Assembly (NCBI RefSeq): GCF_011516635.5
Contig: NZ_CP096255.1
Span: forward strand, 5,020,501-5,084,500
DNA: 64,000 nucleotides
Source: Bradyrhizobium barranii subsp. apii
Lineage (GTDB): Bacteria; Pseudomonadota; Alphaproteobacteria; Rhizobiales; Xanthobacteraceae
Reading direction: 5' to 3'
The translations under genes and the position numbers were made by a program. Of the stretch, positions 1 through 64,000 are shown one piece after another (position 1 is the first letter of the stretch; each line of letters opens with the position of its first letter). Under the pieces are notes generated by a model. The model was given only the letters and a program-made list of their open reading frames with translations, was not told the origin of the DNA and ran no database searches.

Positions 1-69
1 GTCGAGCAGGCCCAGGTCATTCAAGACACTGCGCCACCTGAGGCGATCAAGGACGTTAAAGCGTCATGA
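1..69 (+). CDS. tatB: TatB, C-terminal end (partial)
   Basis: The first frame encodes 22 residues ending in IKDVKAS and a stop that overlaps the tatC start (ATGA). The acidic and proline-containing tail fits the unstructured C-terminus of TatB, the receptor subunit of the twin-arginine translocase. The call rests mainly on position: tatB immediately precedes tatC in alphaproteobacteria. The gene begins outside the window. Confidence 0.75.
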
Positions 70-878
70 GCGACGCCGATATCGAGGCCAGCAAAGCCCC
101 TCTGATGGACCACCTGATCGAGCTGCGGTCGCGGCTGATCAAGGCGCTGCTTGGCTTTGGCGTGGCCTTCATCTTCTGCTTCTTCTTCGCCAAGCAGATC
201 TACAACGTGCTGGTCTGGCCGTTCGTGTGGGTCGCGGGTCCCGAGAATTCGAAGTTCATCTACACGGCGCTGCTGGAATATTTCATCACCCAGCTCAAGC
301 TCGCGCTGTTCGGCGCCGGCTTCATCTCGTTCCCGATCATCGCGACGCAGATCTACAAGTTCGTCGCGCCCGGGCTCTACAAGCACGAGAAGCAGGCCTT
401 CCTGCCGTATCTGGTCGCGACCCCGTTCTTCTTCGTGCTGGGCGCGGCGCTGGTCTATTTCGTGGTGCTGCCGATGCTGGTCCGCTTCTCGCTCGGCATG
501 CAGCAGGCCGGCAGCGACGAGACCGCGCAGATCCAGCTGCTGCCCAAGGTCGGCGAATATCTGTCGCTGATGATGTCGCTGATCTTCGCCTTCGGCATCG
601 CCTTCCAGCTTCCGGTGATCCTGACGCTGCTCGGGCGCATTGGGATCGTGACCTCGAAGATGCTGCGCGAGAAGCGCCGCTACTTCATCGTCATCGCCTT
701 CGTCATCGCGGCCGTTCTGACGCCGCCCGACGTGCTGAGCCAGTGCTCGCTGGCGATCCCCCTGCTCCTGCTCTACGAGGGCTCGATCATCGCGGTCGGG
801 ATGGTGGAGAAGAAGGCGGCGGCGTCGAAGGCCGCCACCGGGACCGACGTGTCGACGCCGGCCAATCCTGCAGAGTAG
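66..878 (+). CDS. tatC: Sec-independent translocase subunit TatC
   Basis: This 270-residue inner-membrane protein is the core of the twin-arginine translocase, which exports folded proteins carrying RR signal peptides. The N-terminus has the family's conserved '[11 protein letters not shown]' stretch, followed by about six hydrophobic segments and an Ala-rich cytoplasmic tail. The start overlaps the tatB stop by 4 bp and an AAGGA lies just upstream, so the two genes are coupled. Two sulfatases later in the window carry Tat-type signals and would depend on this system. Length is normal for the family. Confidence 0.96.
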
Positions 879-895
879 GGCGCCACGTCCACCGG

Positions 896-999
896 TGTCA
901 TTCCCCGCGAAGGCGGGGAATCCAGTACGCCGCAGCCTCTCGGGGAATCACGGGCGCCTCTGGAATACTGGATCGCCCGCTTTCGCGGGCGATGACAGC
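896..999. repeat. Intergenic palindromic repeat, copy 1
   Basis: This is a compound palindromic repeat between tatC and serS. It contains two short hairpins: 901-908 pairs with 913-920 (8 bp, loop GAAG), and 973-980 pairs with 985-992 (8 bp). Its right part (about 956-999) recurs in inverse orientation at 6638-6697, sharing the tract that reads GGCGATCCAGTATTCCAGAG in the other copy. I recognise it as a common non-coding repeat type in Bradyrhizobium intergenic regions. The hairpins could limit read-through or protect mRNA ends. Confidence 0.75.
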
Positions 1000-1056
1000 T
1001 GTGCTAGGGGGAACGCGCTGACGTACAACGTTCGCCGTTGTAGGTTTATGCGCTGA

Positions 1057-2403
<1,347 letters not shown>

Positions 2404-2404
2404 G

Positions 2405-2503
2405 GCGTTTTCGAGCGAAGTGGATACCGGTTCGCGTCGAGAAAGTGCGTCAAACAAGATAAAAATCTGGACTCCCGTTCCGATTCTATCAGAACGGGAG
2501 TCC
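2405..2503. repeat. GATACCGGTT-type dispersed repeat with hairpin
   Basis: A non-coding element follows serS. Its left part contains the core 'GAAGTGGATACCGGTTCGCG', which I associate with a dispersed repeat of Bradyrhizobium and relatives. Its right part is a perfect 12-bp hairpin (2469-2480 with 2492-2503, 11-nt loop). The hairpin could end serS transcription, but no T-run follows, so it is not a classical intrinsic terminator. Confidence 0.65.
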
Positions 2504-2600
2504 GGGGCGCGTTGCCCGGCTGTCACGCAGAAACGTTTGGTTGCGAAGATCGGTCGGCTGGTTATTCTGCCGGCCACCCGACAATGCGAACTCACTGTTC

Positions 2601-2963
2601 ATGGCCTTGCACCGCGACATCTTCTGGGTCGGCAGACAATGGGCGGTGACAGGTGCCGGTATCCAGGCCGTCGATCAGCGTCTGCGTGGTGTGCTCGACA
2701 TCGCGATCGCGCGGCTCTGGGATGACGATCTCGTGTGCAGCCGGCGGGCCAAGCCCGGCGTGAATGCTGCGGATTTCGACAAGGCGCTGACCGTGGCGCG
2801 CGAACGCTTTCCGCAGACGCCGGAGCCGGACCCGATCCTCGCGCAATTGGAGGCGCTCGGGGTGATCGAGGCTCCGGTCGTGAGCCTGGTGGTGCCGGCG
2901 ATGAAGCTGCGCGCGGAAGGCAGGCTCGCACGCTTCCTGCCGCAATGGCGCATCCGCAGGTAG
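2601..2963 (+). CDS. Conserved hypothetical protein
   Basis: This predicted 120-residue soluble protein starts 'MALHRDIFWVGRQWAVTG'. I chose the ATG at 2601 because an upstream in-frame extension reads through repeat-like, non-protein-like sequence. No signal peptide, membrane segment or catalytic motif is visible. It lies between serS and surE in the same direction, with 104 bp to surE. I do not recognise a named domain. Codon usage is typical of the neighbours, which supports a real gene. Confidence 0.65.
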   Translation: MALHRDIFWVGRQWAVTGAGIQAVDQRLRGVLDIAIARLWDDDLVCSRRAKPGVNAADFDKALTVARERFPQTPEPDPILAQLEALGVIEAPVVSLVVPAMKLRAEGRLARFLPQWRIRR

Positions 2964-3067
2964 CAGGACCAGGCTGGGAACCCGCCGCCGGAGCCAGTCG
3001 GCCGGTTTGCCTGATCGGCCCCGGCCGGATAAGACGGCTCAGACCCGCTTCAGGAACGATTTTTAAT

Positions 3068-3835
3068 ATGCGCATTCTCTGCACCAATGACGACGGCATT
3101 CACGCCCCCGGCCTCAAGGTCGTGGAGGAGATCGCACGCGCATTGTCCGACGACGTCTGGGTCGTTGCGCCCGAGCTCGACCAGTCCGGCGTGTCGCATT
3201 CACTCTCGCTGAACGATCCGCTGCGCCTGCGCGAGGTCGGACCAAAGCACTTCGCGGTGCGCGGCACGCCGACCGACTGCGTCATCATGGGCGCGCGCCA
3301 TATCCTCGGCACCAAGCCACCGGACCTCGTCCTGTCCGGCGTCAACAAGGGCCGCAACGTCGCCGAGGACGTGGTCTATTCCGGCACCATCGCCGGCGCG
3401 CTGGAGGGCACCATCCTGGGGCTGCCGTCTTTCGCCCTGTCGCAGGAGTTCAGCGTCGAGACGCGCGAGCGCCCGCTTTGGGACACCGCGCTCAAATTCG
3501 GACCCGACATCCTGCGCAAGGTGATCGCCGCCGGCATCCCGAAGGACACCGTCATCAACGTCAATTTCCCGGCCTGTACGCCGGAAGAGGTGCTCGGCAT
3601 TCGCGTCACGCGCCAGGGCAAACGCAATCTCGGCTTCCTCAGGATCGACGAGCGCAGGGACGGCCGCAACAATCCCTATTTCTGGATCGGCTTCGAGCGC
3701 GCCGCGATGATGGATACGCCTGCCGAAGGCACCGATCTGGCGGCGCTGCGCGAGCGCTATGTCTCCGTCACGCCGCTCCGTCTCGACCGCACCAATGAGG
3801 CGTTTTCCGAAGCGCTGAGCGCGACGCTGAAGTAA
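3068..3835 (+). CDS. surE: 5'/3'-nucleotidase SurE
   Basis: SurE is a metal-dependent survival-protein phosphatase that dephosphorylates nucleoside monophosphates in the cytoplasm. The start 'MRILCTNDDGIHAPG' holds the acidic DD metal ligands, and 'LSGVNKGRNVAEDVVYSGT' is the second conserved active-site segment. The length of 255 residues is typical. The open frame extends further upstream, but only the ATG at 3068 starts the family's N-terminus and has an AGGAACG ribosome-binding site. It belongs to the classical surE-pcm-nlpD stress group, here split by a divergent response regulator. Confidence 0.96.
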   Translation: MRILCTNDDGIHAPGLKVVEEIARALSDDVWVVAPELDQSGVSHSLSLNDPLRLREVGPKHFAVRGTPTDCVIMGARHILGTKPPDLVLSGVNKGRNVAEDVVYSGTIAGALEGTILGLPSFALSQEFSVETRERPLWDTALKFGPDILRKVIAAGIPKDTVINVNFPACTPEEVLGIRVTRQGKRNLGFLRIDERRDGRNNPYFWIGFERAAMMDTPAEGTDLAALRERYVSVTPLRLDRTNEAFSEALSATLK

Positions 3836-3838
3836 TCG

Positions 3839-4210
3839 CTAGCCGCCGCGAAGGGCGGCTTCGATGGTCTTGCCGAGCGCGTCGAGTTGGAACGGCTTCT
3901 GCAAGGCCGGCCGGTCGCGGTACTGCTCGGGCAGGCCGGAGGAGCCGTAGCCGGTGGCGAAGATGAACGGGCAGCCCTTCGCCCTGATGACATCGGCGAC
4001 CGGAGAGATGACCTTGCCGTTGACGTTGACGTCGAGGATGGCGATGTCGAACTCGGTCGCCTGGGCGAGCCGCAGGGCCTCGGTGATATCGCCGGCCTCG
4101 GCAGCCACCTTGTAGCCGAGCTCTTCGAGCATATCCGCGACCATCATCCTGATCATCACCTCGTCCTCGACGAGGAATACAGAGCGGCCCGAAGGTCCGG
4201 TCGCGGTCAT
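3839..4210 (-). CDS. Single-domain response regulator (CheY-like receiver)
   Basis: This 123-residue stand-alone receiver domain has the acidic pair in 'FLVEDEVMIRMM', the phospho-acceptor Asp in 'FDIAILDVNVNG', a Thr in 'FIFATGYG' and the conserved Lys in 'LQKPF'. There is no output domain, so it probably relays phosphate or acts by protein-protein contact. No sensor kinase is nearby. The ATG at 4210 is preferred because AAGGA lies about 10 bases upstream; an in-frame start at 4231 would add 7 residues. It is convergent with surE (3-bp gap) and divergent from pcm. Confidence 0.88.
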   Translation of the reverse strand: MTATGPSGRSVFLVEDEVMIRMMVADMLEELGYKVAAEAGDITEALRLAQATEFDIAILDVNVNGKVISPVADVIRAKGCPFIFATGYGSSGLPEQYRDRPALQKPFQLDALGKTIEAALRGG

Positions 4211-4447
4211 AGTCGTTGAGTCCTTGCCCATTTGCGGAAAACGTTCGCAGATAACGCGAATCGACGCAATGCGCGTTTCGGCGAGCGGGCACCCGAAAAT
4301 GGTCTTTGCAGCCAACCCGTTGCAAGCCGATTTATGGTCCAATACCGCGCCCGAACGGCTATCATGGGTTCCTGGGTAGGAACAGGATTCCTGCCCCGGG
4401 TCTTAACGAGACACGTGGCCCCGGACCCGACGAGACGATAAGCAGCG

Positions 4448-5098
4448 ATGACCTCCGATCAGCACCCGCCGGAAAAGATGATGTTTCAGCTCTCGCTGAG
4501 GCGCCGGGGCATCAGCGATCAGGCGGTGCTGCGGACCATGGAGGAGGTGCCGCGCGATCTGTTCGTCGAGGAGACCGATCGCGACGCCGCCTATCGTGAC
4601 AGCGCGCTGCCGATCGCCTGCGGGCAGACCATCAGCCAGCCCTTCGTCGTCGCCTACATGACCGAGCAACTCCAGCTCCAGAAGAAGCACCGCGTGCTCG
4701 AGATCGGCGCAGGCTCAGGCTATCAGGCCGCCGTGCTGTCGCGGCTCGCAGGCCAGGTGCTGACCGTCGAGCGCTACCGCAAGCTCGCGGAGGCGGCACG
4801 CGCCCGGCTCGAAAAGCTAAACTGTCACAATGTCGAGGTGATGCTCGGCGACGGCCTCAACCTGCCGGCCAATATCGGCCCGTTCGACCGCATCATCGTG
4901 ACCGCCGCGATGGAGCAGCTTCCGGAGAACCTGGTCGAGCGGCTGGAGGTCGGCGGCATCCTGATCGCACCCATCGGCCCGCACCATGGTGTGCAGACGC
5001 TGGTCCGCTTCAGCCGGACCGAAGCCGGGATCGAACGCAAGGAACTCGTCGAGGTCCGCTTCGTGCCGGCGCTGCCCGGGGTGGCGCGGGAGCTGTAG
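4448..5098 (+). CDS. pcm: Protein-L-isoaspartate O-methyltransferase
   Basis: This 216-residue enzyme uses S-adenosylmethionine to methylate isoaspartyl residues and so initiates repair of aged proteins. The SAM-binding motif I is '[18 protein letters not shown]', and the upstream '[16 protein letters not shown]' is the signature of the Pcm family. Length is normal. It stands between a divergent response regulator and the NlpD-like gene, which keeps the surE-pcm-nlpD neighbourhood seen across proteobacteria. Confidence 0.95.
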
Positions 5099-5207
5099 AT
5101 TTCCGGATCGGCTGTGCCGCCAACATCTTATTGGGAGGGTTAAGCCGTTATTTACTCGCGACGTGTTTACTTAAAAGACCAGTTCTGTTGCGTACGAGTG
5201 AGTAACC

Positions 5208-6593
5208 ATGTCTGTAGTCGCCGAGTTGCTTTACTCGCGCCGCGTGCCGCAGGTTGCGGTCTTGGCGCTGATCTCGTTCAGCTTCGCAGGGTGCAGCGCC
5301 GACATGCAGTCGCGGCTGTCCCAGTCGAATTTCTCCAATCCTTTCGCGTCTGAGCAGACCGGCTCGGTGCAGCAGGCACCGCCGCCGCAGCGTGAGCTGC
5401 CGCAATATTCGCGGCCGCAGACGCAGCCCGGTTATTATCAGTCGCAGCCCTTGCCGCCGCCGGCGGTCTCCGCGCCGCAATCCTATCCGGTTGCGGCGGG
5501 TGGCGGGGTGTCCGGCGGCGGTCGCGGCGTCAGCTCCTACGCGCCCCCGGCACAGCCGCATCTTGAGACCACGGCCACCGTGCCGCCGCGCTCGGTCGCG
5601 GCCGCCCAGCCGCCCGGCGGCACCAAGATCATCGTCGGCACCAGCGACACGCTCGACGTGCTCGCCAAGCGCTATCGCGTCACGCCGCAGGCGATCCTCG
5701 CCGCCAACGGCTACAAGGGCCCGCGCGCGCTCTCGCCCGGCCAGCAACTGATCATCCCGCATCCGGCCACCACAGCCGCTGCGCCGGCACCGGCGATGGT
5801 TCCTGTCGCGGCGGCTCCCGCGATGGCGCCTGCTGCGAAGCCTGTTGCAGCCGTCGCCGCGCCGCCGAGCACGCACTTCGTCAACCACGGCGACACGCTC
5901 GCCAGCATTGCCCGCAAGAACCACATCTCGTCGGCTGAGCTTGCCCGTGCCAACGGTCTCGCTCCGTCGGCCAAGCTCAAGCTCGGCACCAGGCTGACCG
6001 TGCCGGGCGCCAAGACCGCCGCCGTCGCGGCGCCGGTTGCTGCGGCTCCTGTCGCGGGGACGCTGCAGCCCGTTGCGGTTGCTCCCGCACCCGCCACCAA
6101 GATGGCCGCTGTCGCCGCACCCGTGCAAAGCGCGCGTCTGGCCCAGGCCACGGCCAATGTCGAAGAGAAGGCCGCGGAGGCTCCGGCGAAAGCTGCGGAG
6201 ACCACGAGCGCGCTGCCGACCTTCCGCTGGCCGGTGCGCGGCAAGGTGGTCACGAGCTACGGCGCCAAGACCAATGGCAAGTCCAATGACGGCATCAATC
6301 TCGCGGTGCCCGAGGGTACGCCGGTCAAGGCGGCAGAAGACGGCGTCGTCGCCTATTCGGGCAACGAGCTCAAAGGTTACGGCAATCTGGTCCTGGTTCG
6401 GCACTCCAACGGCTACGTCACCGCATATGCCCATGCGAGTGAGCTGATGGTGAAGCGCGGCGATACCATCAAGCGCGGTCAGGTCATTGCCAAGTCGGGT
6501 CAATCCGGGGAGGTGGCGTCGCCGCAGCTCCACTTCGAGATCCGTAAGGGATCGAGTCCGGTTGACCCGCTTCAATTCCTGAACGGGGCGTGA
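5208..6593 (+). CDS. nlpD: NlpD-like lipoprotein, LysM plus degenerate LytM (M23) domain
   Basis: The 461-residue protein has an N-terminal hydrophobic segment ending in a possible lipobox (FAGC), a Pro/Gln-rich linker, two LysM-type peptidoglycan-binding repeats (around residues 140-185 and 225-265), an Ala-rich linker and a C-terminal LytM/M23 domain (about 340-460). The usual zinc ligands look altered: the first motif reads 'SNDGINLAV' and the last 'SPQLHFEIRKG' lacks the first His of HxH. This suggests a non-catalytic activator of cell-wall amidases rather than a peptidase. The frame on the opposite strand is a shadow. Confidence 0.88.
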   Translation: MSVVAELLYSRRVPQVAVLALISFSFAGCSADMQSRLSQSNFSNPFASEQTGSVQQAPPPQRELPQYSRPQTQPGYYQSQPLPPPAVSAPQSYPVAAGGGVSGGGRGVSSYAPPAQPHLETTATVPPRSVAAAQPPGGTKIIVGTSDTLDVLAKRYRVTPQAILAANGYKGPRALSPGQQLIIPHPATTAAAPAPAMVPVAAAPAMAPAAKPVAAVAAPPSTHFVNHGDTLASIARKNHISSAELARANGLAPSAKLKLGTRLTVPGAKTAAVAAPVAAAPVAGTLQPVAVAPAPATKMAAVAAPVQSARLAQATANVEEKAAEAPAKAAETTSALPTFRWPVRGKVVTSYGAKTNGKSNDGINLAVPEGTPVKAAEDGVVAYSGNELKGYGNLVLVRHSNGYVTAYAHASELMVKRGDTIKRGQVIAKSGQSGEVASPQLHFEIRKGSSPVDPLQFLNGA

Positions 6594-6637
6594 GGCGCGG
6601 GCCCGCAGAGTAGGGCACGCAATCACCACGAGTATGC

Positions 6638-6697
6638 TGTCATCGCCCGCCTTGTGCGCATTGCGCACTGGTGCGGGCGATCCAGTATTCCAGAGGC
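6638..6697. repeat. Intergenic palindromic repeat, copy 2
   Basis: The stretch between the NlpD-like gene and the sulfatase cassette carries a second, oppositely oriented copy of the repeat at 896-999. Bases 6643-6650 pair with 6673-6680, enclosing a second small palindrome. The remaining roughly 210 bp up to 6909 show no gene I can support. Confidence 0.7.
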
Positions 6698-6909
6698 GGC
6701 GGTTGCCAAGCCGAGAAGCTGCCTCGAACCGTGGCGTACTGAGGCCTTTGTGTCCGGACAATCAATTTTCGAAAAACAACCCCATGCAAAGTAGCCGATG
6801 GCTGCCGGTGAAATGTCCTAATGTCCTGAAGCTGCTTCGGTTTCGATGGCGCAGCGGACATGGCAGGCCGGACCCGGCAACATCGCGAATAACCCGACCG
6901 GGACACCCT

Positions 6910-6923
6910 TTGATTTAGATCAA
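6910..6923 (+). promoter_or_regulatory. FNR/FixK-type box upstream of the sulfatase cassette
   Basis: The 14-mer TTGATTTAGATCAA is a perfect dyad TTGAT-N4-ATCAA, matching the FNR/FixK2 consensus. It ends 67 bp before the FGE start. If it is centred near -41, as in class II CRP/FNR promoters, transcription would start near 6957, leaving a 30-35 nt leader. This predicts low-oxygen induction of the operon. The site is seen; the regulation is inferred. Confidence 0.75.
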
Positions 6924-6989
6924 CCTGGAAGCCTCGCGTTCCGTGTCCGTAGCAGCGCAGGCCAATGACGCACGGGTCCGGAGTTCGGC

Positions 6990-7985
6990 ATGAAGCTGGC
7001 TGATACGAAATCGCCGCCTGATTCCGGACAATCGTACCAGCATCCAACAGGTGAGGGGATGCTGTTCGTGCCGGGTGGCACGTTTCGCATGGGTTCGGAT
7101 CGGCACTATCCGGAAGAAGCGCCGGTCCACCGTGTCACCGTGGATGCGTTCTGGATGGATTGCCATCCAGTGACCAACCGGCAATTCAAGGCGTTCGCGA
7201 AGGCTACCGGCCACGTCACCGTTGCCGAGATCGCGCCCGATCCAAAGGACTATCCGGGAATACTCCCGCACATGGTCTATGCGGGCTCGCTGATGTTCTC
7301 TCCGCCCGCGCATCCGGTCAGTCTCCGGGACTTCAGCCAGTGGTGGACCTTCGCCAAAGGTGCGAACTGGCGGCATCCCTACGGGCCGGGCAGCGACATC
7401 CGTGGGCTGGACGATCATCCCGTCGTGCATGTGGCCTTCAGCGATGCGCTCGCCTACGCGAAATGGGCCGGCAAGGATTTGCCAACCGAAGCGGAATGGG
7501 AGTTCGGGGCGCGCGGCGGACTGGACGGCGCCGAGTTCGCATGGGGAGATGAATTTGCGCCCGGGGGCCGTCACATGGCCAACACCTGGCAGGGCGAATT
7601 TCCACGCCAGAACACCAGGGACGACGGATACGAACGGACATCGCCGGTCACCGCATTTCCGCCGAACGGTTACGGGCTGCACGATATGATCGGCAACGTC
7701 TGGGAATGGACATCCGACTGGTACTCGCCTCGGCATGAGGCTGACGCTGCAAAAGCCTGCTGCATTCCAGAGAACCCGCGCGGCGGCCGCGAGGCCGATA
7801 GCTACGACTCCAGAACGACCAACGTCAAGATTCCACGCAAGGTCATCAAAGGCGGCTCGCATTTGTGCGCGCCGAACTACTGCCGACGCTACCGGCCGGC
7901 TGCGCGGCATGCGGAGCCGATCGACACATCCACGAGCCACCTTGGATTTCGGTGCATCAGGCGAGGTGTCTCTATCGCATCATAA
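6990..7985 (+). CDS. Formylglycine-generating enzyme family protein (SUMF1/FGE-type)
   Basis: This 331-residue FGE-sulfatase-fold protein probably oxidises the active-site Cys of sulfatases to C-alpha-formylglycine. It starts at the beta-rich 'VPGGTFRMGS' motif and ends in 'GGSHLCAPNYCRRYRPAARH', where Cys293 and Cys298 match the two copper-binding cysteines of true FGEs; many non-FGE relatives lack them. No signal peptide is visible, so it should act in the cytoplasm before export. GGAG lies 6 bases before the ATG. Three Cys-type sulfatases follow directly, the first 15 bp downstream, which strongly supports the assignment. Confidence 0.92.
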   Translation: MKLADTKSPPDSGQSYQHPTGEGMLFVPGGTFRMGSDRHYPEEAPVHRVTVDAFWMDCHPVTNRQFKAFAKATGHVTVAEIAPDPKDYPGILPHMVYAGSLMFSPPAHPVSLRDFSQWWTFAKGANWRHPYGPGSDIRGLDDHPVVHVAFSDALAYAKWAGKDLPTEAEWEFGARGGLDGAEFAWGDEFAPGGRHMANTWQGEFPRQNTRDDGYERTSPVTAFPPNGYGLHDMIGNVWEWTSDWYSPRHEADAAKACCIPENPRGGREADSYDSRTTNVKIPRKVIKGGSHLCAPNYCRRYRPAARHAEPIDTSTSHLGFRCIRRGVSIAS

Positions 7986-8000
7986 TGGGAGAGCGAGGCC

Positions 8001-9782
8001 ATGTTGAATTGCATATTCAATGACAAGCCACCCTTTGCCGCAATTCCACCGTTCAAGACGTCCAGTTGCCACAAGAGGTCCTGCGCCTCGCTGCTTGGCG
8101 CGACGATATTGATGTCGCTGTCCGGCGTAGCCAGCACGCCGGCGACCGCACAGCCGGCACAGAAACCCAATATCCTCTTCATCATGGGTGACGACATCGG
8201 CCTCTACCAACCGAGCATCTACCATCGCGGCCTGATGGTCGGCGAGACGCCCAACATCGATCGCATCGGCAACGAAGGCGCGATTTTCACGCATTACTAT
8301 GCCGAGCAGAGCTGCACCGCCGGTCGCAACGCCTTCTTCACCGGCATGCATCCGCTGCGCACCGGCATGATTCCTCCGCAACTTCCAGGCAGCCCGTCCT
8401 ATCTGCGGCCCGGCACCCCGGCGCTCGCCAAGTTCCTGCTCGATCTCGGCTACAACACCGGCGAATTCGGCAAGAACCATCTCGGCGATCACACCGACGC
8501 ACTGCCGACCGCGCACGGCTTCCAGGAATTCTGGGGCTACCTGTATCACCTCGATGCGATGCAGGGCGTGAGCTTCCCGGACATCAACAAGTCCCCCACC
8601 CAGCAGACGGTTGCCCCGCCATGCAAGAATACGCCGATCCCCGGCATCCCGGAGGTACCGGGCGCGGTCGATCCGAAAACGTCGGTTTGCCTGACGCCTC
8701 CGCGCAACGTCCTGTCGTGCAAGTCCGATGGTACATCCAGGACTCAGCAGTGCATCGACCAGGGCCCGCTAACGCTCGAGCGGTCGAAGGGTGTCGACGA
8801 GGAAATCTCGGCCAAGGTCATCGACTTCATCGATCGCAACGATCCGAAGACGACGGGCAAGCCTTTCTTCGTCTGGTACAACCCTGCGCGCATGCACATC
8901 ACAACCGTGCTGAATGACAAGTACGCGGCCATGGTCGGCGAGCCCGGCGGCAAGGACTGGGGCCTCAACGAGGCCGGCATGAAGCAGATGGACGACAACA
9001 TCGGCTATGTGCTCAAGAAGCTCCAGGACATGGGGCAGCTCGACAACACGATCGTCGTGTTCACCACCGACAACGGCGCCGAGACCATCACCTTTCCGGA
9101 CGGCGGCACCACTCCGTTCAAGGGCGGCAAGCTGAGCACCTGGGAAGGCGGCATGCGCGCTCCGGCGCTCGTTCGCTGGCCGGGGGTCATCAAGCCCGGC
9201 ACCATCAAGAACGACATCTTCGCGTCACTCGACTGGCTGCCCACATTTGTCAACATCGCCGGTGGTGCAAAGGGAGACGCGCTGAAGAAGCGCATCGAGG
9301 CCGGCCAATATCCCGGCATCGTGAAGACGACGCTCGATGGCGTCGATCAGGCCGAATACCTTTCCGGGCGTTCGGAAACGTCGGCGCGGGATACCTTCTT
9401 CTACTATTCGGGCAAGGATCCGTCGGCGGTGCGCTACAAGAACTGGAAGATCTACTTCACGATGGTGTCCGACAACCCGGCGGGCTTTATTGCCGGAGCG
9501 CTTCCCTATCACTGGGCCCAGGTCGTCAACATCAAGCGAGACCCGTTCGAGACTTCGATCGGTTCACAATACAAGACGCTCATGGGCCAGGGCGGCACAA
9601 TCGGCTCCCCTTCGACAGCCTACATCTACGATTGGAACATGCTGCCCATCGGCCAGGCGCTCTGGCTGAAGGAACTCGAGAGCTATATTGCGTACCCGCC
9701 GCTGCAGGACCCGGCGAGCTACAATCTCGATCAGGTGATGCAACAGATCAAGCAGGCCAAGACTGCCGGTCGCAGCGACTAG
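8001..9782 (+). CDS. Sulfatase, Cys-type, Sec-type signal
   Basis: This 593-residue alkaline-phosphatase-superfamily sulfatase has the metal-binding 'ILFIMGDDIG' motif (Asp64/Asp65) and the modification site CTAGR (Cys105, Arg109), a C-x-A-x-R formylglycine signature. A further conserved block reads 'FTTDNGAE'. The N-terminus has a hydrophobic stretch (about residues 29-50) ending TATAQP and no RR motif, so export is probably through Sec. It carries a Cys-containing insertion around residues 200-255 that the next two sulfatases lack. It is 15 bp behind the FGE gene and presumably co-transcribed. The substrate is unknown. Confidence 0.93.
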   Translation: MLNCIFNDKPPFAAIPPFKTSSCHKRSCASLLGATILMSLSGVASTPATAQPAQKPNILFIMGDDIGLYQPSIYHRGLMVGETPNIDRIGNEGAIFTHYYAEQSCTAGRNAFFTGMHPLRTGMIPPQLPGSPSYLRPGTPALAKFLLDLGYNTGEFGKNHLGDHTDALPTAHGFQEFWGYLYHLDAMQGVSFPDINKSPTQQTVAPPCKNTPIPGIPEVPGAVDPKTSVCLTPPRNVLSCKSDGTSRTQQCIDQGPLTLERSKGVDEEISAKVIDFIDRNDPKTTGKPFFVWYNPARMHITTVLNDKYAAMVGEPGGKDWGLNEAGMKQMDDNIGYVLKKLQDMGQLDNTIVVFTTDNGAETITFPDGGTTPFKGGKLSTWEGGMRAPALVRWPGVIKPGTIKNDIFASLDWLPTFVNIAGGAKGDALKKRIEAGQYPGIVKTTLDGVDQAEYLSGRSETSARDTFFYYSGKDPSAVRYKNWKIYFTMVSDNPAGFIAGALPYHWAQVVNIKRDPFETSIGSQYKTLMGQGGTIGSPSTAYIYDWNMLPIGQALWLKELESYIAYPPLQDPASYNLDQVMQQIKQAKTAGRSD

Positions 9783-9810
9783 CTGCGAGCCACGAGCGTG
9801 ATCCGACGAA

Positions 9811-9837
9811 GCGGGCGCCTCACGACGGGGCGCCCGC
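9811..9837 (+). terminator. Intercistronic GC hairpin 1
   Basis: A perfect 9-bp stem (9811-9819 with 9829-9837) lies 29 bp after the first sulfatase and is not followed by a T-run. A similar hairpin with the same GCGGGCGC core follows each of the next two sulfatases. It could act as an mRNA processing or stabilising element rather than a terminator. Confidence 0.55.
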
Positions 9838-9962
9838 CAACGGAATAGCAAGCAAGTGATCGAGGAGGCCGCGCCCGACCGGTCGGCACCTCCAGAAGCC
9901 ATGTCCGCTTCCGATGCATCAAGCGAACAGAGCCAATTGCATAACAACAGGAGGAGCACGTC

Positions 9963-11669
9963 ATGAGTAGCAAGCTTCCGCCAGAAGAATCGCACGACGT
10001 TGCGCCGCAATCGGGCGGCGGAATGAAACGCCGCGATCTGCTGCTGAGCGGCAGTTCGCTTGTGGCCGCTTCGGCGCTCTCGGCCGTCGGGCTGACAACG
10101 CCGGCACAAGCGCAGCAGCCGGCAGCAGCGCCCGCAGCGGCCGGCCAGCGGCCGAACATCGTCTTTATCATGGGTGACGACATCGGCTGGTTCAATATCG
10201 GCGCCTACCACCAGGGCATCATGGCAAGCCGGACACCGAACCTCGACAAGCTCGCCGCAGAAGGCATGCGCTTCACCGACTATTACGCCGAGGCGAGTTG
10301 CACGGCGGGCCGCGCCAATTTCATCACAGGCGAACTGCCAATCCGCACCGGGCTAACCACGGTCGGCCAGGCTGGCTCCCCGATCGGAATGCCGGCGCAG
10401 GCACCGACGATCGCGACCGCACTAAAATCCATGGGCTACACCACGGGGCAGTTCGGCAAGAACCACCTCGGCGACCTCAACGAATTCCTGCCGACCATGC
10501 ACGGCTTCGACGAGTTCTTCGGCTATCTGTACCACCTCGACGCGATGGAAGACCCGGCCCACCGCAACTACCCGCAAGCGCTACTGGCCACCGTCGGTCC
10601 GCGCAACATGGTTCATTCCTGGGCGACCGACGTCGACGATCCGACGGTGCAGACGCGCTGGGGCAAGATCGGCAAGCAAAAGATCGAGGACTCCGGACCG
10701 CTTTATCCAAAGCGGATGGAGACGGTGGATGACGAAATCCTGAAGATCACGTTCGACTTCATCGACAAGGCCAAGCGGGACAACAAGCCGTTCTTCGTCT
10801 GGCTCAACCCGACGCGCATGCACGTCGTCACGCACCTTTCGGAAAAATACGAGAACATGCGCAACTCCGAAAACGGCTGGTCGGTTTCCGAGGGCGGATT
10901 CGCCCAACTGGACGATATCGTCGGCGCCGTCATGAAGAAGCTCAAGGACGAGGGCTTCGACGACAACACGATCGTCGCGTTCACAACCGACAATGGCGCG
11001 GAGAACTTCACCTGGCCTGATGGCGGACAGACGCCATTTGCAGGCGGCAAGGGAACGGCCATGGAAGGCGGTTTCCGCGTGCCCTGCATGATCCGCTGGC
11101 CGGGCAAGGTGCCGGCGGGAAAGGTCGAGAACGGCATTATCTCCGGACTCGACTGGTTCCCGACCTTCGTCGCCGCAGCGGGCAATCCGAATATTGCCGA
11201 CGAGTTGAGGAAAGGAAAGCAACTCGCCGGCAAGACCTACAAGGTCTTCCTCGACGGATACAACCAGATGGATCTGATTACCGGAAAGGGCCCGTCTGCC
11301 CGCCACTCGGTCTTCTATTTCACCGAGGGCACACTGAGCGCGGTGCGTATCGACGACTTCAAGTATCGCTTCACCGATCAGCCAAGCGGCTGGTTGGGCG
11401 CCACGGTCAAGGTTGATTGGCCGATCCTCACCAATATCCGCCTTGATCCCTTCGAACGCACGAACATGCCCAACGGCGCGCAGGGGTCGTTGGCATTCTA
11501 TAACTGGTTTGTTTACGAGTTCTGGCGGTTCCAGTTCGTGCAGCAGGAGGTCGGCAAGCTCGCCCAGACGGCGATCGAGTTCCCGCCGATGCAGAAGGGG
11601 GCGAGCTTCAATCTGGAAGCGGTCAAGGAGCAGATCGAAAAGGCCATGCAGTCGCAGGCTGGCAAGTAG
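9963..11669 (+). CDS. Sulfatase, Cys-type, Tat-exported
   Basis: This 568-residue sulfatase has a twin-arginine signal: a ~20-residue polar leader, then 'MKRRDLLLSGSSLVAASALS' and an AQA-type cleavage site near residue 50. The metal motif is 'IVFIMGDDIGW' and the formylglycine site is CTAGR (Cys113, Arg117). Cytoplasmic modification by FGE followed by Tat export of the folded enzyme would be consistent. GGAGGAG precedes the ATG. It is a close tandem paralogue of the next gene, and even the upstream leader is duplicated. The substrate is unknown. Confidence 0.94.
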   Translation: MSSKLPPEESHDVAPQSGGGMKRRDLLLSGSSLVAASALSAVGLTTPAQAQQPAAAPAAAGQRPNIVFIMGDDIGWFNIGAYHQGIMASRTPNLDKLAAEGMRFTDYYAEASCTAGRANFITGELPIRTGLTTVGQAGSPIGMPAQAPTIATALKSMGYTTGQFGKNHLGDLNEFLPTMHGFDEFFGYLYHLDAMEDPAHRNYPQALLATVGPRNMVHSWATDVDDPTVQTRWGKIGKQKIEDSGPLYPKRMETVDDEILKITFDFIDKAKRDNKPFFVWLNPTRMHVVTHLSEKYENMRNSENGWSVSEGGFAQLDDIVGAVMKKLKDEGFDDNTIVAFTTDNGAENFTWPDGGQTPFAGGKGTAMEGGFRVPCMIRWPGKVPAGKVENGIISGLDWFPTFVAAAGNPNIADELRKGKQLAGKTYKVFLDGYNQMDLITGKGPSARHSVFYFTEGTLSAVRIDDFKYRFTDQPSGWLGATVKVDWPILTNIRLDPFERTNMPNGAQGSLAFYNWFVYEFWRFQFVQQEVGKLAQTAIEFPPMQKGASFNLEAVKEQIEKAMQSQAGK

Positions 11670-11687
11670 CAGATAAATATGAGGTGA

Positions 11688-11714
11688 GCGGGCGCTCCGC
11701 GTCGGAGCGCCCGC
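11688..11714 (+). terminator. Intercistronic GC hairpin 2
   Basis: A perfect 12-bp stem (11688-11699 with 11703-11714) with a 3-nt loop lies 18 bp after the second sulfatase. It shares its base with the hairpins at 9811 and 13550, while the upper stem differs by compensating changes. This suggests that the structure is conserved. There is no T-run. Confidence 0.6.
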
Positions 11715-11839
11715 CAACGGAATAGCGAGCAAGTGATCCAAGAGGCCGCGTCGGGCCGGTCACCACCTCCACAAGCCACGCCGGCTTCCGATGCGTCAAG
11801 CGAACAGAGCCAATTGCGTAACAACGGGAGGAGTACGTC

Positions 11840-13525
11840 ATGAGCAATAAGCTTCCACCTGGAGATTCCCACGACGCTACTCCACAATCGGGCGGCGGAA
11901 TGAAACGCCGCGATCTTTTGCTGAGCGGGAGTTCTCTTGTCGCCGCTTCGGCGCTCTCGGCTGTCGGGCTGACAACCGCGGTACAGGCGCAGCAGCCGGC
12001 ACCCGCGCCAGCCGGGCAGCGGCCGAACATCGTCGTCATCATGGGGGACGACATCGGCATGTGGAATATCGGCGCATATCACCGCGGCCTGATGGCCGGC
12101 CGGACGCCCAATCTCGACAAGCTCGCCGCCGAAGGCATGCTGTTCACCGATTACTATGCCGAGGCGAGCTGCACGGCAGGTCGCGCCAACTTCATCACCG
12201 GTGAATTGCCAATCCGCACCGGCATGACCACTGTCGGCCAGGCCGGCGCTGCCATCGGCATACCCGCGCAGGCCGTGACCATCGCCACGGCGTTGAAAGG
12301 AATGGGTTACGCCACCGGCCAGTTTGGCAAGAATCACCTTGGCGACAAGAATGAATTCTTGCCGACAGTGCACGGCTTCGACGAGTTCTTCGGTTACCTC
12401 TATCACCTCGACGCAATGGAAGACCCCGCGCACCCAAACTACCCGCAGGATCTGCTGAACGTCGTCGGTCCACGCAACATGCTTCATACCTATGCGACCA
12501 ACGACCCGCGTTGGGGCAAGGTTGGCAAGCAGAAGATCGAGGATGCTGGAACGCTCTATCCCAAGCGAATGGAGACCGTGGACGACGAAATCCGCGACCT
12601 GGCGATCAAGTTCATCGAGAAGGCCAAGGCCGACAACAAGCCGTTCTTCCTGTGGCTCAATCCAACCCGGATGCACATCGTCACGCATCTTTCACCAAAG
12701 TACGAGGCGACGCGCAACTCCAAGAACGGCTGGTCGATACATGAAGCCGGCATGGCGCAGCTCGATGACGACGTCGGCATGGTGATGCAGAAGCTCAAGG
12801 ATATGGGCGTGGACGACAACACCATCGTGGTCTTCACCACCGACAACGGCACCGAGGTCTTCACCTGGCCCGATGGCGGGCAGACGCCTTTCGCGCAGAG
12901 CAAAGGCACCGTCATGGAAGGTGGCTTCCGCGTGCCCTGCATGATCCGTTGGCCGGGCAAGGTGCCGGCCGGCAAGGTCGAGAACGGCATCATTTCCGGT
13001 CTGGACTGGTTTCCGACCTTGCTGGCGGCCGCCGGCAACCCGAACATTGCAGAGGAGCTGCAGAAGGGCAAACAGATCGGTGACACGACCTATAAGTGCT
13101 ATCTGGACGGCTATAACCAGATGGACATGATTACCGGCAAGGGGCCGTCGAACCGGCACGAAATCTTTTACTTCGGAGAGAGCGAACTCGGTGCCGTGCG
13201 CATCGACGACTTCAAGTATCGCTTCATCGACCAGCCAAAAGGCTGGCTCGGCGAAAAAACCAAGGTTGACGTGCCCTATTTGACCAATCTTCGCCTCGAT
13301 CCATTCGAGCGCACGGGCTGGCCCGATAACGGGAGTAAAGAAGGCGCGCAGCAATACTTCGACTGGTTCAAATACGAATTCTGGCGCTTTGTATTTGTTC
13401 AGCAGCAGGTGGAAAAGCTGGCGATGACGGCGATCGAGTTTCCGCCGATGCAAAAGGGCGCGAGTTTCAACCTCGATGCCGTGAAGGCGAAAATCGAGGC
13501 GGCCCGGGCGGCGGTGGGCAAGTAG
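11840..13525 (+). CDS. Sulfatase, Cys-type, Tat-exported (tandem paralogue)
   Basis: This 561-residue paralogue of the preceding gene has the same signal ('MKRRDLLLSGSSLVAASALS'), the metal motif 'IVVIMGDDIGM' and CTAGR (Cys111, Arg115). Similarity runs over the whole length, with differences clustered in loops (for example around residues 210-235) and near the C-terminus (about 475-515), which could reflect different substrates. GGGAGGAG precedes the ATG. The duplicated upstream leader shows that the copying unit included the intergenic region. Confidence 0.94.
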   Translation: MSNKLPPGDSHDATPQSGGGMKRRDLLLSGSSLVAASALSAVGLTTAVQAQQPAPAPAGQRPNIVVIMGDDIGMWNIGAYHRGLMAGRTPNLDKLAAEGMLFTDYYAEASCTAGRANFITGELPIRTGMTTVGQAGAAIGIPAQAVTIATALKGMGYATGQFGKNHLGDKNEFLPTVHGFDEFFGYLYHLDAMEDPAHPNYPQDLLNVVGPRNMLHTYATNDPRWGKVGKQKIEDAGTLYPKRMETVDDEIRDLAIKFIEKAKADNKPFFLWLNPTRMHIVTHLSPKYEATRNSKNGWSIHEAGMAQLDDDVGMVMQKLKDMGVDDNTIVVFTTDNGTEVFTWPDGGQTPFAQSKGTVMEGGFRVPCMIRWPGKVPAGKVENGIISGLDWFPTLLAAAGNPNIAEELQKGKQIGDTTYKCYLDGYNQMDMITGKGPSNRHEIFYFGESELGAVRIDDFKYRFIDQPKGWLGEKTKVDVPYLTNLRLDPFERTGWPDNGSKEGAQQYFDWFKYEFWRFVFVQQQVEKLAMTAIEFPPMQKGASFNLDAVKAKIEAARAAVGK

Positions 13526-13549
13526 CGCCTGGCATCGACTGGTTTCATG

Positions 13550-13578
13550 GCGGGCGCACCGAACTCCTGTGCGCCCGC
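13550..13578 (+). terminator. Intercistronic GC hairpin 3
   Basis: A perfect 10-bp stem (13550-13559 with 13569-13578) lies between the third sulfatase and the HAD gene, 23 bp before its start. It shares its GCGGGCGCA-like base with the hairpins at 9811 and 11688. Since the HAD gene follows so closely, an RNA-processing role is at least as likely as termination. Confidence 0.55.
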
Positions 13579-13601
13579 TTGGCAACGGAAAGGAGTCGAC
13601 C

Positions 13602-14636
13602 TTGAAACCGATCATCCGTTTTCCTGCTATCGATCGCCGCATCCTGCTCTCGTCACTGGCCGTCCTTCCCTTGCTCTCCGCCTCACTCCGCTCCACCTCC
13701 GCGCTGGCACAGGCACGCGATCCACTCCCGTCCTTGAACGAGGGGGCGACCAAGGCTTCGATCCTCGATTTCGTCGCGCGGGTCACGACGCAAGGCGGGC
13801 CTTTCTTCGTGCCGGTCGAGCAGCGCATCGCGACCTTCGACAATGACGGCACACTATGGGTCGAGCAGCCGATGTATGTGCAACTGGCCTTCGCCCTCGA
13901 CCGCGTGAAGGCCATGGCGCCAATGCATCCGGAATGGAAGACCAAGCAGCCGTTCGCGGCGGTGCTCGACAACGATCTGAAGGCGCTGGCGGCTTCCGGC
14001 GAAAAGGGATTGGTCGAGATCATCGCGGTAACTCATGCCGGCATGACGACGGCAGAGTTCGAGAAAATCGTGACCGACTGGCTCGCGACCGCGCGCGACC
14101 GTCGCTTCAAGCGCCCTTATACTGAGCTCGTCTATCAGCCGATGCTGGAACTGCTTGCCTACCTCAGGGCCAACGGCTTCAAGACCTTCATCGTGTCGGG
14201 TGGCGGCATCGAGTTCATGCGGCCCTGGACCGAGCGGATCTACGGGGTGCCGTCGGAACAGGTGGTCGGATCGTCGATCAAAACCCGATTTGAGATCAAG
14301 GACGGTGCGCCAACGCTCTTCCGGCTGCCCGACATCAATTTCATCGACGACAAGGCGGGCAAGCCGATCGGCATCAACGAGCACATTGGCCGGCGTCCGA
14401 TCGCCGCCTTCGGCAACTCCGACGGCGATCTCGAAATGCTGCAATGGACGACGCTCGGCGCCAGTGGCGCGCGGTTCGGCCTGATCGTCCACCATACCGA
14501 TGCGGAACGCGAATATGCCTATGACCGCGACTCGCATTTCGGGAAACTCGACGTCGCGCTCGACGCCGCGGCCGTCAACAAGTGGGCGGTCGTCGACATG
14601 AAAAAGGACTGGAAGCGCATCTTTGCCTTCGACTGA
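13602..14636 (+). CDS. Secreted HAD-family phosphatase
   Basis: This 344-residue protein has a signal peptide (hydrophobic stretch about residues 14-35, cleavage after ALAQA). The HAD motifs are 'FDNDGTLW' (nucleophile Asp), 'FIVSGGG' (motif II Ser) and 'GNSDGDLEM' (motif IV Asp pair). TTG at 13602 is the best start because GGAAAGGAG lies 6 bases upstream; the in-frame ATG at 13569 lies inside the intercistronic hairpin. It ends the sulfatase cassette and would act in the same extracytoplasmic space, perhaps removing phosphate where the others remove sulfate. The specificity is unknown. Confidence 0.88.
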   Translation: MKPIIRFPAIDRRILLSSLAVLPLLSASLRSTSALAQARDPLPSLNEGATKASILDFVARVTTQGGPFFVPVEQRIATFDNDGTLWVEQPMYVQLAFALDRVKAMAPMHPEWKTKQPFAAVLDNDLKALAASGEKGLVEIIAVTHAGMTTAEFEKIVTDWLATARDRRFKRPYTELVYQPMLELLAYLRANGFKTFIVSGGGIEFMRPWTERIYGVPSEQVVGSSIKTRFEIKDGAPTLFRLPDINFIDDKAGKPIGINEHIGRRPIAAFGNSDGDLEMLQWTTLGASGARFGLIVHHTDAEREYAYDRDSHFGKLDVALDAAAVNKWAVVDMKKDWKRIFAFD

Positions 14637-14644
14637 CATCCTCT

Positions 14645-14712
14645 AAGGACCCATACGTGCCATCTGGACGGCAATAGCCAGTGGACATGGTTACCGGCAA
14701 GAGGGACCCAAC
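14645..14712 (+). pseudogene. Sulfatase gene fragment (debris)
   Basis: About 65 bp directly behind the HAD gene align with positions ~13085-13148 of the third sulfatase, sharing the runs CATCTGGACGGC-like and TTACCGGCAA, with scattered substitutions and one deletion that shifts the frame. No start, stop or flanking sulfatase sequence remains. It looks like a relic of a further tandem copy or a recombination scar. Confidence 0.7.
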
Positions 14713-14903
14713 GCATTCCGGACTTGCACACCGACCATCTTTGTCGCCTGCGGCACCGCGTTCGAGGCGCGGACGTCCGCTGTTAACGCAAGGAGGACAT
14801 CAGCCGGCGTTCCCGAGATCTGCTGGGCGAAGGTCGGACCAATTGTGAGAGCCAGAACGGAGGTCGACCATACCAATGCGCGCATGGTGGGAGTGATGTT
14901 CAT
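14691..14903 (-). pseudogene. Truncated arylsulfatase-like N-terminus
   Basis: A 70-codon frame starts 'MNITPTMRALVWSTSVLALT' with a Sec signal and 'FAQQISGTP', which resembles the mature start of large bacterial arylsulfatases (from memory), after a GGGAG ribosome-binding site. Similarity fades after ~33 residues and the frame ends in the sulfatase debris at 14645-14712. I read it as the stump of a divergent sulfatase gene. It could instead be a small exported peptide. Confidence 0.4.
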
Positions 14904-15060
14904 GGTCAGACTCCCTCGAATTGACTATTCGAAGCTAAACCTGCGAACAGCATGCGCCACACGCTTCAGGATGGCCGCATCGCCATCGACCACAATCACG
15001 AAGCGCCATCATGTCCGTGTAGCCCCGGTACGGGCGTGCGCCAAGAGTCTTGGCCGACCG

Positions 15061-15074
15061 TTGATCCAGATCAA
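15061..15074 (+). promoter_or_regulatory. FNR/FixK-type box upstream of the ParB-like gene
   Basis: The 14-mer TTGATCCAGATCAA is a perfect TTGAT-N4-ATCAA dyad, 187 bp before the ParB-like start. TTATAA near 15110 could belong to its promoter. It lies in the otherwise gene-free stretch 14904-15261, where I see nothing else. It may drive the ParB-like/aquaporin/marC unit or, on the other strand, the vanished sulfatase. Confidence 0.65.
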
Positions 15075-15261
15075 TGGAATAGTCCACCGTGAGCACAACG
15101 AAGGGTCGTTGTTATAAAGGCGGGCTTTGCCGACGGGCGCTGAGAATGTCCGGTGATCGGGACGGACCGGACGCGGCTGGCCTCGGGGTCGGTTGCTGAC
15201 GAGGCGACGACGTCTTCTAAAAGCGAACATTTCCGGACTAGTGATCAAAGAAGTCTGCACG

Positions 15262-15882
15262 ATGTCGGACCGTGAACCCATTCTCAAGCCCGTTGCGATC
15301 GCAGACCTGCGCCCGACCCAGATGACGGTCGGCATTCGGGAGGTCAAGGAGAAGCGCAAGCGCTGGCGCGACGAGAGCAAAGAGAAAGGAGCCGAGTTCT
15401 TGGGCAAGCACATGATCCCGGTCGTGCTTGGCCCGAAGGACCGCCACTACGTCATCGATCATCACCACCTGGCGCGTGCGCTCCATGAAGAAGGGGTCGA
15501 AGAGGTATTGGTTACCGTGGTGAAAAACCTCAGGACGCTGGAGCCCGATTCGTTCTGGTTCGTCTTGGACAATCAAAGCTGGATGCATTCGTACGACGAC
15601 GAGGGCCGTCTGCGCCCTTACAAGGATTTGCCGAAGACCGTGGCCGGGCTTGTTGACGATCCGTTCCGCTCGTTGGCGGGCGAACTGCGGCGCGCCGGCG
15701 GGTACGCCAAGGACACGACGCCGTTCAGCGAGTTCTTGTGGGCGGATTTTTTGCGTCGCCGGGTCAAGCGCAAAACCGTAGAGACCCACTTCGAGGCCGC
15801 TCTCGAGCAAGCCCTGGAATTGTCTAAAAACGAGGAGGCGAGCTACCTGCCCGGCTGGTGTGGTCCCGTCTTGGAGGATTGA
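15262..15882 (+). CDS. ParB-like (ParBc_2-type) protein
   Basis: This 206-residue cytoplasmic protein of the ParB/sulfiredoxin-fold group has the conserved 'VIDHHHLARAL' motif (Asp66-His69). It is rich in charged residues and has no helix-turn-helix like that of chromosomal ParB, so the old label 'chromosome partitioning' is probably wrong. I chose the ATG at 15262 over an upstream frame extension because the family starts with a similar short lead. It is followed in the same direction by an aquaporin (115 bp) and marC. The function of the family is not known to me. Confidence 0.75.
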   Translation: MSDREPILKPVAIADLRPTQMTVGIREVKEKRKRWRDESKEKGAEFLGKHMIPVVLGPKDRHYVIDHHHLARALHEEGVEEVLVTVVKNLRTLEPDSFWFVLDNQSWMHSYDDEGRLRPYKDLPKTVAGLVDDPFRSLAGELRRAGGYAKDTTPFSEFLWADFLRRRVKRKTVETHFEAALEQALELSKNEEASYLPGWCGPVLED

Positions 15883-15997
15883 AGGCATGCCTATCCCGCT
15901 CGAAAAATCCGCAAGCGCGCCGAAGACCTGAGGAGCCGTGCTGGCCCGGTGCGAGAGGCTAACGGACAGCGGCATCGACTAGAGGAAAGAGCAGCTC

Positions 15998-16807
15998 ATG
16001 GCGCAAACAGAGGCCGACAGAACGCTGAGCCATCTGGATCACGAGCTTGTCGCGTCGCTAAACGACTTCCACGATCCGAACCAAGAGTGGCGCCGCCTCT
16101 TCTCGGAGCTGCTCGGAACGTTCTTCCTCGTCCTCGTGGCCGCCGGTGGCGGCATGATGGGGCAGGCCTTTCCCGGCACGATCAGCCGTGCCGCTGCGGT
16201 CGTCGCACCCGGTCTGATGGTGATGGCGATCATCCTCTTCATGGGCAAAGTGTCCGGCGCTCATCTCAATCCCGCGGTCAGTATCGCGTTCTCGGTGCGT
16301 GGCGACTTCCCGTGGCGTCGCGTACCGGGATATATCGTCGTGCAGTTGATCGGGGCGACGCTCGCGGCACTGTTCCTGCACGCCGTGATCAACGTGTCGG
16401 CCAGCTACGGGTCGAACTATCCCGCGTCGGGATACTCCGCGTCCGATGCGTTCCTGATGGAGGCCGTGCTGACCCTCGGTCTCGTCAGCGTCATTCTCGG
16501 CACGGCGTCAGGCGCTCAGAACATCGGGATCATCGGCGCGATCGGCGTCGGCGCGTACATTGCGCTCGCCGGGCTGTGGGGGAGCCCTATCTCGGGAGCG
16601 TCGATGAACCCAGCGCGCACGTTCGGCCCGAACTTGATCGCGACCGACTTCACGAGCTACTGGGTGTATGTCGCAGGTCCACTCGTGGGTGCAGTTCTCG
16701 CAGTGGGTGCAGCATGGGTGCTCCGCGGTGCCGGCGGCGGCCGCGCGGGCTCAGGTGCGGCACAGGGGAGCCTTTTCACCGAAGTCGAGCACCCGGAGAA
16801 AGGGTGA
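15998..16807 (+). CDS. MIP-family channel (aquaporin)
   Basis: This 269-residue membrane channel of the major intrinsic protein family has six hydrophobic segments and both pore loops, with NPA at residues 91-93 ('SGAHLNPAVS') and 204-206 ('SGASMNPARTFGPN'). The Arg207 of the selectivity filter is present, as in water-selective aquaporins. It has an unusually long polar N-terminus (about 35 residues) and a Gly/Ala-rich tail. It lies between the ParB-like gene and marC (12 bp gap), presumably in one operon. Confidence 0.92.
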   Translation: MAQTEADRTLSHLDHELVASLNDFHDPNQEWRRLFSELLGTFFLVLVAAGGGMMGQAFPGTISRAAAVVAPGLMVMAIILFMGKVSGAHLNPAVSIAFSVRGDFPWRRVPGYIVVQLIGATLAALFLHAVINVSASYGSNYPASGYSASDAFLMEAVLTLGLVSVILGTASGAQNIGIIGAIGVGAYIALAGLWGSPISGASMNPARTFGPNLIATDFTSYWVYVAGPLVGAVLAVGAAWVLRGAGGGRAGSGAAQGSLFTEVEHPEKG

Positions 16808-17110
16808 GGCGCAGGCATAATGGGTCATGAACTCTCGCTGTTCGTGGGTACGTTCGCGACCTTGCTCGCGATAATAAATCCGTTCGAGGTCCTGCCGGTC
16901 TATCTGAAGATGCTGGAAGGCAAGGACGCCGCCACACATCGCAAGGTGGCATGGAAAGCTTGCCTCTATGCGCTGCTTCTATCTCTCTTTTTCTTGATCT
17001 TCGGAACGCTGATCCTACGCTTGTTCGGCGTGCCGCTGAGCATGGTCCGCATCGTCGGCGGGATCATCCGTAAGCGTAGCTCTGCGGCCCTTTTGAATGG
17101 CGCTTGACGC

Positions 17111-17713
17111 CTATTTTGTTCGCGTGGCGCGTCGCCGCGGCTTCCTTGTGTCGGACAACGCGTTGACGGCGGCTTCGAGTGCCTTCCGGTCGACGACGTT
17201 GGGATCGAACCGCTCCGGGCCCCAGAGGCGCATGTGTCCGTGCTCGGGATGGGCGGGGTCGCTGATGGCGGCGAGGTATTCGGCATAGCCTGGCGCACCG
17301 CCGACGTCTTCCGGAGGACAACGACCGGCGGCCTCGAGCAGGAAGGGAAGCCCCTCCGTCGTGGTGTTCTCGAACCATTTTTCGAGCTTGATCACATGGT
17401 CCCAGCTGTCGCCGAAGTCATAGAGATAGTGGATCGTCTTGGCGCCGGTCTCGCGAACGATATCGCACAGCCGCGCTTTGCGGGCATCCATGGGCTGGTG
17501 ACCGTAATCATTGTCGGGGTCGGGAATCCCCCAATGTGCCTCACCAGCAAAGAACTCGAAGAGGTGACTGTTCGTCCAGCCGAATGCCTCCTGAAGCGTC
17601 AGATGCAGCCGATCAAGGCGCAGGGTGACGGGTACGACAAGGCGACGCATCACCTCCGGCTTCACATCCTTGAGGGTCACCTTGATCCGGACCGCGGTCG
17701 TGTTCAGGCTCAT
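17111..17713 (-). CDS. pRiA4b ORF-3-like passenger protein of the IS66 element
   Basis: This 200-residue protein of the plasmid pRiA4b ORF-3 family (PRiA4_ORF3) has typical features such as 'HLTLQEAFGWTNSHLFEF', 'YLYDFGDSWDHVIKLEKW' and 'PPEDVGGAPGY'. Its ATG overlaps the tnpC stop by 4 bp (ATGA), so it is translationally coupled to the transposase. It lies inside the inverted repeats and therefore moves with the element. The family's biochemical role is unknown, and it is not required for transposition in ordinary IS66 elements. Confidence 0.88.
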   Translation of the reverse strand: MSLNTTAVRIKVTLKDVKPEVMRRLVVPVTLRLDRLHLTLQEAFGWTNSHLFEFFAGEAHWGIPDPDNDYGHQPMDARKARLCDIVRETGAKTIHYLYDFGDSWDHVIKLEKWFENTTTEGLPFLLEAAGRCPPEDVGGAPGYAEYLAAISDPAHPEHGHMRLWGPERFDPNVVDRKALEAAVNALSDTRKPRRRATRTK

Positions 17714-19275
17714 GCCGCCAGCCTCGGATCGCGTGTATGCATCGTATAGGTCGACGCCCAGGGAAGCAGTTCGTCCAGTCGCGCTGCAGGCCAACCATTG
17801 ACGAGCTTGGCGAGAACGTCAGCGAGCCAGTGCTCGGCACTGACGCCATTGAGCTTACAGGTCTCAATGAGCGAAGCCAGCAATGCCCAATTCCCGGCGC
17901 CTTCGTCGCAACCGGCAAAAAGAGAGTTCTTGGCGTTGAGCTTGATCGGTCGCATCGCACGCTCGACAGCATTCGTGTCCATTTCGATGCGCCCATCATC
18001 AAGATAGAGCGTCAGGCCGTCCCAATGACGTAGTGCATAGCGCAAAGCCTTCGCCGTGTCGCTCTTCTGCGCAAGGTGATCGAGCTTGGCCTCAAACCAC
18101 TGCTTCAAGGCTGCAACCAGAGGCCGGGTATGCGCTTGTCGGCCAGCACGGCGCTCGTCCGCAGATCGGCCGCGGAGGGCCTTCTCGACCGCGTAAAGCT
18201 GGGCGATGCGCTCAAGAGCCTCGCGGGCAACCGGAGCTGGCGCAGGCGCAGCCTCCCGCTCGATCTTCACAAACTGGCGCCGCAGATGCGACCAGCAGAA
18301 GGCGAGCGTCCCGGACAGGGCGTCCGCACGCGTCTCTCGGGTCATGGTCTTGTAAGCCTGATAGCCGTCGCAGTGGATGATGCCGCGATAGCCCTCCAGC
18401 AGCCGCAAGCCATGAACGGCGCCGCGGCCCGGTGCATAGGCATAGACTACCCCAGGCGGATCAGGTCCGGCCCAAGGCCTGTCATCGCGTGACAGCGCCC
18501 AGAAGTAGCCGGTTTTTGTTCTGCCGCGCCCCGGATCCAGCACCGGCGCCGGGGTCTCATCGACACAGAGCTTCGAGGAGGCGAGCAGAAGCTGGCGCAG
18601 ACGATGCCACACGGGCTTCAATTCCTGGGCGGCATAGCCGACCCAGAAGGCGAGCGTGGAACGATCCAGCGCTATTCCGTGCGTCGCCAGCATCTGCGCC
18701 TGGCGGTAAAGCGGCAAATGCCAGTGATACTTGGCATCGATCACATGCGCGACCAGCCGCTCGGTGGGCAATCCTCCCCTGATCAATCGCTCGGGAGCCG
18801 CGTGCTGCAGGACGACGCCATGACAGGCGCGGCAGGCCAGCTTGGGACGGCGGGTGATGATGACGCGATACTGCGCCGGAACGACGTCGAGCCTCTGGCT
18901 CTCATCCTGACCAATCTCGAAGAGGTTGCCCTTACAAGACGGGCAGCAGCTCTCGGCCGGCATCATAGTCTCGATGACGCGCGGCAAATGCTCCGGCAGC
19001 TGACCACGGTTGGCTCTGCGCGCGGCAGCTCTCTTCTCGCCTGTTTTGGGATTGGCACGATTCTCGGCGGCTTCGAGAGCCGCAACGGCCTGATCGATAT
19101 CCTCCAGAACAAGCTGCAGCTGATCAGCGTCCAGCTTTTCCGAGGACCGACCGAACTGCGCATCTTTCGCAAGCTTGAGCAACCGCTCGAGCCGGGCGCA
19201 GCGATCCAGCAGAGCCGCGGCAAAGGCACGCAACTCGGCTGGATCGCTCGGTAGCTCATCAGGCAAATCACTCAT
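17710..19275 (-). CDS. tnpC: IS66 transposase TnpC
   Basis: This 521-residue DDE transposase is the main enzyme of IS66. It has an N-terminal coiled-coil-like stretch, a zinc-finger pair ('CCPSC' and 'CRACHG'), a catalytic core including 'IIHCDGYQAYK' and the C-terminal 'ERAMRPIKLNAKNSLFAGC' block. The frame is intact and full length, so the element may be active. Confidence 0.96.
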   Translation of the reverse strand: MSDLPDELPSDPAELRAFAAALLDRCARLERLLKLAKDAQFGRSSEKLDADQLQLVLEDIDQAVAALEAAENRANPKTGEKRAAARRANRGQLPEHLPRVIETMMPAESCCPSCKGNLFEIGQDESQRLDVVPAQYRVIITRRPKLACRACHGVVLQHAAPERLIRGGLPTERLVAHVIDAKYHWHLPLYRQAQMLATHGIALDRSTLAFWVGYAAQELKPVWHRLRQLLLASSKLCVDETPAPVLDPGRGRTKTGYFWALSRDDRPWAGPDPPGVVYAYAPGRGAVHGLRLLEGYRGIIHCDGYQAYKTMTRETRADALSGTLAFCWSHLRRQFVKIEREAAPAPAPVAREALERIAQLYAVEKALRGRSADERRAGRQAHTRPLVAALKQWFEAKLDHLAQKSDTAKALRYALRHWDGLTLYLDDGRIEMDTNAVERAMRPIKLNAKNSLFAGCDEGAGNWALLASLIETCKLNGVSAEHWLADVLAKLVNGWPAARLDELLPWASTYTMHTRDPRLAA

Positions 19276-19326
19276 TGGCCCGAGCTTGCCATGCTTCGCG
19301 TCACGATGCAGCGATGATTTGCATTT

Positions 19327-19680
19327 TTACGCAAGCGCTTTCGGCTGCGGGATCCGAGGCGCGTGCATGCGCGTCCAATCCATGCCGGCCAGCAGTGCTG
19401 ACAGCTGGGCCCCATTCATCCGCATCACACCGGCCACGATGGGTGGCCATTTGAAGCCGCTGCCATCGAGCCGCTTCCAGTACATCACAAGGCCGCTGCC
19501 ATCCCAGACGACGATCTTCACCCGATCGGCGCGCTTCGCACGGAACACCACCGCCACGCCCTTCATCGGGTCATGGCCCAGCGTATCCTTCGCCAGCAGC
19601 GCCAAGCCCTCTGCACCCTTCCTGAAGTCCACAGGTTGCGTCGCCACGTAGATCATGAGGCTCGCCGGCATCGTCAGCAT
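19327..19680 (-). CDS. tnpB: IS66 accessory protein TnpB
   Basis: This 117-residue IS66 Orf2 protein has the family pattern 'VDFRKGAEGLA' and 'VVFRAKRADRVKIVVWDGSG'. It is essential together with TnpC for transposition in studied IS66 elements. Its start overlaps the end of tnpA by 7 bp, and the frame is intact. Confidence 0.94.
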   Translation of the reverse strand: MLTMPASLMIYVATQPVDFRKGAEGLALLAKDTLGHDPMKGVAVVFRAKRADRVKIVVWDGSGLVMYWKRLDGSGFKWPPIVAGVMRMNGAQLSALLAGMDWTRMHAPRIPQPKALA

Positions 19681-20096
19681 GAACGTGTCCGTCGCAGCGC
19701 AATGAACACATCGCTCAACGCAGCAAGGCCAGGCGCCCCGCGCACCTCCACGCGCGCGCCCTGGAACTCAACCGTAACAATGGCTGCTTCCGGCGAACCG
19801 GAGGGCTCTGCGGCCGCAGGCAACGCTAATTCCGACACCACCGGCACGAACGACAGCGTGTCCGCCGACGCCGGCAATACCAACTGGCCCAAACGCGCCC
19901 GGCGCCGCCAATCATGCACCTGCTGGGGCCGGCAGCCATGGCGACGAGCGACGTCTGTTACAACCGCCCCCGGTTCGAGGCTTTCCGCCGCAATCTGCGC
20001 CTTCAAATCATCCGGCCAGCGCTTTCGACCTGCGCCAGCGAACACTTCAATACGCGGTGACAACGGTCGTCTTATGTCGTCAGAATGGTCGTCCAT
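19674..20096 (-). CDS. tnpA: IS66 accessory protein TnpA
   Basis: This 140-residue IS66 Orf1 protein has a helix-turn-helix region 'VVTDVARRHGCRPQQVHDWR', likely to contact the terminal repeats. The open frame extends 19 codons upstream, but the ATG at 20096 (MDDHSDD) is the better start. It is the first gene of the element's tnpA-tnpB-tnpC-passenger operon. Confidence 0.9.
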   Translation of the reverse strand: MDDHSDDIRRPLSPRIEVFAGAGRKRWPDDLKAQIAAESLEPGAVVTDVARRHGCRPQQVHDWRRRARLGQLVLPASADTLSFVPVVSELALPAAAEPSGSPEAAIVTVEFQGARVEVRGAPGLAALSDVFIALRRTRSC

Positions 20097-20849
20097 TGTG
20101 AGCACCCTTCCAGAAGATGACTCTTCTAACGGTGCTCTCAAGACTCCGCACAAACAATCAGACGGGCCTCGGCGCTACGCTTACGATCATCCTGATGAAG
20201 ATCGGCTTTGAACTATTTTCACCATCCGCTTCCGGTGGCGTGATTCCGGCCAGCGGCGCGGATCAGAGCGGTAACATAGCTTTCGTGCCGCTTGCGATGC
20301 CGCTCATGTGCGGACCAGGCGCTATCGCCACCATCCTCGGCATGACTGCCACGATTAAGCGATCATCAGCGGAACTGGCCTCTTTCATAGCGATCGTCGT
20401 GGCTATTTTCGCGACGATGGTCGTCACCTACCTGTGTCTGGCATATGCCGGGAAACTTTTCGACAAGCTCGGCGCAATGGGGATCGATGCTATCACCCGA
20501 ATAGTTGGCTTCTTCGTCTCTGCGATGGGCGTTGCGCTGATCTTCGACGGTATCATCGAGGCATTGCAGACGCATGGTGTGACGATTCTGCGTTGAACTA
20601 GCTGTTGGTGGCGCCACGCAAATTCCGGGGCGATCTTGACCTCGGATGTATTCTGCCAATCGGAGATTTGTTCTGAACCGAACCGAGTCCGAGGTGGACC
20701 GTATTACGCGGCGTCGGGAAGTTGTCCGCCCACAGTACAAAGGACGCGATCATCCACTTCGGACACCGAGACACAAGTCTCGTTGCGCACCAGGTTGCCG
20801 TGTCAATTAACCGGGAACAGCAACGCGACAGTAGTTTGCATATTTCAGT

Positions 20850-20906
20850 GATCGTGAGCAGCGATTTCGCGCGATCATGAGCGCCGAATTCAGACGATCG
20901 TGAGCA
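20850..20906. repeat. IS21 left-end multiple repeats (23-bp period)
   Basis: Three copies of the 11-mer GATCGTGAGCA or close variants start at 20850, 20873 (GATCATGAGCG) and 20896, exactly 23 bp apart. They are probably the multiple IstA-binding sites typical of IS21 termini. Confidence 0.9.
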
Positions 20907-20935
20907 GCCTCGCTCCGGCCGAGGCGGTGATAGGG

Positions 20936-21697
20936 TCAGCGTTCTGGCTGCTCGTCAAGGGTGATGGTTTTGGCGTTGCGTTTTCGCATGCTTTCGCCAG
21001 CAAGCTGGAGGCGGTGAGCGTTGTGGACGAGGCGATCCAGAATCGCGTCGCCTAGCGTGGGATCTCCGATAACTTCGTGCCATGTGTCCACAGGGAGTTG
21101 GCTGGTTACGATGGTGGAGGAGCGGCCATGGCGATCGTCAAGGATTTCCAGTAGATCGCGCCGCTCGGCAGCGGTGAGCACCGACAATCCCCAATCATCC
21201 AAAATCAGAACCTGGGCGCGGCCAAGGGTTTTGAGCAAGCGGGCATAACGTCCATCGCCCCGCGCGAGCCCCAACGCTTCGAACAATCTTGGGACGCGGT
21301 GATAGAGGACCGAGCGATTATCTCGGCAGGCCTTGTGGCCGAGGGCACAGGCTAACCAACTTTTGCCCAATCCGGTCGCCCCGGTTATGAGCAAATTCTC
21401 GTGGCGATCGATCCAGTCGCCGCTGGCGAGCTTGGCGAAGACGGCCCGGTCGATACCCCGCGGCGTGCGCAAATCGACGTCCTCCACGCAGGCATTCTGG
21501 CGGAGCGAGGCCAGCTTGAGGCGCGTGGTGAGCCGCCTGGTGTCGCGTTCCGCCGCTTCCCGGTCGACCAGCAGGCCGATGCGATCTTCGAACGGCAAGG
21601 CTTCGAGATCAGGCGATCGTCGCTGCTCCTCGAAGGCCTTGGCCATGCCGCTCAAGCCGAGCTCGATCAGGCGTTCGTGGGTGGGATGGTTGAGCAT
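20936..21697 (-). CDS. istB: IS21 helper ATPase IstB
   Basis: This 253-residue AAA+ ATPase assists IstA in target selection and strand transfer. The Walker A motif is 'ITGATGLGKSWLACAL' and Walker B is 'VLILDDWGL'. It starts 16 bp after istA in the same operon. Full length, no lesion. Confidence 0.96.
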   Translation of the reverse strand: MLNHPTHERLIELGLSGMAKAFEEQRRSPDLEALPFEDRIGLLVDREAAERDTRRLTTRLKLASLRQNACVEDVDLRTPRGIDRAVFAKLASGDWIDRHENLLITGATGLGKSWLACALGHKACRDNRSVLYHRVPRLFEALGLARGDGRYARLLKTLGRAQVLILDDWGLSVLTAAERRDLLEILDDRHGRSSTIVTSQLPVDTWHEVIGDPTLGDAILDRLVHNAHRLQLAGESMRKRNAKTITLDEQPER

Positions 21698-21713
21698 ACA
21701 GGTCTCCTTGGCT

Positions 21714-23255
21714 TCAGTGAAAATAATCGCGGCCGCGGATGTTGCCGTGGCGCAGGGGTTGGTGTTCGGAGGGCTCGTCGAGAAAGGTACGATCCAGACC
21801 GTTCTGGAGGATGGAGCGGATCGAGGCGACGGATCGCGCCTTGATCAGAATGCCGCGCCGGCAGGCCGCTTCGACGCGCTCCGCGCTGTAGCTTTTGACC
21901 AGTGACAGAATGCCGAGGCAGGTGCGAAAGCCTTGCTCGGGATGCGGCCGGGCCGCGATCACGGCCTGGAAGAAGGCGGCGGTCGACGGACCGATCCGCT
22001 CGCCGGCGACGATCACTCCGGCGGGCGTCCATTGACCGTAGCGCCGATGGGCGCTGGGCATATGGTCGGCGATGGTGGTGTGGCCCCGCCGGTTGGGCGC
22101 GCGGGCGTGGCTGGCGATCCTGCGGCCGTTGTGGAAGATCTCGACCGTTCTGTCATCGATGCGTGCGTCGACAAGCTCACGGATGAGCCGATACGGCGCG
22201 GAATACCAGTGTCCATCGATCTCGATATGATAGTCGGGGCCGATCCGGCATCGCTTCCAGCGTGCGAAAGCGTAAGCCTGGTCCGGCAGCTTTGTAAGCT
22301 TGGGCTTGTCGAGCTCGGCGAACAGTTCGGCGCGACTGGCGCCAAAGTCGCGCATCTGCCTTGCATTGAGTTCGACGACGAGTGTTTTGATGGCTGCGTT
22401 CAGCTCCGCCAACGAAAAGAAGCGTTGGTTGCGCAGCCGCGCCAGAATCCATCGCTGGGCGACTTGCACCGCAACTTCGACCTTTTCCTTATCTTTTGGG
22501 CGCCGCGGCCGGGCTGCGAGAATGGCCGTGCCGTAATGGCTCGCCATCTCGGCATAGGTTCGGTTGAGGCCGGGATCGTGGCGGTCGGGATTGGTGACGG
22601 CGGCCTTGAGATTGTCGCAGACTACGAATGTCGGCACGCCGCCGAGGAAGGCGAAAAGATTGATGTGGACCCGGATCCAGTCGGCGAGCCCCTCGCTTGG
22701 ACAGGCCTCGGCATAGGTATAGTTGGAGGCGCCCATCGCCGCGACGAACAGCTTCATCGACTGCACTTCCCCGTTTGAGGGATCGATGACGTCGATGGTG
22801 TCGCCGGCGAAATCCACGAAAACCTTCTCGCCGCCCAGATGCGTCTGCCGCATCGAAGGCCGGGCTCGCCCCTTCCAGGCCTCGTACGTCGTGCAGAACC
22901 AGGTGTAGCCGAAGCCATCGGGATGGGTGGCGCGATACTCGTCCCACAGCAGCCGACGGGTCACGTTGCGTCGGCGCAGCTCCTTGTCGACATAGCCCCA
23001 GTCGGGAACGGCCCGCTGGGGGCTCTGCGACGCAGGCCTCGGCGCCGGGAAAAGCAGCAGCTCCAGGTCCTCGTCGCTCATTCCGGCCGGCAACGGCCAC
23101 TTCAGCCCGGCAGCCCCGGCTCGGCGTAGATAGCTGTGCACGGCGCCGTTGCTGATGCCCAAGGTGCGCGCGATGGCTCGCTCCGGCAAGCCTTGAACAT
23201 GTTTTAAGCGGAGAACCTCTTTGATCCGGCGCATCGACAATCTCTGGGTGGGCAT
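21714..23255 (-). CDS. istA: IS21 transposase IstA
   Basis: This 513-residue transposase has an N-terminal helix-turn-helix ('RAIARTLGISNGAVHSYLRR') and an rve-type DDE core ('VFVDFAGDTIDV', 'FVVCDNLKAAVTNP'). It binds the terminal repeats and catalyses transposition together with IstB. The frame is intact. Confidence 0.96.
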   Translation of the reverse strand: MPTQRLSMRRIKEVLRLKHVQGLPERAIARTLGISNGAVHSYLRRAGAAGLKWPLPAGMSDEDLELLLFPAPRPASQSPQRAVPDWGYVDKELRRRNVTRRLLWDEYRATHPDGFGYTWFCTTYEAWKGRARPSMRQTHLGGEKVFVDFAGDTIDVIDPSNGEVQSMKLFVAAMGASNYTYAEACPSEGLADWIRVHINLFAFLGGVPTFVVCDNLKAAVTNPDRHDPGLNRTYAEMASHYGTAILAARPRRPKDKEKVEVAVQVAQRWILARLRNQRFFSLAELNAAIKTLVVELNARQMRDFGASRAELFAELDKPKLTKLPDQAYAFARWKRCRIGPDYHIEIDGHWYSAPYRLIRELVDARIDDRTVEIFHNGRRIASHARAPNRRGHTTIADHMPSAHRRYGQWTPAGVIVAGERIGPSTAAFFQAVIAARPHPEQGFRTCLGILSLVKSYSAERVEAACRRGILIKARSVASIRSILQNGLDRTFLDEPSEHQPLRHGNIRGRDYFH

Positions 23256-23334
23256 CGGCCTTCCTCGTTCACTGACGAGGCAGTTCCTAAGCCGGTTGAG
23301 TTGTCGGCCGAAGCGGGCTGAGTTGCTGAAAAGC

Positions 23335-23428
23335 TGCTCACGATCCCGCGAAATCCGTGCTCACGATCGTCTGAAATCTCTGCTCACGATCCCCTGAAAT
23401 CCGTGCTCACGATCCCGCGAAACATGCA
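23335..23428. repeat. IS21 right-end multiple repeats (23-bp period)
   Basis: Four copies of TGCTCACGATC start at 23335, 23358, 23381 and 23404, exactly 23 bp apart, inverted relative to the left end. The element ends at 23428 with ATGCA. These match the terminal multiple repeats known in IS21 elements. Confidence 0.92.
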
Positions 23429-24911
23429 AGTAGTTCGCAGGGACCAGGCCGGAGCGCCGGTCGGACGTATCACGTTGTAATAGGCTTGAATCGATGCGTT
23501 GATCGGTTGATCACCCACTCTGAAAACCCGACCGATACCGCCGCCGACCGGCACTGTCCACCGCTCCCCCGACGCCGCGAGCCAATCCGCGGTGATGATG
23601 GGTGATGTGTTCAGGTACCAGCCGTGCGCCATGTTGTAGTTGGCGAAGGGCTGGGCGAGGAAGGCGTTGACAGGCGGTCGCAGCGGATTGCCGCCGACCG
23701 ACCACTGGTTATTGAGCAATACACCGATCACCCAATGTGGCGGCGTGACCACTAACACGGCCGTTGGGCCGAACAAGAATTTACCGGTCCCGAGGATGGG
23801 ATCGTTTGCGGACGGAACGGTGAAGACTGGTCCCACGCCCCAGATCAGCGGCCCGGGATGCACGGGGGACACAAACAACGATTGAGTAATGTCGCCAATC
23901 CCGTTGGTGTTGCTGTCGAAGAACGGACTTGGCTGGCTCACCAACGGAATGATGGTACGTGAGATTACGTTCCAGTCATCGTTTAAATGCATGGGCACGA
24001 CGGGTTGAATGTTGAGTACTTCCTGGGTGCGATTGAATGGTCCGGTATTGAAATTGGTGTTGCTCTGAAACGGCACGCTGACCAAATCCGCGATCGGGTT
24101 TTGTGATTTCTTCTGTAGATCTTCGTCGTCCGAAGGCTCGTGGGAATGCTTCGGCGCCTCGGCCTCCGCAGGAAGGCCGCTTTCGAATTTATAATTGATG
24201 CCAGCTTTGACCATTTGAAGGTCGCGGTTCAAAGCGACCGAGGGGACGGTGGGAGAACGCCAGTTCGATAGCCCAAGATAATCGTATTCGAGTTTGACGG
24301 TCCAATGCGACTTGAAGCCGTATTCGATGCCAGCGCCCGCCAACCAGCCGGTGTTCGTGCTGGTCCCGTTCCAAGCGGCGCCGGGGAGGTTCAAAGTAGC
24401 GCTGCTGTTGACCCAGCCGCCGCCAAGCTTGGCGAATACGAGCCATCGATCATCCACGAGGCCGACACGGCCCGCCACGGTGCCGATCCAGTGCTGGTCT
24501 ACAAAGGCTAATGTCGGAGCAGGAAAGACCGGATGACCGAAGCCGGCTCCATCGAACTCACCTTCGACACCAAACAGAAAGTGGCCGGCCTGGAAGTTAT
24601 AGCCCGCCTGCACGCCTCCAACGAATTCGGTCAGGCCGCCATACAGATTGTTGCCGGGAATGTTCAGGCTGCCGTTGGACCATCCCCCACCGAAGTTGGC
24701 ACCAACATAAAACCCTCCCCAATTGTACAATGGTGCCGCGATTGGTGCTTTGTATATCGGAGCTTTGACAGGCAGATCGGACGCAAGAGCGGGTCCGCTC
24801 AACAATCCTGCCGCGATGCAAATGAGGAAAACTCTCTGCACTGTCGCCTCCTCAAGGTCGGCCACAACTCGCAAACATATGACCAAGAAGGTCTCTGACC
24901 AATCAACTTGT

Positions 24912-24925
24912 TTGACCTGCATCAA
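24912..24925 (-). promoter_or_regulatory. FNR/FixK-type box upstream of the outer-membrane gene
   Basis: Read on the minus strand, TTGATGCAGGTCAA matches TTGA-N6-TCAA. Its near end is 71 bp from the GTG at 24841. That spacing is almost the same as for the box before the FGE gene (67 bp) and suits activation from about -41 with a short leader. Confidence 0.6.
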
Positions 24926-25125
24926 GCCTAGCTTGCAATGTCGATGCAGGTGACATTTCGGCAACAACGAAATTGAGGATCTTCGTGCCGCTTCGTGTTC
25001 TTTAAGTGAACATTGTTGTCTGACTTTGCGATCGTCTCCTGTTTGAGAACGCGCTGGGCGATCTGGCAGTGAAGCATTGGAATTTGTGCCCATGGCGGTC
25101 ATCAGCACCGCAATAGAAGTTTCGG

Positions 25126-25296
25126 CTAGCGAGGAGGTTGCTGCGTAGCCGGCTTCCCCACGCCTTGGCCGTACAGGGCCTTGGCGTAATCGCCTCTGGC
25201 GTGAGCATCGACGGCATCCTCGAATGGGCGATCGGCCACGGGTGCGGCGAAGACTGGCGCTAGAACGACGCCGACGAGCGTGAGCTTGAGGTTCAT
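25126..25296 (-). pseudogene. Truncated Sel1/TPR-like exported protein
   Basis: A 56-codon frame begins 'MNLKLTLVGVVLAPVFAAPV' (signal peptide) and then 'FEDAVDAHARGDYAKAL', the start of a Sel1-type repeat protein, but it diverges and stops within 15 residues. It looks like the stump of a longer gene after a frameshift or deletion. The flanks 24926-25125 and 25297-25690 contain no gene I can support; the latter should hold the promoter of the next gene. Confidence 0.45.
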
Positions 25297-25690
25297 CGTC
25301 TGGCAACTTTGCTCTTGGTCACACTCGATTACCAATAAGCAGTCGTGAGGCTCAATATGCGACCTAGCAACGGCTGGCATCGCGTTGCAGCAAGAGACGC
25401 CGGCGAACGGCGATGCGAGCTTGTTTTTTTTCACTCGTTGGTGGGGGTCCGAAAATAGAATCGGTGGCACAAACTGCATACCCAACATTTCCAGCTATGA
25501 GAGGGTTGCAGTAGATCTGCCGTGGCGCCCGATCGGACTTGGGTTACCGAATGTGGCTCTTTGGTCGCAGCATTGATCTTTCTTGCGATAGATCTATCCC
25601 CGTTGAATTTTACATGATGAGCCCCGATCGCCCCGGGGGTACGCTGTCGCCGGATTGTATTCGGAGGTAACACATCTTACGAGGCACGAC

Positions 25691-26809
25691 ATGACAGTGA
25701 GCATTGCACTGGCGGCGGGGCAGAGTGAGCGATCGAAATCAGCACGTCGCCGCAGACTTGGCGTTGCTGCATTCGTCTTGACGTCCGCGATCATGGGTTT
25801 TTCCCATTGCGCGTTGGCCGATGAAGGCGGCGTCAGCTTCTGGGTCCCCGGTTTTTTTGGAAGCTTGGCGGCTACACCGCTGCAGCCGGGTTGGTCGCTG
25901 ACGAATATCTACTATCACACCTCCGTATCCGCCGGCGCCGACGTCGCGCGTGCGCGTGAATTCACGCTCAATAGGGTTCCGGTCAACGGCACCCTCAATG
26001 CAAATCTGAATCTGAACGTCAACGCCACGGGCGATCTTGGCTTTGTGCTCCCGACCTATGTATTCGCGACGCCGGTGCTCGGCGGTCAGGCGTCGGTGTC
26101 CCTCCTGGGAGCCTATGGTGTCGTCGGCACCAGCTTGGCAGGGACTTTGTCCGGTGTGATCTCGGCGCCGCCGCTCGCCGCTGTTCCCTTCGCGCGGTCC
26201 GACACCATCAGCGACACCACATGGGGCTTTGGGGATGTGGCGCCGGTATTCCAATTGCGCTGGAACGCCGGCGTCCACAACTACATGACCTATATCATGG
26301 GCGACATCCCGGTTGGCGCTTACCAATCCACGCGCCTGTCGAATATAGGCATCGGACACGGCGCGATCGACGCCGGCGGCGGCTACACCTATTTCAATCC
26401 GCAGACCGGCCACGAATTCTCCGGCGTGCTCGGCTTCACCTACAATTTCAAGAACACCGCAACGCAGTATCAGAATGGCGTCGACATGCACTTCGACTGG
26501 GGTGCATCGCAATTCCTGTCGAAGCAGGTCATGGTTGGCCTCGTGGGCTATGTCTACAAGGAACTCGGCTGCGACAGCGGTTCAGGTGACCGTGTCGGCT
26601 GCTTCCAGTCCCAAGTGGTCGGCATCGGCCCCCAGATTGGATTCCTGTTTCCGGTCGGCGACATGCAGGGCTATCTCAATTTAAAGGCTTACGGTGAGTT
26701 CGCTGCGGAAAACCGGCCATCAGGCTGGAATACCTGGGTCACCTTCTCTATCTCGCCGCCCGCGCCCGGAGCACCTCCGACGACAAAGCCCATCGTTAGA
26801 AAATTCTAG
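25691..26809 (+). CDS. Outer-membrane MetA-pathway/SphA-like transporter
   Basis: This 372-residue predicted outer-membrane beta-barrel of the MetA-pathway-of-phenol-degradation group has a long signal (hydrophobic stretch around residues 32-50, ending ALADEGG) and 'SFWVPGFFGSLAATP', typical of this family. Alternating hydrophobic strands run to the C-terminus, which ends VRKF with a terminal Phe as expected for BAM substrates. The start at 25691 has GAGG 6 bases upstream. The family is often linked to uptake of hydrophobic or aromatic compounds; the substrate here is unknown. Confidence 0.82.
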   Translation: MTVSIALAAGQSERSKSARRRRLGVAAFVLTSAIMGFSHCALADEGGVSFWVPGFFGSLAATPLQPGWSLTNIYYHTSVSAGADVARAREFTLNRVPVNGTLNANLNLNVNATGDLGFVLPTYVFATPVLGGQASVSLLGAYGVVGTSLAGTLSGVISAPPLAAVPFARSDTISDTTWGFGDVAPVFQLRWNAGVHNYMTYIMGDIPVGAYQSTRLSNIGIGHGAIDAGGGYTYFNPQTGHEFSGVLGFTYNFKNTATQYQNGVDMHFDWGASQFLSKQVMVGLVGYVYKELGCDSGSGDRVGCFQSQVVGIGPQIGFLFPVGDMQGYLNLKAYGEFAAENRPSGWNTWVTFSISPPAPGAPPTTKPIVRKF

Positions 26810-27091
26810 CAGCTATCAAGCTGCGGCTGTCAGTTTGCTGATCATTCTTTGCAACACGCGGGCAACCGGTGGCACCTGGTCCCCGTCGAAGCTCGCTCCG
26901 GTGACCACCACCGAGGCCGTAGTGCCGGCGCGTAGCAGGCGTCGCCTTCGCGCGCGATTCCTTTGCGATCTCGCCCGCCGCGCCTGAAAGTACCGTCACG
27001 CCGACCCGGCACATGGTGACGAAGCAAGGCACGCGCCCTTGACCCCCGCCTTCGAGGAAGTGCGGCACGTAGCCGGGTGGCGATCCGACCG
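26810..27091. other. Intergenic stretch, no supported gene
   Basis: The 282-bp gap lies between two convergent genes. A frame on the minus strand ('GSPPGYVPHFLEGGGQGRVP' onward) looks locally protein-like but runs into the 3' end of the DUF815 gene and has no clear start or family. It may be a decayed gene. No terminator hairpin was recognised. Confidence 0.4.
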
Positions 27092-28096
27092 CTAATTCAC
27101 CGTCAGCTTCACGCCGAGCCGCCCCGCAAGCTCCTGCACGAACTGCCAGGCAACGCGGCCCGAGCGGGAGCCGCGCGTCGTCGACCATTCCAGCGCCTCG
27201 CGCTCCAGCGCCTCGTCATCGACCTCAATGCCGAAATGGCTGCAATAGCCCCGCACCATGGCGAGATATTCGTCCTGGCTGCAGCGGTGGAAGCCGAGCC
27301 ACAGGCCGAAGCGATCCGACAACGAGACCTTCTCCTCGACCGCTTCGCCGGGATTGATCGCGGTCGAACGTTCGTTCTCGATCATCTCGCGCGCCAGCAG
27401 ATGGCGGCGGTTGGAAGTGGCGTAGAGGATGACGTTCTCGGGCCGGCCCTCGATGCCGCCTTCGAGCACCGCCTTGAGCGACTTGTAGGACGCATCATTG
27501 CCGTCGAAGGAGAGGTCGTCGCAGAACACGATGAAGTAGAAGGACGAGGCGCGCAGCTGCTCCATCAGCGCGGGCAGGCTCTCGATGTCCTCGCGGTGGA
27601 TCTCGATCAGCTTCAGCTTGTCGGAGGGCTTGCGTTCCGCGTTGATGCTGGCATGCGCCGCCTTCACCAGCGACGACTTGCCCATGCCGCGCGCACCCCA
27701 GAGCAGGGCATTGTTGGCCGGCAGGCCGTTGGCGAAACGCTCGGTGTTCTCCATCAGGATGTCGCGCATCCGGTCGACGCCCTTCAGCAGGAACAGCTCG
27801 ACGCGGCTGACCCGCGGCACCGCAGCGAGGCGGCCGTCGGGGTGCCAGACATAGGCGTCCGCCCGCTCGAACGATTCGCGTTCGACGGCCGGCTTGCCCT
27901 GGGCGGCGAGGTGCGCCGCGATCGTCTCCAGCGCGCGGACGATACGATCCTGGGAGAGGTCCGGGGCTGCCTTGGCGACTGCCTTGTCAACTGCCTTGGG
28001 TGTTGCCTTGGGACGTTTTGCCGCGACGCGGGCTGGCATCCTGGCAGGGGTACGGGGGCCTTTGCCGGCCGGGCTTTTGCTTGGTTTTTTGGGCAT
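27092..28096 (-). CDS. DUF815 AAA+ ATPase
   Basis: This 334-residue cytoplasmic P-loop ATPase of the DUF815 family has a Lys/Ala/Pro-rich N-terminal tail (about 1-50), Walker A 'LLWGARGMGKSSLVKA', Walker B-like 'FIVFCDDLSFD', sensor 'LYATSNRRHL' and a C-terminal helical lid. The ATG at 28096 is preferred to a longer frame reaching 28189, which overlaps the divergent promoter region of yajC. The cellular role of DUF815 is not established. Confidence 0.88.
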   Translation of the reverse strand: MPKKPSKSPAGKGPRTPARMPARVAAKRPKATPKAVDKAVAKAAPDLSQDRIVRALETIAAHLAAQGKPAVERESFERADAYVWHPDGRLAAVPRVSRVELFLLKGVDRMRDILMENTERFANGLPANNALLWGARGMGKSSLVKAAHASINAERKPSDKLKLIEIHREDIESLPALMEQLRASSFYFIVFCDDLSFDGNDASYKSLKAVLEGGIEGRPENVILYATSNRRHLLAREMIENERSTAINPGEAVEEKVSLSDRFGLWLGFHRCSQDEYLAMVRGYCSHFGIEVDDEALEREALEWSTTRGSRSGRVAWQFVQELAGRLGVKLTVN

Positions 28097-28277
28097 GTCC
28101 GAAGTTCCTGAGAATGCAGCCTTATCGGGCCTGAGGCCGCGCCGCAAGATGGCCAAATCGACGGTCTGGCAGCGTTGCAATTGGGGCAATGGCCGCTATA
28201 GTCCGCGCGAATTTGACCGAACCGGTCGCCTTTGAGGGCCTGACCGGTTTTCCCCCGTTTCCACGAGGATCGTCCGA

Positions 28278-28652
28278 ATGTTCATTACCCCTGCGTATGC
28301 CCAGGCCGCGGGCGCCGGCGACACCAACAGCATGTTGATGTCGCTGCTGCCGTTCGCCCTGATCTTCGTGATTATGTACTTCCTGATTCTGCGCCCGCAG
28401 CAGAAGAAGGTGCGCGACCATGCCGACCTCGTGAAGAACATCCGCCGCGGCGACACCGTCGTGACCTCGGGCGGCCTCGTCGGCAAGGTCACCAAGGTCG
28501 TCGACGACGACCAGATCGAGTTCGAGATTTCCGACGGCGTGCGCGTGCGGCAGATGCGCCAGATGATCTCGGGCGTGCGCGCGAAGGGCGAGCCGGCGAA
28601 GGAATCCAAGGATAGCAAGGAAGCCGCCAAGGACGACGCCGCGTCGAAGTGA
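28278..28652 (+). CDS. yajC: Preprotein translocase accessory subunit YajC
   Basis: This 124-residue inner-membrane protein has one membrane segment ('LLPFALIFVIMYFLILRPQQ'), the conserved 'GDTVVTSGGLVGKV' core and a charged C-terminal tail. It binds SecDF and supports Sec export. It is 46 bp before secD, the standard yajC-secD-secF arrangement. Confidence 0.96.
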   Translation: MFITPAYAQAAGAGDTNSMLMSLLPFALIFVIMYFLILRPQQKKVRDHADLVKNIRRGDTVVTSGGLVGKVTKVVDDDQIEFEISDGVRVRQMRQMISGVRAKGEPAKESKDSKEAAKDDAASK

Positions 28653-28698
28653 GCGCTTCCGCGAGCATCCCAATCTCCTGATCTGACAGGTCCAGTCG

Positions 28699-30303
28699 AT
28701 GTTGTATTTCACGCGGTGGAAGGCGCTCGGGATTATCCTGACGGCGCTGATCGTGTGCCTCTGCGCGGTGCCGAACTTCTTCCCTGAAGCGCAGGTCAAG
28801 ACCTGGCCCGCCTGGGCGCAGCGCCGGCTCGTGCTCGGCCTCGATCTCCAGGGGGGCTCCTATCTGCTGCTCGAGGTCGATTCGAGCTATGTGAAGAAGG
28901 AGAGGCTGGACCAGGTCCGCGACGACGTCCGCCGGACGCTGCGCGATGCCAAGATCGGATTCACCGGCGGCGTGACCGTGCGCAACGACGCGGCCGAGGT
29001 TCGCATCACCAAGGAATCCGACGTGCAGCCGGCGCTCGCCAAGCTGCGCGAGCTGTCCCAGCCACTGGGCGGACTGATGGGATCCAGCGGTCAGCGCGAC
29101 CTTGAGGTGACCGATGCCGGCGGCGGCGTGATCCGCCTGGCGATTCCGCAGGCTGCGATGCTCGACCGCATGCGCAAGACCATCGAGCAGTCGATCCAGA
29201 TCGTCGAGCGCCGCGTCAACGAGCTCGGCACCGTCGAACCGGTCATCCAGCGCCAGGGCAACGACCGCATTCTGGTGCAGGTCCCCGGACTTCAGGATCC
29301 GACCCGCCTGAAGGAATTGCTCGGCAAGACCGCGAAGATGGAATTCCGCATGGTCGATGCGTCCGTGCCGCCGGATCAGGCTCAGCAGGGCAGGTTGCCG
29401 CCGGAATCCGAGCTGCTGATGAGCGCCTCGCCGCCGCCCACGCCCTATGTGGTCAAGAAGCAGGTGCTGGTCGCCGGTGGCGACCTGACCGACGCCCAGG
29501 CGAGCTTCGATCAGCGGACGGGTGAGCCGGTCGTCAGCTTCAAGTTCAACACCTCGGGCGCGCGCAAGTTCGCGCAGGCCACGCAGGAAAACGTCGGGCT
29601 GCCCTTCGCGATCGTGCTCGACAACAAGGTGATCTCGGCGCCCGTCATCCGCGAGCCCATCACCGGTGGTCAGGGCCAGATCTCCGGCAATTTCACGGTG
29701 CAATCGGCCAACGATCTCGCGATCCTGTTGCGCGCCGGCGCGCTTCCGGCCCCGCTCACGGTGGTCGAGGAGCGCACCGTCGGTCCGGGCCTCGGCCAGG
29801 ACTCGATCGAGAAGGGTGAGCTTGCGGCTTACGTCGGCTCGATCCTCGTCATCATCTTCATGCTGCTGACCTACCGGCTGTTCGGCGTGTTCGCGAACAT
29901 CGCGGTGGCGATCAACGTCGCCATGATCTTCGGCCTGTTGTCGCTGCTCAACGCCACGCTGACGCTGCCCGGCATCGCCGGCATCGTGCTCACCGTCGGC
30001 ATCGCGGTCGACTCCAACGTGCTGATCTACGAGCGCATCCGTGAGGAGCTGCGGGGTGGCCGCAATGCGATTTCGGCGATCGACGCCGGATTCAAGCGGG
30101 CGCTTGCGACCATCCTCGATTCCAACATCACCACTTTCATTGCCGCCGCCGTGCTGTTCTACATCGGCACCGGCCCGGTGCGCGGCTTTGCCGTGACGCT
30201 CGGCATCGGCATCATCACCACGGTGTTCACCGCCTTCACGCTGACCCGGCTGATCGTAGCCTGGTGGGTGCGGTGGAAGCGGCCGCAGAGCGTGCCGATC
30301 TAG
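28699..30303 (+). CDS. secD: Protein-export membrane protein SecD
   Basis: This 534-residue RND-family subunit uses the proton gradient to pull exported proteins across the membrane. The first membrane segment is at residues ~5-25, followed by 'LGLDLQGGSYLLLEVD', a large periplasmic domain, and five C-terminal membrane segments containing 'GIAVDSNVLIYERIREEL' with the conserved Asp. Length is typical of alphaproteobacterial SecD. It is directly followed by secF. Confidence 0.97.
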   Translation: MLYFTRWKALGIILTALIVCLCAVPNFFPEAQVKTWPAWAQRRLVLGLDLQGGSYLLLEVDSSYVKKERLDQVRDDVRRTLRDAKIGFTGGVTVRNDAAEVRITKESDVQPALAKLRELSQPLGGLMGSSGQRDLEVTDAGGGVIRLAIPQAAMLDRMRKTIEQSIQIVERRVNELGTVEPVIQRQGNDRILVQVPGLQDPTRLKELLGKTAKMEFRMVDASVPPDQAQQGRLPPESELLMSASPPPTPYVVKKQVLVAGGDLTDAQASFDQRTGEPVVSFKFNTSGARKFAQATQENVGLPFAIVLDNKVISAPVIREPITGGQGQISGNFTVQSANDLAILLRAGALPAPLTVVEERTVGPGLGQDSIEKGELAAYVGSILVIIFMLLTYRLFGVFANIAVAINVAMIFGLLSLLNATLTLPGIAGIVLTVGIAVDSNVLIYERIREELRGGRNAISAIDAGFKRALATILDSNITTFIAAAVLFYIGTGPVRGFAVTLGIGIITTVFTAFTLTRLIVAWWVRWKRPQSVPI

Positions 30304-30314
30304 GAGCTAAGACC

Positions 30315-31334
30315 GTGACTCACTACGTTCTCATCGGGCTTGGCATTCTCATTGCCGTTCTCACCGTGGTCGCAGCGCTCGGGCTGCTGCCGTCGCTGCG
30401 CATCGTCCCGGACGATACGCATTTCGACTTCACGCGCTTCCGCCGGATCAGCTTCCCGATCTCGGCGGCGCTGTCGATCGTCGCGATCACGCTGTTCTTC
30501 ACCCATGGCCTGAATTTCGGCATCGACTTCCGCGGCGGCACGCTGCTGGAAGTGCAGGCCAAGTCCGGCGCCGCCGACATCGCCGCGATGCGGACGACGC
30601 TCGATGCCTTGCATCTCGGCGAAGTCCAGTTGCAGCAGTTCGGCGGCCCCGAGAACGTCCTGATCCGCGTCGCGGAGCAGCCGGGCGGCGACGCTGCCCA
30701 GCAGGAAGCCGTGCAGAAGGTGCGCGGCGCGCTCGGCGATTCCGTCGAATATCGCCGCGTCGAGGTGGTGGGACCGCGCGTGTCCGGCGAGCTGCTGGCC
30801 TACGGCATGCTCGGCCTGATGCTCGCGATCGTCTCGATCCTGATCTACCTCTGGTTCCGCTTCGAATGGCAGTTCGCGCTCGGCGCCATGATCGCTAACG
30901 TGCACGACATCGTGCTGACGATCGGCTTCATGTCGATCAGCCAGGTCGATTTCGACCTGACCAGCATCGCGGCCCTTCTGACCATTCTGGGCTATTCGCT
31001 CAACGACACCGTCGTCATCTACGACCGTATCCGCGAAATGCTGCGCCGCTACAAGAAGATGCCGATGCCGCAGCTGCTCAACGAGTCGATCAATTCGACC
31101 CTGTCGCGTTCGATCATCACCCACTTCACCGTGACGTTGGCGCTGCTGGCTCTGCTGCTGTTCGGCGGCCATGCCATCCACAGCTTCACCGCGGTGATGA
31201 TGTTCGGCGTGGTGCTGGTCGGCACCTATACCTCGATCTTCATCGCGGCCCCGATCCTGATCTATCTCGGCGTCGGCGAGCATCGCGAAGATGCGCCCGA
31301 TACGGCTACGCCGGCGAAGAAAAACAAGGCATGA
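30315..31334 (+). CDS. secF: Protein-export membrane protein SecF
   Basis: This 339-residue partner of SecD has 'GLNFGIDFRGGTLLEV' after the first membrane segment and the C-terminal motif 'YSLNDTVVIYDRIREML'. The start is GTG at 30315, supported by AGGAG 8 bases upstream and 11 bp after the secD stop; a longer upstream frame only overlaps secD. A hairpin follows 11 bp after the stop. Confidence 0.96.
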   Translation: MTHYVLIGLGILIAVLTVVAALGLLPSLRIVPDDTHFDFTRFRRISFPISAALSIVAITLFFTHGLNFGIDFRGGTLLEVQAKSGAADIAAMRTTLDALHLGEVQLQQFGGPENVLIRVAEQPGGDAAQQEAVQKVRGALGDSVEYRRVEVVGPRVSGELLAYGMLGLMLAIVSILIYLWFRFEWQFALGAMIANVHDIVLTIGFMSISQVDFDLTSIAALLTILGYSLNDTVVIYDRIREMLRRYKKMPMPQLLNESINSTLSRSIITHFTVTLALLALLLFGGHAIHSFTAVMMFGVVLVGTYTSIFIAAPILIYLGVGEHREDAPDTATPAKKNKA

Positions 31335-31345
31335 TCCGAACCGCA

Positions 31346-31371
31346 TGCCCTCGCAGGCGTTTGCGAGGGCA
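31346..31371 (+). terminator. Hairpin between secF and the Mth938-like gene
   Basis: A perfect 10-bp stem (31346-31355 with 31362-31371) with a 6-nt loop and no T-run. Since the next gene starts 23 bp later in the same direction, it may reduce rather than stop transcription. Confidence 0.55.
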
Positions 31372-31394
31372 GTAAGCTCATTCGGACGAAGCAC

Positions 31395-31778
31395 ATGGCC
31401 GGCGATCCCAACGCACCGCATTTTCCCCGCTCGGCGCCGATCGAAGCCTATGGCAAGGGCGGCTTCGCCTTTGCCGGCATGTCGCATCGGGGATCGCTGC
31501 TCTGCCTGCCCGACGCGATCTGGGCCTGGGACGTGACGGACCCGACGAAGATCGACCGCTATTCGCTGGATCGCGTCTTCACGGCGGCCAACAGCATCGA
31601 CACGCTTCTGATCGGCACCGGAACCGGCGTCTGGTTGCCGCCGCCGGACCTGCGGCAGGCGCTGAAGGCGGTGAGGGTGGTGCTGGATACGATGCAGACC
31701 GGTCCCGCCGTGCGCACCTACAACATCATGATCGGCGAGCGGCGCCGCGTCGCGGCCGCGCTGATCGCCGTGCCATGA
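31395..31778 (+). CDS. Mth938-like (NDUFAF3-type) protein
   Basis: This 127-residue Mth938-domain protein has 'IEAYGKGGFAFAGMSHRGSL' and 'IDTLLIGTGTGVWLPP', the conserved pattern of the family that includes the mitochondrial complex I assembly factor NDUFAF3. Its stop overlaps the next start by 4 bp, and the next gene resembles NDUFAF6. Their coupling downstream of secDF is known in alphaproteobacteria and suggests a shared role in respiratory complex I biogenesis. Confidence 0.88.
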   Translation: MAGDPNAPHFPRSAPIEAYGKGGFAFAGMSHRGSLLCLPDAIWAWDVTDPTKIDRYSLDRVFTAANSIDTLLIGTGTGVWLPPPDLRQALKAVRVVLDTMQTGPAVRTYNIMIGERRRVAAALIAVP

Positions 31779-32638
31779 GCAGCGCTGCGCCTCCGGCCGA
31801 TTCCGTCGCCTTCTGCGCCGGCCTCGTGCGCAGCCATGACTTTCCGCGCTATGCCGCAACGCTGTTTGCGCCGGCCGCCGAGCGCCAGGCGCTGCTGGCG
31901 CTCTATGCCTTCAATGTCGAGATCGTCCGCGTCCGCGACCAGGTGAGCCAGCCCTTGCCCGGCGAAATCCGCCTGCAATGGTGGACCGACATGCTGTCGG
32001 GCCACGTCCACGGCAGCGCCGAGGGCAACCCGGTGGCGGCGGAGCTATTGCGTGCGATCAGCGATTTCGACCTGCCGGTCGAGCCGTTGTCGCTGCTCGC
32101 CGACGAGCATCAGTTCGATCTCTACAACGATCCGATGCCGACCATGGCGGCTCTGGAGGGCTATCTGGACGCGACCTGTTCGGCATTGTTTGCCCTCGCG
32201 GCGCGGGTCATGGCGCCGCCTTCGGAGGCGGCCGAGCATGTCGCAAGGCATGCCGGGCTCGCCCAGGGCATCGCGCAGGTGATTGCGAATCTGCCGCGCG
32301 ACTCGGCGCACCGGCAACTGTTCCTGCCGCAGCAGCTGCTGGCGGCCCATGGCTGCGAGATGGAGGACGTGTTCGCCGGCAAGGAGACGCCGAATCTGCA
32401 TGCGGTGCTGGGCCAGCTCGTGGGCGAAGCCGAGCAGCATTTGACGACGGCCTTGTCGCTGTTGCCGGAGGTGCCGGCGCCGGCACGGCCAGCGTTTCTG
32501 CTGCTGAGCCAGGTGCGGGGTGACCTCAAGCGCCTGTCGCAACCCGGGCGCAATCCGTTTGCGCCGCAGCCCCCGTCGCGGCTGCGCACGCTATGGACGC
32601 TGTGGCGGGCTTCACGTTCCCGGGAATTTACCAAATAG
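31775..32638 (+). CDS. Squalene/phytoene-synthase-like protein (NDUFAF6-type)
   Basis: This 287-residue trans-isoprenyl-synthase-fold protein aligns with the family ('AALYAFNVEIVRVRDQV'-type first helix, 'GYLDATCSALFALAARVM'), but the two Asp-rich motifs needed for prenyl diphosphate condensation are not visible: the first region reads 'FNVEIVRVRDQV' and the second 'GIAQVIANLPRDSAHRQ'. It therefore looks like the non-enzymatic NDUFAF6 relative rather than a carotenoid or squalene enzyme. It is coupled by ATGA overlap to the NDUFAF3-like gene. Confidence 0.85.
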   Translation: MSSAAPPADSVAFCAGLVRSHDFPRYAATLFAPAAERQALLALYAFNVEIVRVRDQVSQPLPGEIRLQWWTDMLSGHVHGSAEGNPVAAELLRAISDFDLPVEPLSLLADEHQFDLYNDPMPTMAALEGYLDATCSALFALAARVMAPPSEAAEHVARHAGLAQGIAQVIANLPRDSAHRQLFLPQQLLAAHGCEMEDVFAGKETPNLHAVLGQLVGEAEQHLTTALSLLPEVPAPARPAFLLLSQVRGDLKRLSQPGRNPFAPQPPSRLRTLWTLWRASRSREFTK

Positions 32639-32683
32639 CGGCCGGCTTATCGCCTCAAACGGCCAAATGCTCTATGCTGTCCT

Positions 32684-33928
32684 ATGGCTGAGTTGTCCCA
32701 AAATACATCCCCCGATCTCAGTGGCTTGCCGGTCGCTCTGGGCGACATCCATGCCGCCGCCGACACCATCCGCGGCGCCGTCGTCGAGACGCCGTGCAGC
32801 TACAGCCGCACGCTGAGCAACATCTGCGGCTGCGACATCTGGCTGAAATTCGAAAACCTCCAGTTCACCTCCTCGTTCAAGGAGCGGGGTGCGCTCAACC
32901 GGCTGACCGCGCTGACGCCGGAGGAGCGTGCGCGCGGTGTCATCGCGATGTCGGCGGGCAACCACGCGCAGGGCGTCGCCTATCACGCCAAGCGGCTCGG
33001 CATTCCCGCCACCATCGTCATGCCGGTCGGCACGCCCATGGTGAAGGTCGAGAACACCAAGCACCACGGCGCCGAGGTGGTGGTGACGGGCGCGACGCTG
33101 GAGGAGGCGGCCACGTATGCGCGCAGCCATGGCGAGGCCCGCGGCATGATCTTCGTCCACCCCTACGACGACCCGCTCGTCATCGCGGGGCAGGGCACTG
33201 TCGGGCTCGAGATGCTGAAGGCGGTGCCGGAGCTCGATACGCTGGTGGTCCCGATCGGCGGCGGCGGCCTGATCAGCGGTATCGGCATTGCCGCGAAATC
33301 GATCAAGCCGACAGTGCGGATTCTTGGCGTCGAGGCCTGGCTTTACCCCTCGATGTACAACGCCATCCATGACGGCAATCTGCCGGCGCGCGGCGACACG
33401 CTCGCCGAAGGCATCGCGGTGAAATCGCCGGGCAAGATCACGACCGAGATCGTCCGCCGCCTCGTCGACGACATCGCGCTGGTGAACGAAGCCGAGCTCG
33501 AGCGTGCGGTCGCGACCCTGATCTCGATCGAGAAGACCGTCGTCGAGGGCGCCGGCGCCGCCGGGCTTGCCGCGCTGATGTCCGATACGTCCCGCTTCGC
33601 CGGCCAGAAGGTCGGCCTCGTCCTGAGCGGCGGCAACATCGACACGCGGTTGATCGCATCCGTCCTGACGCGTGAGCTGGCGCGGGAGGGTCGGCTGACC
33701 CAGTTGTCGCTCGATATCCCCGATCGGCCGGGGCAATTGGCTGCCGTCGCCTCACTGCTGGCCGAGGCCGGCGCCAACATCATCGAGGTCTCGCATCAGC
33801 GGACCTTCTCCGACCTGCCGGCCAAGGCGACGCTGCTTCAGCTCGTCATCGAGACCCGCGACAGCGCGCATCTGGACGAGGTCATGGCCAAGCTCGGCGC
33901 ATCCGGACTGAGCGCGCGCTGCACCTGA
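32684..33928 (+). CDS. ilvA: Threonine ammonia-lyase with C-terminal ACT domain
   Basis: This 414-residue PLP enzyme deaminates threonine to 2-oxobutanoate, the first step to isoleucine. The PLP lysine is in 'FTSSFKERGALNRL' and the phosphate-binding loop is 'VPIGGGGLISGIG'. A C-terminal ACT domain (about 325-410, starting 'LSLDIPDRPGQLAAVASL') points to allosteric control. The single ACT domain and length match the TIGR01127-like form, so a catabolic (tdcB-like) role is also possible. Confidence 0.92.
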   Translation: MAELSQNTSPDLSGLPVALGDIHAAADTIRGAVVETPCSYSRTLSNICGCDIWLKFENLQFTSSFKERGALNRLTALTPEERARGVIAMSAGNHAQGVAYHAKRLGIPATIVMPVGTPMVKVENTKHHGAEVVVTGATLEEAATYARSHGEARGMIFVHPYDDPLVIAGQGTVGLEMLKAVPELDTLVVPIGGGGLISGIGIAAKSIKPTVRILGVEAWLYPSMYNAIHDGNLPARGDTLAEGIAVKSPGKITTEIVRRLVDDIALVNEAELERAVATLISIEKTVVEGAGAAGLAALMSDTSRFAGQKVGLVLSGGNIDTRLIASVLTRELAREGRLTQLSLDIPDRPGQLAAVASLLAEAGANIIEVSHQRTFSDLPAKATLLQLVIETRDSAHLDEVMAKLGASGLSARCT

Positions 33929-33939
33929 GCGGCGCGCCG

Positions 33940-35151
33940 CTATCGCGGCGCCAAACCCGCGAGGTGGCCGATCAGCCGGTCGATCTCGGCTTCCGTGTTG
34001 TAGTAATGCGGGGAGGCCCGCACGACCGGTGGCAGCGAGCGGATTTCGGCATCGATACGGGTGCTCCCCGGATCTGAAGCGCCGATGGTGATGCCTGCCG
34101 CAGCGGCGCTTCTGACGATGGCGTCCGCCTCATACCCATCCAGCGTGAAGCTGACGATGGCGCCCGGTGCGCGTCCGAGGTCGCGAATAGTCACGCCGCG
34201 AACGGAGGCGAGGCCGCCGCGAAGACGGTCCGCAAGCAGACGGCAGCGCTGTTCGATCGGGCCGAGACCGATATCGAGCGCGTAATCGACGGCGGCTCCG
34301 AGACCGAGCCGCGCTGCGTAATTGTTCTCCCAGGTCTCGAAACGGCGGGCATCGTCACGGAGCCGATATTCACCGCGCGAGACCCAGGGCGCGGCGAAGT
34401 GATCGATCATCGGCGGCTCGAGCCGTTGCATCATCGCGCGGCGGACGTAGAGAAAGCCCGTGCCGCGCGGGCCGCGGAGGAATTTGCGCCCCGTCGCCGA
34501 CAACATGTCACAGCCGACGGCTTCGACGTCGACCGTCATCTGGCCGACCGCCTGGCAGGCGTCGAGCAGATAGGGAATCCCGTGCGCCCGCGCGATCTTG
34601 CCGATCGCCGCCGCGGGATTGACCAATCCGCCATTGGTCGGAACCCAGGTGATGGCGATCAGCTTCACGCGTTCGTCGATCATGCGCTCGAGCGCATGGA
34701 CGTCGAGTTCGCCGCTGGCATCGCTCGGCACGACATCGATGATCGCGCCCGTGCGCCTTGCGACCTGAAGAAACGCGACGTAGTTGGCAGCGTATTCCGC
34801 TTCTGCGGTCAGAATCCGATCACCCTGGCGAAACGGAATCGCGTAGAACGCCATCTGCCAGGCAATTGTCGCGTTCTCCATGAGGGCGATCTCGTCGGGG
34901 GCGGCATTCAGCACGCGCGCTACGGAGCCGTAGACCGCATCGAGCCGATCGGACTCGCGGTCGGCAGCGGCATAACCTCCGATCTCGCCCTCCAGATCGA
35001 TGTGGTCCTTCATTGCCGCGACGACGGCAGTTGGCATGAGGGCCGCGCCGGCATTGTGGAGATAAGCGAGGCGGGAGGCGGCCGGGGTGTCGGAACGTAT
35101 CCGGTCGATGTCGATCAATGCTGGTCTCCGCCTCTGCTGTCCCGATCCCAT
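33940..35151 (-). CDS. Class V aminotransferase-fold PLP enzyme
   Basis: This protein of up to 403 residues has the class V fold. The PLP Asp lies in 'YLLDACQAVGQMTVDVE' and the Schiff-base Lys in 'LSATGRKFLRGPRGTGFLYV'. Relatives include isopenicillin-N-epimerase-like and selenocysteine/cysteine lyase-like enzymes, and the substrate cannot be told from sequence. The start is uncertain: a TTG about 12 codons inside has a GGCGGAG upstream. It is convergent with ilvA and divergent from the LysR gene. Confidence 0.82.
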   Translation of the reverse strand: MGSGQQRRRPALIDIDRIRSDTPAASRLAYLHNAGAALMPTAVVAAMKDHIDLEGEIGGYAAADRESDRLDAVYGSVARVLNAAPDEIALMENATIAWQMAFYAIPFRQGDRILTAEAEYAANYVAFLQVARRTGAIIDVVPSDASGELDVHALERMIDERVKLIAITWVPTNGGLVNPAAAIGKIARAHGIPYLLDACQAVGQMTVDVEAVGCDMLSATGRKFLRGPRGTGFLYVRRAMMQRLEPPMIDHFAAPWVSRGEYRLRDDARRFETWENNYAARLGLGAAVDYALDIGLGPIEQRCRLLADRLRGGLASVRGVTIRDLGRAPGAIVSFTLDGYEADAIVRSAAAAGITIGASDPGSTRIDAEIRSLPPVVRASPHYYNTEAEIDRLIGHLAGLAPR

Positions 35152-35319
35152 GAATTAGGCGCGTTGACGAGCGCGAGCAAGCTCATGTGCAGCTTGGAAC
35201 AAAATGGCGGATTATTGCCTCGTCTTGGTATCGGATTCCAAATCGGCGGCCGTTCTCCCCGGATTTTGAGAAACCCGGTGACTTCGGACGTTATATCTTC
35301 CCGGATCGGGAAACAGACC

Positions 35320-36276
35320 ATGCAAGAGAAGACGCAATCCCGCTCAATGACCGGGACGCCCAGGACCAACATCACCCGACGGATCGACCTCACGACCCTC
35401 AGGCTGTTCATCGCCATCTGTGAGGAGGGCAATTTGACGCGCGCCTCGCAGCGCGAGGCGATCGCGCCCTCTGCTGTCAGCAAACGCATGCATGACCTCG
35501 AGGAGGTACTCGAGGTCGCGCTGTTCGAGCGGCATCCGAACGGCATGGCGCTGACGCCGGCCGGTGAATCGCTGCTGCATCATGCGCGCGTGACGCTGCT
35601 CAACGTCGAGAAGATCGCCGTCGACATGGCCGAGCATGCACGCGGCGTGCGCGGGCATGTACGGATGCTGGCCAATCTGTCGTCGATCGTCGAATTCCTT
35701 CCCGACGATCTGCCCGGCTTCTTTCGCTCCCACGAGCTGGTGCGGCTCGATCTGCAGGAGCGCCCCAGCGCCGATGTCGTTCGCGGCGTCGAGGAGGGCG
35801 TGGCCGAAATCGGCATCTGCTCGGCAGACGTGTCGACGCGCGGGCTGGAGCGGTTCTCCTATCGGCGGGACCGCCTCGTTATCGTGGTGCGATCCGATCA
35901 TCCGCTAGCGTCGGCAAGAGACGTTTCGTTCGCCGACACACTCGACTACGACCATGTCGGCCTGTTTGCGACCAGCTCGATCTATCTGCGCTCGCAATAC
36001 ACCGCGCAGCAGATCGGCAAGTCGATCCGGTTGCGGGTCCACGTCCCGGGTTTTGATGCGGTGTGCCGGATGGTGCAGGCCGGCATGGGCATCGGCCTCA
36101 TTCCCGACCGTGCGTTCGAGGTCCTCAGTCACGGCATGAATCTGACGGCCGTTGAGTTGAGCGACGACTGGGCCGATCGCGAACTGGTGCTGGTGGCCAG
36201 GGATCCCGCGGGATTGTCGGCGACAAGCCAGTTGATGCTCGATCATCTGCGATTGCCCGGAACCAAACCTCACTGA
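35320..36276 (+). CDS. LysR-type transcriptional regulator
   Basis: This 318-residue regulator has an N-terminal winged helix-turn-helix ('LRLFIAICEEGNLTRASQRE' onward, ending 'LFERHPNGMALTPAGESLL') and a C-terminal periplasmic-binding-protein-like effector domain. A much longer upstream frame is antisense to the aminotransferase and is not used. It precedes the CoA-transferase/lyase/MFS operon by 113 bp in the same direction, so it probably controls that operon in response to its substrate. It could also regulate the divergent aminotransferase gene. Confidence 0.92.
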   Translation: MQEKTQSRSMTGTPRTNITRRIDLTTLRLFIAICEEGNLTRASQREAIAPSAVSKRMHDLEEVLEVALFERHPNGMALTPAGESLLHHARVTLLNVEKIAVDMAEHARGVRGHVRMLANLSSIVEFLPDDLPGFFRSHELVRLDLQERPSADVVRGVEEGVAEIGICSADVSTRGLERFSYRRDRLVIVVRSDHPLASARDVSFADTLDYDHVGLFATSSIYLRSQYTAQQIGKSIRLRVHVPGFDAVCRMVQAGMGIGLIPDRAFEVLSHGMNLTAVELSDDWADRELVLVARDPAGLSATSQLMLDHLRLPGTKPH

Positions 36277-36389
36277 TGGCGGCCTTCGTGTCGTTCGTCA
36301 TCCGCGAACGCGTGTTCATCAAAGGATATTGGACTTAGGGGCCTGCGCTCGGCGACACCACGATCAAAGACGATCGAGGAGCGCCAGAC

Positions 36390-37583
36390 GTGGACGGACC
36401 ATTATCCGGAATACGAGTCGTCGAATTCGGAACTTTGATCGCGGCACCATTTGCCGCGCGGCTCTTTGCTGAGTTCGGCGCCGAGGTCATCAAGATCGAG
36501 CAGCCTGGCAGTGGCGATCCCCTGCGCAGATGGCGCAAGCTGCATCAGGGCACCTCGCTCTGGTGGTACCTGCAATCCCGCAACAAGAAATCAATCGCGA
36601 TCGATCTGAAATCGCCTGATGGACGCGACGTCGCACTGCGTCTGGCCGCGCAAGCCGACGTCGTGATCGAGAACTTCAAACCGGGCAGCCTCGAGAAACT
36701 CGGCCTCGGCTGGGATGTGCTCTCAAAGCTCAATCCGGACCTGACACTGGTCCGCATCTCCGGCTACGGGCAGACCGGCCCTTACCGCGACCGCTCCGGG
36801 TTCGGCGCGATCGGCGAAGCTATGGGTGGGCTGCGCTTCACCACCGGCGATCCCGACAGTCCGCCGGCCCGGGTCGGCATCAGTATCGGCGACAGCCTTG
36901 CGTCGCTTCATGGCGTGATCGGCGCGCTGATGTCGCTGCTTCGTGTCAAGACGGGGCAGGGGCGAGGGCAGGTGGTCGACGTCTCGCTCTACGAGAGCGT
37001 GTTCAACCTGATGGAGAGTCTCGTCCCCGAATATGACCTCATGGGTCATGTCAGGACCCGTACCGGCGGCGCCCTGCCGGGCATCAGTCCATCCAATACA
37101 TATCCCAGCTCCGACGGGCGCCATGTCGTGATCGCCGGCAACAGCGACGCGATCTTCAAGCGCTTGATGCTGGTCATCGGGCGGCCGGACCTTGCCGACG
37201 ATCCGGCCCTTGCCAGCAATGACGGACGTGTCCGCGGCAACGCCTTGCTCGATGCTGCCATCGCTGCATGGACCTCGGAGCGAACGATGGACGAGATCCT
37301 CGCACGCCTCGATGCGGCCGACGTTCCCGCGGGCCGGATCTATTCTGTCGCGGACATCGTCGAGGACCCCCATTACGCCGCCCGTGACATGATCCTGCCG
37401 ACCGAGCTGCCGGGCGACGTCACCGTAAAGATGCCGGGCATCGCGCCAAAGCTCTCCGACACCCCGGGCGCCGTCAAATGGCCTGGCCCGACGCTGGGAC
37501 AGCATACCGACGAGGTGCTCGCAGGCCTCGGCTTGCAGGCAGGCGATATCGCGCAGCTGCGCCGGAGCGGAGCGGTGCAATGA
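36390..37583 (+). CDS. CaiB/BaiF-family CoA-transferase
   Basis: This 397-residue class III CoA-transferase has 'GTLIAAPFAARLFAEFGAEV' and 'KIEQPGSGDPLR' at the N-terminus, and the putative catalytic Asp in the region 'TTGDPDSPPARVGISIGD'. It moves CoA from a donor such as succinyl-CoA or acetyl-CoA to a carboxylic acid. Its stop overlaps the lyase start (ATGA), so the two enzymes probably act in sequence: activation, then cleavage. Confidence 0.92.
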   Translation: MDGPLSGIRVVEFGTLIAAPFAARLFAEFGAEVIKIEQPGSGDPLRRWRKLHQGTSLWWYLQSRNKKSIAIDLKSPDGRDVALRLAAQADVVIENFKPGSLEKLGLGWDVLSKLNPDLTLVRISGYGQTGPYRDRSGFGAIGEAMGGLRFTTGDPDSPPARVGISIGDSLASLHGVIGALMSLLRVKTGQGRGQVVDVSLYESVFNLMESLVPEYDLMGHVRTRTGGALPGISPSNTYPSSDGRHVVIAGNSDAIFKRLMLVIGRPDLADDPALASNDGRVRGNALLDAAIAAWTSERTMDEILARLDAADVPAGRIYSVADIVEDPHYAARDMILPTELPGDVTVKMPGIAPKLSDTPGAVKWPGPTLGQHTDEVLAGLGLQAGDIAQLRRSGAVQ

Positions 37584-38521
37584 CGGCAACGGCACCGGAC
37601 ATCCTGATCCAGGAGGTCGCTCCGCGCGACGGCCTTCAGATCGAAGCGAAATGGGTCGAAACCAGCGAAAAAATCCGGCTGATCAATTCGCTCTCTGCGA
37701 TCGGCTTCAGTCGCATCGAGGTCTCGTCATTCGTGTCAGCGGCGGCCGTGCCGTCGCTGCGCGACGCCACGGACGTCTTCACCGGCATCGAGCGGCGGCC
37801 ATGCACGATCTATACGGCGCTGATCCCGAACCGGACGGGTTCTGAGCTGGCGCTGGCCGCACGCGCCGACGAGCTCAATTTCGTGATGTCGGCGAGCGAG
37901 ACGCACAACCGTGCCAACATGAACATGACGCATGCGGTGTCGCTGGCGTCGCTCGGCGAGATCGTGAAGCCGGCCCATGCAGGCGGCGCGTTGGTCAACG
38001 CGACGGTTGCGACGGCGTTCGGCTGTCCGTTCGAAGGCCTGCAGCCTCTCGAGAAGGTGCTCGATATCGTCAAGCGCTATCTCGATCTCGGGGTCGACGG
38101 CGTCACGCTCGCCGATACCACGGGCATGGCCAATCCCAATCAGGTCTCGCAGCTGGTGGCCGAGGTCTTGATGCTGGTCCCTGCGGACATGCTCACGCTT
38201 CACTTCCACAACACGCGCGGTCTTGGGCTGGTTAACGTCCTCGCGGCCTATGACACCGGCGCGCGCCGCTTTGACGCCGCGCTGGGCGGCCTCGGCGGAT
38301 GTCCATTTGCGCCGGGTGCCACCGGCAATGTCTGTACCGAAGACCTCGTCAATCTCTGCCACGAGACGGGCTTGCGAACCGGTCTCGACCTGCAGCGCTT
38401 GATCGATCTCTCGTTCCGGTTGCCTGGACTGGTCGGACATGAGGTGCCGGGACAGGTCGCCAAGGCCGGCCGTCCCCTCGATCTGCATCCCATACCCGAG
38501 CGGCTGCGACGCTCGGGCTGA
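37580..38521 (+). CDS. HMG-CoA lyase-family protein
   Basis: This 313-residue TIM-barrel lyase of the hydroxymethylglutaryl-CoA lyase group has 'IQEVAPRDGLQIEAKWV' (catalytic Arg, metal Asp), 'HFHNTRGLGLVNVLAAYD' (metal His residues) and the active-site Cys in 'GGLGGCPFAPGATGN'. HMG-CoA, 3-hydroxyglutaryl-type or citramalyl-CoA thioesters are possible substrates. Together with the CoA-transferase and the MFS importer it forms a small catabolic route ending in acetyl-CoA or pyruvate plus a ketoacid. Confidence 0.92.
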   Translation: MTATAPDILIQEVAPRDGLQIEAKWVETSEKIRLINSLSAIGFSRIEVSSFVSAAAVPSLRDATDVFTGIERRPCTIYTALIPNRTGSELALAARADELNFVMSASETHNRANMNMTHAVSLASLGEIVKPAHAGGALVNATVATAFGCPFEGLQPLEKVLDIVKRYLDLGVDGVTLADTTGMANPNQVSQLVAEVLMLVPADMLTLHFHNTRGLGLVNVLAAYDTGARRFDAALGGLGGCPFAPGATGNVCTEDLVNLCHETGLRTGLDLQRLIDLSFRLPGLVGHEVPGQVAKAGRPLDLHPIPERLRRSG

Positions 38522-38560
38522 TCGACCGCTATCAAAATTCAAAACACATTGGAGGAAACC

Positions 38561-39895
38561 ATGACGATTGCCACGGCGGCGACTGCCGACCTCGATACTG
38601 GACTCACAGAGCATCAGGTCATCAAGAAGATTGCGTGGCGGCTGATGCCGCTGATCATTGTCTGCTACTTCTTTGCGTTCTTCGACCGCGTCAACATCAG
38701 CTTCGCCAAGGCTGCGCTCCAGGCCGATCTCGGCCTCAGCAACACCGCCTACGGATTTGGCGCCAGCCTGTTCGTCGTTGGTTACGTCCTGCTGGAGGTG
38801 CCGAGCAACATGCTGCTCTATCGCTTTGGCGCGCGGCGCTGGATCGCCCGCATCATGATTTCCTGGGGGCTGGCGACGGCGGCGATGGTCTTCGTTCATA
38901 GCGAGTGGCAATTCTATGCGCTGCGCTTCGTGATCGGCGCCATGGAGGCGGGATTTGCGCCCGGCATTCTCTATTACCTGACACTCTGGTTTCCAAAATC
39001 GCATCGCGGCCGCATGACGTCGGTGTTTTTTCTCGCCACTGCATTTTCGGGGATCATCGGCGCACCGATCTCGGGTCTCATCCTCAACTACCTGAACGGG
39101 CTGCACGGTCTGGCCGGTTGGCAATGGCTGTTTCTGGCCGGCGGCATTCCCTGCGTTGCGCTGGGCTTCGTTGTGCTGCTGCGCTTCGACGACGGGATCG
39201 AGCAGGCCGAATGGTTGAGCGACGACGAGCGCCGGTTGATCTCGGTTCAGCTGGACCGCCAGAAGAGCGAGATCGGCGAGCATTCGGCATGGCGCTCGCT
39301 GCTCATGCCCGGCGTGCTGCTGCTCGGATTCATCTACTTCCTGATCCAGATCGCCTCCTACGGCCTCAATTTCTGGGCGCCGGACCTGATCAAGGCGGCC
39401 GGCGGAGGCAGTGCAGCCGCGATCGGCTTCCTGACCGCCGTACCCTATATCTGCGGCGCCATCTGCATGATCGTCGTAGGCCGATTGTCGGATGCATCGG
39501 GCGAGCGCCCGAAATTTGTCGCAGCCTTGATTCTGACCGCGGCCGTGGGCTTCTTCGCGTCCGGTGCATTCGACAGGAACGTCGTCACGCTGGTTGGCGC
39601 GCTCGCCATTCTTGGTGCCGGCGTGGTTGCGGCCATTCCGACATTCTGGACGCTGCCTCCGAAAATTCTCACCGGTGCGGGGGCGGCGAGCGGGATCGCG
39701 CTCATCAACACGCTGGGGCAGGTCGGCGGCATCGTCAGCCCGGTCATGGTTGGCTCGGTCAAGGATGTGACCGGCAGCACCACACCCGCGCTCTATGTCA
39801 TCGGCGGCTTGTGCGTGCTCTGTGCGTTGCTGCTGCTGACGGTTCTTCCGCGAGACCTGAAAGCCAGGGACGTGGCGGAACCCCGGGTCGCATAG
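38561..39895 (+). CDS. MFS transporter, anion:cation symporter type
   Basis: This 444-residue permease has 12 predicted membrane segments. 'FAFFDRVNISFAKAALQADL' at the first segment is typical of the ACS family that imports organic anions such as tartrate, phthalate or hydroxyphenylacetate. The ATG at 38561 follows GGAGG by 5 bases. It is the last gene of the CoA-transferase/lyase operon and probably imports its substrate. A strong hairpin follows. Confidence 0.92.
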   Translation: MTIATAATADLDTGLTEHQVIKKIAWRLMPLIIVCYFFAFFDRVNISFAKAALQADLGLSNTAYGFGASLFVVGYVLLEVPSNMLLYRFGARRWIARIMISWGLATAAMVFVHSEWQFYALRFVIGAMEAGFAPGILYYLTLWFPKSHRGRMTSVFFLATAFSGIIGAPISGLILNYLNGLHGLAGWQWLFLAGGIPCVALGFVVLLRFDDGIEQAEWLSDDERRLISVQLDRQKSEIGEHSAWRSLLMPGVLLLGFIYFLIQIASYGLNFWAPDLIKAAGGGSAAAIGFLTAVPYICGAICMIVVGRLSDASGERPKFVAALILTAAVGFFASGAFDRNVVTLVGALAILGAGVVAAIPTFWTLPPKILTGAGAASGIALINTLGQVGGIVSPVMVGSVKDVTGSTTPALYVIGGLCVLCALLLLTVLPRDLKARDVAEPRVA

Positions 39896-39954
39896 GCCGC
39901 GGCATTGGCGCGCCTTGGTGAGGCGCATTCAAGAGGGTATCCAGGCGAAAGACA

Positions 39955-39991
39955 TCACACCGCCGTCCATTCTCAATGGATGGCGGTGTGA
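39955..39991 (+). terminator. Strong hairpin after the MFS operon
   Basis: A 17-bp stem (39955-39971 with 39975-39991), with one G-T pair and a 3-nt loop, ends the operon. There is no T-run, but the stem is the longest in the window. It lies 26 bp before the next gene. Confidence 0.7.
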
Positions 39992-40017
39992 TGGCCCGGA
40001 ACCGAAGGGGACGCGCA

Positions 40018-40491
40018 ATGGCGAAGAACACGATTTGCCTCTGGTACGACAAGGACGCCGAGACGGCCGCCCGCTTCTATGCCGAAACATTTCCCGATAG
40101 CGCCGTAAGCGCCGTCCATCACGCGCCCAGCGATTACCCCTCCGGCAGGGCGGGCGATGTGCTGACCGTCGAGTTTACGGTTGCCGGCGTTGCCTGTCTC
40201 GGCCTCAACGGCGGTCCGATTTTCAAGCACAACGAGGCTTTCTCGTTCCAGATCGCGACCGACGATCAGGAGGAGACCGACCGCTACTGGAACGCCATCA
40301 TCGGCAATGGCGGGCAGGAGAGCGCCTGCGGCTGGTGCAAGGACAGATGGGGCCTCTCCTGGCAGATCACGCCGCGGGTGTTGACCGAGGCACTGGCGGC
40401 CGGCGGTGCCGAGGCAAAGCGCGCCTTCGATGCAATGATGGGGATGACGAAGATCGATGTCGCCGCGATCGAGGCCGCGCGCCGCGGCTGA
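40018..40491 (+). CDS. VOC-superfamily protein (PhnB/3-dmu-9_3-mt type)
   Basis: This 157-residue protein of the glyoxalase/dioxygenase-like VOC fold has 'CLWYDKDAETAARFYAETFP' and 'GLSWQITPRVLTEAL', typical of the PhnB-like group. These proteins act as dimers with unknown substrates, and the old name '3-demethylubiquinone methyltransferase' is misleading. The start at 40018 follows AAGGGG. The 3' end is 12 bp from the convergent CAP-domain gene. Confidence 0.88.
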   Translation: MAKNTICLWYDKDAETAARFYAETFPDSAVSAVHHAPSDYPSGRAGDVLTVEFTVAGVACLGLNGGPIFKHNEAFSFQIATDDQEETDRYWNAIIGNGGQESACGWCKDRWGLSWQITPRVLTEALAAGGAEAKRAFDAMMGMTKIDVAAIEAARRG

Positions 40492-40503
40492 AATTATCTC
40501 GCC

Positions 40504-41088
40504 TCAGATACAGAGGCCGAGCAGCTTGACGTGGCAGCCGCTGGATTTGGGCTTGCTGGCGGGCGCGGCCTCGCGCTTCACGGCAACCAGCGGCTCCTCG
40601 TCCTTCTTGCCTTTACCTTTGCCCTTGCCCTTCGGCTCGTAGTCGCCCGCGATCACCATGGCCCAATAGGTTCGCTTGCCGCGGGCATTCTTGGCGCTGG
40701 CGATGCCGACGCGGGAGGCGTTGTGCAGCAGCAGGTTCTTGCGATGCCCGGATGAGTCGATCCACTGTCCCAGCGTCTTCTCGAAATTGTCGTAGCCGTA
40801 GGCGATGTTCTCGGCCGCGCGGCCCGCGCCGGCCGGTGCGACGCGCCGGTTGAACGGGCCGAGCGCGTCGTGGCTGAGGTCGTCCTTCGCCGCCATCGCG
40901 CGGGCCTGGTCCATGGCGATGCGGTCGAGGATCGAATCGCGGACGACGCGGACTTCACCGTTCTTAAGGCGAAAGCTGGAGATCAGCTCGGCCGGGGAGT
41001 CGGCCATCGCGGGCGCGGCCGCGAGCAGCAGAAGGCCAGCGATCACGCTGCCAACCACACGATGCATCATCATCCCCCGAATGCCCAT
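40504..41088 (-). CDS. Secreted CAP-domain (SCP-like) protein
   Basis: This protein of up to 194 residues has a signal peptide (cleavage after PAMA) and a CAP domain: 'LSHDALGPFNRRV', 'AAENIAYGYDNFEKTLGQWI' and 'SGHRKNLLLHNASRVGIAS' carry the usual His, Glu and His. The C-terminus has a Lys/Gly-rich linker and a final segment with two cysteines that could form a disulfide. It acts in the periplasm or outside. The ATG cluster at 41067-41073 is an equally good start. Confidence 0.87.
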   Translation of the reverse strand: MGIRGMMMHRVVGSVIAGLLLLAAAPAMADSPAELISSFRLKNGEVRVVRDSILDRIAMDQARAMAAKDDLSHDALGPFNRRVAPAGAGRAAENIAYGYDNFEKTLGQWIDSSGHRKNLLLHNASRVGIASAKNARGKRTYWAMVIAGDYEPKGKGKGKGKKDEEPLVAVKREAAPASKPKSSGCHVKLLGLCI

Positions 41089-41158
41089 GACCCGCCGCCC
41101 AAATGCTCCGATCGCTTCTCTATCGCCAATGTGGACGCTTCAAGGCGCGAGCAACCCG

Positions 41159-42253
41159 TCAGCTCGCCGGCAGGTCGGCCTCGAAGTTGAAACGGTCCCG
41201 CAGGTTCTTCCGCTGTTCCAGGATGTCCTTGAGGAAGGCGCGGTCCTGGTCGTTCTTCATCATCGGCTCGATCAGGTCGAGCTGGTTCATGGCGACCAGT
41301 TGCAGGATCTCGGTTCGCGGCTTGCCGCTGGTATCGCGGGGCAGCGCGTGTACGACCTGGATGTGCTCCGGCGGCTTGGGACCCTTGGCGGCCGAAAGCT
41401 CGCTGCGAAGCTCGCCTTCAAGCGAGGCCTGATCGGCCTCGACGAAGGCATAGAGCCCGACGCCGGAGCGGCGGTCGGCGAAGGCGACGATGGCGGTGTC
41501 GCGCACGGCCGGGTTCTTGCGGATCAGCTCGGCCAGCACCGGCGCGTCGTTGACCAGCCGGCGGCCGCCACCCTCGCGGTCGGTGAAGTTGAACAGGCCG
41601 CGCGTGATCGCGCGATAGACCTTCTTGCCGGTCGCGAGCCACAGGCTGGCGGCGAATGATTTCTTCGCCAGGATCTTTCGCTCGCGCGGCGTCAGCGCCT
41701 CGGGTGCATAGGAACGCTTGTGCTTGAGCAGATGCCGCAGGTCCTCATAGGCGAGGAGGCGGTAGAGCCGGCCACGTCGGTTGAAGCAGGCCGCGAGCTG
41801 GAAGTCGGTCACGTAGGCGCGGCCGTCGCGGCCGACCAGCCAGTTCTGCTCCTTGGCGAGATCGTTGTGGCAGATGCCGGCGCGACGCAACCGGCGTAGC
41901 GCCACCTTGGCCGAGCGGAAATAGGCGAGGTCGCCATGCGGCTTGGCGAGATGGAGCGCGACGCCGTCGACAAAGCCGCGCACGAGTGCCCGGCGGCCGG
42001 CCCACAGCAAATCGGGGCCGACATTGAGGCCTTTGGCCAGCGCCAGCGCGTGCTTCTCACGCGCGAAGAGGTGGCGCGCCAGGGGAAATGACCACCACGG
42101 CACTTCGTCGAGCCGGCGCAGCACGGCGTCGACCTCGCCGCTGTCACCGCGGAAGCGGCCGCGCTCGACGGTCGAGAACACGTCGCGCTTGAGCAGCACG
42201 CCCTCGGTCCAGCGCGCCGACAGTGTCGCGGCGTCGTCTTTGGGAAGACTCAT
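41159..42253 (-). CDS. Kinase-like domain fused to an ANL-ligase C-terminal domain
   Basis: This 364-residue protein has residues ~20-225 resembling a compact Kdo-kinase/RIO-type fold: catalytic loop 'ICHNDLAKEQNWLV' (His129-Asp131, Asn137) and 'VTDFQLAACF' (Asp150) in place of DFG. Residues ~235-320 resemble the C-terminal subdomain of AMP-forming acyl-CoA synthetases: 'NPAVRDTAIVAFADRRSGVG' and 'HALPRDTSGKPRTEILQLVA' with the catalytic-type Lys311. The large adenylation core is absent. A Lys/Arg-rich helical tail ends the protein. It starts 9 bp after trmFO, so the two are probably co-transcribed. The substrate is unknown. Confidence 0.78.
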   Translation of the reverse strand: MSLPKDDAATLSARWTEGVLLKRDVFSTVERGRFRGDSGEVDAVLRRLDEVPWWSFPLARHLFAREKHALALAKGLNVGPDLLWAGRRALVRGFVDGVALHLAKPHGDLAYFRSAKVALRRLRRAGICHNDLAKEQNWLVGRDGRAYVTDFQLAACFNRRGRLYRLLAYEDLRHLLKHKRSYAPEALTPRERKILAKKSFAASLWLATGKKVYRAITRGLFNFTDREGGGRRLVNDAPVLAELIRKNPAVRDTAIVAFADRRSGVGLYAFVEADQASLEGELRSELSAAKGPKPPEHIQVVHALPRDTSGKPRTEILQLVAMNQLDLIEPMMKNDQDRAFLKDILEQRKNLRDRFNFEADLPAS

Positions 42254-42261
42254 CGAAAAAC

Positions 42262-43689
42262 TCACGCGGCTGCGGCGATGCGCAGGTGATCGGCGATCCA
42301 GCGATCGAGATCGGCGAGCGCCAGCGCGCTCATCGCCTGCTTCTTGGCCACCGTTTTCTCGTTGCCGCGCAGGCGGGTGCCGTCGGGCTTCTTCGTCGGA
42401 GCATTCGCAAGCGGCGGGAACAGGCCGAAATTGATGTTCATCGGCTGGAACGAGCGCGTACCGGGCTCGATGGTCTCGATATGGCCGCCGGTGATGTGAC
42501 CGAGCAGCGATCCCAGTGCCGTCGTAGCAGGCGGGCTCGCCAGCGTTTCGCCGCGCGCATCCGCTGCCGCATAGAGACCGGCGATCAGGCCGACGCTGGC
42601 GGATTCCACATAGCCCTCGCAGCCGGTCATCTGACCGGCAAAGCGCAGCCGCGGCTGCGCGCGCAGGCGCAGCTGGCCGTCGAGCAGCTTTGGCGAATTG
42701 AGGAAGGTGTTGCGATGCAGGCCGCCGAGGCGGGCGAATTCGGCCTTCTCCAGCCCCGGAATGCTGCGGAAGATGCGCTGCTGTTCGCCGTATTTCAGCT
42801 TCGTCTGGAATCCGACGATGTTGTAGAGCGTGCCGAGCTTGTTGTCCTGGCGCAGCTGCACGATGGCGTAGGCCTTCGTGGTGGGATCGTGCGGATTGGT
42901 GAGGCCGACCGGCTTCATCGGGCCGTGGCGCAACGTCTCGGGGCCGCGCTCCGCCATCACCTCGATCGGCAGGCAGCCGTCGAAATAGGGCGTGTTGGTC
43001 TCCCATTCCTTGAACTCGGTCTTCTCGCCCGCGATCAGCGCGGCGACGAAGCCGTCATACTGCTCCTTGGTCATGGGGCAGTTGATGTAGTCGGCGCCGG
43101 TGCCGCCGGGACCGACCTTGTCATAGCGCGACTGGAACCAGGCCACCGACATGTCGATGGACTCGCGATGCACGATCGGCGCGATCGCGTCGAAGAAGGC
43201 GAGCGCGTTCTCGTCGGTGAGCTCGCGAATGGCGTCCGCGAGTGGCGCGGAGGTGAGGGGGCCGGTCGCAACGATGACGTTGCTCCAGTCGGCCGGCGGC
43301 AGGCCTGAAACCTCGCCGCGGGCGATCTCGATCAGGGGGTGGTCGTTGAGCGCCTTGGTGACGGCCGCCGAGAAGCCGTCGCGGTCGACCGCGAGCGCGC
43401 CGCCGGCGGGCACCTGGTTGGCGTCCGCCGCGCGCATGATCAGCGAGCCGAGCCGGCGCATTTCGGCGTGCAGCAGGCCGACAGCGTTGTTAGCGGCGTC
43501 GTCCGAGCGGAACGAATTGGAGCAGACGAGCTCGGCGAGCCCATCGGTGCGGTGCGCTTCGGTCATGCGGTCCGGCCGCATCTCGTGCAGCACCACGGGC
43601 ACGCCGGATTGGGCGACCTGCCAGGCGGCTTCGGAACCGGCAAGGCCGGCGCCGATCACGTGCACAATGTTGGATTGGGGTCCTGTCAT
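42262..43689 (-). CDS. trmFO: tRNA (uracil-5-)-methyltransferase TrmFO
   Basis: This 475-residue FAD-dependent enzyme makes m5U54 in the T-loop of tRNAs with methylene-tetrahydrofolate as carbon donor. The FAD-binding motif '[19 protein letters not shown]' is at the N-terminus, and '[18 protein letters not shown]' holds the conserved catalytic-region Cys. Length is normal. It is transcribed with the downstream kinase-ligase fusion gene. Confidence 0.95.
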
Positions 43690-43763
43690 GGGGCGGACAG
43701 GTAGCGCTTTTCGGCGGTCAGTGGAATCGCCGAGATGGAGTTTTCTGCCATCAGAAACGACAA

Positions 43764-43782
43764 CGCCCGCACGAGGCGGGCG
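43764..43782 (-). terminator. Small hairpin downstream of the DUF1127 gene
   Basis: A 7-bp GC stem (43764-43770 with 43776-43782) with a 5-nt loop lies 34 bp past the DUF1127 stop in the 126-bp gap before trmFO. It could end that transcript; only a weak T-content follows on the minus strand. Confidence 0.5.
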
Positions 43783-43815
43783 CTATCGGTTCGTCCGGTG
43801 AAGGGCTGAACGAAA

Positions 43816-43968
43816 TCAGCCCTGATACTGACCGGCGGCAACGCGCGGGATGTCCGAGCGATCGAGGCCGATGTCGGCCAGTTCGCGATCGCTGAGCTGG
43901 GACAGCTCGGCAACATTGCGCTGATAGTCCCGGAAAGCCTGGATCATGCGGATGAGCGAGAGCAGCAT
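43816..43968 (-). CDS. DUF1127 small protein
   Basis: This 50-residue Arg-containing protein with the DUF1127 core 'LSQLSDRELADIGLDRSDIP' starts at ATG 43968 with GGAGA just upstream. DUF1127 proteins (YjiS-like) are common small stress- or phosphate-linked proteins in alphaproteobacteria, some of which bind RNA or regulators. A longer upstream frame is unlikely. Confidence 0.9.
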   Translation of the reverse strand: MLLSLIRMIQAFRDYQRNVAELSQLSDRELADIGLDRSDIPRVAAGQYQG

Positions 43969-44671
43969 TGGTAGTCTCCTGTAGTTCGATTCAGCCCTTG
44001 CCCGAGCCTCATCGTTGAAATGAATATAGGTGAGAGTGGTGCAGTGCGAAAGTTCCGATGTTGCGATGCAGCTAAGCGCGAGGTGCATAGCGGTGGTAAC
44101 GGACGATTAACCCGGGAGCACTCTCGCCTAAAGGGTAGGCGAAATAGGGAATGCTTTGCCATAAATCACCGTGAATTCACGGGTTTACTGCAACCACTCT
44201 CGCTACCGGTGAAATGGAAATAGGTAGGGTTCCAACTGTTCTCAAGGCGATCAGTCAGCGCCTGCGCCCAAGTCTCGCATGCGCGAATCGCATGATAGCG
44301 GAACTATAGATATGAATATAAATTCATTCATATGTGGGGCACTATGCGACCGGGTCCCGACGATCCAACTCGCTTTGGGCTGGCGGATCACCAGACGGCC
44401 AGGCGTGAAGCCTGCCGAAACCCACCAAGCCTCGTTTCAGACCGCAACCGCCTCTCTGGTGCGGTGCACACACGCCGAGCGTGTGGCGTTCATTACAAGG
44501 GTGTAATGAAAATCAGAAATTTTGCATGGTGCCTCTGCGCCGCACGCAACATCACGCAATTCTCGCGAGGAATTTATTGCGGCAAGTTGCCGCGCCCGGA
44601 GGAAAGTCATGTCGCAGATTCTGGCAATGTCGCTGGTTCTGTCCCAAGAACAAGAGAAGGAAAGTAACATC
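43969..44671. other. Long intergenic region with AT-rich palindrome
   Basis: About 700 bp between divergent small genes. The only notable structure is an AT-rich dyad at 44308-44331: ATATGAAT and ATTCATAT are separated by 8 bases, inside a tract unlike the GC-rich surroundings. It could be an operator or promoter element for the exported small protein. No gene is supported; the short frames here lack family or start signals. Confidence 0.5.
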
Positions 44672-44935
44672 ATGACGAAGTTACTCGGGGTTATCGCAAT
44701 TGCCGCCGTCGCGTTCGCCGTCGCGCCGGCCCAGGCTGCCAAGCACGCCATGGGCGGTTGCAGCTCGGCCAACCTGGAGAAGACGGAGACCGCGATCGAG
44801 AACATGGCCGACGGCGACAGCAAGTTCGTAGCGCAGAAGGAGATCGCGGCTGCGCAGGACGCGCTTCTCAACGGCAAAATGGGTGTGTGCGGCGCGCACC
44901 TGAACAAGGCGATGAACGCCACCATGGGGAAGTAA
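44672..44935 (+). CDS. Small exported hypothetical protein
   Basis: This 87-residue protein has a clear signal peptide ('MTKLLGVIAIAAVAFAVAPA', cleavage after QAA) and a mature part of about 64 residues with two cysteines (in 'GGCSSANLEKTE' and 'MGVCGAHLNKAM'), probably forming a helical hairpin with one disulfide. AAGGAAA precedes the ATG at 44672; a start 21 codons upstream would disrupt the signal peptide. I do not recognise a named family. A strong hairpin follows. Confidence 0.8.
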   Translation: MTKLLGVIAIAAVAFAVAPAQAAKHAMGGCSSANLEKTETAIENMADGDSKFVAQKEIAAAQDALLNGKMGVCGAHLNKAMNATMGK

Positions 44936-44947
44936 ACGCACCAAGAG

Positions 44948-44974
44948 AGGGCCGATCGCCGGGCGATCGGCCCT
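44948..44974. terminator. Bidirectional hairpin terminator
   Basis: A perfect 12-bp stem (44948-44959 with 44963-44974) with a 3-nt loop lies between the convergent small exported gene and the transglycosylase gene and could serve both. Confidence 0.75.
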
Positions 44975-44995
44975 ACGCGTCTTGTCGGGCGCTAT

Positions 44996-45820
44996 TTAAG
45001 GGGCGCGTGCGAGCTGGGTCGCGAAATAGGCGACGGTCTTGGAGTAGACTTCGCTCTTGTTCCACTGCTGCAATACCGCAAAATTCGGACTGCCCGGCTG
45101 CCAATCCTTGCCGCGCTGCCAGCCATAGCCGGCGAGATAATTGGCGGTGGAGGCGAGCACGTCGGGCGCGTTGTGCAAGAGGTCGCGCTTGCCATTGCCG
45201 TCGAAATCGACGGCGTATTTCATCCAGGACGACGGCATGAACTGGGTCTGGCCGAGCTCGCCGGCCCATGCGCCCTTCATGTCGGCGGGGGCGAGGTCGC
45301 CGCGCTGGACGATGCGTAGCGCATCCAAGAGCTCGGCACGAAACTGTTCGGAGCGGCGGCAATCATAGGCCAGCGTTGCCAGCGAGCGGATGGTGGCGAA
45401 CTTGCCGGTGTTGACGCCGAAATCGGTCTCGAGACCCCAGATCGCGACCAGCACCTCGCCCGGCACGCCGTAGGTCTGTTCGATGCGGGACAGCACCGAG
45501 CCGTACTGCTTCATCATGTTGGAGCCGCGCTGCATACGCGGCGGCACCATGCGGCCGGAGAACTCCTCGAAGGTCTGGGTGAAGACTTTTTGCGAGCGGT
45601 CCCGGTTGAGCACGCTCTGATCGAGCGTCACGCCGGCAAGCCCGGCGGCAACGGCCTGCTGCGAGACGCCCTTGGCCGTGGCGTCGGCTTTGAAGTCCGC
45701 GAGCCAGGCGTCGAAATTGCCCGAGCCGCAGGCAACAGCGGCGAGGGCTGGCTGGGCGGTTAGGATTGACGCGGAAAGGGCGAGGGCTGCGAGAGCGAGA
45801 CGAGAAATCGTCGGGGTCAT
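44996..45820 (-). CDS. Lytic murein transglycosylase (MltB family)
   Basis: This 274-residue periplasmic enzyme cleaves peptidoglycan glycan strands to anhydromuropeptides. It has a signal peptide (ends PALAAV) and the MltB core: catalytic Glu in 'AIWGLETDFGVNTG', 'ELGQTQFMPSSWMKYAVDFD' and 'STANYLAGYGWQRGKDW'. The start at 45820 is chosen because it gives a proper signal peptide; the frame extends 41 codons further upstream. No C-terminal peptidoglycan-binding domain is present. Confidence 0.93.
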   Translation of the reverse strand: MTPTISRLALAALALSASILTAQPALAAVACGSGNFDAWLADFKADATAKGVSQQAVAAGLAGVTLDQSVLNRDRSQKVFTQTFEEFSGRMVPPRMQRGSNMMKQYGSVLSRIEQTYGVPGEVLVAIWGLETDFGVNTGKFATIRSLATLAYDCRRSEQFRAELLDALRIVQRGDLAPADMKGAWAGELGQTQFMPSSWMKYAVDFDGNGKRDLLHNAPDVLASTANYLAGYGWQRGKDWQPGSPNFAVLQQWNKSEVYSKTVAYFATQLARAP

Positions 45821-45955
45821 CAGATGAAATGGATTCCGTGAAGTGATCTGACCGGCGGGCGCAATTTCGATTGTAACCGCGGCCAAAGCAAGGCGTATGA
45901 CAGCACGCAATCCTGCCCGAGCCGAGCCCGGACAGGATCGCATGTCACGATACCG

Positions 45956-46864
45956 TCAGGCGTCCGTCCGATTGCGCCAGGGGAAGAGGTTGGCGGGGAA
46001 GTCGGCGGCCGGCTTGCGCGGGCGATGCGGCGGGGGCGGCACCGGACGTGCGCCGGGCTCCGAGACGATCACCTTGCGGTAGAGGTGCCAGGTGGCATGG
46101 CCGAGCAGGGGGATCACCACGGCAAGGCCAAGGAACGCCGGAATCGTGCCGAGCGCGAGCAGCACCGCCACGATCAGGCCCCAGGCTGCCATCGGCACCG
46201 GGTTCTTGGCGACGACGCGCAGCGACGTCACCATCGCCTCGAACGCGCCGGCATGGCGGTCGAGCATCAAGGGGAACGACACGGCGCTGATGCAGAGCGC
46301 GGCAAGTGCAAACAGGAAGCCGGTGCCGCAGCCGACCAGGATCAGCCACCAGCCTTGCTGGGTCGTCAGCACGCGCGTCATGAAATCAGAGATCCCGGTC
46401 GCGCCCTCATAGCCGAACGCCGCGACATAGATCGCCTGAGCGGTCGCAACCCAGGTCACGAACAGAGCGAGCAGCAGGGTGCCGAGACCGAGCATGGCGC
46501 CGAACGAAGGCGAGCGCAGCACCTCCATGGCATTCCAGGCGCTGGCCTCCTCATAACGTTCGCGCCGGCTGGAGAGCTCATAGAGACCGAGCGCGGCGAA
46601 CGGGCCGATCAGCGCGAAGCCTGCGGCCAGTGGGAACAACAGCGGTAGCACCGAATAGCCCATCACCGCGCGGGCGAGCACGAGGCCCAGCACCGGATAG
46701 ATCACGCAGAGGATGATGGCGTGGCTCGGCACCGCCTTGAAATCTTCCCAGCCGCGCCTGAGCGCGTCGTGCAGATCGGACAGTTGGATGGTTCGGATCA
46801 CCGGTCCAGCCGCATCCGCGGGCTGGGCCACAGTGGGGACATTGCCCGGGTAGAGTGTGGCCAT
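45956..46864 (-). CDS. DUF2189 membrane protein
   Basis: This 302-residue integral membrane protein of the DUF2189 family has six hydrophobic segments, 'LRRGWEDFKAVPSHAIILCV' before the first, and a basic Pro-rich tail. The ATG at 46864 follows GGGAG; the upstream extension to 47158 has no membrane or domain character. It is divergent from the DUF3597 gene across a 332-bp region that should contain both promoters; I see a GGTTGAG/CTCAACG inverted pair near 47030-47060 there. Function unknown. Confidence 0.85.
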   Translation of the reverse strand: MATLYPGNVPTVAQPADAAGPVIRTIQLSDLHDALRRGWEDFKAVPSHAIILCVIYPVLGLVLARAVMGYSVLPLLFPLAAGFALIGPFAALGLYELSSRRERYEEASAWNAMEVLRSPSFGAMLGLGTLLLALFVTWVATAQAIYVAAFGYEGATGISDFMTRVLTTQQGWWLILVGCGTGFLFALAALCISAVSFPLMLDRHAGAFEAMVTSLRVVAKNPVPMAAWGLIVAVLLALGTIPAFLGLAVVIPLLGHATWHLYRKVIVSEPGARPVPPPPHRPRKPAADFPANLFPWRNRTDA

Positions 46865-47196
46865 GGTCGCTAGCTCCCTTGCCATGCAGCCGAATTCGGC
46901 GCCGGCAACGGCGCAAGCGGCCGCTTTTCTGAGTTTCGCGATTCCGGCCAGACGCGAATTCCGGACGTCATCGCGAACTGAAAGTGGAGCGTACGCCCAT
47001 TTCCGAGTCCTGTCCCACACGCTTGGTTGAGATTCGATGCCGCACCGCAACCTCAACGATGTCATTCGGTCGTCATTTCGCCGCAGATAAGCTGATGCTG
47101 GTTGTCGGTTCGCAGAACTTCGCGGGCGTAACGCAGTAACTTCGTTTATAAGTGCCACTCAAGGCCCTTCCAACGGATCCTTTTCGGGGAGAAGAC

Positions 47197-47595
47197 ATGA
47201 GCATTTTCGGGAAAATCATGGGCGCGATCTTCGGCAGCCATCCGGCTTCCGCCGCACCCGCAGGTGGCGCACCCTCGGGTAGCGCGCCCGCCAGCGCCGC
47301 GCCGGGCGGATCGGCGCCTGCTGCCGCGCCGATGGCAACCGTGGACGTTGCGGCCATCGTCGACAAGCTGGTCGCTGCCCAGAAGGAGAAGCTGGAATGG
47401 CGCACCTCGATCGTCGACCTCATGAAGGCGCTCGACATCGACTCCAGCCTTGCCGCGCGCAAGGACCTCGCCAAGGAGCTCGGCTACAGCGGTGACATGA
47501 ACGACTCGGCGAGCATGAACGTCTGGCTGCACAAGCAGGTGATGTCCAAGCTCGCCGCCAATGGCGGCAAGCTGCCGCCGGAGATCAAGCACTGA
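47197..47595 (+). CDS. DUF3597 protein
   Basis: This 132-residue protein begins 'MSIFGKIMGAIFG', then has an Ala/Pro/Gly-rich linker (about 17-46) and a helical DUF3597 domain ('VDVAAIVDKLVAAQKEKLEW', 'SIVDLMKALDIDSSLAARK'). GGGGAGAAG precedes the ATG. A canonical intrinsic terminator follows. The family shows distant resemblance to peptidoglycan-related LysM/BON proteins; the function is not known. Confidence 0.9.
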   Translation: MSIFGKIMGAIFGSHPASAAPAGGAPSGSAPASAAPGGSAPAAAPMATVDVAAIVDKLVAAQKEKLEWRTSIVDLMKALDIDSSLAARKDLAKELGYSGDMNDSASMNVWLHKQVMSKLAANGGKLPPEIKH

Positions 47596-47620
47596 CCGAT
47601 TGTTCGGTCGTAAGCCAAGG

Positions 47621-47646
47621 GGGCCCGCGATCTCGCGGGCCCTTTT
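47621..47646 (+). terminator. Intrinsic terminator after DUF3597 gene
   Basis: A perfect GC stem of 9-10 bp (47621-47630 with 47633-47642) is followed directly by TTTT, the only classical rho-independent terminator in the window. It lies between convergent genes. Confidence 0.88.
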
Positions 47647-47650
47647 GCAT

Positions 47651-47920
47651 TCAGGCGACGAGGTCTGCTTCCTCCGGATGCCTGTCGAGATAGTCGACGA
47701 CGAAGCCGCAGCCGGCGATCACCTTCTTGCCGTCACGGCGGATCAAGTCCAGCGCGCCCTTGACCAGCTCGGATGCAATGCCGCGGCCGCGTAGCGCGCG
47801 CGGCGTCTCGGTATGGGTGATGATCACGGCCGACGGCGTCAGCCGGTAATTGGCGAAGGCGATTTCGTTGCCCGCATCGAGCTCGAAGCGACTCCTGTCC
47901 TTGTTGTCCCGTACCGCCAT
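47651..47920 (-). CDS. Small GNAT-fold acetyltransferase-like protein
   Basis: This 89-residue single-domain protein of the small YjdJ-like N-acetyltransferase group (COG2388) has 'ALRGRGIASELVKGALDLIR' as the acetyl-CoA-binding loop and helix, and ends 'YLDRHPEEADLV'. It resembles the gene at 49609-49884. Such mini-GNATs lack the N-terminal part of normal GNATs; their substrates are unknown. Confidence 0.88.
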   Translation of the reverse strand: MAVRDNKDRSRFELDAGNEIAFANYRLTPSAVIITHTETPRALRGRGIASELVKGALDLIRRDGKKVIAGCGFVVDYLDRHPEEADLVA

Positions 47921-48024
47921 GCCAGATCCCTTCGAAGCGCTGCGTGTTCTCTGATCTAGGCGCCTGAACCGGCCCTTGCCAAGGTGCGACCAAGGGAGGT
48001 TGCCGCAGGGGAGATATCCGGAAA

Positions 48025-48960
48025 ATGCGTGTCCCGCTCAGCCTCTTGGCGCTGCTTGCGGCGCTCGTCTCGACCGCGCCTGTGTCGGCTGCGGCCGAAG
48101 GCGCCCCGGCCTGGGAGGCCTGCGTCGGGCTGACCAGCACGCCGGACGCGCGGATCAAAGCCTGCTCGACCGTGATCGATACCAGGAGCGAGAGCGGGCA
48201 GAGGCTCGCCGGCGCCTATTGCAATCGCGGCCATGGGCTCACCGAGAAACGCGAACTCGACGCCGCGCTGTCCGATCTCGACGAGGCAGTCCGGCTCGAT
48301 CCCGGCTATGCCTGCGCCTACAACAATCGCGGCCGCGTCTACGGCTTCAAGCGCGACTATGATCGTGCCATCGCCGAATACGACCAGGCCATCAAGCTCG
48401 ATCCGTCGCTGGCGCTGGCCTACAGCAACCGCGGGGAGGCCCGTTTCAACAAGGGCGACCTCGACGGCGCCATTGCCGATTTCGACGCGGCGATCGAGCG
48501 CGATCCCCACTATGTCACCGCCTACGCCAACCGCGGCTTCGTCTACGCCCGCAAGCACGACACGGCGCACGCGCTTGCGGACTACAGCATGCGGATCAAG
48601 CTGGCACCGGATCTGATTGCCTATATCGACCGCGGCAACGTCTACCGCGACAGCGAGCAGCTCGATCAGGCCGCCGCCGACTACGGCGAGGCGATCCGCG
48701 TCGCGCCGACCGACGCACGCGGCTGGCGCAATCGCGGCATGATCCGGCTCTATCGGGGCGACAACAAGGGCGGCCTCGCCGACTACGACAAGGCGCTGCA
48801 ATACGATCCCTCCGACGTGTTCTCCTGGAACAACCGCGGCCAGGCCAGGCTGCGCCTCGGCGACAGGCAGGGCGCGATTGCCGACTTCAGGAAGGCGCTG
48901 GAATTGCGTCCAGGCCTGCCGTCCGCCCATGATGCACTGCAGAAGCTTGGGGCTCTGTAG
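48025..48960 (+). CDS. Exported TPR-repeat protein
   Basis: This 311-residue protein has a signal peptide (ends VSAAAEG) and a conserved pre-TPR segment with cysteines ('WEACVGLTSTPDARIKACST'). About six tetratricopeptide repeats follow, with the pattern 'AYNNRGRVYGFKRDYDRAI' and 'AIKLDPSLALAYSNRGEARF'. It is probably a periplasmic scaffold. No partner is suggested by the neighbours. The 202-bp gap behind it holds nothing I can identify. Confidence 0.88.
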   Translation: MRVPLSLLALLAALVSTAPVSAAAEGAPAWEACVGLTSTPDARIKACSTVIDTRSESGQRLAGAYCNRGHGLTEKRELDAALSDLDEAVRLDPGYACAYNNRGRVYGFKRDYDRAIAEYDQAIKLDPSLALAYSNRGEARFNKGDLDGAIADFDAAIERDPHYVTAYANRGFVYARKHDTAHALADYSMRIKLAPDLIAYIDRGNVYRDSEQLDQAAADYGEAIRVAPTDARGWRNRGMIRLYRGDNKGGLADYDKALQYDPSDVFSWNNRGQARLRLGDRQGAIADFRKALELRPGLPSAHDALQKLGAL

Positions 48961-49162
48961 CGAGCGTTCGATCAACGCGTGAGCCATAATTCGCTAATGC
49001 CGCCTCGCTGGCAAAAAACATCAGTCCGTCTTGCAATCGTGCACCCGGTTCCCCACGTCTCGTTACAGGACATACGCCCGAATGCGGCCGGCACGGTCGC
49101 TAGACATTCGGAGTGTCATGATCGCCAGCCGCTGACGTATGCCTCTTTTGGAGGAGGGTACG

Positions 49163-49561
49163 ATGTCGGACTTTAGTTTCATCAAAACTCATCGAACATG
49201 GGAAGATTGGTGCGGGGTGCTGCTCGGCGCGCTGATTGTCGCATCGCCGTGGTTCCCCATCCAGGATCACTCGCCGATCGTCGAACGCCAGACGATGATC
49301 TTGAACACGGTCGCAATCGGCCTCGTCGTATTTGGCCTGAGCCAGCTCGAATATGTCGCGTTGCAGCGCTGGCAGGAGGTGGCGACGATCCTGGTCGGGC
49401 TGTGGCTTATCGTCTCGCCCTATGTGTTCGGTTATTCCGGCGAAGGTTTTCTCCGGATCTACCATACGAGTCTGGGAGCGGTAGCGGTGATCCTCGGCGT
49501 GCTCCAGCTGTGGCAGGACTGGGATCTGAGTGACCAGGATATGCTGAAGCATGGGCAATAG
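49163..49561 (+). CDS. SPW-repeat membrane protein
   Basis: This 132-residue small membrane protein has two SPW repeats: 'WCGVLLGALIVASPWFP' and 'VGLWLIVSPYVFGYS'. Four hydrophobic segments are present. GGAGGAGGG precedes the ATG at 49163. The function of SPW-repeat proteins is unknown. Confidence 0.88.
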   Translation: MSDFSFIKTHRTWEDWCGVLLGALIVASPWFPIQDHSPIVERQTMILNTVAIGLVVFGLSQLEYVALQRWQEVATILVGLWLIVSPYVFGYSGEGFLRIYHTSLGAVAVILGVLQLWQDWDLSDQDMLKHGQ

Positions 49562-49608
49562 GCGGTAGATTTGAGCAGGCCTGCCGCGCGCTCGGCGGCC
49601 TGCGCTCG

Positions 49609-49884
49609 CTATCTCTTCACCAAATCCGCATACTCCGGATGTTTCTCGATCCACGCCTTCACGAACGGGCATTGCGGGATCAGTTTCAAGCCGGCCGCGC
49701 GGACCCGGTCGAGCGCGCCTTGCACCAGCTTCGAGCCGACGCCCTTGCCACCGAGCTCTTTCGGCACGTCGGTATGCTCGAAGGTGATGACGTTGCCGTC
49801 GAGCTTGTAGTGTTCAGTCGCGAGATGGCCCTCCACCTCCAGCTCGAAGCGATGATCGGCCTTGTTATCGATGACGTCGCTCAT
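49609..49884 (-). CDS. Small GNAT-fold acetyltransferase-like protein (paralogue)
   Basis: This 91-residue COG2388-type mini-GNAT has the CoA-loop 'ELGGKGVGSKLVQGALDRVR' and C-terminal 'WIEKHPEYADLVKR'. It is a diverged paralogue of 47651-47920, less than 2 kb away on the same strand. The gap of 11 bp to the DUF3828-like gene suggests co-transcription from that gene. Confidence 0.88.
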   Translation of the reverse strand: MSDVIDNKADHRFELEVEGHLATEHYKLDGNVITFEHTDVPKELGGKGVGSKLVQGALDRVRAAGLKLIPQCPFVKAWIEKHPEYADLVKR

Positions 49885-49895
49885 GGTGTCTCCCG

Positions 49896-50411
49896 TCAGG
49901 TCTTCAACGAGTCCGCCAGCATCTTGCGGATCGACCAGGCCTCGCCGTCGGACGAGCCCTTGATGTCGTCGATCCGCCAGCTGTTGGCCTCGCGCACGAA
50001 GTCATAACGCACGATCTGGTCGGCGGGTTTGCGGTCGTTGCGATGGCCGGCGATGGTCACCGCGATCGTCGCCTTGTCGGCCTCCATCTTCTCTGCGTCA
50101 ACCTTGAAGGATTTCACGTCCGGTTCCTGCGAGTTGGTGACAGGATCGAAATCGACCGGACCAACGTCGCCCTTCGGCGTATGCGCATCCGCCTTGGCCC
50201 ACAGCGCGACCAGCGCCCTCGAGAGATATCTTGTTTTGGCCGCCTTGTTCTCGATGACGAAGGCGCCGCCGCCATCGCCTTTGCCCTTGGCTGCGCGCGT
50301 GTAGATGGCGGTCAGGATCGCGACGGGATCGCTGGAGGCAGGCATCACGGCGAATGCCGGGGCGGCGGTGGCAAGCAGAGAGGCGGCGACGAAGGTCCGA
50401 CGGGTGAGCAT
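49896..50411 (-). CDS. Exported DUF3828-like protein
   Basis: This 171-residue protein has a signal peptide with a twin Arg ('MLTRRTFVAASLLATAAPAF'), a Tat-like pattern. The mature part resembles DUF3828: 'AILTAIYTRAAKGKGDGGGA', 'DPVTNSQEPDVKSFKV' and 'IVRYDFVREANSWRIDDIKG'. It is probably a periplasmic ligand-binding-type fold of unknown role. Confidence 0.8.
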   Translation of the reverse strand: MLTRRTFVAASLLATAAPAFAVMPASSDPVAILTAIYTRAAKGKGDGGGAFVIENKAAKTRYLSRALVALWAKADAHTPKGDVGPVDFDPVTNSQEPDVKSFKVDAEKMEADKATIAVTIAGHRNDRKPADQIVRYDFVREANSWRIDDIKGSSDGEAWSIRKMLADSLKT

Positions 50412-50503
50412 GAAATGTCCCTGAGATAATGACGTGCGACCGCATGGCCGGAGCGGCCGGCGTCAGCGCGTATCTCTGTAGACCGATGGCGCGGCCGCTC
50501 GGT

Positions 50504-50866
50504 TCAATCGGTCGCTTTGGCGAGCCTGGAATCTTCAGATTGCGGCTGCGGGCGGAGGCAACCCTGGCAGATGACGAGGGAGCGGGTGACCTTGGCGTCC
50601 TGCTCGGCCTCGATCCCGTCCTGGGCCTGCCACCATTCCTTCGAATAGGGCTGAAGTCCGGCTTGCGACCTGTTGCGCTCGGAGCCGGCGTCGGCGCGCG
50701 TGGCACGCGGAGCCCCGGAACGTGGCTGGTTGGGATCCTCGCCGGCGCCGTCCCAGGCATAGCGCGCAGGCTTGAAGGCGGGGTCGGCGGAGAGGTGCGC
50801 CTGAGGCGCCACGGCACATCCGGCGAGCGCCAGCGACAACAGGAGGAAGGCGGGCGCTTTGACCAT
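50504..50866 (-). CDS. Small lipoprotein, hypothetical
   Basis: This 120-residue predicted lipoprotein has 'MVKAPAFLLLSLALAGCAVA' with the lipobox LAGC. The mature part is polar, with one Cys pair in 'SLVICQGCLRPQ' that could bind a metal. The ATG at 50866 is preferred because it starts the signal; the frame extends upstream without signal character. No family was recognised. Confidence 0.72.
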   Translation of the reverse strand: MVKAPAFLLLSLALAGCAVAPQAHLSADPAFKPARYAWDGAGEDPNQPRSGAPRATRADAGSERNRSQAGLQPYSKEWWQAQDGIEAEQDAKVTRSLVICQGCLRPQPQSEDSRLAKATD

Positions 50867-50960
50867 GATGCGGCACTCTGTACGCGAGAACTGGCTGAGG
50901 TTGCGCCGATCATGTTTAAAATTCCCTGAACGGTCGCGGCCGCGCCGGCGACAAACGCGA

Positions 50961-51458
50961 ATGCGATATCTGATCCTCCTGCTCACACTGCTCGCCACCG
51001 CTGCGCGCGCCGATGATGCAAAACCGTTCAATCCGGCCGATTATCCGCCCGGCGTGCAGCAGGCGCTGCGCTACGCCAATGAGGAATGCGACAGCCAGGA
51101 CGGTGGCCTGGTGACCTTCGCGCCGGACACCGTGCGCAAGATCGACCTGACCGGGGACGGCCGTGAGGATTACATCGTCGATTTCCGCGACACCAAATGC
51201 GGGGAGCGCGAGACCACCTATTGCGGAACCGGCGGCTGCGTCATGAACGTCCTGGTGACTCTGCCCGATGGCAGCGTGCGCCCCGTGTTCGACGGCTATG
51301 TCCGCAGCTACAGGATTTTGCCGCCGCCGATGAAGCGTGGCGCGGCGCGCACCATTCGTTTCGATCTGCACGGCAGCTATTGCGGCGGTTTCGGTGCGCA
51401 GGCCTGCTGGAAGGAGAAGGCCATCACGGCGACGCCGTTTGCGTTCAAGCAGCCGTAG
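50961..51458 (+). CDS. Exported hypothetical protein with disulfide pattern
   Basis: This 165-residue protein has the signal peptide 'MRYLILLLTLLATAARA' and six cysteines in the mature part ('NEECDSQDGG', 'DTKCGERETTYCGTGGC', 'GSYCGGFGAQACW'), suggesting disulfides in the periplasm. 'IDLTGDGREDYIVDFRDTKC' resembles an FG-GAP/calcium-binding-like loop. The start at 50961 is chosen for the signal peptide. It is divergent from the lipoprotein gene. Confidence 0.8.
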   Translation: MRYLILLLTLLATAARADDAKPFNPADYPPGVQQALRYANEECDSQDGGLVTFAPDTVRKIDLTGDGREDYIVDFRDTKCGERETTYCGTGGCVMNVLVTLPDGSVRPVFDGYVRSYRILPPPMKRGAARTIRFDLHGSYCGGFGAQACWKEKAITATPFAFKQP

Positions 51459-51563
51459 GGCAGATGCGCGACCGGCGGCCTTGCTACACCGCATTCGATG
51501 GCGATAAATGGGCTGCAAGGAGCGGGCGGCTCGTGCGCCGCCCGCCGTCGAAGAGGAAGCCCG

Positions 51564-53171
51564 ATGCAGCCCCTGCGCATGTCCCGCCGCGTCATGAATC
51601 TCGCTCACATGCTGACCCAGAATGCGCGGCGGCATGGGTCGCGTCCTGGTTTCGTCTGGGGTGACAAATCCTGGACCTGGCGCGAGATCGATGCGCAGGT
51701 CTCGGCGCTGGCCGCCGCACTCGCCGCGCGCGGCATCGCCAAGGGCGACCGCATCCTCGTCCATTCCAAGAACGGCGACGAGATGTTCTTCTCGATGTTC
51801 GCCGCGTTCCGGCTCGGTGCGGTCTGGGTGCCCACCAATTTCCGCCTGATGCCGGATGAGGTCACCTATCTCGCGCAGGCCTCCGGCGCGAAGGCGTTCC
51901 TGTGCCACGTCGATTTTCCCGAGCACGCCTCAGCCGTGAAGGGCGGTGCGCTGGAGTTCACCTGGAGCGTCGACGGCAAGGGCTCGTTCGGAGAGCGCTC
52001 GGTGGCGGAAGCCATCGCCTCGCAGGCCGGTGCAAGCGTTGCGAACGTCGCCGTCGAGCACGATGATCCCTGCTGGTTCTTCTTCACCTCCGGCACCACC
52101 GGCCGCTCCAAGGCCGCGGTGCTGACCCACGGCCAGATGGGTTTTGTCGTCACCAACCATCTCGCCGATCTCACCCCCGGCGTCACGGAAGCGGATGCGT
52201 CGCTGGTGGTGGCGCCGCTGTCGCACGGCGCCGGCGTCCATCAGCTGGTGCAGACCGCCCGCGGCGTATGCACCGTCCTGCTGCCGACGGAGAAATTCGA
52301 CATCAACGAGGCGTTCCGCCTGATCGAGGCGCATCGGGTCAGCAATCTCTTCACGGTGCCGACGATCCTGAAGATGATGGTCGAGCATCCGGCCGCCGAC
52401 AAATACGATCATTCCTCGCTGCGTCACGTGATCTATGCCGGCGCGCCGATGTACCGCGAGGACCAGAAGGCCGCGCTGAAGAAGCTCGGCAAGGTCATCG
52501 TGCAGTATTTTGGCCTCGGCGAAGTCACCGGCAACATCACCGTGCTGCCGGCGGCGCTGCATGATCCCGAGGACGGACCTTATGCGAAGATCGGCACCTG
52601 CGGCTTCGAGCGCACGGCCATGCAGGTCTCGATCCAGGACGACGAGGGCAGCGAGCTGGCCGCCAACCAGAGCGGCGAGATCTGCGTGATCGGGCCTGCC
52701 GTGCTCGCCGGCTACTACGACAACCCCGAGGCCAATGCCAAGGCGTTCCGCGACGGCTGGTTCCGCACCGGCGACCTCGGCCACATGGACGAGGAAGGGT
52801 TCGTCTACATCACGGGACGGGCCTCCGACATGTACATCTCCGGTGGCTCCAACATCTATCCGCGCGAGATCGAGGAGAAGATCTTGACGCATCCCGCGGT
52901 CGGCGAGGTTGCCGTGCTCGGCGTGCCCGATGCGACCTGGGGCGAGGTCGGCGTCGCCGTCTGCGTCGCGCGCGAAGGCGAGAAGCCGGTGAGCGAAGCC
53001 GAGATGGCTGCGTTCCTCCTGCCGAAGGTGCCGCGCTACAAGATGCCGAAGCGATTCTTCTTCTGGGAGGCGTTGCCGAAGTCCGGCTATGGCAAGATCC
53101 CGAAGCGCATGGTGCGCGATGAACTCGAGGCGCGCGGGCTGCTCGATCTCGACAACAAGCAGGTGGGCTGA
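51564..53171 (+). CDS. Acyl-CoA synthetase (AMP-forming)
   Basis: This 535-residue ANL-superfamily ligase activates a carboxylic acid to its CoA thioester through an acyl-adenylate. The AMP-binding loop is 'FFFTSGTTGRSKAAVLTH', followed by 'YFGLGEVTGNITV', 'GWFRTGDLGHMDEEGFVYIT' and the C-terminal Lys in 'KSGYGKIPKRMVRDEL'. The acid could be a medium- or long-chain fatty acid or an aromatic acid. The ATG at 51564 follows GAGGAAG. It is 9 bp before the PCC-domain gene, so the two are co-transcribed. Confidence 0.93.
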   Translation: MQPLRMSRRVMNLAHMLTQNARRHGSRPGFVWGDKSWTWREIDAQVSALAAALAARGIAKGDRILVHSKNGDEMFFSMFAAFRLGAVWVPTNFRLMPDEVTYLAQASGAKAFLCHVDFPEHASAVKGGALEFTWSVDGKGSFGERSVAEAIASQAGASVANVAVEHDDPCWFFFTSGTTGRSKAAVLTHGQMGFVVTNHLADLTPGVTEADASLVVAPLSHGAGVHQLVQTARGVCTVLLPTEKFDINEAFRLIEAHRVSNLFTVPTILKMMVEHPAADKYDHSSLRHVIYAGAPMYREDQKAALKKLGKVIVQYFGLGEVTGNITVLPAALHDPEDGPYAKIGTCGFERTAMQVSIQDDEGSELAANQSGEICVIGPAVLAGYYDNPEANAKAFRDGWFRTGDLGHMDEEGFVYITGRASDMYISGGSNIYPREIEEKILTHPAVGEVAVLGVPDATWGEVGVAVCVAREGEKPVSEAEMAAFLLPKVPRYKMPKRFFFWEALPKSGYGKIPKRMVRDELEARGLLDLDNKQVG

Positions 53172-53180
53172 GCATACGCG

Positions 53181-54041
53181 ATGCGAAGTATCAAGCAGCC
53201 GGGCGCGCCTGTCGCCGAACGCATCCAATGGGTCGAGGCGAGGGGGCGCGCATTCTCGTTTAGGGTCGAAGCGGGTCTGCCGCTGCTCGAAGCCGCGCGG
53301 CGTGGTTTTGCGGCAGAGGGGTTTGCCAGTGGCGTGCTGAATTTTGGCAGCGCTGCACTCGGACCATTCGCATACGTGATGCCGGCGCTGTCGAAGACAG
53401 GTGAGAACGCGGCGTTCTACAGTGACACTTTTCGCCCCAGCGGCGTGACGCGGACGAAACTCGGCTGCATGACGCTCGGAATGCGCGATGGCGCCCCGTT
53501 CTTTCATTGCCACGGGCTCTGGACGGAGGCGGACGGCAAGGCAAGCGGCGGCCACATGCTGCCGGACGAGACTGTTGTCGCCGAGCCGTTCGAGGTCGAA
53601 GCGTTCGGCATCGACGGCGCGATGTTCACCGCGGAGCCCGATCCCGAGACCAATTTCAAGCTGTTCGGACCGGTGCCCGGCGTGAGCACCGGCGCGCGCA
53701 CCACAAGCCGCGCCTTCGCGCTGCGGCTGCGGCCCAACCAGGATTTTGCCGGCTGCCTCGAAGCGTTCTGCCGCGCGCATGGCATCGCACGCGCGAAGAT
53801 TCACGGCGGCGTCGGTTCGACCATCGGCGCGCGCTTCACCCATGGCGGGGTGACCGAGCCGTTCGCGACCGAGCTCGCCGTGACAGCGGGGACGATCGCA
53901 CAGGGCAGTTCGGGCGCACCGGAGGCGGCGCTCGACATTGCCCTGATCGACTACACTGGCGGCATTGCGGAGGGCCGTCTGATCCGTGGGGATAATCCCG
54001 TGCTGATGACCATGGAGCTGGCGCTCGAGGTGTTGGGCTAG
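53181..54041 (+). CDS. Tandem PCC (DUF296)-domain protein
   Basis: This 286-residue protein has two PPC/PCC (DUF296) modules: the first at ~20-135 ('LPLLEAARRGFAAEGFASGV' and 'FFHCHGLW') and the second at ~165-285 ('DFAGCLEAFCRAHGIARAKI' and 'ALIDYTGGIAEGRL'). Single-domain bacterial forms trimerise and bind metal through His residues; the first module keeps HCHG, the second does not. There is no AT-hook, so DNA binding is not indicated. Its linkage to the acyl-CoA synthetase suggests a metabolic role. Confidence 0.85.
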   Translation: MRSIKQPGAPVAERIQWVEARGRAFSFRVEAGLPLLEAARRGFAAEGFASGVLNFGSAALGPFAYVMPALSKTGENAAFYSDTFRPSGVTRTKLGCMTLGMRDGAPFFHCHGLWTEADGKASGGHMLPDETVVAEPFEVEAFGIDGAMFTAEPDPETNFKLFGPVPGVSTGARTTSRAFALRLRPNQDFAGCLEAFCRAHGIARAKIHGGVGSTIGARFTHGGVTEPFATELAVTAGTIAQGSSGAPEAALDIALIDYTGGIAEGRLIRGDNPVLMTMELALEVLG

Positions 54042-55455
54042 TACCGGCGAGCGATCATCAGTGAGCACGCAGCTTGGCGATGGCCAAGAACGTGGATTCA
54101 CTTATCCCCGATATGCCTGAGCTCGATCCTTGAAAGAGGTTGAGCAAGGGAGATTGACGCTGGCCGATGCTCTCGCCGTTTCTGACGTCATGCATGGCGG
54201 AGAACCGGCTCAACAGTTTTTCAACCTTCGCCGGATCGGAAAGATCCTTGATCTTCATGAATTTGTCCACGACCTTGGCTTGCTGATCGATCTGCATCGA
54301 GGCCATCGAGTCAGGCAAATCGAAGGTGGTCCTGAACACCTCCGAAAGAGCCTTGTCGGCAAGGATGTCGTATGCGGACGTGATTTCTCCCGCCTTTCGC
54401 TGGAAATAGAGCGCAAGGCGTACGCCGGGATTCGTATCCCCCTGCTGCTGCTCCAGGCTTTGCTGGAGATAGTTCGCCTGTGTTTCCCGGAATTGATCTC
54501 TCTTCTGAGGACCCATCATCGGGAGGCGCGCGACGTTACCCTTGCTGTCGAAGTTGAACGATGCCACGATTTCGGCAAAGCGAGGATCGCTCTGCGTGTT
54601 CGCGAAGCTCTTTGGGTTGTTCAGGTCGGAGCTGAAGATCTTCTTGAGAAATTCGGTGCTGACCTTCTTGGGTTCCAAACCCTTGGCCAAGAGAATGAAA
54701 TCGACCATCGGCCTGTTTGCGAGAAGGTCGGAAACGCTGTCGATGCCTGCGATTGCCTCTTGATAAGCCGTCGCATCTTTCGTGGCTAGTGCCCGAATTG
54801 CCTTCTCCTGCTGAGGGCTTGCCTGTTTCAGCGCGGCAACGACGTATTCTCTCGCGATCTGAAGGACCTGAGCCGAGTCTTGAGCCACCAAGGGGGTCGT
54901 CAGATTGCCTTTTGCGTCGAAGTTGAAGGCGCGTGCGAGCTCTACGTACCGATTGTCCTTGAGGGTATAGACGTAGCTCTTGGGGTCGTTGACGTCGCTT
55001 TCGAGGACTGCCTTGATCGTCGCCTTCGAGACCATTCCGGGATCGAGGCCGACGGCGCCCAGCGCAAAATCATACACGCTAGGTGTCGATACGAACGCCT
55101 GGACTGAATTGATCTTGCTGAGGTCCGTTCTGAATTGCTTGATCGCCAAAGCTTCGTATATCGGGCTTGCCGCCGAATAGACGGCGGCCTTGCTGTCGTC
55201 GAACCGCTTTTTCGTGATCGCGACATTTGCGGCAGTCTGGGCGGACACGCCTGACGGAAGCGACCCGTCGGGCGAGAACTCGAACGCGCCGGCCAGGTCT
55301 ACAAACCCGCCAATCGTCGCTATCTGGTCACTGAGGCTGGAAATGCTTTTCGTATATGACTCCAGGTGACTTTTTTCGACCAGGATCTGGATGTTAAACT
55401 GGGTCACGTCGGCGCCCGGTTGCGATAGTTGGGCCTTGTAACCGGTTATCTTTAG

Positions 55456-57077
55456 CCCGCCTTATTCGCGAGAGGGCGCCTGAGAGGCTGGCGAGCGTGG
55501 TGTAAAGCGCTGATGCGGCGTAGGATTCGGTTGCGAAGCCAACCCCATCACCTCAACCGCGAACGCCACGCCCGCCATGACCGATGATACGATTCTGCCC
55601 TTCTCGTTTCCAGCCGTTCACGCCAAGAAAGTCACAGCTGCCTTCGATGGTGGACGCCTAACCTCGAATGGGGGCGTGATGCTTCTGGCGATGGCCGAGC
55701 GGCGTCTCGGTTTGGCCGACAATTTGGCCCGGGTGTTCCCGGATCGGCGCGATCCGACGCGGGTCGTGCACAGCCTTGTCGATATGTTCCGCGCGCGCAT
55801 GTTCGCGATCTGCTGCGGCTACGAGGACGCCGACGACCTCGATCATCTGCGGTCCGATCCCGCATTCAAGCTGGCCTGCGGACGGCTGCCGGACAGCGGT
55901 CGCGATCTGTGTTCCCAACCGACGCTGTCGCGTCTGGAGAATGCTCCGCGCCTGCGCGACGTGATCCGACTGACCTACACTTTGGTCGACGCATGGATGG
56001 ATAGCTACCCGCGCGAGCCGGCATCCGTCACGCTCGACATCAATGATACCTGCGATGTCGTCCACGGCCATCAGCAGCTCTCGCTGTTCAACGCTCATTA
56101 TGACGAACGCTGCTTCCTGCCGATCCACGTCTACGACACGGAGAAGAGCCGGCCCGTGGCGGTCGTGCTGCGGCCCGGCAAGACGCCGGGCGGCGTCGAG
56201 GTGCGTGCCCATCTGCGCCGCCTGATACGGCATATCCGGACGCGGTGGCACAAGACGCGAATTACGTTCCGTGGCGACGGGCACTATGCTCGGCCGGAGG
56301 CCATGACCTGGTGCGAGAACAACGGCATCGACTACATCTTCGGTCTGTCCGGTACCAAGCCTCTCGCCAGAAAAGTCGACGAGGTCGCCGACGACATTCG
56401 CACGCGACGCGCCATCGAGAACCTGCCTGTTCTGCGCGGCTATACCGAGACGCGCCACAAGGCAAAGTCCTGGGATCACGAACGGCGCACTGTCGCCCGT
56501 ATTGAGGCGACGATGCTCGGCCTCGACATCCGCTTCGTCGTCACCAGCCTCGATGTCGGCTCGGCCGAGTGGATCTACGACAGCCTGTATTGCGCGCGCG
56601 GCCAAGCCGAAAATCTGATCAAGCTGCATAAGACGCAGCTCGCCTCCGATCGCACCAGTTGCCGTTCGGCGCTCGCCAACCAGGTCCGTCTCGTTCTCCA
56701 CACCGCCGCTTATTGGTTGATGCTTACCGTGCGCGGCGCCATTCCCAAAGTCCGGGAATTGGCCGCCGCCGAGTTCGCGACGCTGCGTCTTCGTCTCTTG
56801 AAAATCGCAGCCCGGGTCGTCGAAACCGCGAGCCGCATTCGCCTTGCGTTCGCCGCGGCATGCCCCGAAGCCGACCTCTTCCGCAGCTTGCCCGGCGCGC
56901 TGCTCCCGCTCGGCCCGTAACCGACCGGGCCTGCGCCCGCTCACCCGCCCCACTCCTCCAACGCGTACAAAACAGCTTGATGTAGAACCCGGTGACAAAA
57001 GGCCGGACGGTCACCCACGCCAGCCGCCAGCCCCAGTCAGACGTCAAGAACGACCGTGCTCTCGTGAATAGATCGGG
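55456..57077 (+). mobile_element. IS1380-family insertion sequence
   Basis: The 1622-bp element has inverted ends CCCGCCTTATTCGCGAGAG (left) and, on the complement, CCCGATCTATTCACGAGAG (right), flanked by 4-bp duplications TTAG (55452-55455 and 57078-57081). It holds one intact transposase gene. The ends were placed by eye and could shift by a base or two, but the restored host frame supports them. Confidence 0.93.
55577..56920 (+). CDS. IS1380-family transposase
   Basis: This 447-residue DDE transposase begins 'MTDDTILPFSFPAVHAKKVT' and has 'VTLDINDTCDVVHGHQQLSL' with a catalytic Asp, 'ITFRGDGHYARPEAM' with a second, and 'YCARGQAENLIKLHKTQLAS' with the Glu. The frame is intact, so the element may be mobile. 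Confidence 0.94.
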   Translation: MTDDTILPFSFPAVHAKKVTAAFDGGRLTSNGGVMLLAMAERRLGLADNLARVFPDRRDPTRVVHSLVDMFRARMFAICCGYEDADDLDHLRSDPAFKLACGRLPDSGRDLCSQPTLSRLENAPRLRDVIRLTYTLVDAWMDSYPREPASVTLDINDTCDVVHGHQQLSLFNAHYDERCFLPIHVYDTEKSRPVAVVLRPGKTPGGVEVRAHLRRLIRHIRTRWHKTRITFRGDGHYARPEAMTWCENNGIDYIFGLSGTKPLARKVDEVADDIRTRRAIENLPVLRGYTETRHKAKSWDHERRTVARIEATMLGLDIRFVVTSLDVGSAEWIYDSLYCARGQAENLIKLHKTQLASDRTSCRSALANQVRLVLHTAAYWLMLTVRGAIPKVRELAAAEFATLRLRLLKIAARVVETASRIRLAFAAACPEADLFRSLPGALLPLGP

Positions 57078-58021
57078 TTAGATCAGCGGCGCTGGCGTCC
57101 GATTTGGCTTGAGCAAGCTGGGCGTTGAGGCCGGTCAACTGAGAAGCGAAGGTGGTGTTGACGTAGCTATTTGGATCGGACGGATCGCTGCGCAAGACCT
57201 GACTTATCGTGTCACCCGGCCACTTGCTTTGATCGATCCCGTATGCCGAGTAGACATAGTTGCGAAGACGGTCGTTGTTCAGGAGTTGGTCTGCACTGCT
57301 GATCTTGCCGATTTCAGCGCTGTAGTAATTCGAGTCTGCGGCAAGCGCATCGACCTGGCTCTTCTTGGTCGTCGTGTACAGACCGATCATCTCGTCGGTC
57401 TGGTCTCCCGATTGGGCAACTGGCGTGGCACTGCCATTGAAGGAGAATGCCGCGGCAAACTCCCGGTAGCGCTTGTCTACCAACTTGTTGACGAAGCTCT
57501 TTGGGTCGGAGAGGTCGCTCTCCAGCACCTTCTTCATGAAAGCCTTGGCGTAGGCCATGTCTTCCAGGCCATATGCCTTCATCGCATAATGATACAGGCG
57601 ATAATCTTTCATAAGATCATCGACGGTCCGCACCTTGCCGATGTTGGCTTTGTAATAGGCGGATTCTCGCGCGACATCGGGTTGCTGTTCAACCCGCGTC
57701 AGGGACTGCTTGAGATGGTGCGCAATGTAGTTGTAGCTGAAATACGTTGATACCATCGCGCATTCCTCGCGGCTCTACGGTCCTGGACTTCCGTCAATCA
57801 TTGCCGGGTCGCGGGGTGGGGGCTGGCCTCATGCCAGCAAGCTGTCTCGCAGCAACGTTTTCTTAAGGCGATTCTTCGCTGCAATCTTAGGTTTTAATTT
57901 GCGTCCAAGTGACGCATGCCGGGTTTTGTTGCTGTATGTTTCTCAGGTGCTGCTTTCGCGAGGATTGTGTTCCTGATATGTTCCAGTCGAAATATCGACC
58001 GGAGTGGGTTGGAAGCAGAGC

Positions 58022-58789
58022 ATGAGCCGACGAAGCAATCGCACCATCAACCTGCCGGCGCCGTATCTGAAGCGGGTCTGGCTCGATCCGTCGCGAGTTC
58101 ACGATCGCGAGGCATATCCGTTTTGCCTGCCCATCTTCCCGGATGATTTCGAGCTCAACTTCGACGCCGCCATCACGATCATCGTCGGAGAGAATGGCAC
58201 CGGGAAGTCGACGATCCTCGAGGGTATCGCAGCGCTTGCCGGCTACGACGATGCGGGTGGAGGCAAGGGCTACATGCCCGTCGACCATTCCGAAGCGCGG
58301 GAGAAGATGGGCGGCCAGCTTTCCAGGGCCTTGCGCGCAAGCTGGCTGCCGAAGATCGCCAACGGCTGGTTTTTTCGCGCCGAGAGTTTTTTCTCGGTCG
58401 CGCGATATCTCGACGAGGCCGCACGTGATGCCGGCCAGGCCGGCCCCGACTTCCTGTCGCATTCCCATGGCGAAGGTTTTCTGCGCTTCTTCGAGGAGCG
58501 CTGCCAGCGCCAGGGCATCTTCATCTTCGACGAGCCGGAATCGGCGCTGTCGCCGGCGCGTCAGATCGAATTCCTGAAGCTCTTGCGACGCATGGACGAG
58601 TCCCGCATCTGCCAGGTCATCATGGCAACCCATGCGCCTCTGCTGATGGCCTATCCAAACGCGAGACTGTTGCGGTTGGGCAAATACGGCCTGGAGCCGA
58701 CGACGGTGGAGCAAACCGATCATTACCGGGTGATGCGCGAGTTCTGTGACGATCCGCGCGGGTTCGTGGAGGCGACACTGGCGGAGTAG
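58022..58789 (+). CDS. AAA-type P-loop ATPase
   Basis: This 255-residue RecF/SbcC-like ABC-type ATPase has Walker A 'IIVGENGTGKST' (56-64), a short central region 'GGGKGYMPVDHSE', a signature-like 'SHSHGEGFLRFFEERC', Walker B 'GIFIFDEPESALSP' and the His switch 'VIMATHAPLLM'. The ATG at 58022 follows GGAAGCAGAG. Such stand-alone ATPases may act in DNA or mRNA metabolism or defence; no partner nuclease gene is adjacent. Confidence 0.87.
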   Translation: MSRRSNRTINLPAPYLKRVWLDPSRVHDREAYPFCLPIFPDDFELNFDAAITIIVGENGTGKSTILEGIAALAGYDDAGGGKGYMPVDHSEAREKMGGQLSRALRASWLPKIANGWFFRAESFFSVARYLDEAARDAGQAGPDFLSHSHGEGFLRFFEERCQRQGIFIFDEPESALSPARQIEFLKLLRRMDESRICQVIMATHAPLLMAYPNARLLRLGKYGLEPTTVEQTDHYRVMREFCDDPRGFVEATLAE

Positions 58790-59743
58790 GCGAGGGCGCG
58801 CTCCCACGGCACTCGCTCTTCTCGTGTCCCGGACGCGCTGCAGCGCGTAGCGGTGCGGCGCAGAGCAGGGACTCACGCAGTCACACGCTCGCTGATGCAT
58901 GGGCCCCGGCTCTGCAGCGCACCGCCGCACTGGACGATGCTGCGCATCGCCAGGGAAGCGCTGCGCTGCGTCCGGGGCACGCGAGCAGCTTCTATCTTTG
59001 CATTCGAATTCAAATCGCACGCACGGATTCGCATCCTCGCGGCACGATCTGCCCGAGCTCTGCTGTATTCATCGCCCCCAAAAGTGCCGAGGGCGCGGGG
59101 AAGGCCGGGTGCCGGCTGGCACCCGCGGTCCACTGTGCGGAAATTGCGCTACGAAGTTTGCACAGTGGCATACAGGTGAAGCCAAACATCCGGCCTTCCC
59201 TGCGCAGTGGTTTTACGGCTTATGCCGAGCTCTCCCCGGGGAGCGATGCACTATTGCCCCCGTCGCCTTGCGGATGACTGATGTGCGGGCCCGGTCGGGC
59301 CGCCACATCACCGCAAGACTTGGCGCACAGGCTCCGGGCGCCAGGACGGCACGGTTTTACCGTACACAGGCTGCACCGGTCGTGTGCGCGCGGCGTTCGC
59401 TCACGGTTGCCCGCCCTGCAAACCACCTTCGCGCCGACGCCGCCTGCGTCCACCACGTCCCACCCCGCGTGTCGTGACGATCGCGATAACGCCCCTCGGC
59501 CCGGGGTGGGATGGCTTTCTATATGATAATCCGAAATGCGGATAAAGAGAATTATTTCTGCGTGGTGCGGTTGACCCGCCCATTGGGTGTTTTGCCCGAC
59601 GGGCGGCGCAAGGGGTTGTGGGACGCGCGAGCGCGCGCCGCAACGCCGCCATGAACAGGTCTCCCCACGGCCGCAAAATGCGCTACCATGATCGCAGCGC
59701 GCCTCAAGTCGCGCACGATCCACGAGACGCATGAGGAAACGAG
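58790..59743. repeat. Large multicopy-type intergenic repeat region
   Basis: About 950 bp without a supported gene. The central tract (about 59185-59520) encodes on the minus strand a fragment 'CAKSCGDVAARPGPHISHP' that I associate with a repeated intergenic sequence of Bradyrhizobium often mis-called as small proteins. It contains many inverted pairs, for example GCACCGGTCGTGTGCGCG-like and CCCCGGGGAG tracts. The left part (58800-58990) is a different GC-rich repeat around 'GCAGCGCGTAGCGGTGCGGC'. The right part ends in short inverted repeats near 59570-59610. Confidence 0.65.
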
Positions 59744-60313
59744 ATGAGGGGGACGATTGGACGGCGCATGGTCATGGGCGCGGTGCTGACTGCCGCGGGC
59801 GCGGTGGCTTTGACGGCGGCGTTTGGCCCGGCTTGGGCACATGGGCCGACCCGGCAGAAGGTGCGCGAATCCATCGAGATCAACGCGCCGCCGGCCAAGG
59901 TGTGGGCCGCGATCGGCAATTTCCAGGACATGAGCTGGCTGCCGCCTGTCACCAAGACCGAGGGCGAGAAGGGCAATGAGATCGAAGCGACGCGGCGGCT
60001 GACCCTGACGGGAGGCGCCACCGTCGATGAGGAACTCTACAAGTTCGACGCTGCCGCGATGACCTATTCCTACCGGATCACCAAGGTGGACGTGAAGGTG
60101 CTGCCGGTCACCAATTATTCCTCGACGCTGACGGTGACGCCGAGCGCCGACGGCAAGGGCGCGACGCTGGAATGGGCGGGCGCGTTCTACCGCGGCTTCC
60201 CCAACAACGATCCGCCGCCGGAGCTCAGCGACGAGGCCGCGGTGAAGGCGGTGAAGGGGCTCTATCAGGCCGGCCTCGAAGCGCTGAAGAAGAAGATCGA
60301 GAGCGGAAGCTGA
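59744..60313 (+). CDS. MxaD-like SRPBCC-fold exported protein
   Basis: This 189-residue protein has a signal peptide (hydrophobic 10-30, ending PAWAHGPT) and a START/SRPBCC domain: 'ESIEINAPPAKVWAAIGNFQ' and 'AATRRLTL'-like strands ending 'VKGLYQAGLEALKKKIESGS'. It matches the MxaD-like group linked to periplasmic methanol/alcohol oxidation. The next gene, 2 bp behind, is a beta-propeller of a type found with PQQ-dependent catabolism. Confidence 0.87.
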   Translation: MRGTIGRRMVMGAVLTAAGAVALTAAFGPAWAHGPTRQKVRESIEINAPPAKVWAAIGNFQDMSWLPPVTKTEGEKGNEIEATRRLTLTGGATVDEELYKFDAAAMTYSYRITKVDVKVLPVTNYSSTLTVTPSADGKGATLEWAGAFYRGFPNNDPPPELSDEAAVKAVKGLYQAGLEALKKKIESGS

Positions 60314-60315
60314 CC

Positions 60316-61269
60316 GTGCGGGCGCGGATCCTGGCGGCGCTCGCCGCCAGCCTTTGCGCTGCCAGTATTGGCAGCGCGTCCGCCGAAGAGGCGTTCGTCA
60401 CCAACCAGCTCAGCGACGATCTGATGGTCGTGGACCTCGCGACATCGCGCAGCGTCGCGACCATCCCGATCGGCGGCAAGCCGGCCGGCGTGGCCGTCAG
60501 CGCGGATGGGCGCTTTGCCTATGTCACGAGCCCCGACGCCAAGGCGGTGACCGTGGTCGACGCCGCAACGCGGCAGGTCTCGGGGCGGATCGAGGTCGGC
60601 GGCGGGCCGCTCGGCATTGCCGTGACGCCCGATGGCAAGACGGTCTACGTCGCGGACTGGTATGCGGCGGCAGTGCGGGTGATCGATACGGCCTCGCGCA
60701 GTATCACGGCCAGCATCGCGGTCGGCGCATCCCCGTCCGGCCTCGCGGTGACGCCTGATGGCAGGCTGCTGCTCTCGGCGGACCGCGACGACGACAGCGT
60801 CTCGGTGGTCGATACCGCGACGCGTGAGCGCAGGGCGACCATCAAGGTCGGGACCCGTCCGTTCGGCGTCACCATCGATGCCGAGGGAAAACGCGCCTAC
60901 ACCGCCAATGTCGGCTCCAACGACGTCTCGGTGATCGACATCGCCGCGAGCCAAGAGATCGGCCGCGTGCCGGTCGGGATGCGTCCTTATGCGGTGGCGC
61001 TGACGCAAGGGCGCGGCTTCGTCACCGACCAATATGGCGGCACCGTCAGCGTGTTCGACCTGGCGACGCTGAAGCCGGTCAAGCGGATCAATGTCGGCGA
61101 CTATCCCGAAGGCATCAATGTGACCGCCGACGGCAAGCGCGTCATCGTCGCCTGCTGGGAGAGCAACACATTGAGCATCATCGATGCCACCGAGCTGAAG
61201 GTGATCGGCGAGGTCAAGACCGGCGACGGCCCGCGCGCGTTCGGGGCGTTCCTGCGTAGGACGGAGTAG
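60316..61269 (+). CDS. Exported YVTN-type beta-propeller protein
   Basis: This 317-residue protein has a signal peptide (ends GSASAEEAF) and about seven YVTN/PQQ-associated blades such as 'GVAVSADGRFAYVTSPDAKA' and 'GIAVTPDGKTVYVADW'. The start is GTG at 60316, 2 bp after the MxaD-like stop, with GGAAG upstream. Length and blades match the PQQ-dependent-catabolism-associated propellers (TIGR03866-like). It may shuttle or hold a cofactor or partner in the periplasm. The dehydrogenase itself is not in the window. Confidence 0.87.
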   Translation: MRARILAALAASLCAASIGSASAEEAFVTNQLSDDLMVVDLATSRSVATIPIGGKPAGVAVSADGRFAYVTSPDAKAVTVVDAATRQVSGRIEVGGGPLGIAVTPDGKTVYVADWYAAAVRVIDTASRSITASIAVGASPSGLAVTPDGRLLLSADRDDDSVSVVDTATRERRATIKVGTRPFGVTIDAEGKRAYTANVGSNDVSVIDIAASQEIGRVPVGMRPYAVALTQGRGFVTDQYGGTVSVFDLATLKPVKRINVGDYPEGINVTADGKRVIVACWESNTLSIIDATELKVIGEVKTGDGPRAFGAFLRRTE

Positions 61270-61285
61270 GGGGCGCGGAGCATCT

Positions 61286-61355
61286 GTAGCCTGCATGGAG
61301 CGAAGCGGAATGCGGGGACACTTTCCCGGATTGCGCTTCGCTCCATCCGGGCTAC
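61286..61355. repeat. Imperfect palindromic repeat, GGAGCGAAGCG type
   Basis: A 70-bp element with arms GTAGCC...GGAGCGAAGCG and the complement CGCTTCGCTCC...GGCTAC forms a long imperfect hairpin between convergent genes. I recognise the GATGGAGCGAAGCG core as a common Bradyrhizobium repeat. Its right edge supplies the stop codon (TAG) of the nucleoside hydrolase gene. Confidence 0.75.
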
Positions 61356-62287
61356 GGCGCTAAACCACTCTTAGATCCGGCAAACGCCTTCAACTTCAGG
61401 AAAAAGTCCTTCAGGATCGGGTTGCGATCCACATAGGTCACGTAGCGGATCGGATGCCGCCGGCGATCGATGCTCCACGTGATCTGATCCGTGAGAACCG
61501 GAGCCGGCACGATCACGCTCGGCGCCCAATCGGGATTGAGAAGCCAGCCGGCCGGCGCCATGTCCCAGATCTCCTTGGCCCAGCCCAGATGGTCGGACGA
61601 ATAGTCCTTGAAGCGCATGGCGAGGAACGCGCCGATGCTGCCATGCGGTTCGACGTAGCGCTCGATCTCCGGCACCGTGCTGTGAAGGTGCGAGGTGACG
61701 CCCTTGCATGGCACGAGCACGAGCGGCACGCCGCTGTCGAACAGCACCTGCGCGCCGCCGACGTCCTGCTTGAGGTTGAACTCGATCGTGTGCGGCCATT
61801 CCAGCGCGTGACCGCCAAGCCAGACCACCACCACGCGGTCGATGATGTCGGGGGCCTCGAGCAGTGCCGAGGCGACTTTGCTGATGGCGCCGATGGCAAT
61901 GACGTAGAGCGGATTGTCTGGGGAGCCTGCGCGCGCCCGGGCCACGAGGTCGTTGACGGCGGGGGCCGCCTGCGCCGTCTTGCCGGGACCGACATAGTCG
62001 GTGACGCCGCGATGGACGAGGCCGTCCGGCGCGACGTTGAGGCGCTCCAGCAGGCGAAGGATTTCCTGGTAGCTCAGCTCCATGCCGTGGCCGGGACTGT
62101 CGGCGCGTGTGTTGAAGAACGGCGCGGCGTAGATCGCCTCGACGTCGAACCGGTCCTTCGACAGCAGCATCTGCACCAGCGCGAACTGATCGTCGATCTC
62201 GTTGTAGGTGTCGGTGTCGAGCACCACGCGCACCTTGCCGACCGGCGGCTCCAGGAGTTTGAGGCGGGCTGCGTCCGAGAGTGTCAT
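61352..62287 (-). CDS. Nucleoside hydrolase family protein
   Basis: This 311-residue inosine-uridine-type nucleoside hydrolase has the calcium-binding Asp cluster 'VVLDTDTYNEIDDQFAL' near the N-terminus; 'YVIAIGAISKVASALLEAPD' and 'VVVWLGGH' are further family motifs. It hydrolyses N-glycosidic bonds of ribonucleosides; the base preference is not evident. The ATG at 62287 follows AAGGAG. It is 37 bp behind the HAD gene on the same strand, so the two probably form a nucleoside salvage or turnover operon. Confidence 0.9.
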   Translation of the reverse strand: MTLSDAARLKLLEPPVGKVRVVLDTDTYNEIDDQFALVQMLLSKDRFDVEAIYAAPFFNTRADSPGHGMELSYQEILRLLERLNVAPDGLVHRGVTDYVGPGKTAQAAPAVNDLVARARAGSPDNPLYVIAIGAISKVASALLEAPDIIDRVVVVWLGGHALEWPHTIEFNLKQDVGGAQVLFDSGVPLVLVPCKGVTSHLHSTVPEIERYVEPHGSIGAFLAMRFKDYSSDHLGWAKEIWDMAPAGWLLNPDWAPSVIVPAPVLTDQITWSIDRRRHPIRYVTYVDRNPILKDFFLKLKAFAGSKSGLAP

Positions 62288-62324
62288 CACCGTCTCCTTG
62301 GGCCGGGGGGGGCTCGATTGCGGA

Positions 62325-62966
62325 TCAGGCCTTGAGCGAAATCCGGCAGACCACGTCTGCGATCTCATCCATCTGCGCGAACATGTGATCGGGCGCAAGC
62401 GCCCGCAGCGCCGCCGGCGCGGCGTAGCCCCAACTCACCGCGCCGCAGGCAATCCCTACCGCGCGCGCCGCCTCGATGTCGCGGACCTCGTCGCCGATCG
62501 CGATCACGCGGCCTGGCTCCACGCCCGCGCGCCGGATCACGCGGCGGAATTTCGCGGGCTTGCCGAACAGCGACGCCGCGCAGTCGAAATGCGCGAACAG
62601 GGCGGCGGACTCGCCGAGCTTCTCGCGCGCATTGGCTTCGCTATCCGACGTCACCAGCGCGAGCTGCACGCCGTTCCCGGCCAGCGTCTGCAGCATCGTC
62701 TCGACGCCGGCGAATAGGGGAATCTCCGCCGCCGCCTCCGCCTTCAGCCGCCGCGCATGCCGCGCGATCGCCGGCAGCTTCCACAGCGGCACCTCGAGCC
62801 GGGCGAGGATCTCGCGCGACGAGGCATGTCGCAGCGCTTCGATTTCGTCATCCGCGACGCGGCGAAAATTGAAGCGATCGGCGACATCGTTGATGGTGCG
62901 CAGGAACCACGGAAAGCTGTCGGCCAGTGTGCCGTCGAGATCGAAGATGGCGAGGGAGTAGTGCAT
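62325..62966 (-). CDS. HAD-family hydrolase (phosphoglycolate-phosphatase-like)
   Basis: This 213-residue HAD hydrolase has motif I 'AIFDLDGTLADSFPWFL', motif II 'ALVTSDSEANA', Lys in 'LFGKPAKFRRVI' and motif IV 'VIAIGDEVRDIEAA'. The cap domain is of type C1, as in phosphoglycolate/nucleotide phosphatases. The ATG at 62966 is used; a TTG at 62993 would add 9 residues. It precedes the nucleoside hydrolase gene, which suggests a nucleotide-to-nucleoside-to-base sequence. Confidence 0.88.
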   Translation of the reverse strand: MHYSLAIFDLDGTLADSFPWFLRTINDVADRFNFRRVADDEIEALRHASSREILARLEVPLWKLPAIARHARRLKAEAAAEIPLFAGVETMLQTLAGNGVQLALVTSDSEANAREKLGESAALFAHFDCAASLFGKPAKFRRVIRRAGVEPGRVIAIGDEVRDIEAARAVGIACGAVSWGYAAPAALRALAPDHMFAQMDEIADVVCRISLKA

Positions 62967-63036
62967 GGAGGAGGTTTTGGAGTTCGCTGACAAACGAGAC
63001 GTGGCGGCTATTATTTAGAAGAATTCGAGGACACCC

Positions 63037-63132
63037 ATGCGACACGAGCGCATTGAAATCAACCCTGCGATCATGGCCGGCAAGCCCGTCAGCCGTGGGA
63101 CGCATGTGCGTCACCGCAACCTGCGCACGTGA
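63037..63132 (+). pseudogene. Truncated DUF433-type antitoxin-like gene
   Basis: A 31-codon frame starts after GAGGA and reads 'IEINPAIMAGKPVSRGTHV', the N-terminal signature of DUF433 (VapB45-like) proteins, which normally run 70-80 residues. It stops after 'HRNLRT', and no partner toxin gene follows. It is a broken remnant of a toxin-antitoxin-type locus. Confidence 0.7.
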
Positions 63133-63443
63133 ACATTGATGTCGAGATCGATGTTGCTGACGCAGGTCTGAGTAGTCCGGTGAGAGCCGCCCTCGTGCCA
63201 GGGGCCATCGCGCGTGCGGGCGTTGGTGATATTGGCGAGCTTCAGGCATCGCCATTGCGGCAGCGGTCCGCTGCTCTCGCCGCCAAATTGCCAGGCGAGG
63301 ACGGCTTCCTCACCCATCTTGTTGGTGCCGATGATGTGGGGGCAGAGCTCGCGATAACGCCCCTCGTAGATGCAGGTTACCTGCTGCTCGGCGAGGATTG
63401 CCTTGCGGAAGAGCATGTAGGTGCGGCTGGGCATCGCGGACAC
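63111..63443 (-). CDS. Conserved hypothetical protein
   Basis: This 110-residue soluble protein includes 'FRKAILAEQQVTCIYEGRYR' and 'VLAWQFGGESSGPLPQWRCL', a pattern I associate with a small WYL-like family frequent in Bradyrhizobium. It ends in a basic tail overlapping the DUF433 remnant by 22 bp on the opposite strand, so that remnant's loss may be linked to this boundary. The role is unknown. Confidence 0.7.
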   Translation of the reverse strand: MSAMPSRTYMLFRKAILAEQQVTCIYEGRYRELCPHIIGTNKMGEEAVLAWQFGGESSGPLPQWRCLKLANITNARTRDGPWHEGGSHRTTQTCVSNIDLDINVHVRRLR

Positions 63444-63488
63444 TTGCAGCCTTTCCCCGATGATCCCGCGGACGAGGCGGAATGAACT

Positions 63489-64000
63489 CTACTCCGCCGC
63501 CTCGCTCGTGCTCCTCCGCTTCGGCTTCCGTGCCTTCTTCAGCACCGGCTCCAGGAACTTCCCCGTGTAGCTCCGCGGCGCTTTCGCGATGTCCTCCGGC
63601 GGGCCCCAGGCGACGATCTCGCCGCCGCCGTCGCCGCCTTCGGGGCCGAGGTCGATGACCCAGTCGGCCGTCTTGATGACTTCGAGATTGTGCTCGATGA
63701 CGACGACCGTGTTGCCCTGTGCGACGAGCTCGTGCAGCACCTCAAGCAGCTTCTTGACGTCGTGGAAGTGCAGGCCGGTGGTCGGCTCGTCCAGGATGTA
63801 GAGCGTGCGGCCGGTGGCGCGCTTCGACAGCTCCTTCGCGAGCTTGACGCGCTGGGCTTCGCCGCCCGACAGGGTCGTCGCCTGCTGGCCGACATGGATG
63901 TAATCGAGCCCGACGCGGTGCAGGGTCTGGAAGGTCTCGCGCACGCGCGGCACCGCCTTGAAGAAGTCGGCGGCTTCCTCGACGGTCATGTCGAGCACGT
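63489..64000 (-). CDS. uvrA: Excinuclease ABC subunit UvrA, C-terminal part
   Basis: The last ~170 residues of UvrA, the damage-recognition ATPase of nucleotide excision repair. The ABC signature '[17 protein letters not shown]', Walker B '[20 protein letters not shown]' and '[20 protein letters not shown]' are intact. The gene is cut by the window edge. It is read toward the 110-residue gene (45-bp gap). Confidence 0.96.

Follow-up and report, generated by a model that had tools for sequence, protein, structure and literature searches.

A FixK-type box ahead of formylglycine-generating enzyme and sulfatase genes points to possible low-oxygen control of sulfate release in Bradyrhizobium

Sulfatases are usually seen as enzymes of sulfur starvation or carbohydrate use, and the formylglycine-generating enzyme (FGE) as an oxygen-dependent maturase. 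The locus described here, within a window of 64,000 nucleotides (the whole stretch of DNA that was analysed) of a Bradyrhizobium genome, places genes for both behind a box of the FixK/FNR type and raises the question of how an O2-consuming maturase would serve at the oxygen levels at which FixK2 is active. A cassette of an FGE, three CTAGR sulfatases and a HAD phosphatase on one strand had been described in a sequence-only reading, and it was recovered at 6990-14636, entirely on the forward strand (Table 1). The successive gaps between the genes are 15, 180, 170 and 43 bp, and the five genes probably constitute one operon, as judged from their layout. Between 6500 and 15400 no RNA element reached the Rfam gathering score, while predicted terminators (5 vs 8.0 in shuffles) and sigma-70 promoters (2 vs 2.3 in shuffles) occurred at no more than shuffled frequency.

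Table 1. Features of the cassette and its surroundings (positions in the 64-kb window)
Feature	Position	Strand	Evidence
FixK/FNR-type box TTGATTTAGATCAA, perfect palindrome TTGAT-N4-ATCAA	6910..6923		motif scan; half-sites invariant in 10 orthologous promoters
FGE, formylglycine-generating enzyme (aerobic SUMF1 type)	6990..7985	+	PF03781 285 bits; 1y1e E 6e-78
SulA, predicted secreted S1-type sulfatase, Cys105 in CTAGR	8001..9782	+	PF00884 143 bits; best solved relative 7aj0 E 4e-51
SulB, S1-type sulfatase, RR signal, Cys113 in CTAGR	9963..11669	+	PF00884 178 bits; 7aj0 E 2e-55
SulC, S1-type sulfatase, RR signal, Cys111 in CTAGR	11840..13525	+	PF00884 185 bits; 7aj0 E 8e-57
HAD-superfamily phosphatase, signal-like RR N-terminus	13569..14636	+	PF12710 51 bits
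Second perfect box TTGATCCAGATCAA	15061..15074		before separate ParBc_2 + aquaporin unit

The FGE domain is full length (PF03781 positions 3-255 of 255), and both active-site cysteines claimed earlier are present in GGSHLCAPNYCRRYRPAAR as C293 and C298. This C-x4-C pair aligns with GGS..C....C in 1y1e, the solved structure of the human enzyme, and the protein is assigned to the aerobic (SUMF1) type. In its full-length family match and cysteine pair the cassette enzyme resembles known aerobic FGE-sulfatase systems, but the cassette differs from these in having its own FGE gene straight before three sulfatase genes, behind a low-oxygen box. No signal sequence was seen at the FGE N-terminus. A second FGE, at 5.357 Mb of the genome, carries the same active-site motif.

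Type I (S1) sulfatases are marked by C-x-[PA]-x-R with the formylglycine cysteine. All three cassette sulfatases are of this Cys type, as had been claimed, and their catalytic motifs are otherwise complete (GDDIG, GKNH, RMH, TTDNG and the GGK/SKG lysine); the metal- and sulfate-binding residues, with SulB aligned to 7aj0, likewise correspond to the S1 type. SulB and SulC are tandem duplicates (78.5% at the amino acid level). Choline-sulfatase BetC (TIGR03417) was ruled out, the scores being 68.6 to 90.9 bits against a curated cut-off of 433.45. In the HAD protein, the DxD aspartates D91/D93, K265 and D285/D287 are invariant in an alignment of 40 relatives, which identifies it as a HAD phosphatase. 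Its AF2 model places it in the same family as 4ovy, a HAD hydrolase of Planctomyces limnophilus (62% identity, Z 41), whose description names no substrate. The fold is also shared with the phosphorylcholine phosphatase PchP 4as2 (Z 20.1 over 259 residues, rmsd 3.7, AF2 model), but identity is just 18%, and the phosphorylcholine substrate is therefore not transferable to the cassette enzyme.

The export signals were judged by eye. SulB and SulC begin with MKRRDLLL and appear Tat-like, in agreement with the two RR signals reported earlier, and an RR (DRRILLSS) that had been overlooked is also present in the HAD N-terminus. SulA, previously assigned to Sec, contains HKRSC; among 17 SulA N-termini including its own, KR occurs in 12, RR in one and neither in four, so SulA may be a Sec or a weak Tat substrate. 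The suggestion that Tat best fits maturation before export consequently holds in part, since SulA is no clear Tat substrate.

The perfect box previously noted before the cassette is matched by a mean of 0.00 occurrences in the shuffled window. It starts 80 bp and ends 66 bp upstream of the FGE start codon, a usual position for known FixK2 targets, whose boxes are placed at -37 to -287 in a table of PMC9104804, and it fits the consensus TTG(A/C)-N6-(T/G)CAA given in passages of PMC9104804 and PMC5582078. The second box of the window, overlooked before, has the same letters as the napE box of this genome (L114) and as the napEDABC FixK2 box of B. diazoefficiens printed in PMC5582078. Genome-wide, 48 perfect boxes were counted and none of the reversed control pattern; they precede, among others, ccoN/fixN, hemA and napE, and fixN, hemA and napE are named as FixK2 targets in PMC10454721. 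The genome also encodes a FixK2 ortholog, which matches solved FixK2 (4i2o) at E 7e-141, and so combines the cognate regulator with known targets that carry this motif.

The box also recurs at other sulfatase genes of the genome. A perfect upstream box was found in 5/8 strong sulfatase units (binomial 2e-12 to 3e-9, one of the binomials assuming about 5500 units in the genome), a count that leaves aside two weak PF00884 matches standing on their own (38.7 and 28.1 bits), keeps weak pieces of split genes and includes boxed units that are partly non-independent through duplication together with their promoter. Two sulfatase genes behind a box are split into two frames, and a third boxed unit shows the same in its second sulfatase. 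A second cassette of this genome lacks a perfect box, although the active-site motif recurs in its FGE. Chance occurrence of the box was rejected on the shuffled and reversed controls, its enrichment at sulfatases and its retention in relatives.

The box may be genuine and still be read by another CRP/FNR regulator, for instance an FnrL/FixK1-like protein with N-terminal cysteines or a different protein of the FNR type, in which case the cassette may respond to anoxia, nitric oxide or redox state rather than to FixLJ-FixK2 microoxia. The genome offers such candidates (34 HTH_Crp_2 matches at E <= 0.001, with 27 exceeding the cut-off), including an FnrL/FixK-like protein (L223) with cysteines at 15, 18 and 26 and the recognition segment E-T-V-S-R in common with FixK2. 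Against these stand the published targets fixN, hemA and napE behind the same motif, with the napE box letter for letter as published in PMC5582078, and this alternative is regarded as unlikely. The same motif at FixK2 targets is compatible with its shared use by several regulators. The cassette is probably an operon controlled by a regulator of the FixK type, in all likelihood FixK2, and part of a low-oxygen sulfatase regulon that is dispersed over the genome in this Bradyrhizobium lineage.

The sequence-only reading had made its proposal depend on linkage between box and genes in related genomes, and this linkage is present. Cassettes were counted as close when the best full-length HAD match of the genome, this one included, reached at least 80% identity (n=23; the split or partial HAD matches of G024, 90%, and G133, 84%, are omitted). 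A perfect box lies within 500 bp in 17 of these 23, compared with 0 to 2 for 19 permuted half-site motifs. Its distance to the first gene ranges from 59 to 208 bp, and more than one genomic context is represented; it was not found in the other six. The SulA type of sulfatase is present in 22 of the 23. No perfect box was found in any of 13 divergent Bradyrhizobium cassettes, a set that omits L075, L077 and L092 (FGE not detected in the fetched sequence), L076 (FGE after HAD) and L087 (short upstream sequence), and that derives from sampled HAD places comprising 39 from other genomes and the second copy of this one, further divergent places being left out; where HAD is the first gene (L074), the distance was measured to HAD. 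Among 28 named loci with an FGE, 18 have it before HAD, and the box is absent from 16 of these, including 5/7 from Bradyrhizobium among the matches listed. It is absent from all four rhizobial plasmid loci, and cassettes of other genera mostly lack it.

In nine other genomes, a box was found within 4 kb upstream of 12/50 sulfatase genes (expected 0.85; permuted motifs 0 to 2). This count covers 186371 upstream bases, some genes having less than 4 kb, and excludes matches of 61.2 bits or less (lowest kept, 115.8), which is why G003 does not contribute. In ten of the 12 boxed cases the box and the sulfatase are separated by an FGE match, present in three of those ten only as pieces, and no boxed sulfatase was found in four of the nine genomes (G005, G006, G008 and G009; 9 hits). 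That many relatives have this switch ahead of these genes suggests that sulfate release may be part of a low-oxygen programme. These counts bear directly on the reading that the box is non-functional and the cassette an ordinary sulfur-scavenging or aryl-sulfate operon under sulfur or aromatic control. Arylsulfatases are classically sulfur-regulated (the P. aeruginosa ats cluster paper, as cited in PMC4053727), two arylsulfatase genes of R. leguminosarum appear in a salicylic acid response table of PMC4136779, and the mostly boxless cassettes of other genera also fit such control. Retention of a perfect palindrome in most close cassettes and several contexts, where permuted motifs hardly occur, and box enrichment at further sulfatase units argue against it, making this reading very unlikely.

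A symbiotic role, in which the cassette would strip sulfate off a plant or Nod-factor signal in the low-oxygen nodule, is also improbable. Nodules are microoxic, rhizobial plasmids carry close sulfatase relatives, and sulfatase activity has been measured in Sinorhizobium nodules, with higher values for the arylsulfatase-rich S. medicae, according to PMC4053727. However, strong NodA matches occur in 16/23 cassette genomes and 69/123 others (Fisher p 0.26; 94/146 genomes have a NodA match, nine of which, with E above 1e-6, were counted as without NodA), and the cassette was rejected as a symbiosis marker. Moreover, the box is retained in 13/16 cassette genomes with strong NodA and in 4/7 without, and HAD-sulfatase pairs extend to planctomycetes, desulfobacteria and others. 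Among the best 80 of at least 576 loci with HAD relatives, a sulfatase lies within the fetched flank in 60, across many phyla.

Under FixK2 control, a fall in O2 would activate FixL/FixJ and hence FixK2, as published for B. diazoefficiens, and FixK2 on the box would drive transcription of the FGE, sulfatase and HAD phosphatase genes. The cytoplasmic FGE, with Cu(I) on its cysteine pair, would use O2 to convert the CTAGR cysteine of each sulfatase to formylglycine. SulB and SulC would then be exported via Tat, SulA via Sec or weak Tat and the HAD phosphatase probably via Tat, and sulfate and phosphate released from organic esters outside the cell would be taken up. FGE consumes O2 and uses copper, as described in PMC12123546 and PMC4505483, and because FGE needs O2, a low-oxygen trigger is counter-intuitive. 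Such a switch for an O2-consuming maturase would match microoxic, not anoxic, conditions, and low-oxygen control of FGE may keep sulfatase maturation running while its co-substrate is scarce.

The most economical purpose would be scavenging of sulfur, and of phosphorus, from esters. Of the interpretation offered earlier, the FixK-type regulatory reading gains support from the box linkage in relatives, from the boxed sulfatases of other genomes and from FixK2 and its canonical targets in this genome; the Tat argument survives partly, and no evidence points to the external polymer or lipid that had been proposed as target. No ABC transporter was seen on inspection of the ORFs of at least 120 aa in 4000-18500, nor did the family matches of seven scanned proteins include one, so that the cassette does not belong with sulfonate/sulfate-ester uptake clusters, which require such genes. 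The lack of a transporter, noted before as leaving the benefit unexplained, is no puzzle in itself, because sulfate once freed could enter via transporters encoded elsewhere. The S. medicae arylsulfatase clusters III and IV, for which ester-sulfur use is proposed in PMC4053727, are likewise arylsulfatases of a legume symbiont, but they are linked there to ssu/tau-type transporters, whereas the cassette has FGE and HAD genes.

More broadly, chances appear evenly balanced that a FixK-type switch, not sulfur starvation, governs secreted sulfatases together with their own FGE in Bradyrhizobium, the box-FGE-sulfatase module having been copied box and all to several sites in each genome. If so, microoxia would be a signal to open organic sulfate (and phosphate) stores, raised FGE would offset scarce oxygen, and the freeing of organic sulfur, both in nodules and in wet soil, would be tied to oxygen supply. 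The boxes listed offer targets open to direct testing, in a genus much studied in the laboratory. In box type, promoter position, the FixK2 ortholog and the fixN, hemA and nap targets, the arrangement resembles the FixLJ-FixK2 microoxic regulon of B. diazoefficiens; it differs in that the word 'sulfatase' is missing from the main texts of papers on FixK2, NnrR and microoxia in that organism and of papers on transcriptional modules and RegR, and a FixK-sulfatase link was not found in the papers examined. One entry of a published FixK2 table, blr3815, is a HAD hydrolase and a possible member of the family of the cassette HAD phosphatase.

The window (G000:C1:5020501-5084500, on the contig of the genome itself) lies within a 10.58 Mb genome, and the family assignments of the five cassette proteins are concordant between Pfam and NCBIfam scans. 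The formylglycine-generating enzyme (FGE) is full length, with cysteines C293 and C298 aligning with the active-site motif of the solved FGE 1y1e. SulB and SulC form a tandem pair (78.5 % identical), and SulA shares 42 % identity with SulB and 38 % with SulC. As CTAGR and the other catalytic motifs are present in all three sulfatases (SulB was also aligned to 7aj0), nothing in these proteins suggests dead enzymes. Behind the cassette region, an ORF at window 17710-19275 reads by eye as an IS66-type transposase.

In the HAD protein, the catalytic aspartates and lysine are kept in 40/40 aligned sequences. Its AlphaFold2 model (mean pLDDT 85.3) matched 4ovy best (Z 41.0, rmsd 1.7, 304 residues), followed by the phosphorylcholine phosphatase 4as2 (Z 20.1, rmsd 3.7, 259 residues), 4gxt (Z 18.8) and 3fvv (Z 17.1), the next match scoring 13.5. 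The model supports a phosphatase fold, the comparison being silent on the substrate.

The cassette is preceded by a perfect FixK/FNR-type box, TTGAT-N4-ATCAA (TTGATTTAGATCAA, window 6910-6923), which ends 66 bp ahead of the FGE gene; the FixK2 consensus in the literature is TTG(A/C)-N6-(T/G)CAA (PMC9104804, PMC5582078). The genome contains 48 perfect boxes and no copy of the reversed control pattern, while the looser pattern TTGAY-N4-RTCAA occurs at 100 sites vs 10 for its control. The ORFs neighbouring the boxes were read by eye and selected ones were then tested by search, which placed perfect boxes ahead of fixN (ccoN, 712.6 bits), hemA (705.6 bits) and napE (80.1 bits), all of them named FixK2 targets (PMC10454721). 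A FixK2 ortholog is encoded in the same genome (match to 4i2o, E 7e-141). Perfect boxes also precede genes for a DUF1254/DUF1214 protein (locus L101), a DUF3300 protein (L094) and a calcineurin-like phosphoesterase (L113). A second perfect box in the window (15061-15074) precedes a ParBc_2-domain gene (15262-15882) and an aquaporin-family gene (15998-16807), and box, ParBc_2 and aquaporin likewise stand together behind the cassette in the compared stretch L118.

The association of the box with sulfatases extends to other loci of the genome. The PF00884 search gave 17 matches which, after removal of two weak stand-alone ones, make up eight sulfatase units, five of them with a perfect box upstream. 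The binomial probability of this count is 2e-12 at the box density of the genome, or 3e-9 assuming one box per ~5500 units, although the boxed units are not wholly independent, SulA being similar to the broken gene found at 452 kb. The two boxed sulfatase genes that are each split into two frames (L216 and L215) are apparently decaying copies. The FGE of the second cassette has the same active-site motif as that of the first; the neighbours of this second cassette read by eye as HlyD-like and DUF1254-like.

Sulfatase units of the genome (contig positions unless marked as window)
Unit	Position	Strand	Content	Perfect box upstream
Five-gene cassette	window 6990-14636	+	FGE, SulA, SulB, SulC, HAD hydrolase	yes
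Sulfatase pair	6275416		869-aa sulfatase, then second, split sulfatase	yes
Further boxed unit	5440015		PF00884 sulfatase	yes
L216	G000:C1:451925-453870		sulfatase in two split frames	yes
L215	G000:C1:7730-9600		sulfatase in two split frames	yes
CxPSR sulfatase	772 kb		CxPSR sulfatase gene	no
854-aa sulfatase	6.05 Mb		854-aa sulfatase gene	no
Second cassette (L221)	G000:C1:5351882-5357557	-	FGE-sulfatase-sulfatase-HAD	no

Matches to the HAD protein were found in 59/146 genomes of the genus, and 39 regions from other genomes were compared together with the second copy of the genome itself. Counting the genome itself, 23 genomes have a HAD of at least 80 % identity. A perfect box stands in the 500 bp upstream of 17 of these close cassettes and of none of the other six. 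Among 19 permuted half-sites, all scored 0 save one, which scored 2. In ten close cassettes, which follow genes labelled by eye as pcm- and lysM-like, the box lies at 59-67 bp; in other genomic contexts it lies at 162-208 bp. One boxed close cassette (L074) has the order box, HAD, FGE, sulfatase. When the ten orthologous promoters are aligned, the two half-sites show no variation; the sequence immediately upstream has diverged, and the stretch from box to start codon is fairly conserved too. None of the 13 divergent cassettes tested has a perfect box. A purely symbiotic role is a possible alternative, and the NodA counts speak against it: strong NodA was found in 16/23 cassette genomes vs 69/123 others (Fisher p 0.26). 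Of the cassette genomes, 13/16 with strong NodA and 4/7 lacking it retain the box.

For a separate test, 11 genomes (the present one among them) were searched with PF00884, and the DNA upstream of 50 strong hits from nine other genomes was inspected. A perfect box occurred within 4 kb upstream of 12/50 hits vs 0.85 expected (186371 bases; permuted half-sites, 0 to 2), and within 1 kb of 4/50 (permuted half-sites, 0 to 1). The 12 boxed hits come from five genomes (G001, G002, G004, G007 and G010), and no boxed sulfatase was found within 4 kb in the other four (nine hits). Eight of the 12 are new, as L282, L292, L301 and L305 belong to cassettes among the 23, L301 and L305 being one cassette. 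Ten of the 12 have an FGE match between the box and the sulfatase, as a single continuous match in seven (six distinct loci), only as short pieces in L286 and L287, and in three pieces in L312, hinting that the last three may be decayed FGE genes whose sulfatase retained the box. Since G002, G004, G007 and G010 each contain more than one boxed sulfatase locus, the sulfatase module appears to have spread jointly with its box.

In a wider scan of named genomes (rhizobia, planctomycetes, desulfobacteria, verrucomicrobia and others), in which Bradyrhizobium loci matched best, the best 80 of at least 576 HAD loci included 60 with a sulfatase and 28 with an FGE in the flank retrieved, these being raw counts that include short contigs and have no matched background. 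The HAD-sulfatase-FGE set is therefore widespread. Among the named loci, a perfect box was present in two of 18 with FGE before HAD, both of them among the seven from Bradyrhizobium; none of four rhizobial plasmid loci carried it. The box would thus seem to have been added, in Bradyrhizobium, to a widespread enzyme set. When the ORFs at the 80 loci were clustered, the families beyond HAD, sulfatases and FGE (and their reverse frames) included a protein combining c-type-cytochrome with TPR domains, at 13 loci. This recurring partner of HAD-sulfatase pairs (e.g. L178:6012-8312 and L322:11842-14115) stands directly behind HAD on the R. leguminosarum plasmid pRLN2; no counterpart was seen in the cassette of the window. 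Two outer-membrane-like families without Pfam match occur at 11 and 10 of the 80 loci, and HlyD-like and DUF3300 proteins near HAD at six each. Related arylsulfatases are also found on rhizobial plasmids: on the conjugative B. japonicum plasmid pS11L-1 (L319, NZ_CP126014.1), an FGE precedes an arylsulfatase that shares 93 % identity with SulC across residues 63-546, with no perfect box in the stretch compared.

The cassette most likely serves a low-oxygen response, in which low oxygen would act through FixK2 on the joint production of secreted sulfatases, their FGE maturase and the phosphatase. Because FGE requires copper and O2 (PMC12123546, PMC4505483), such a design fits microoxia, not anoxia. 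The use of sulfate esters would be the simplest purpose, since Sinorhizobium has documented arylsulfatase clusters and sulfatase activity in its nodules (PMC4053727). In the portions of the literature covered, no publication joining FixK with sulfatases was found (one source mentions both choline sulfatase and fixK, each in a different section), and the word 'sulfatase' is absent from main texts on B. diazoefficiens FixK2/NnrR/microoxia, transcriptional modules and RegR; as the search covered open-access main texts, the link may already be contained in a published table. Salicylic acid is another possible signal for rhizobial sulfatases, the arylsulfatase genes RL1911 and RL1918 of R. leguminosarum 3841 being listed among salicylic acid responses (PMC4136779). 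The B. diazoefficiens genes blr1482 (sulfate ABC transporter binding protein) and bsr6521 (aryl-sulfate sulfotransferase) both appear in the table of compared proteins and genes of a microoxia paper (PMC6515984).
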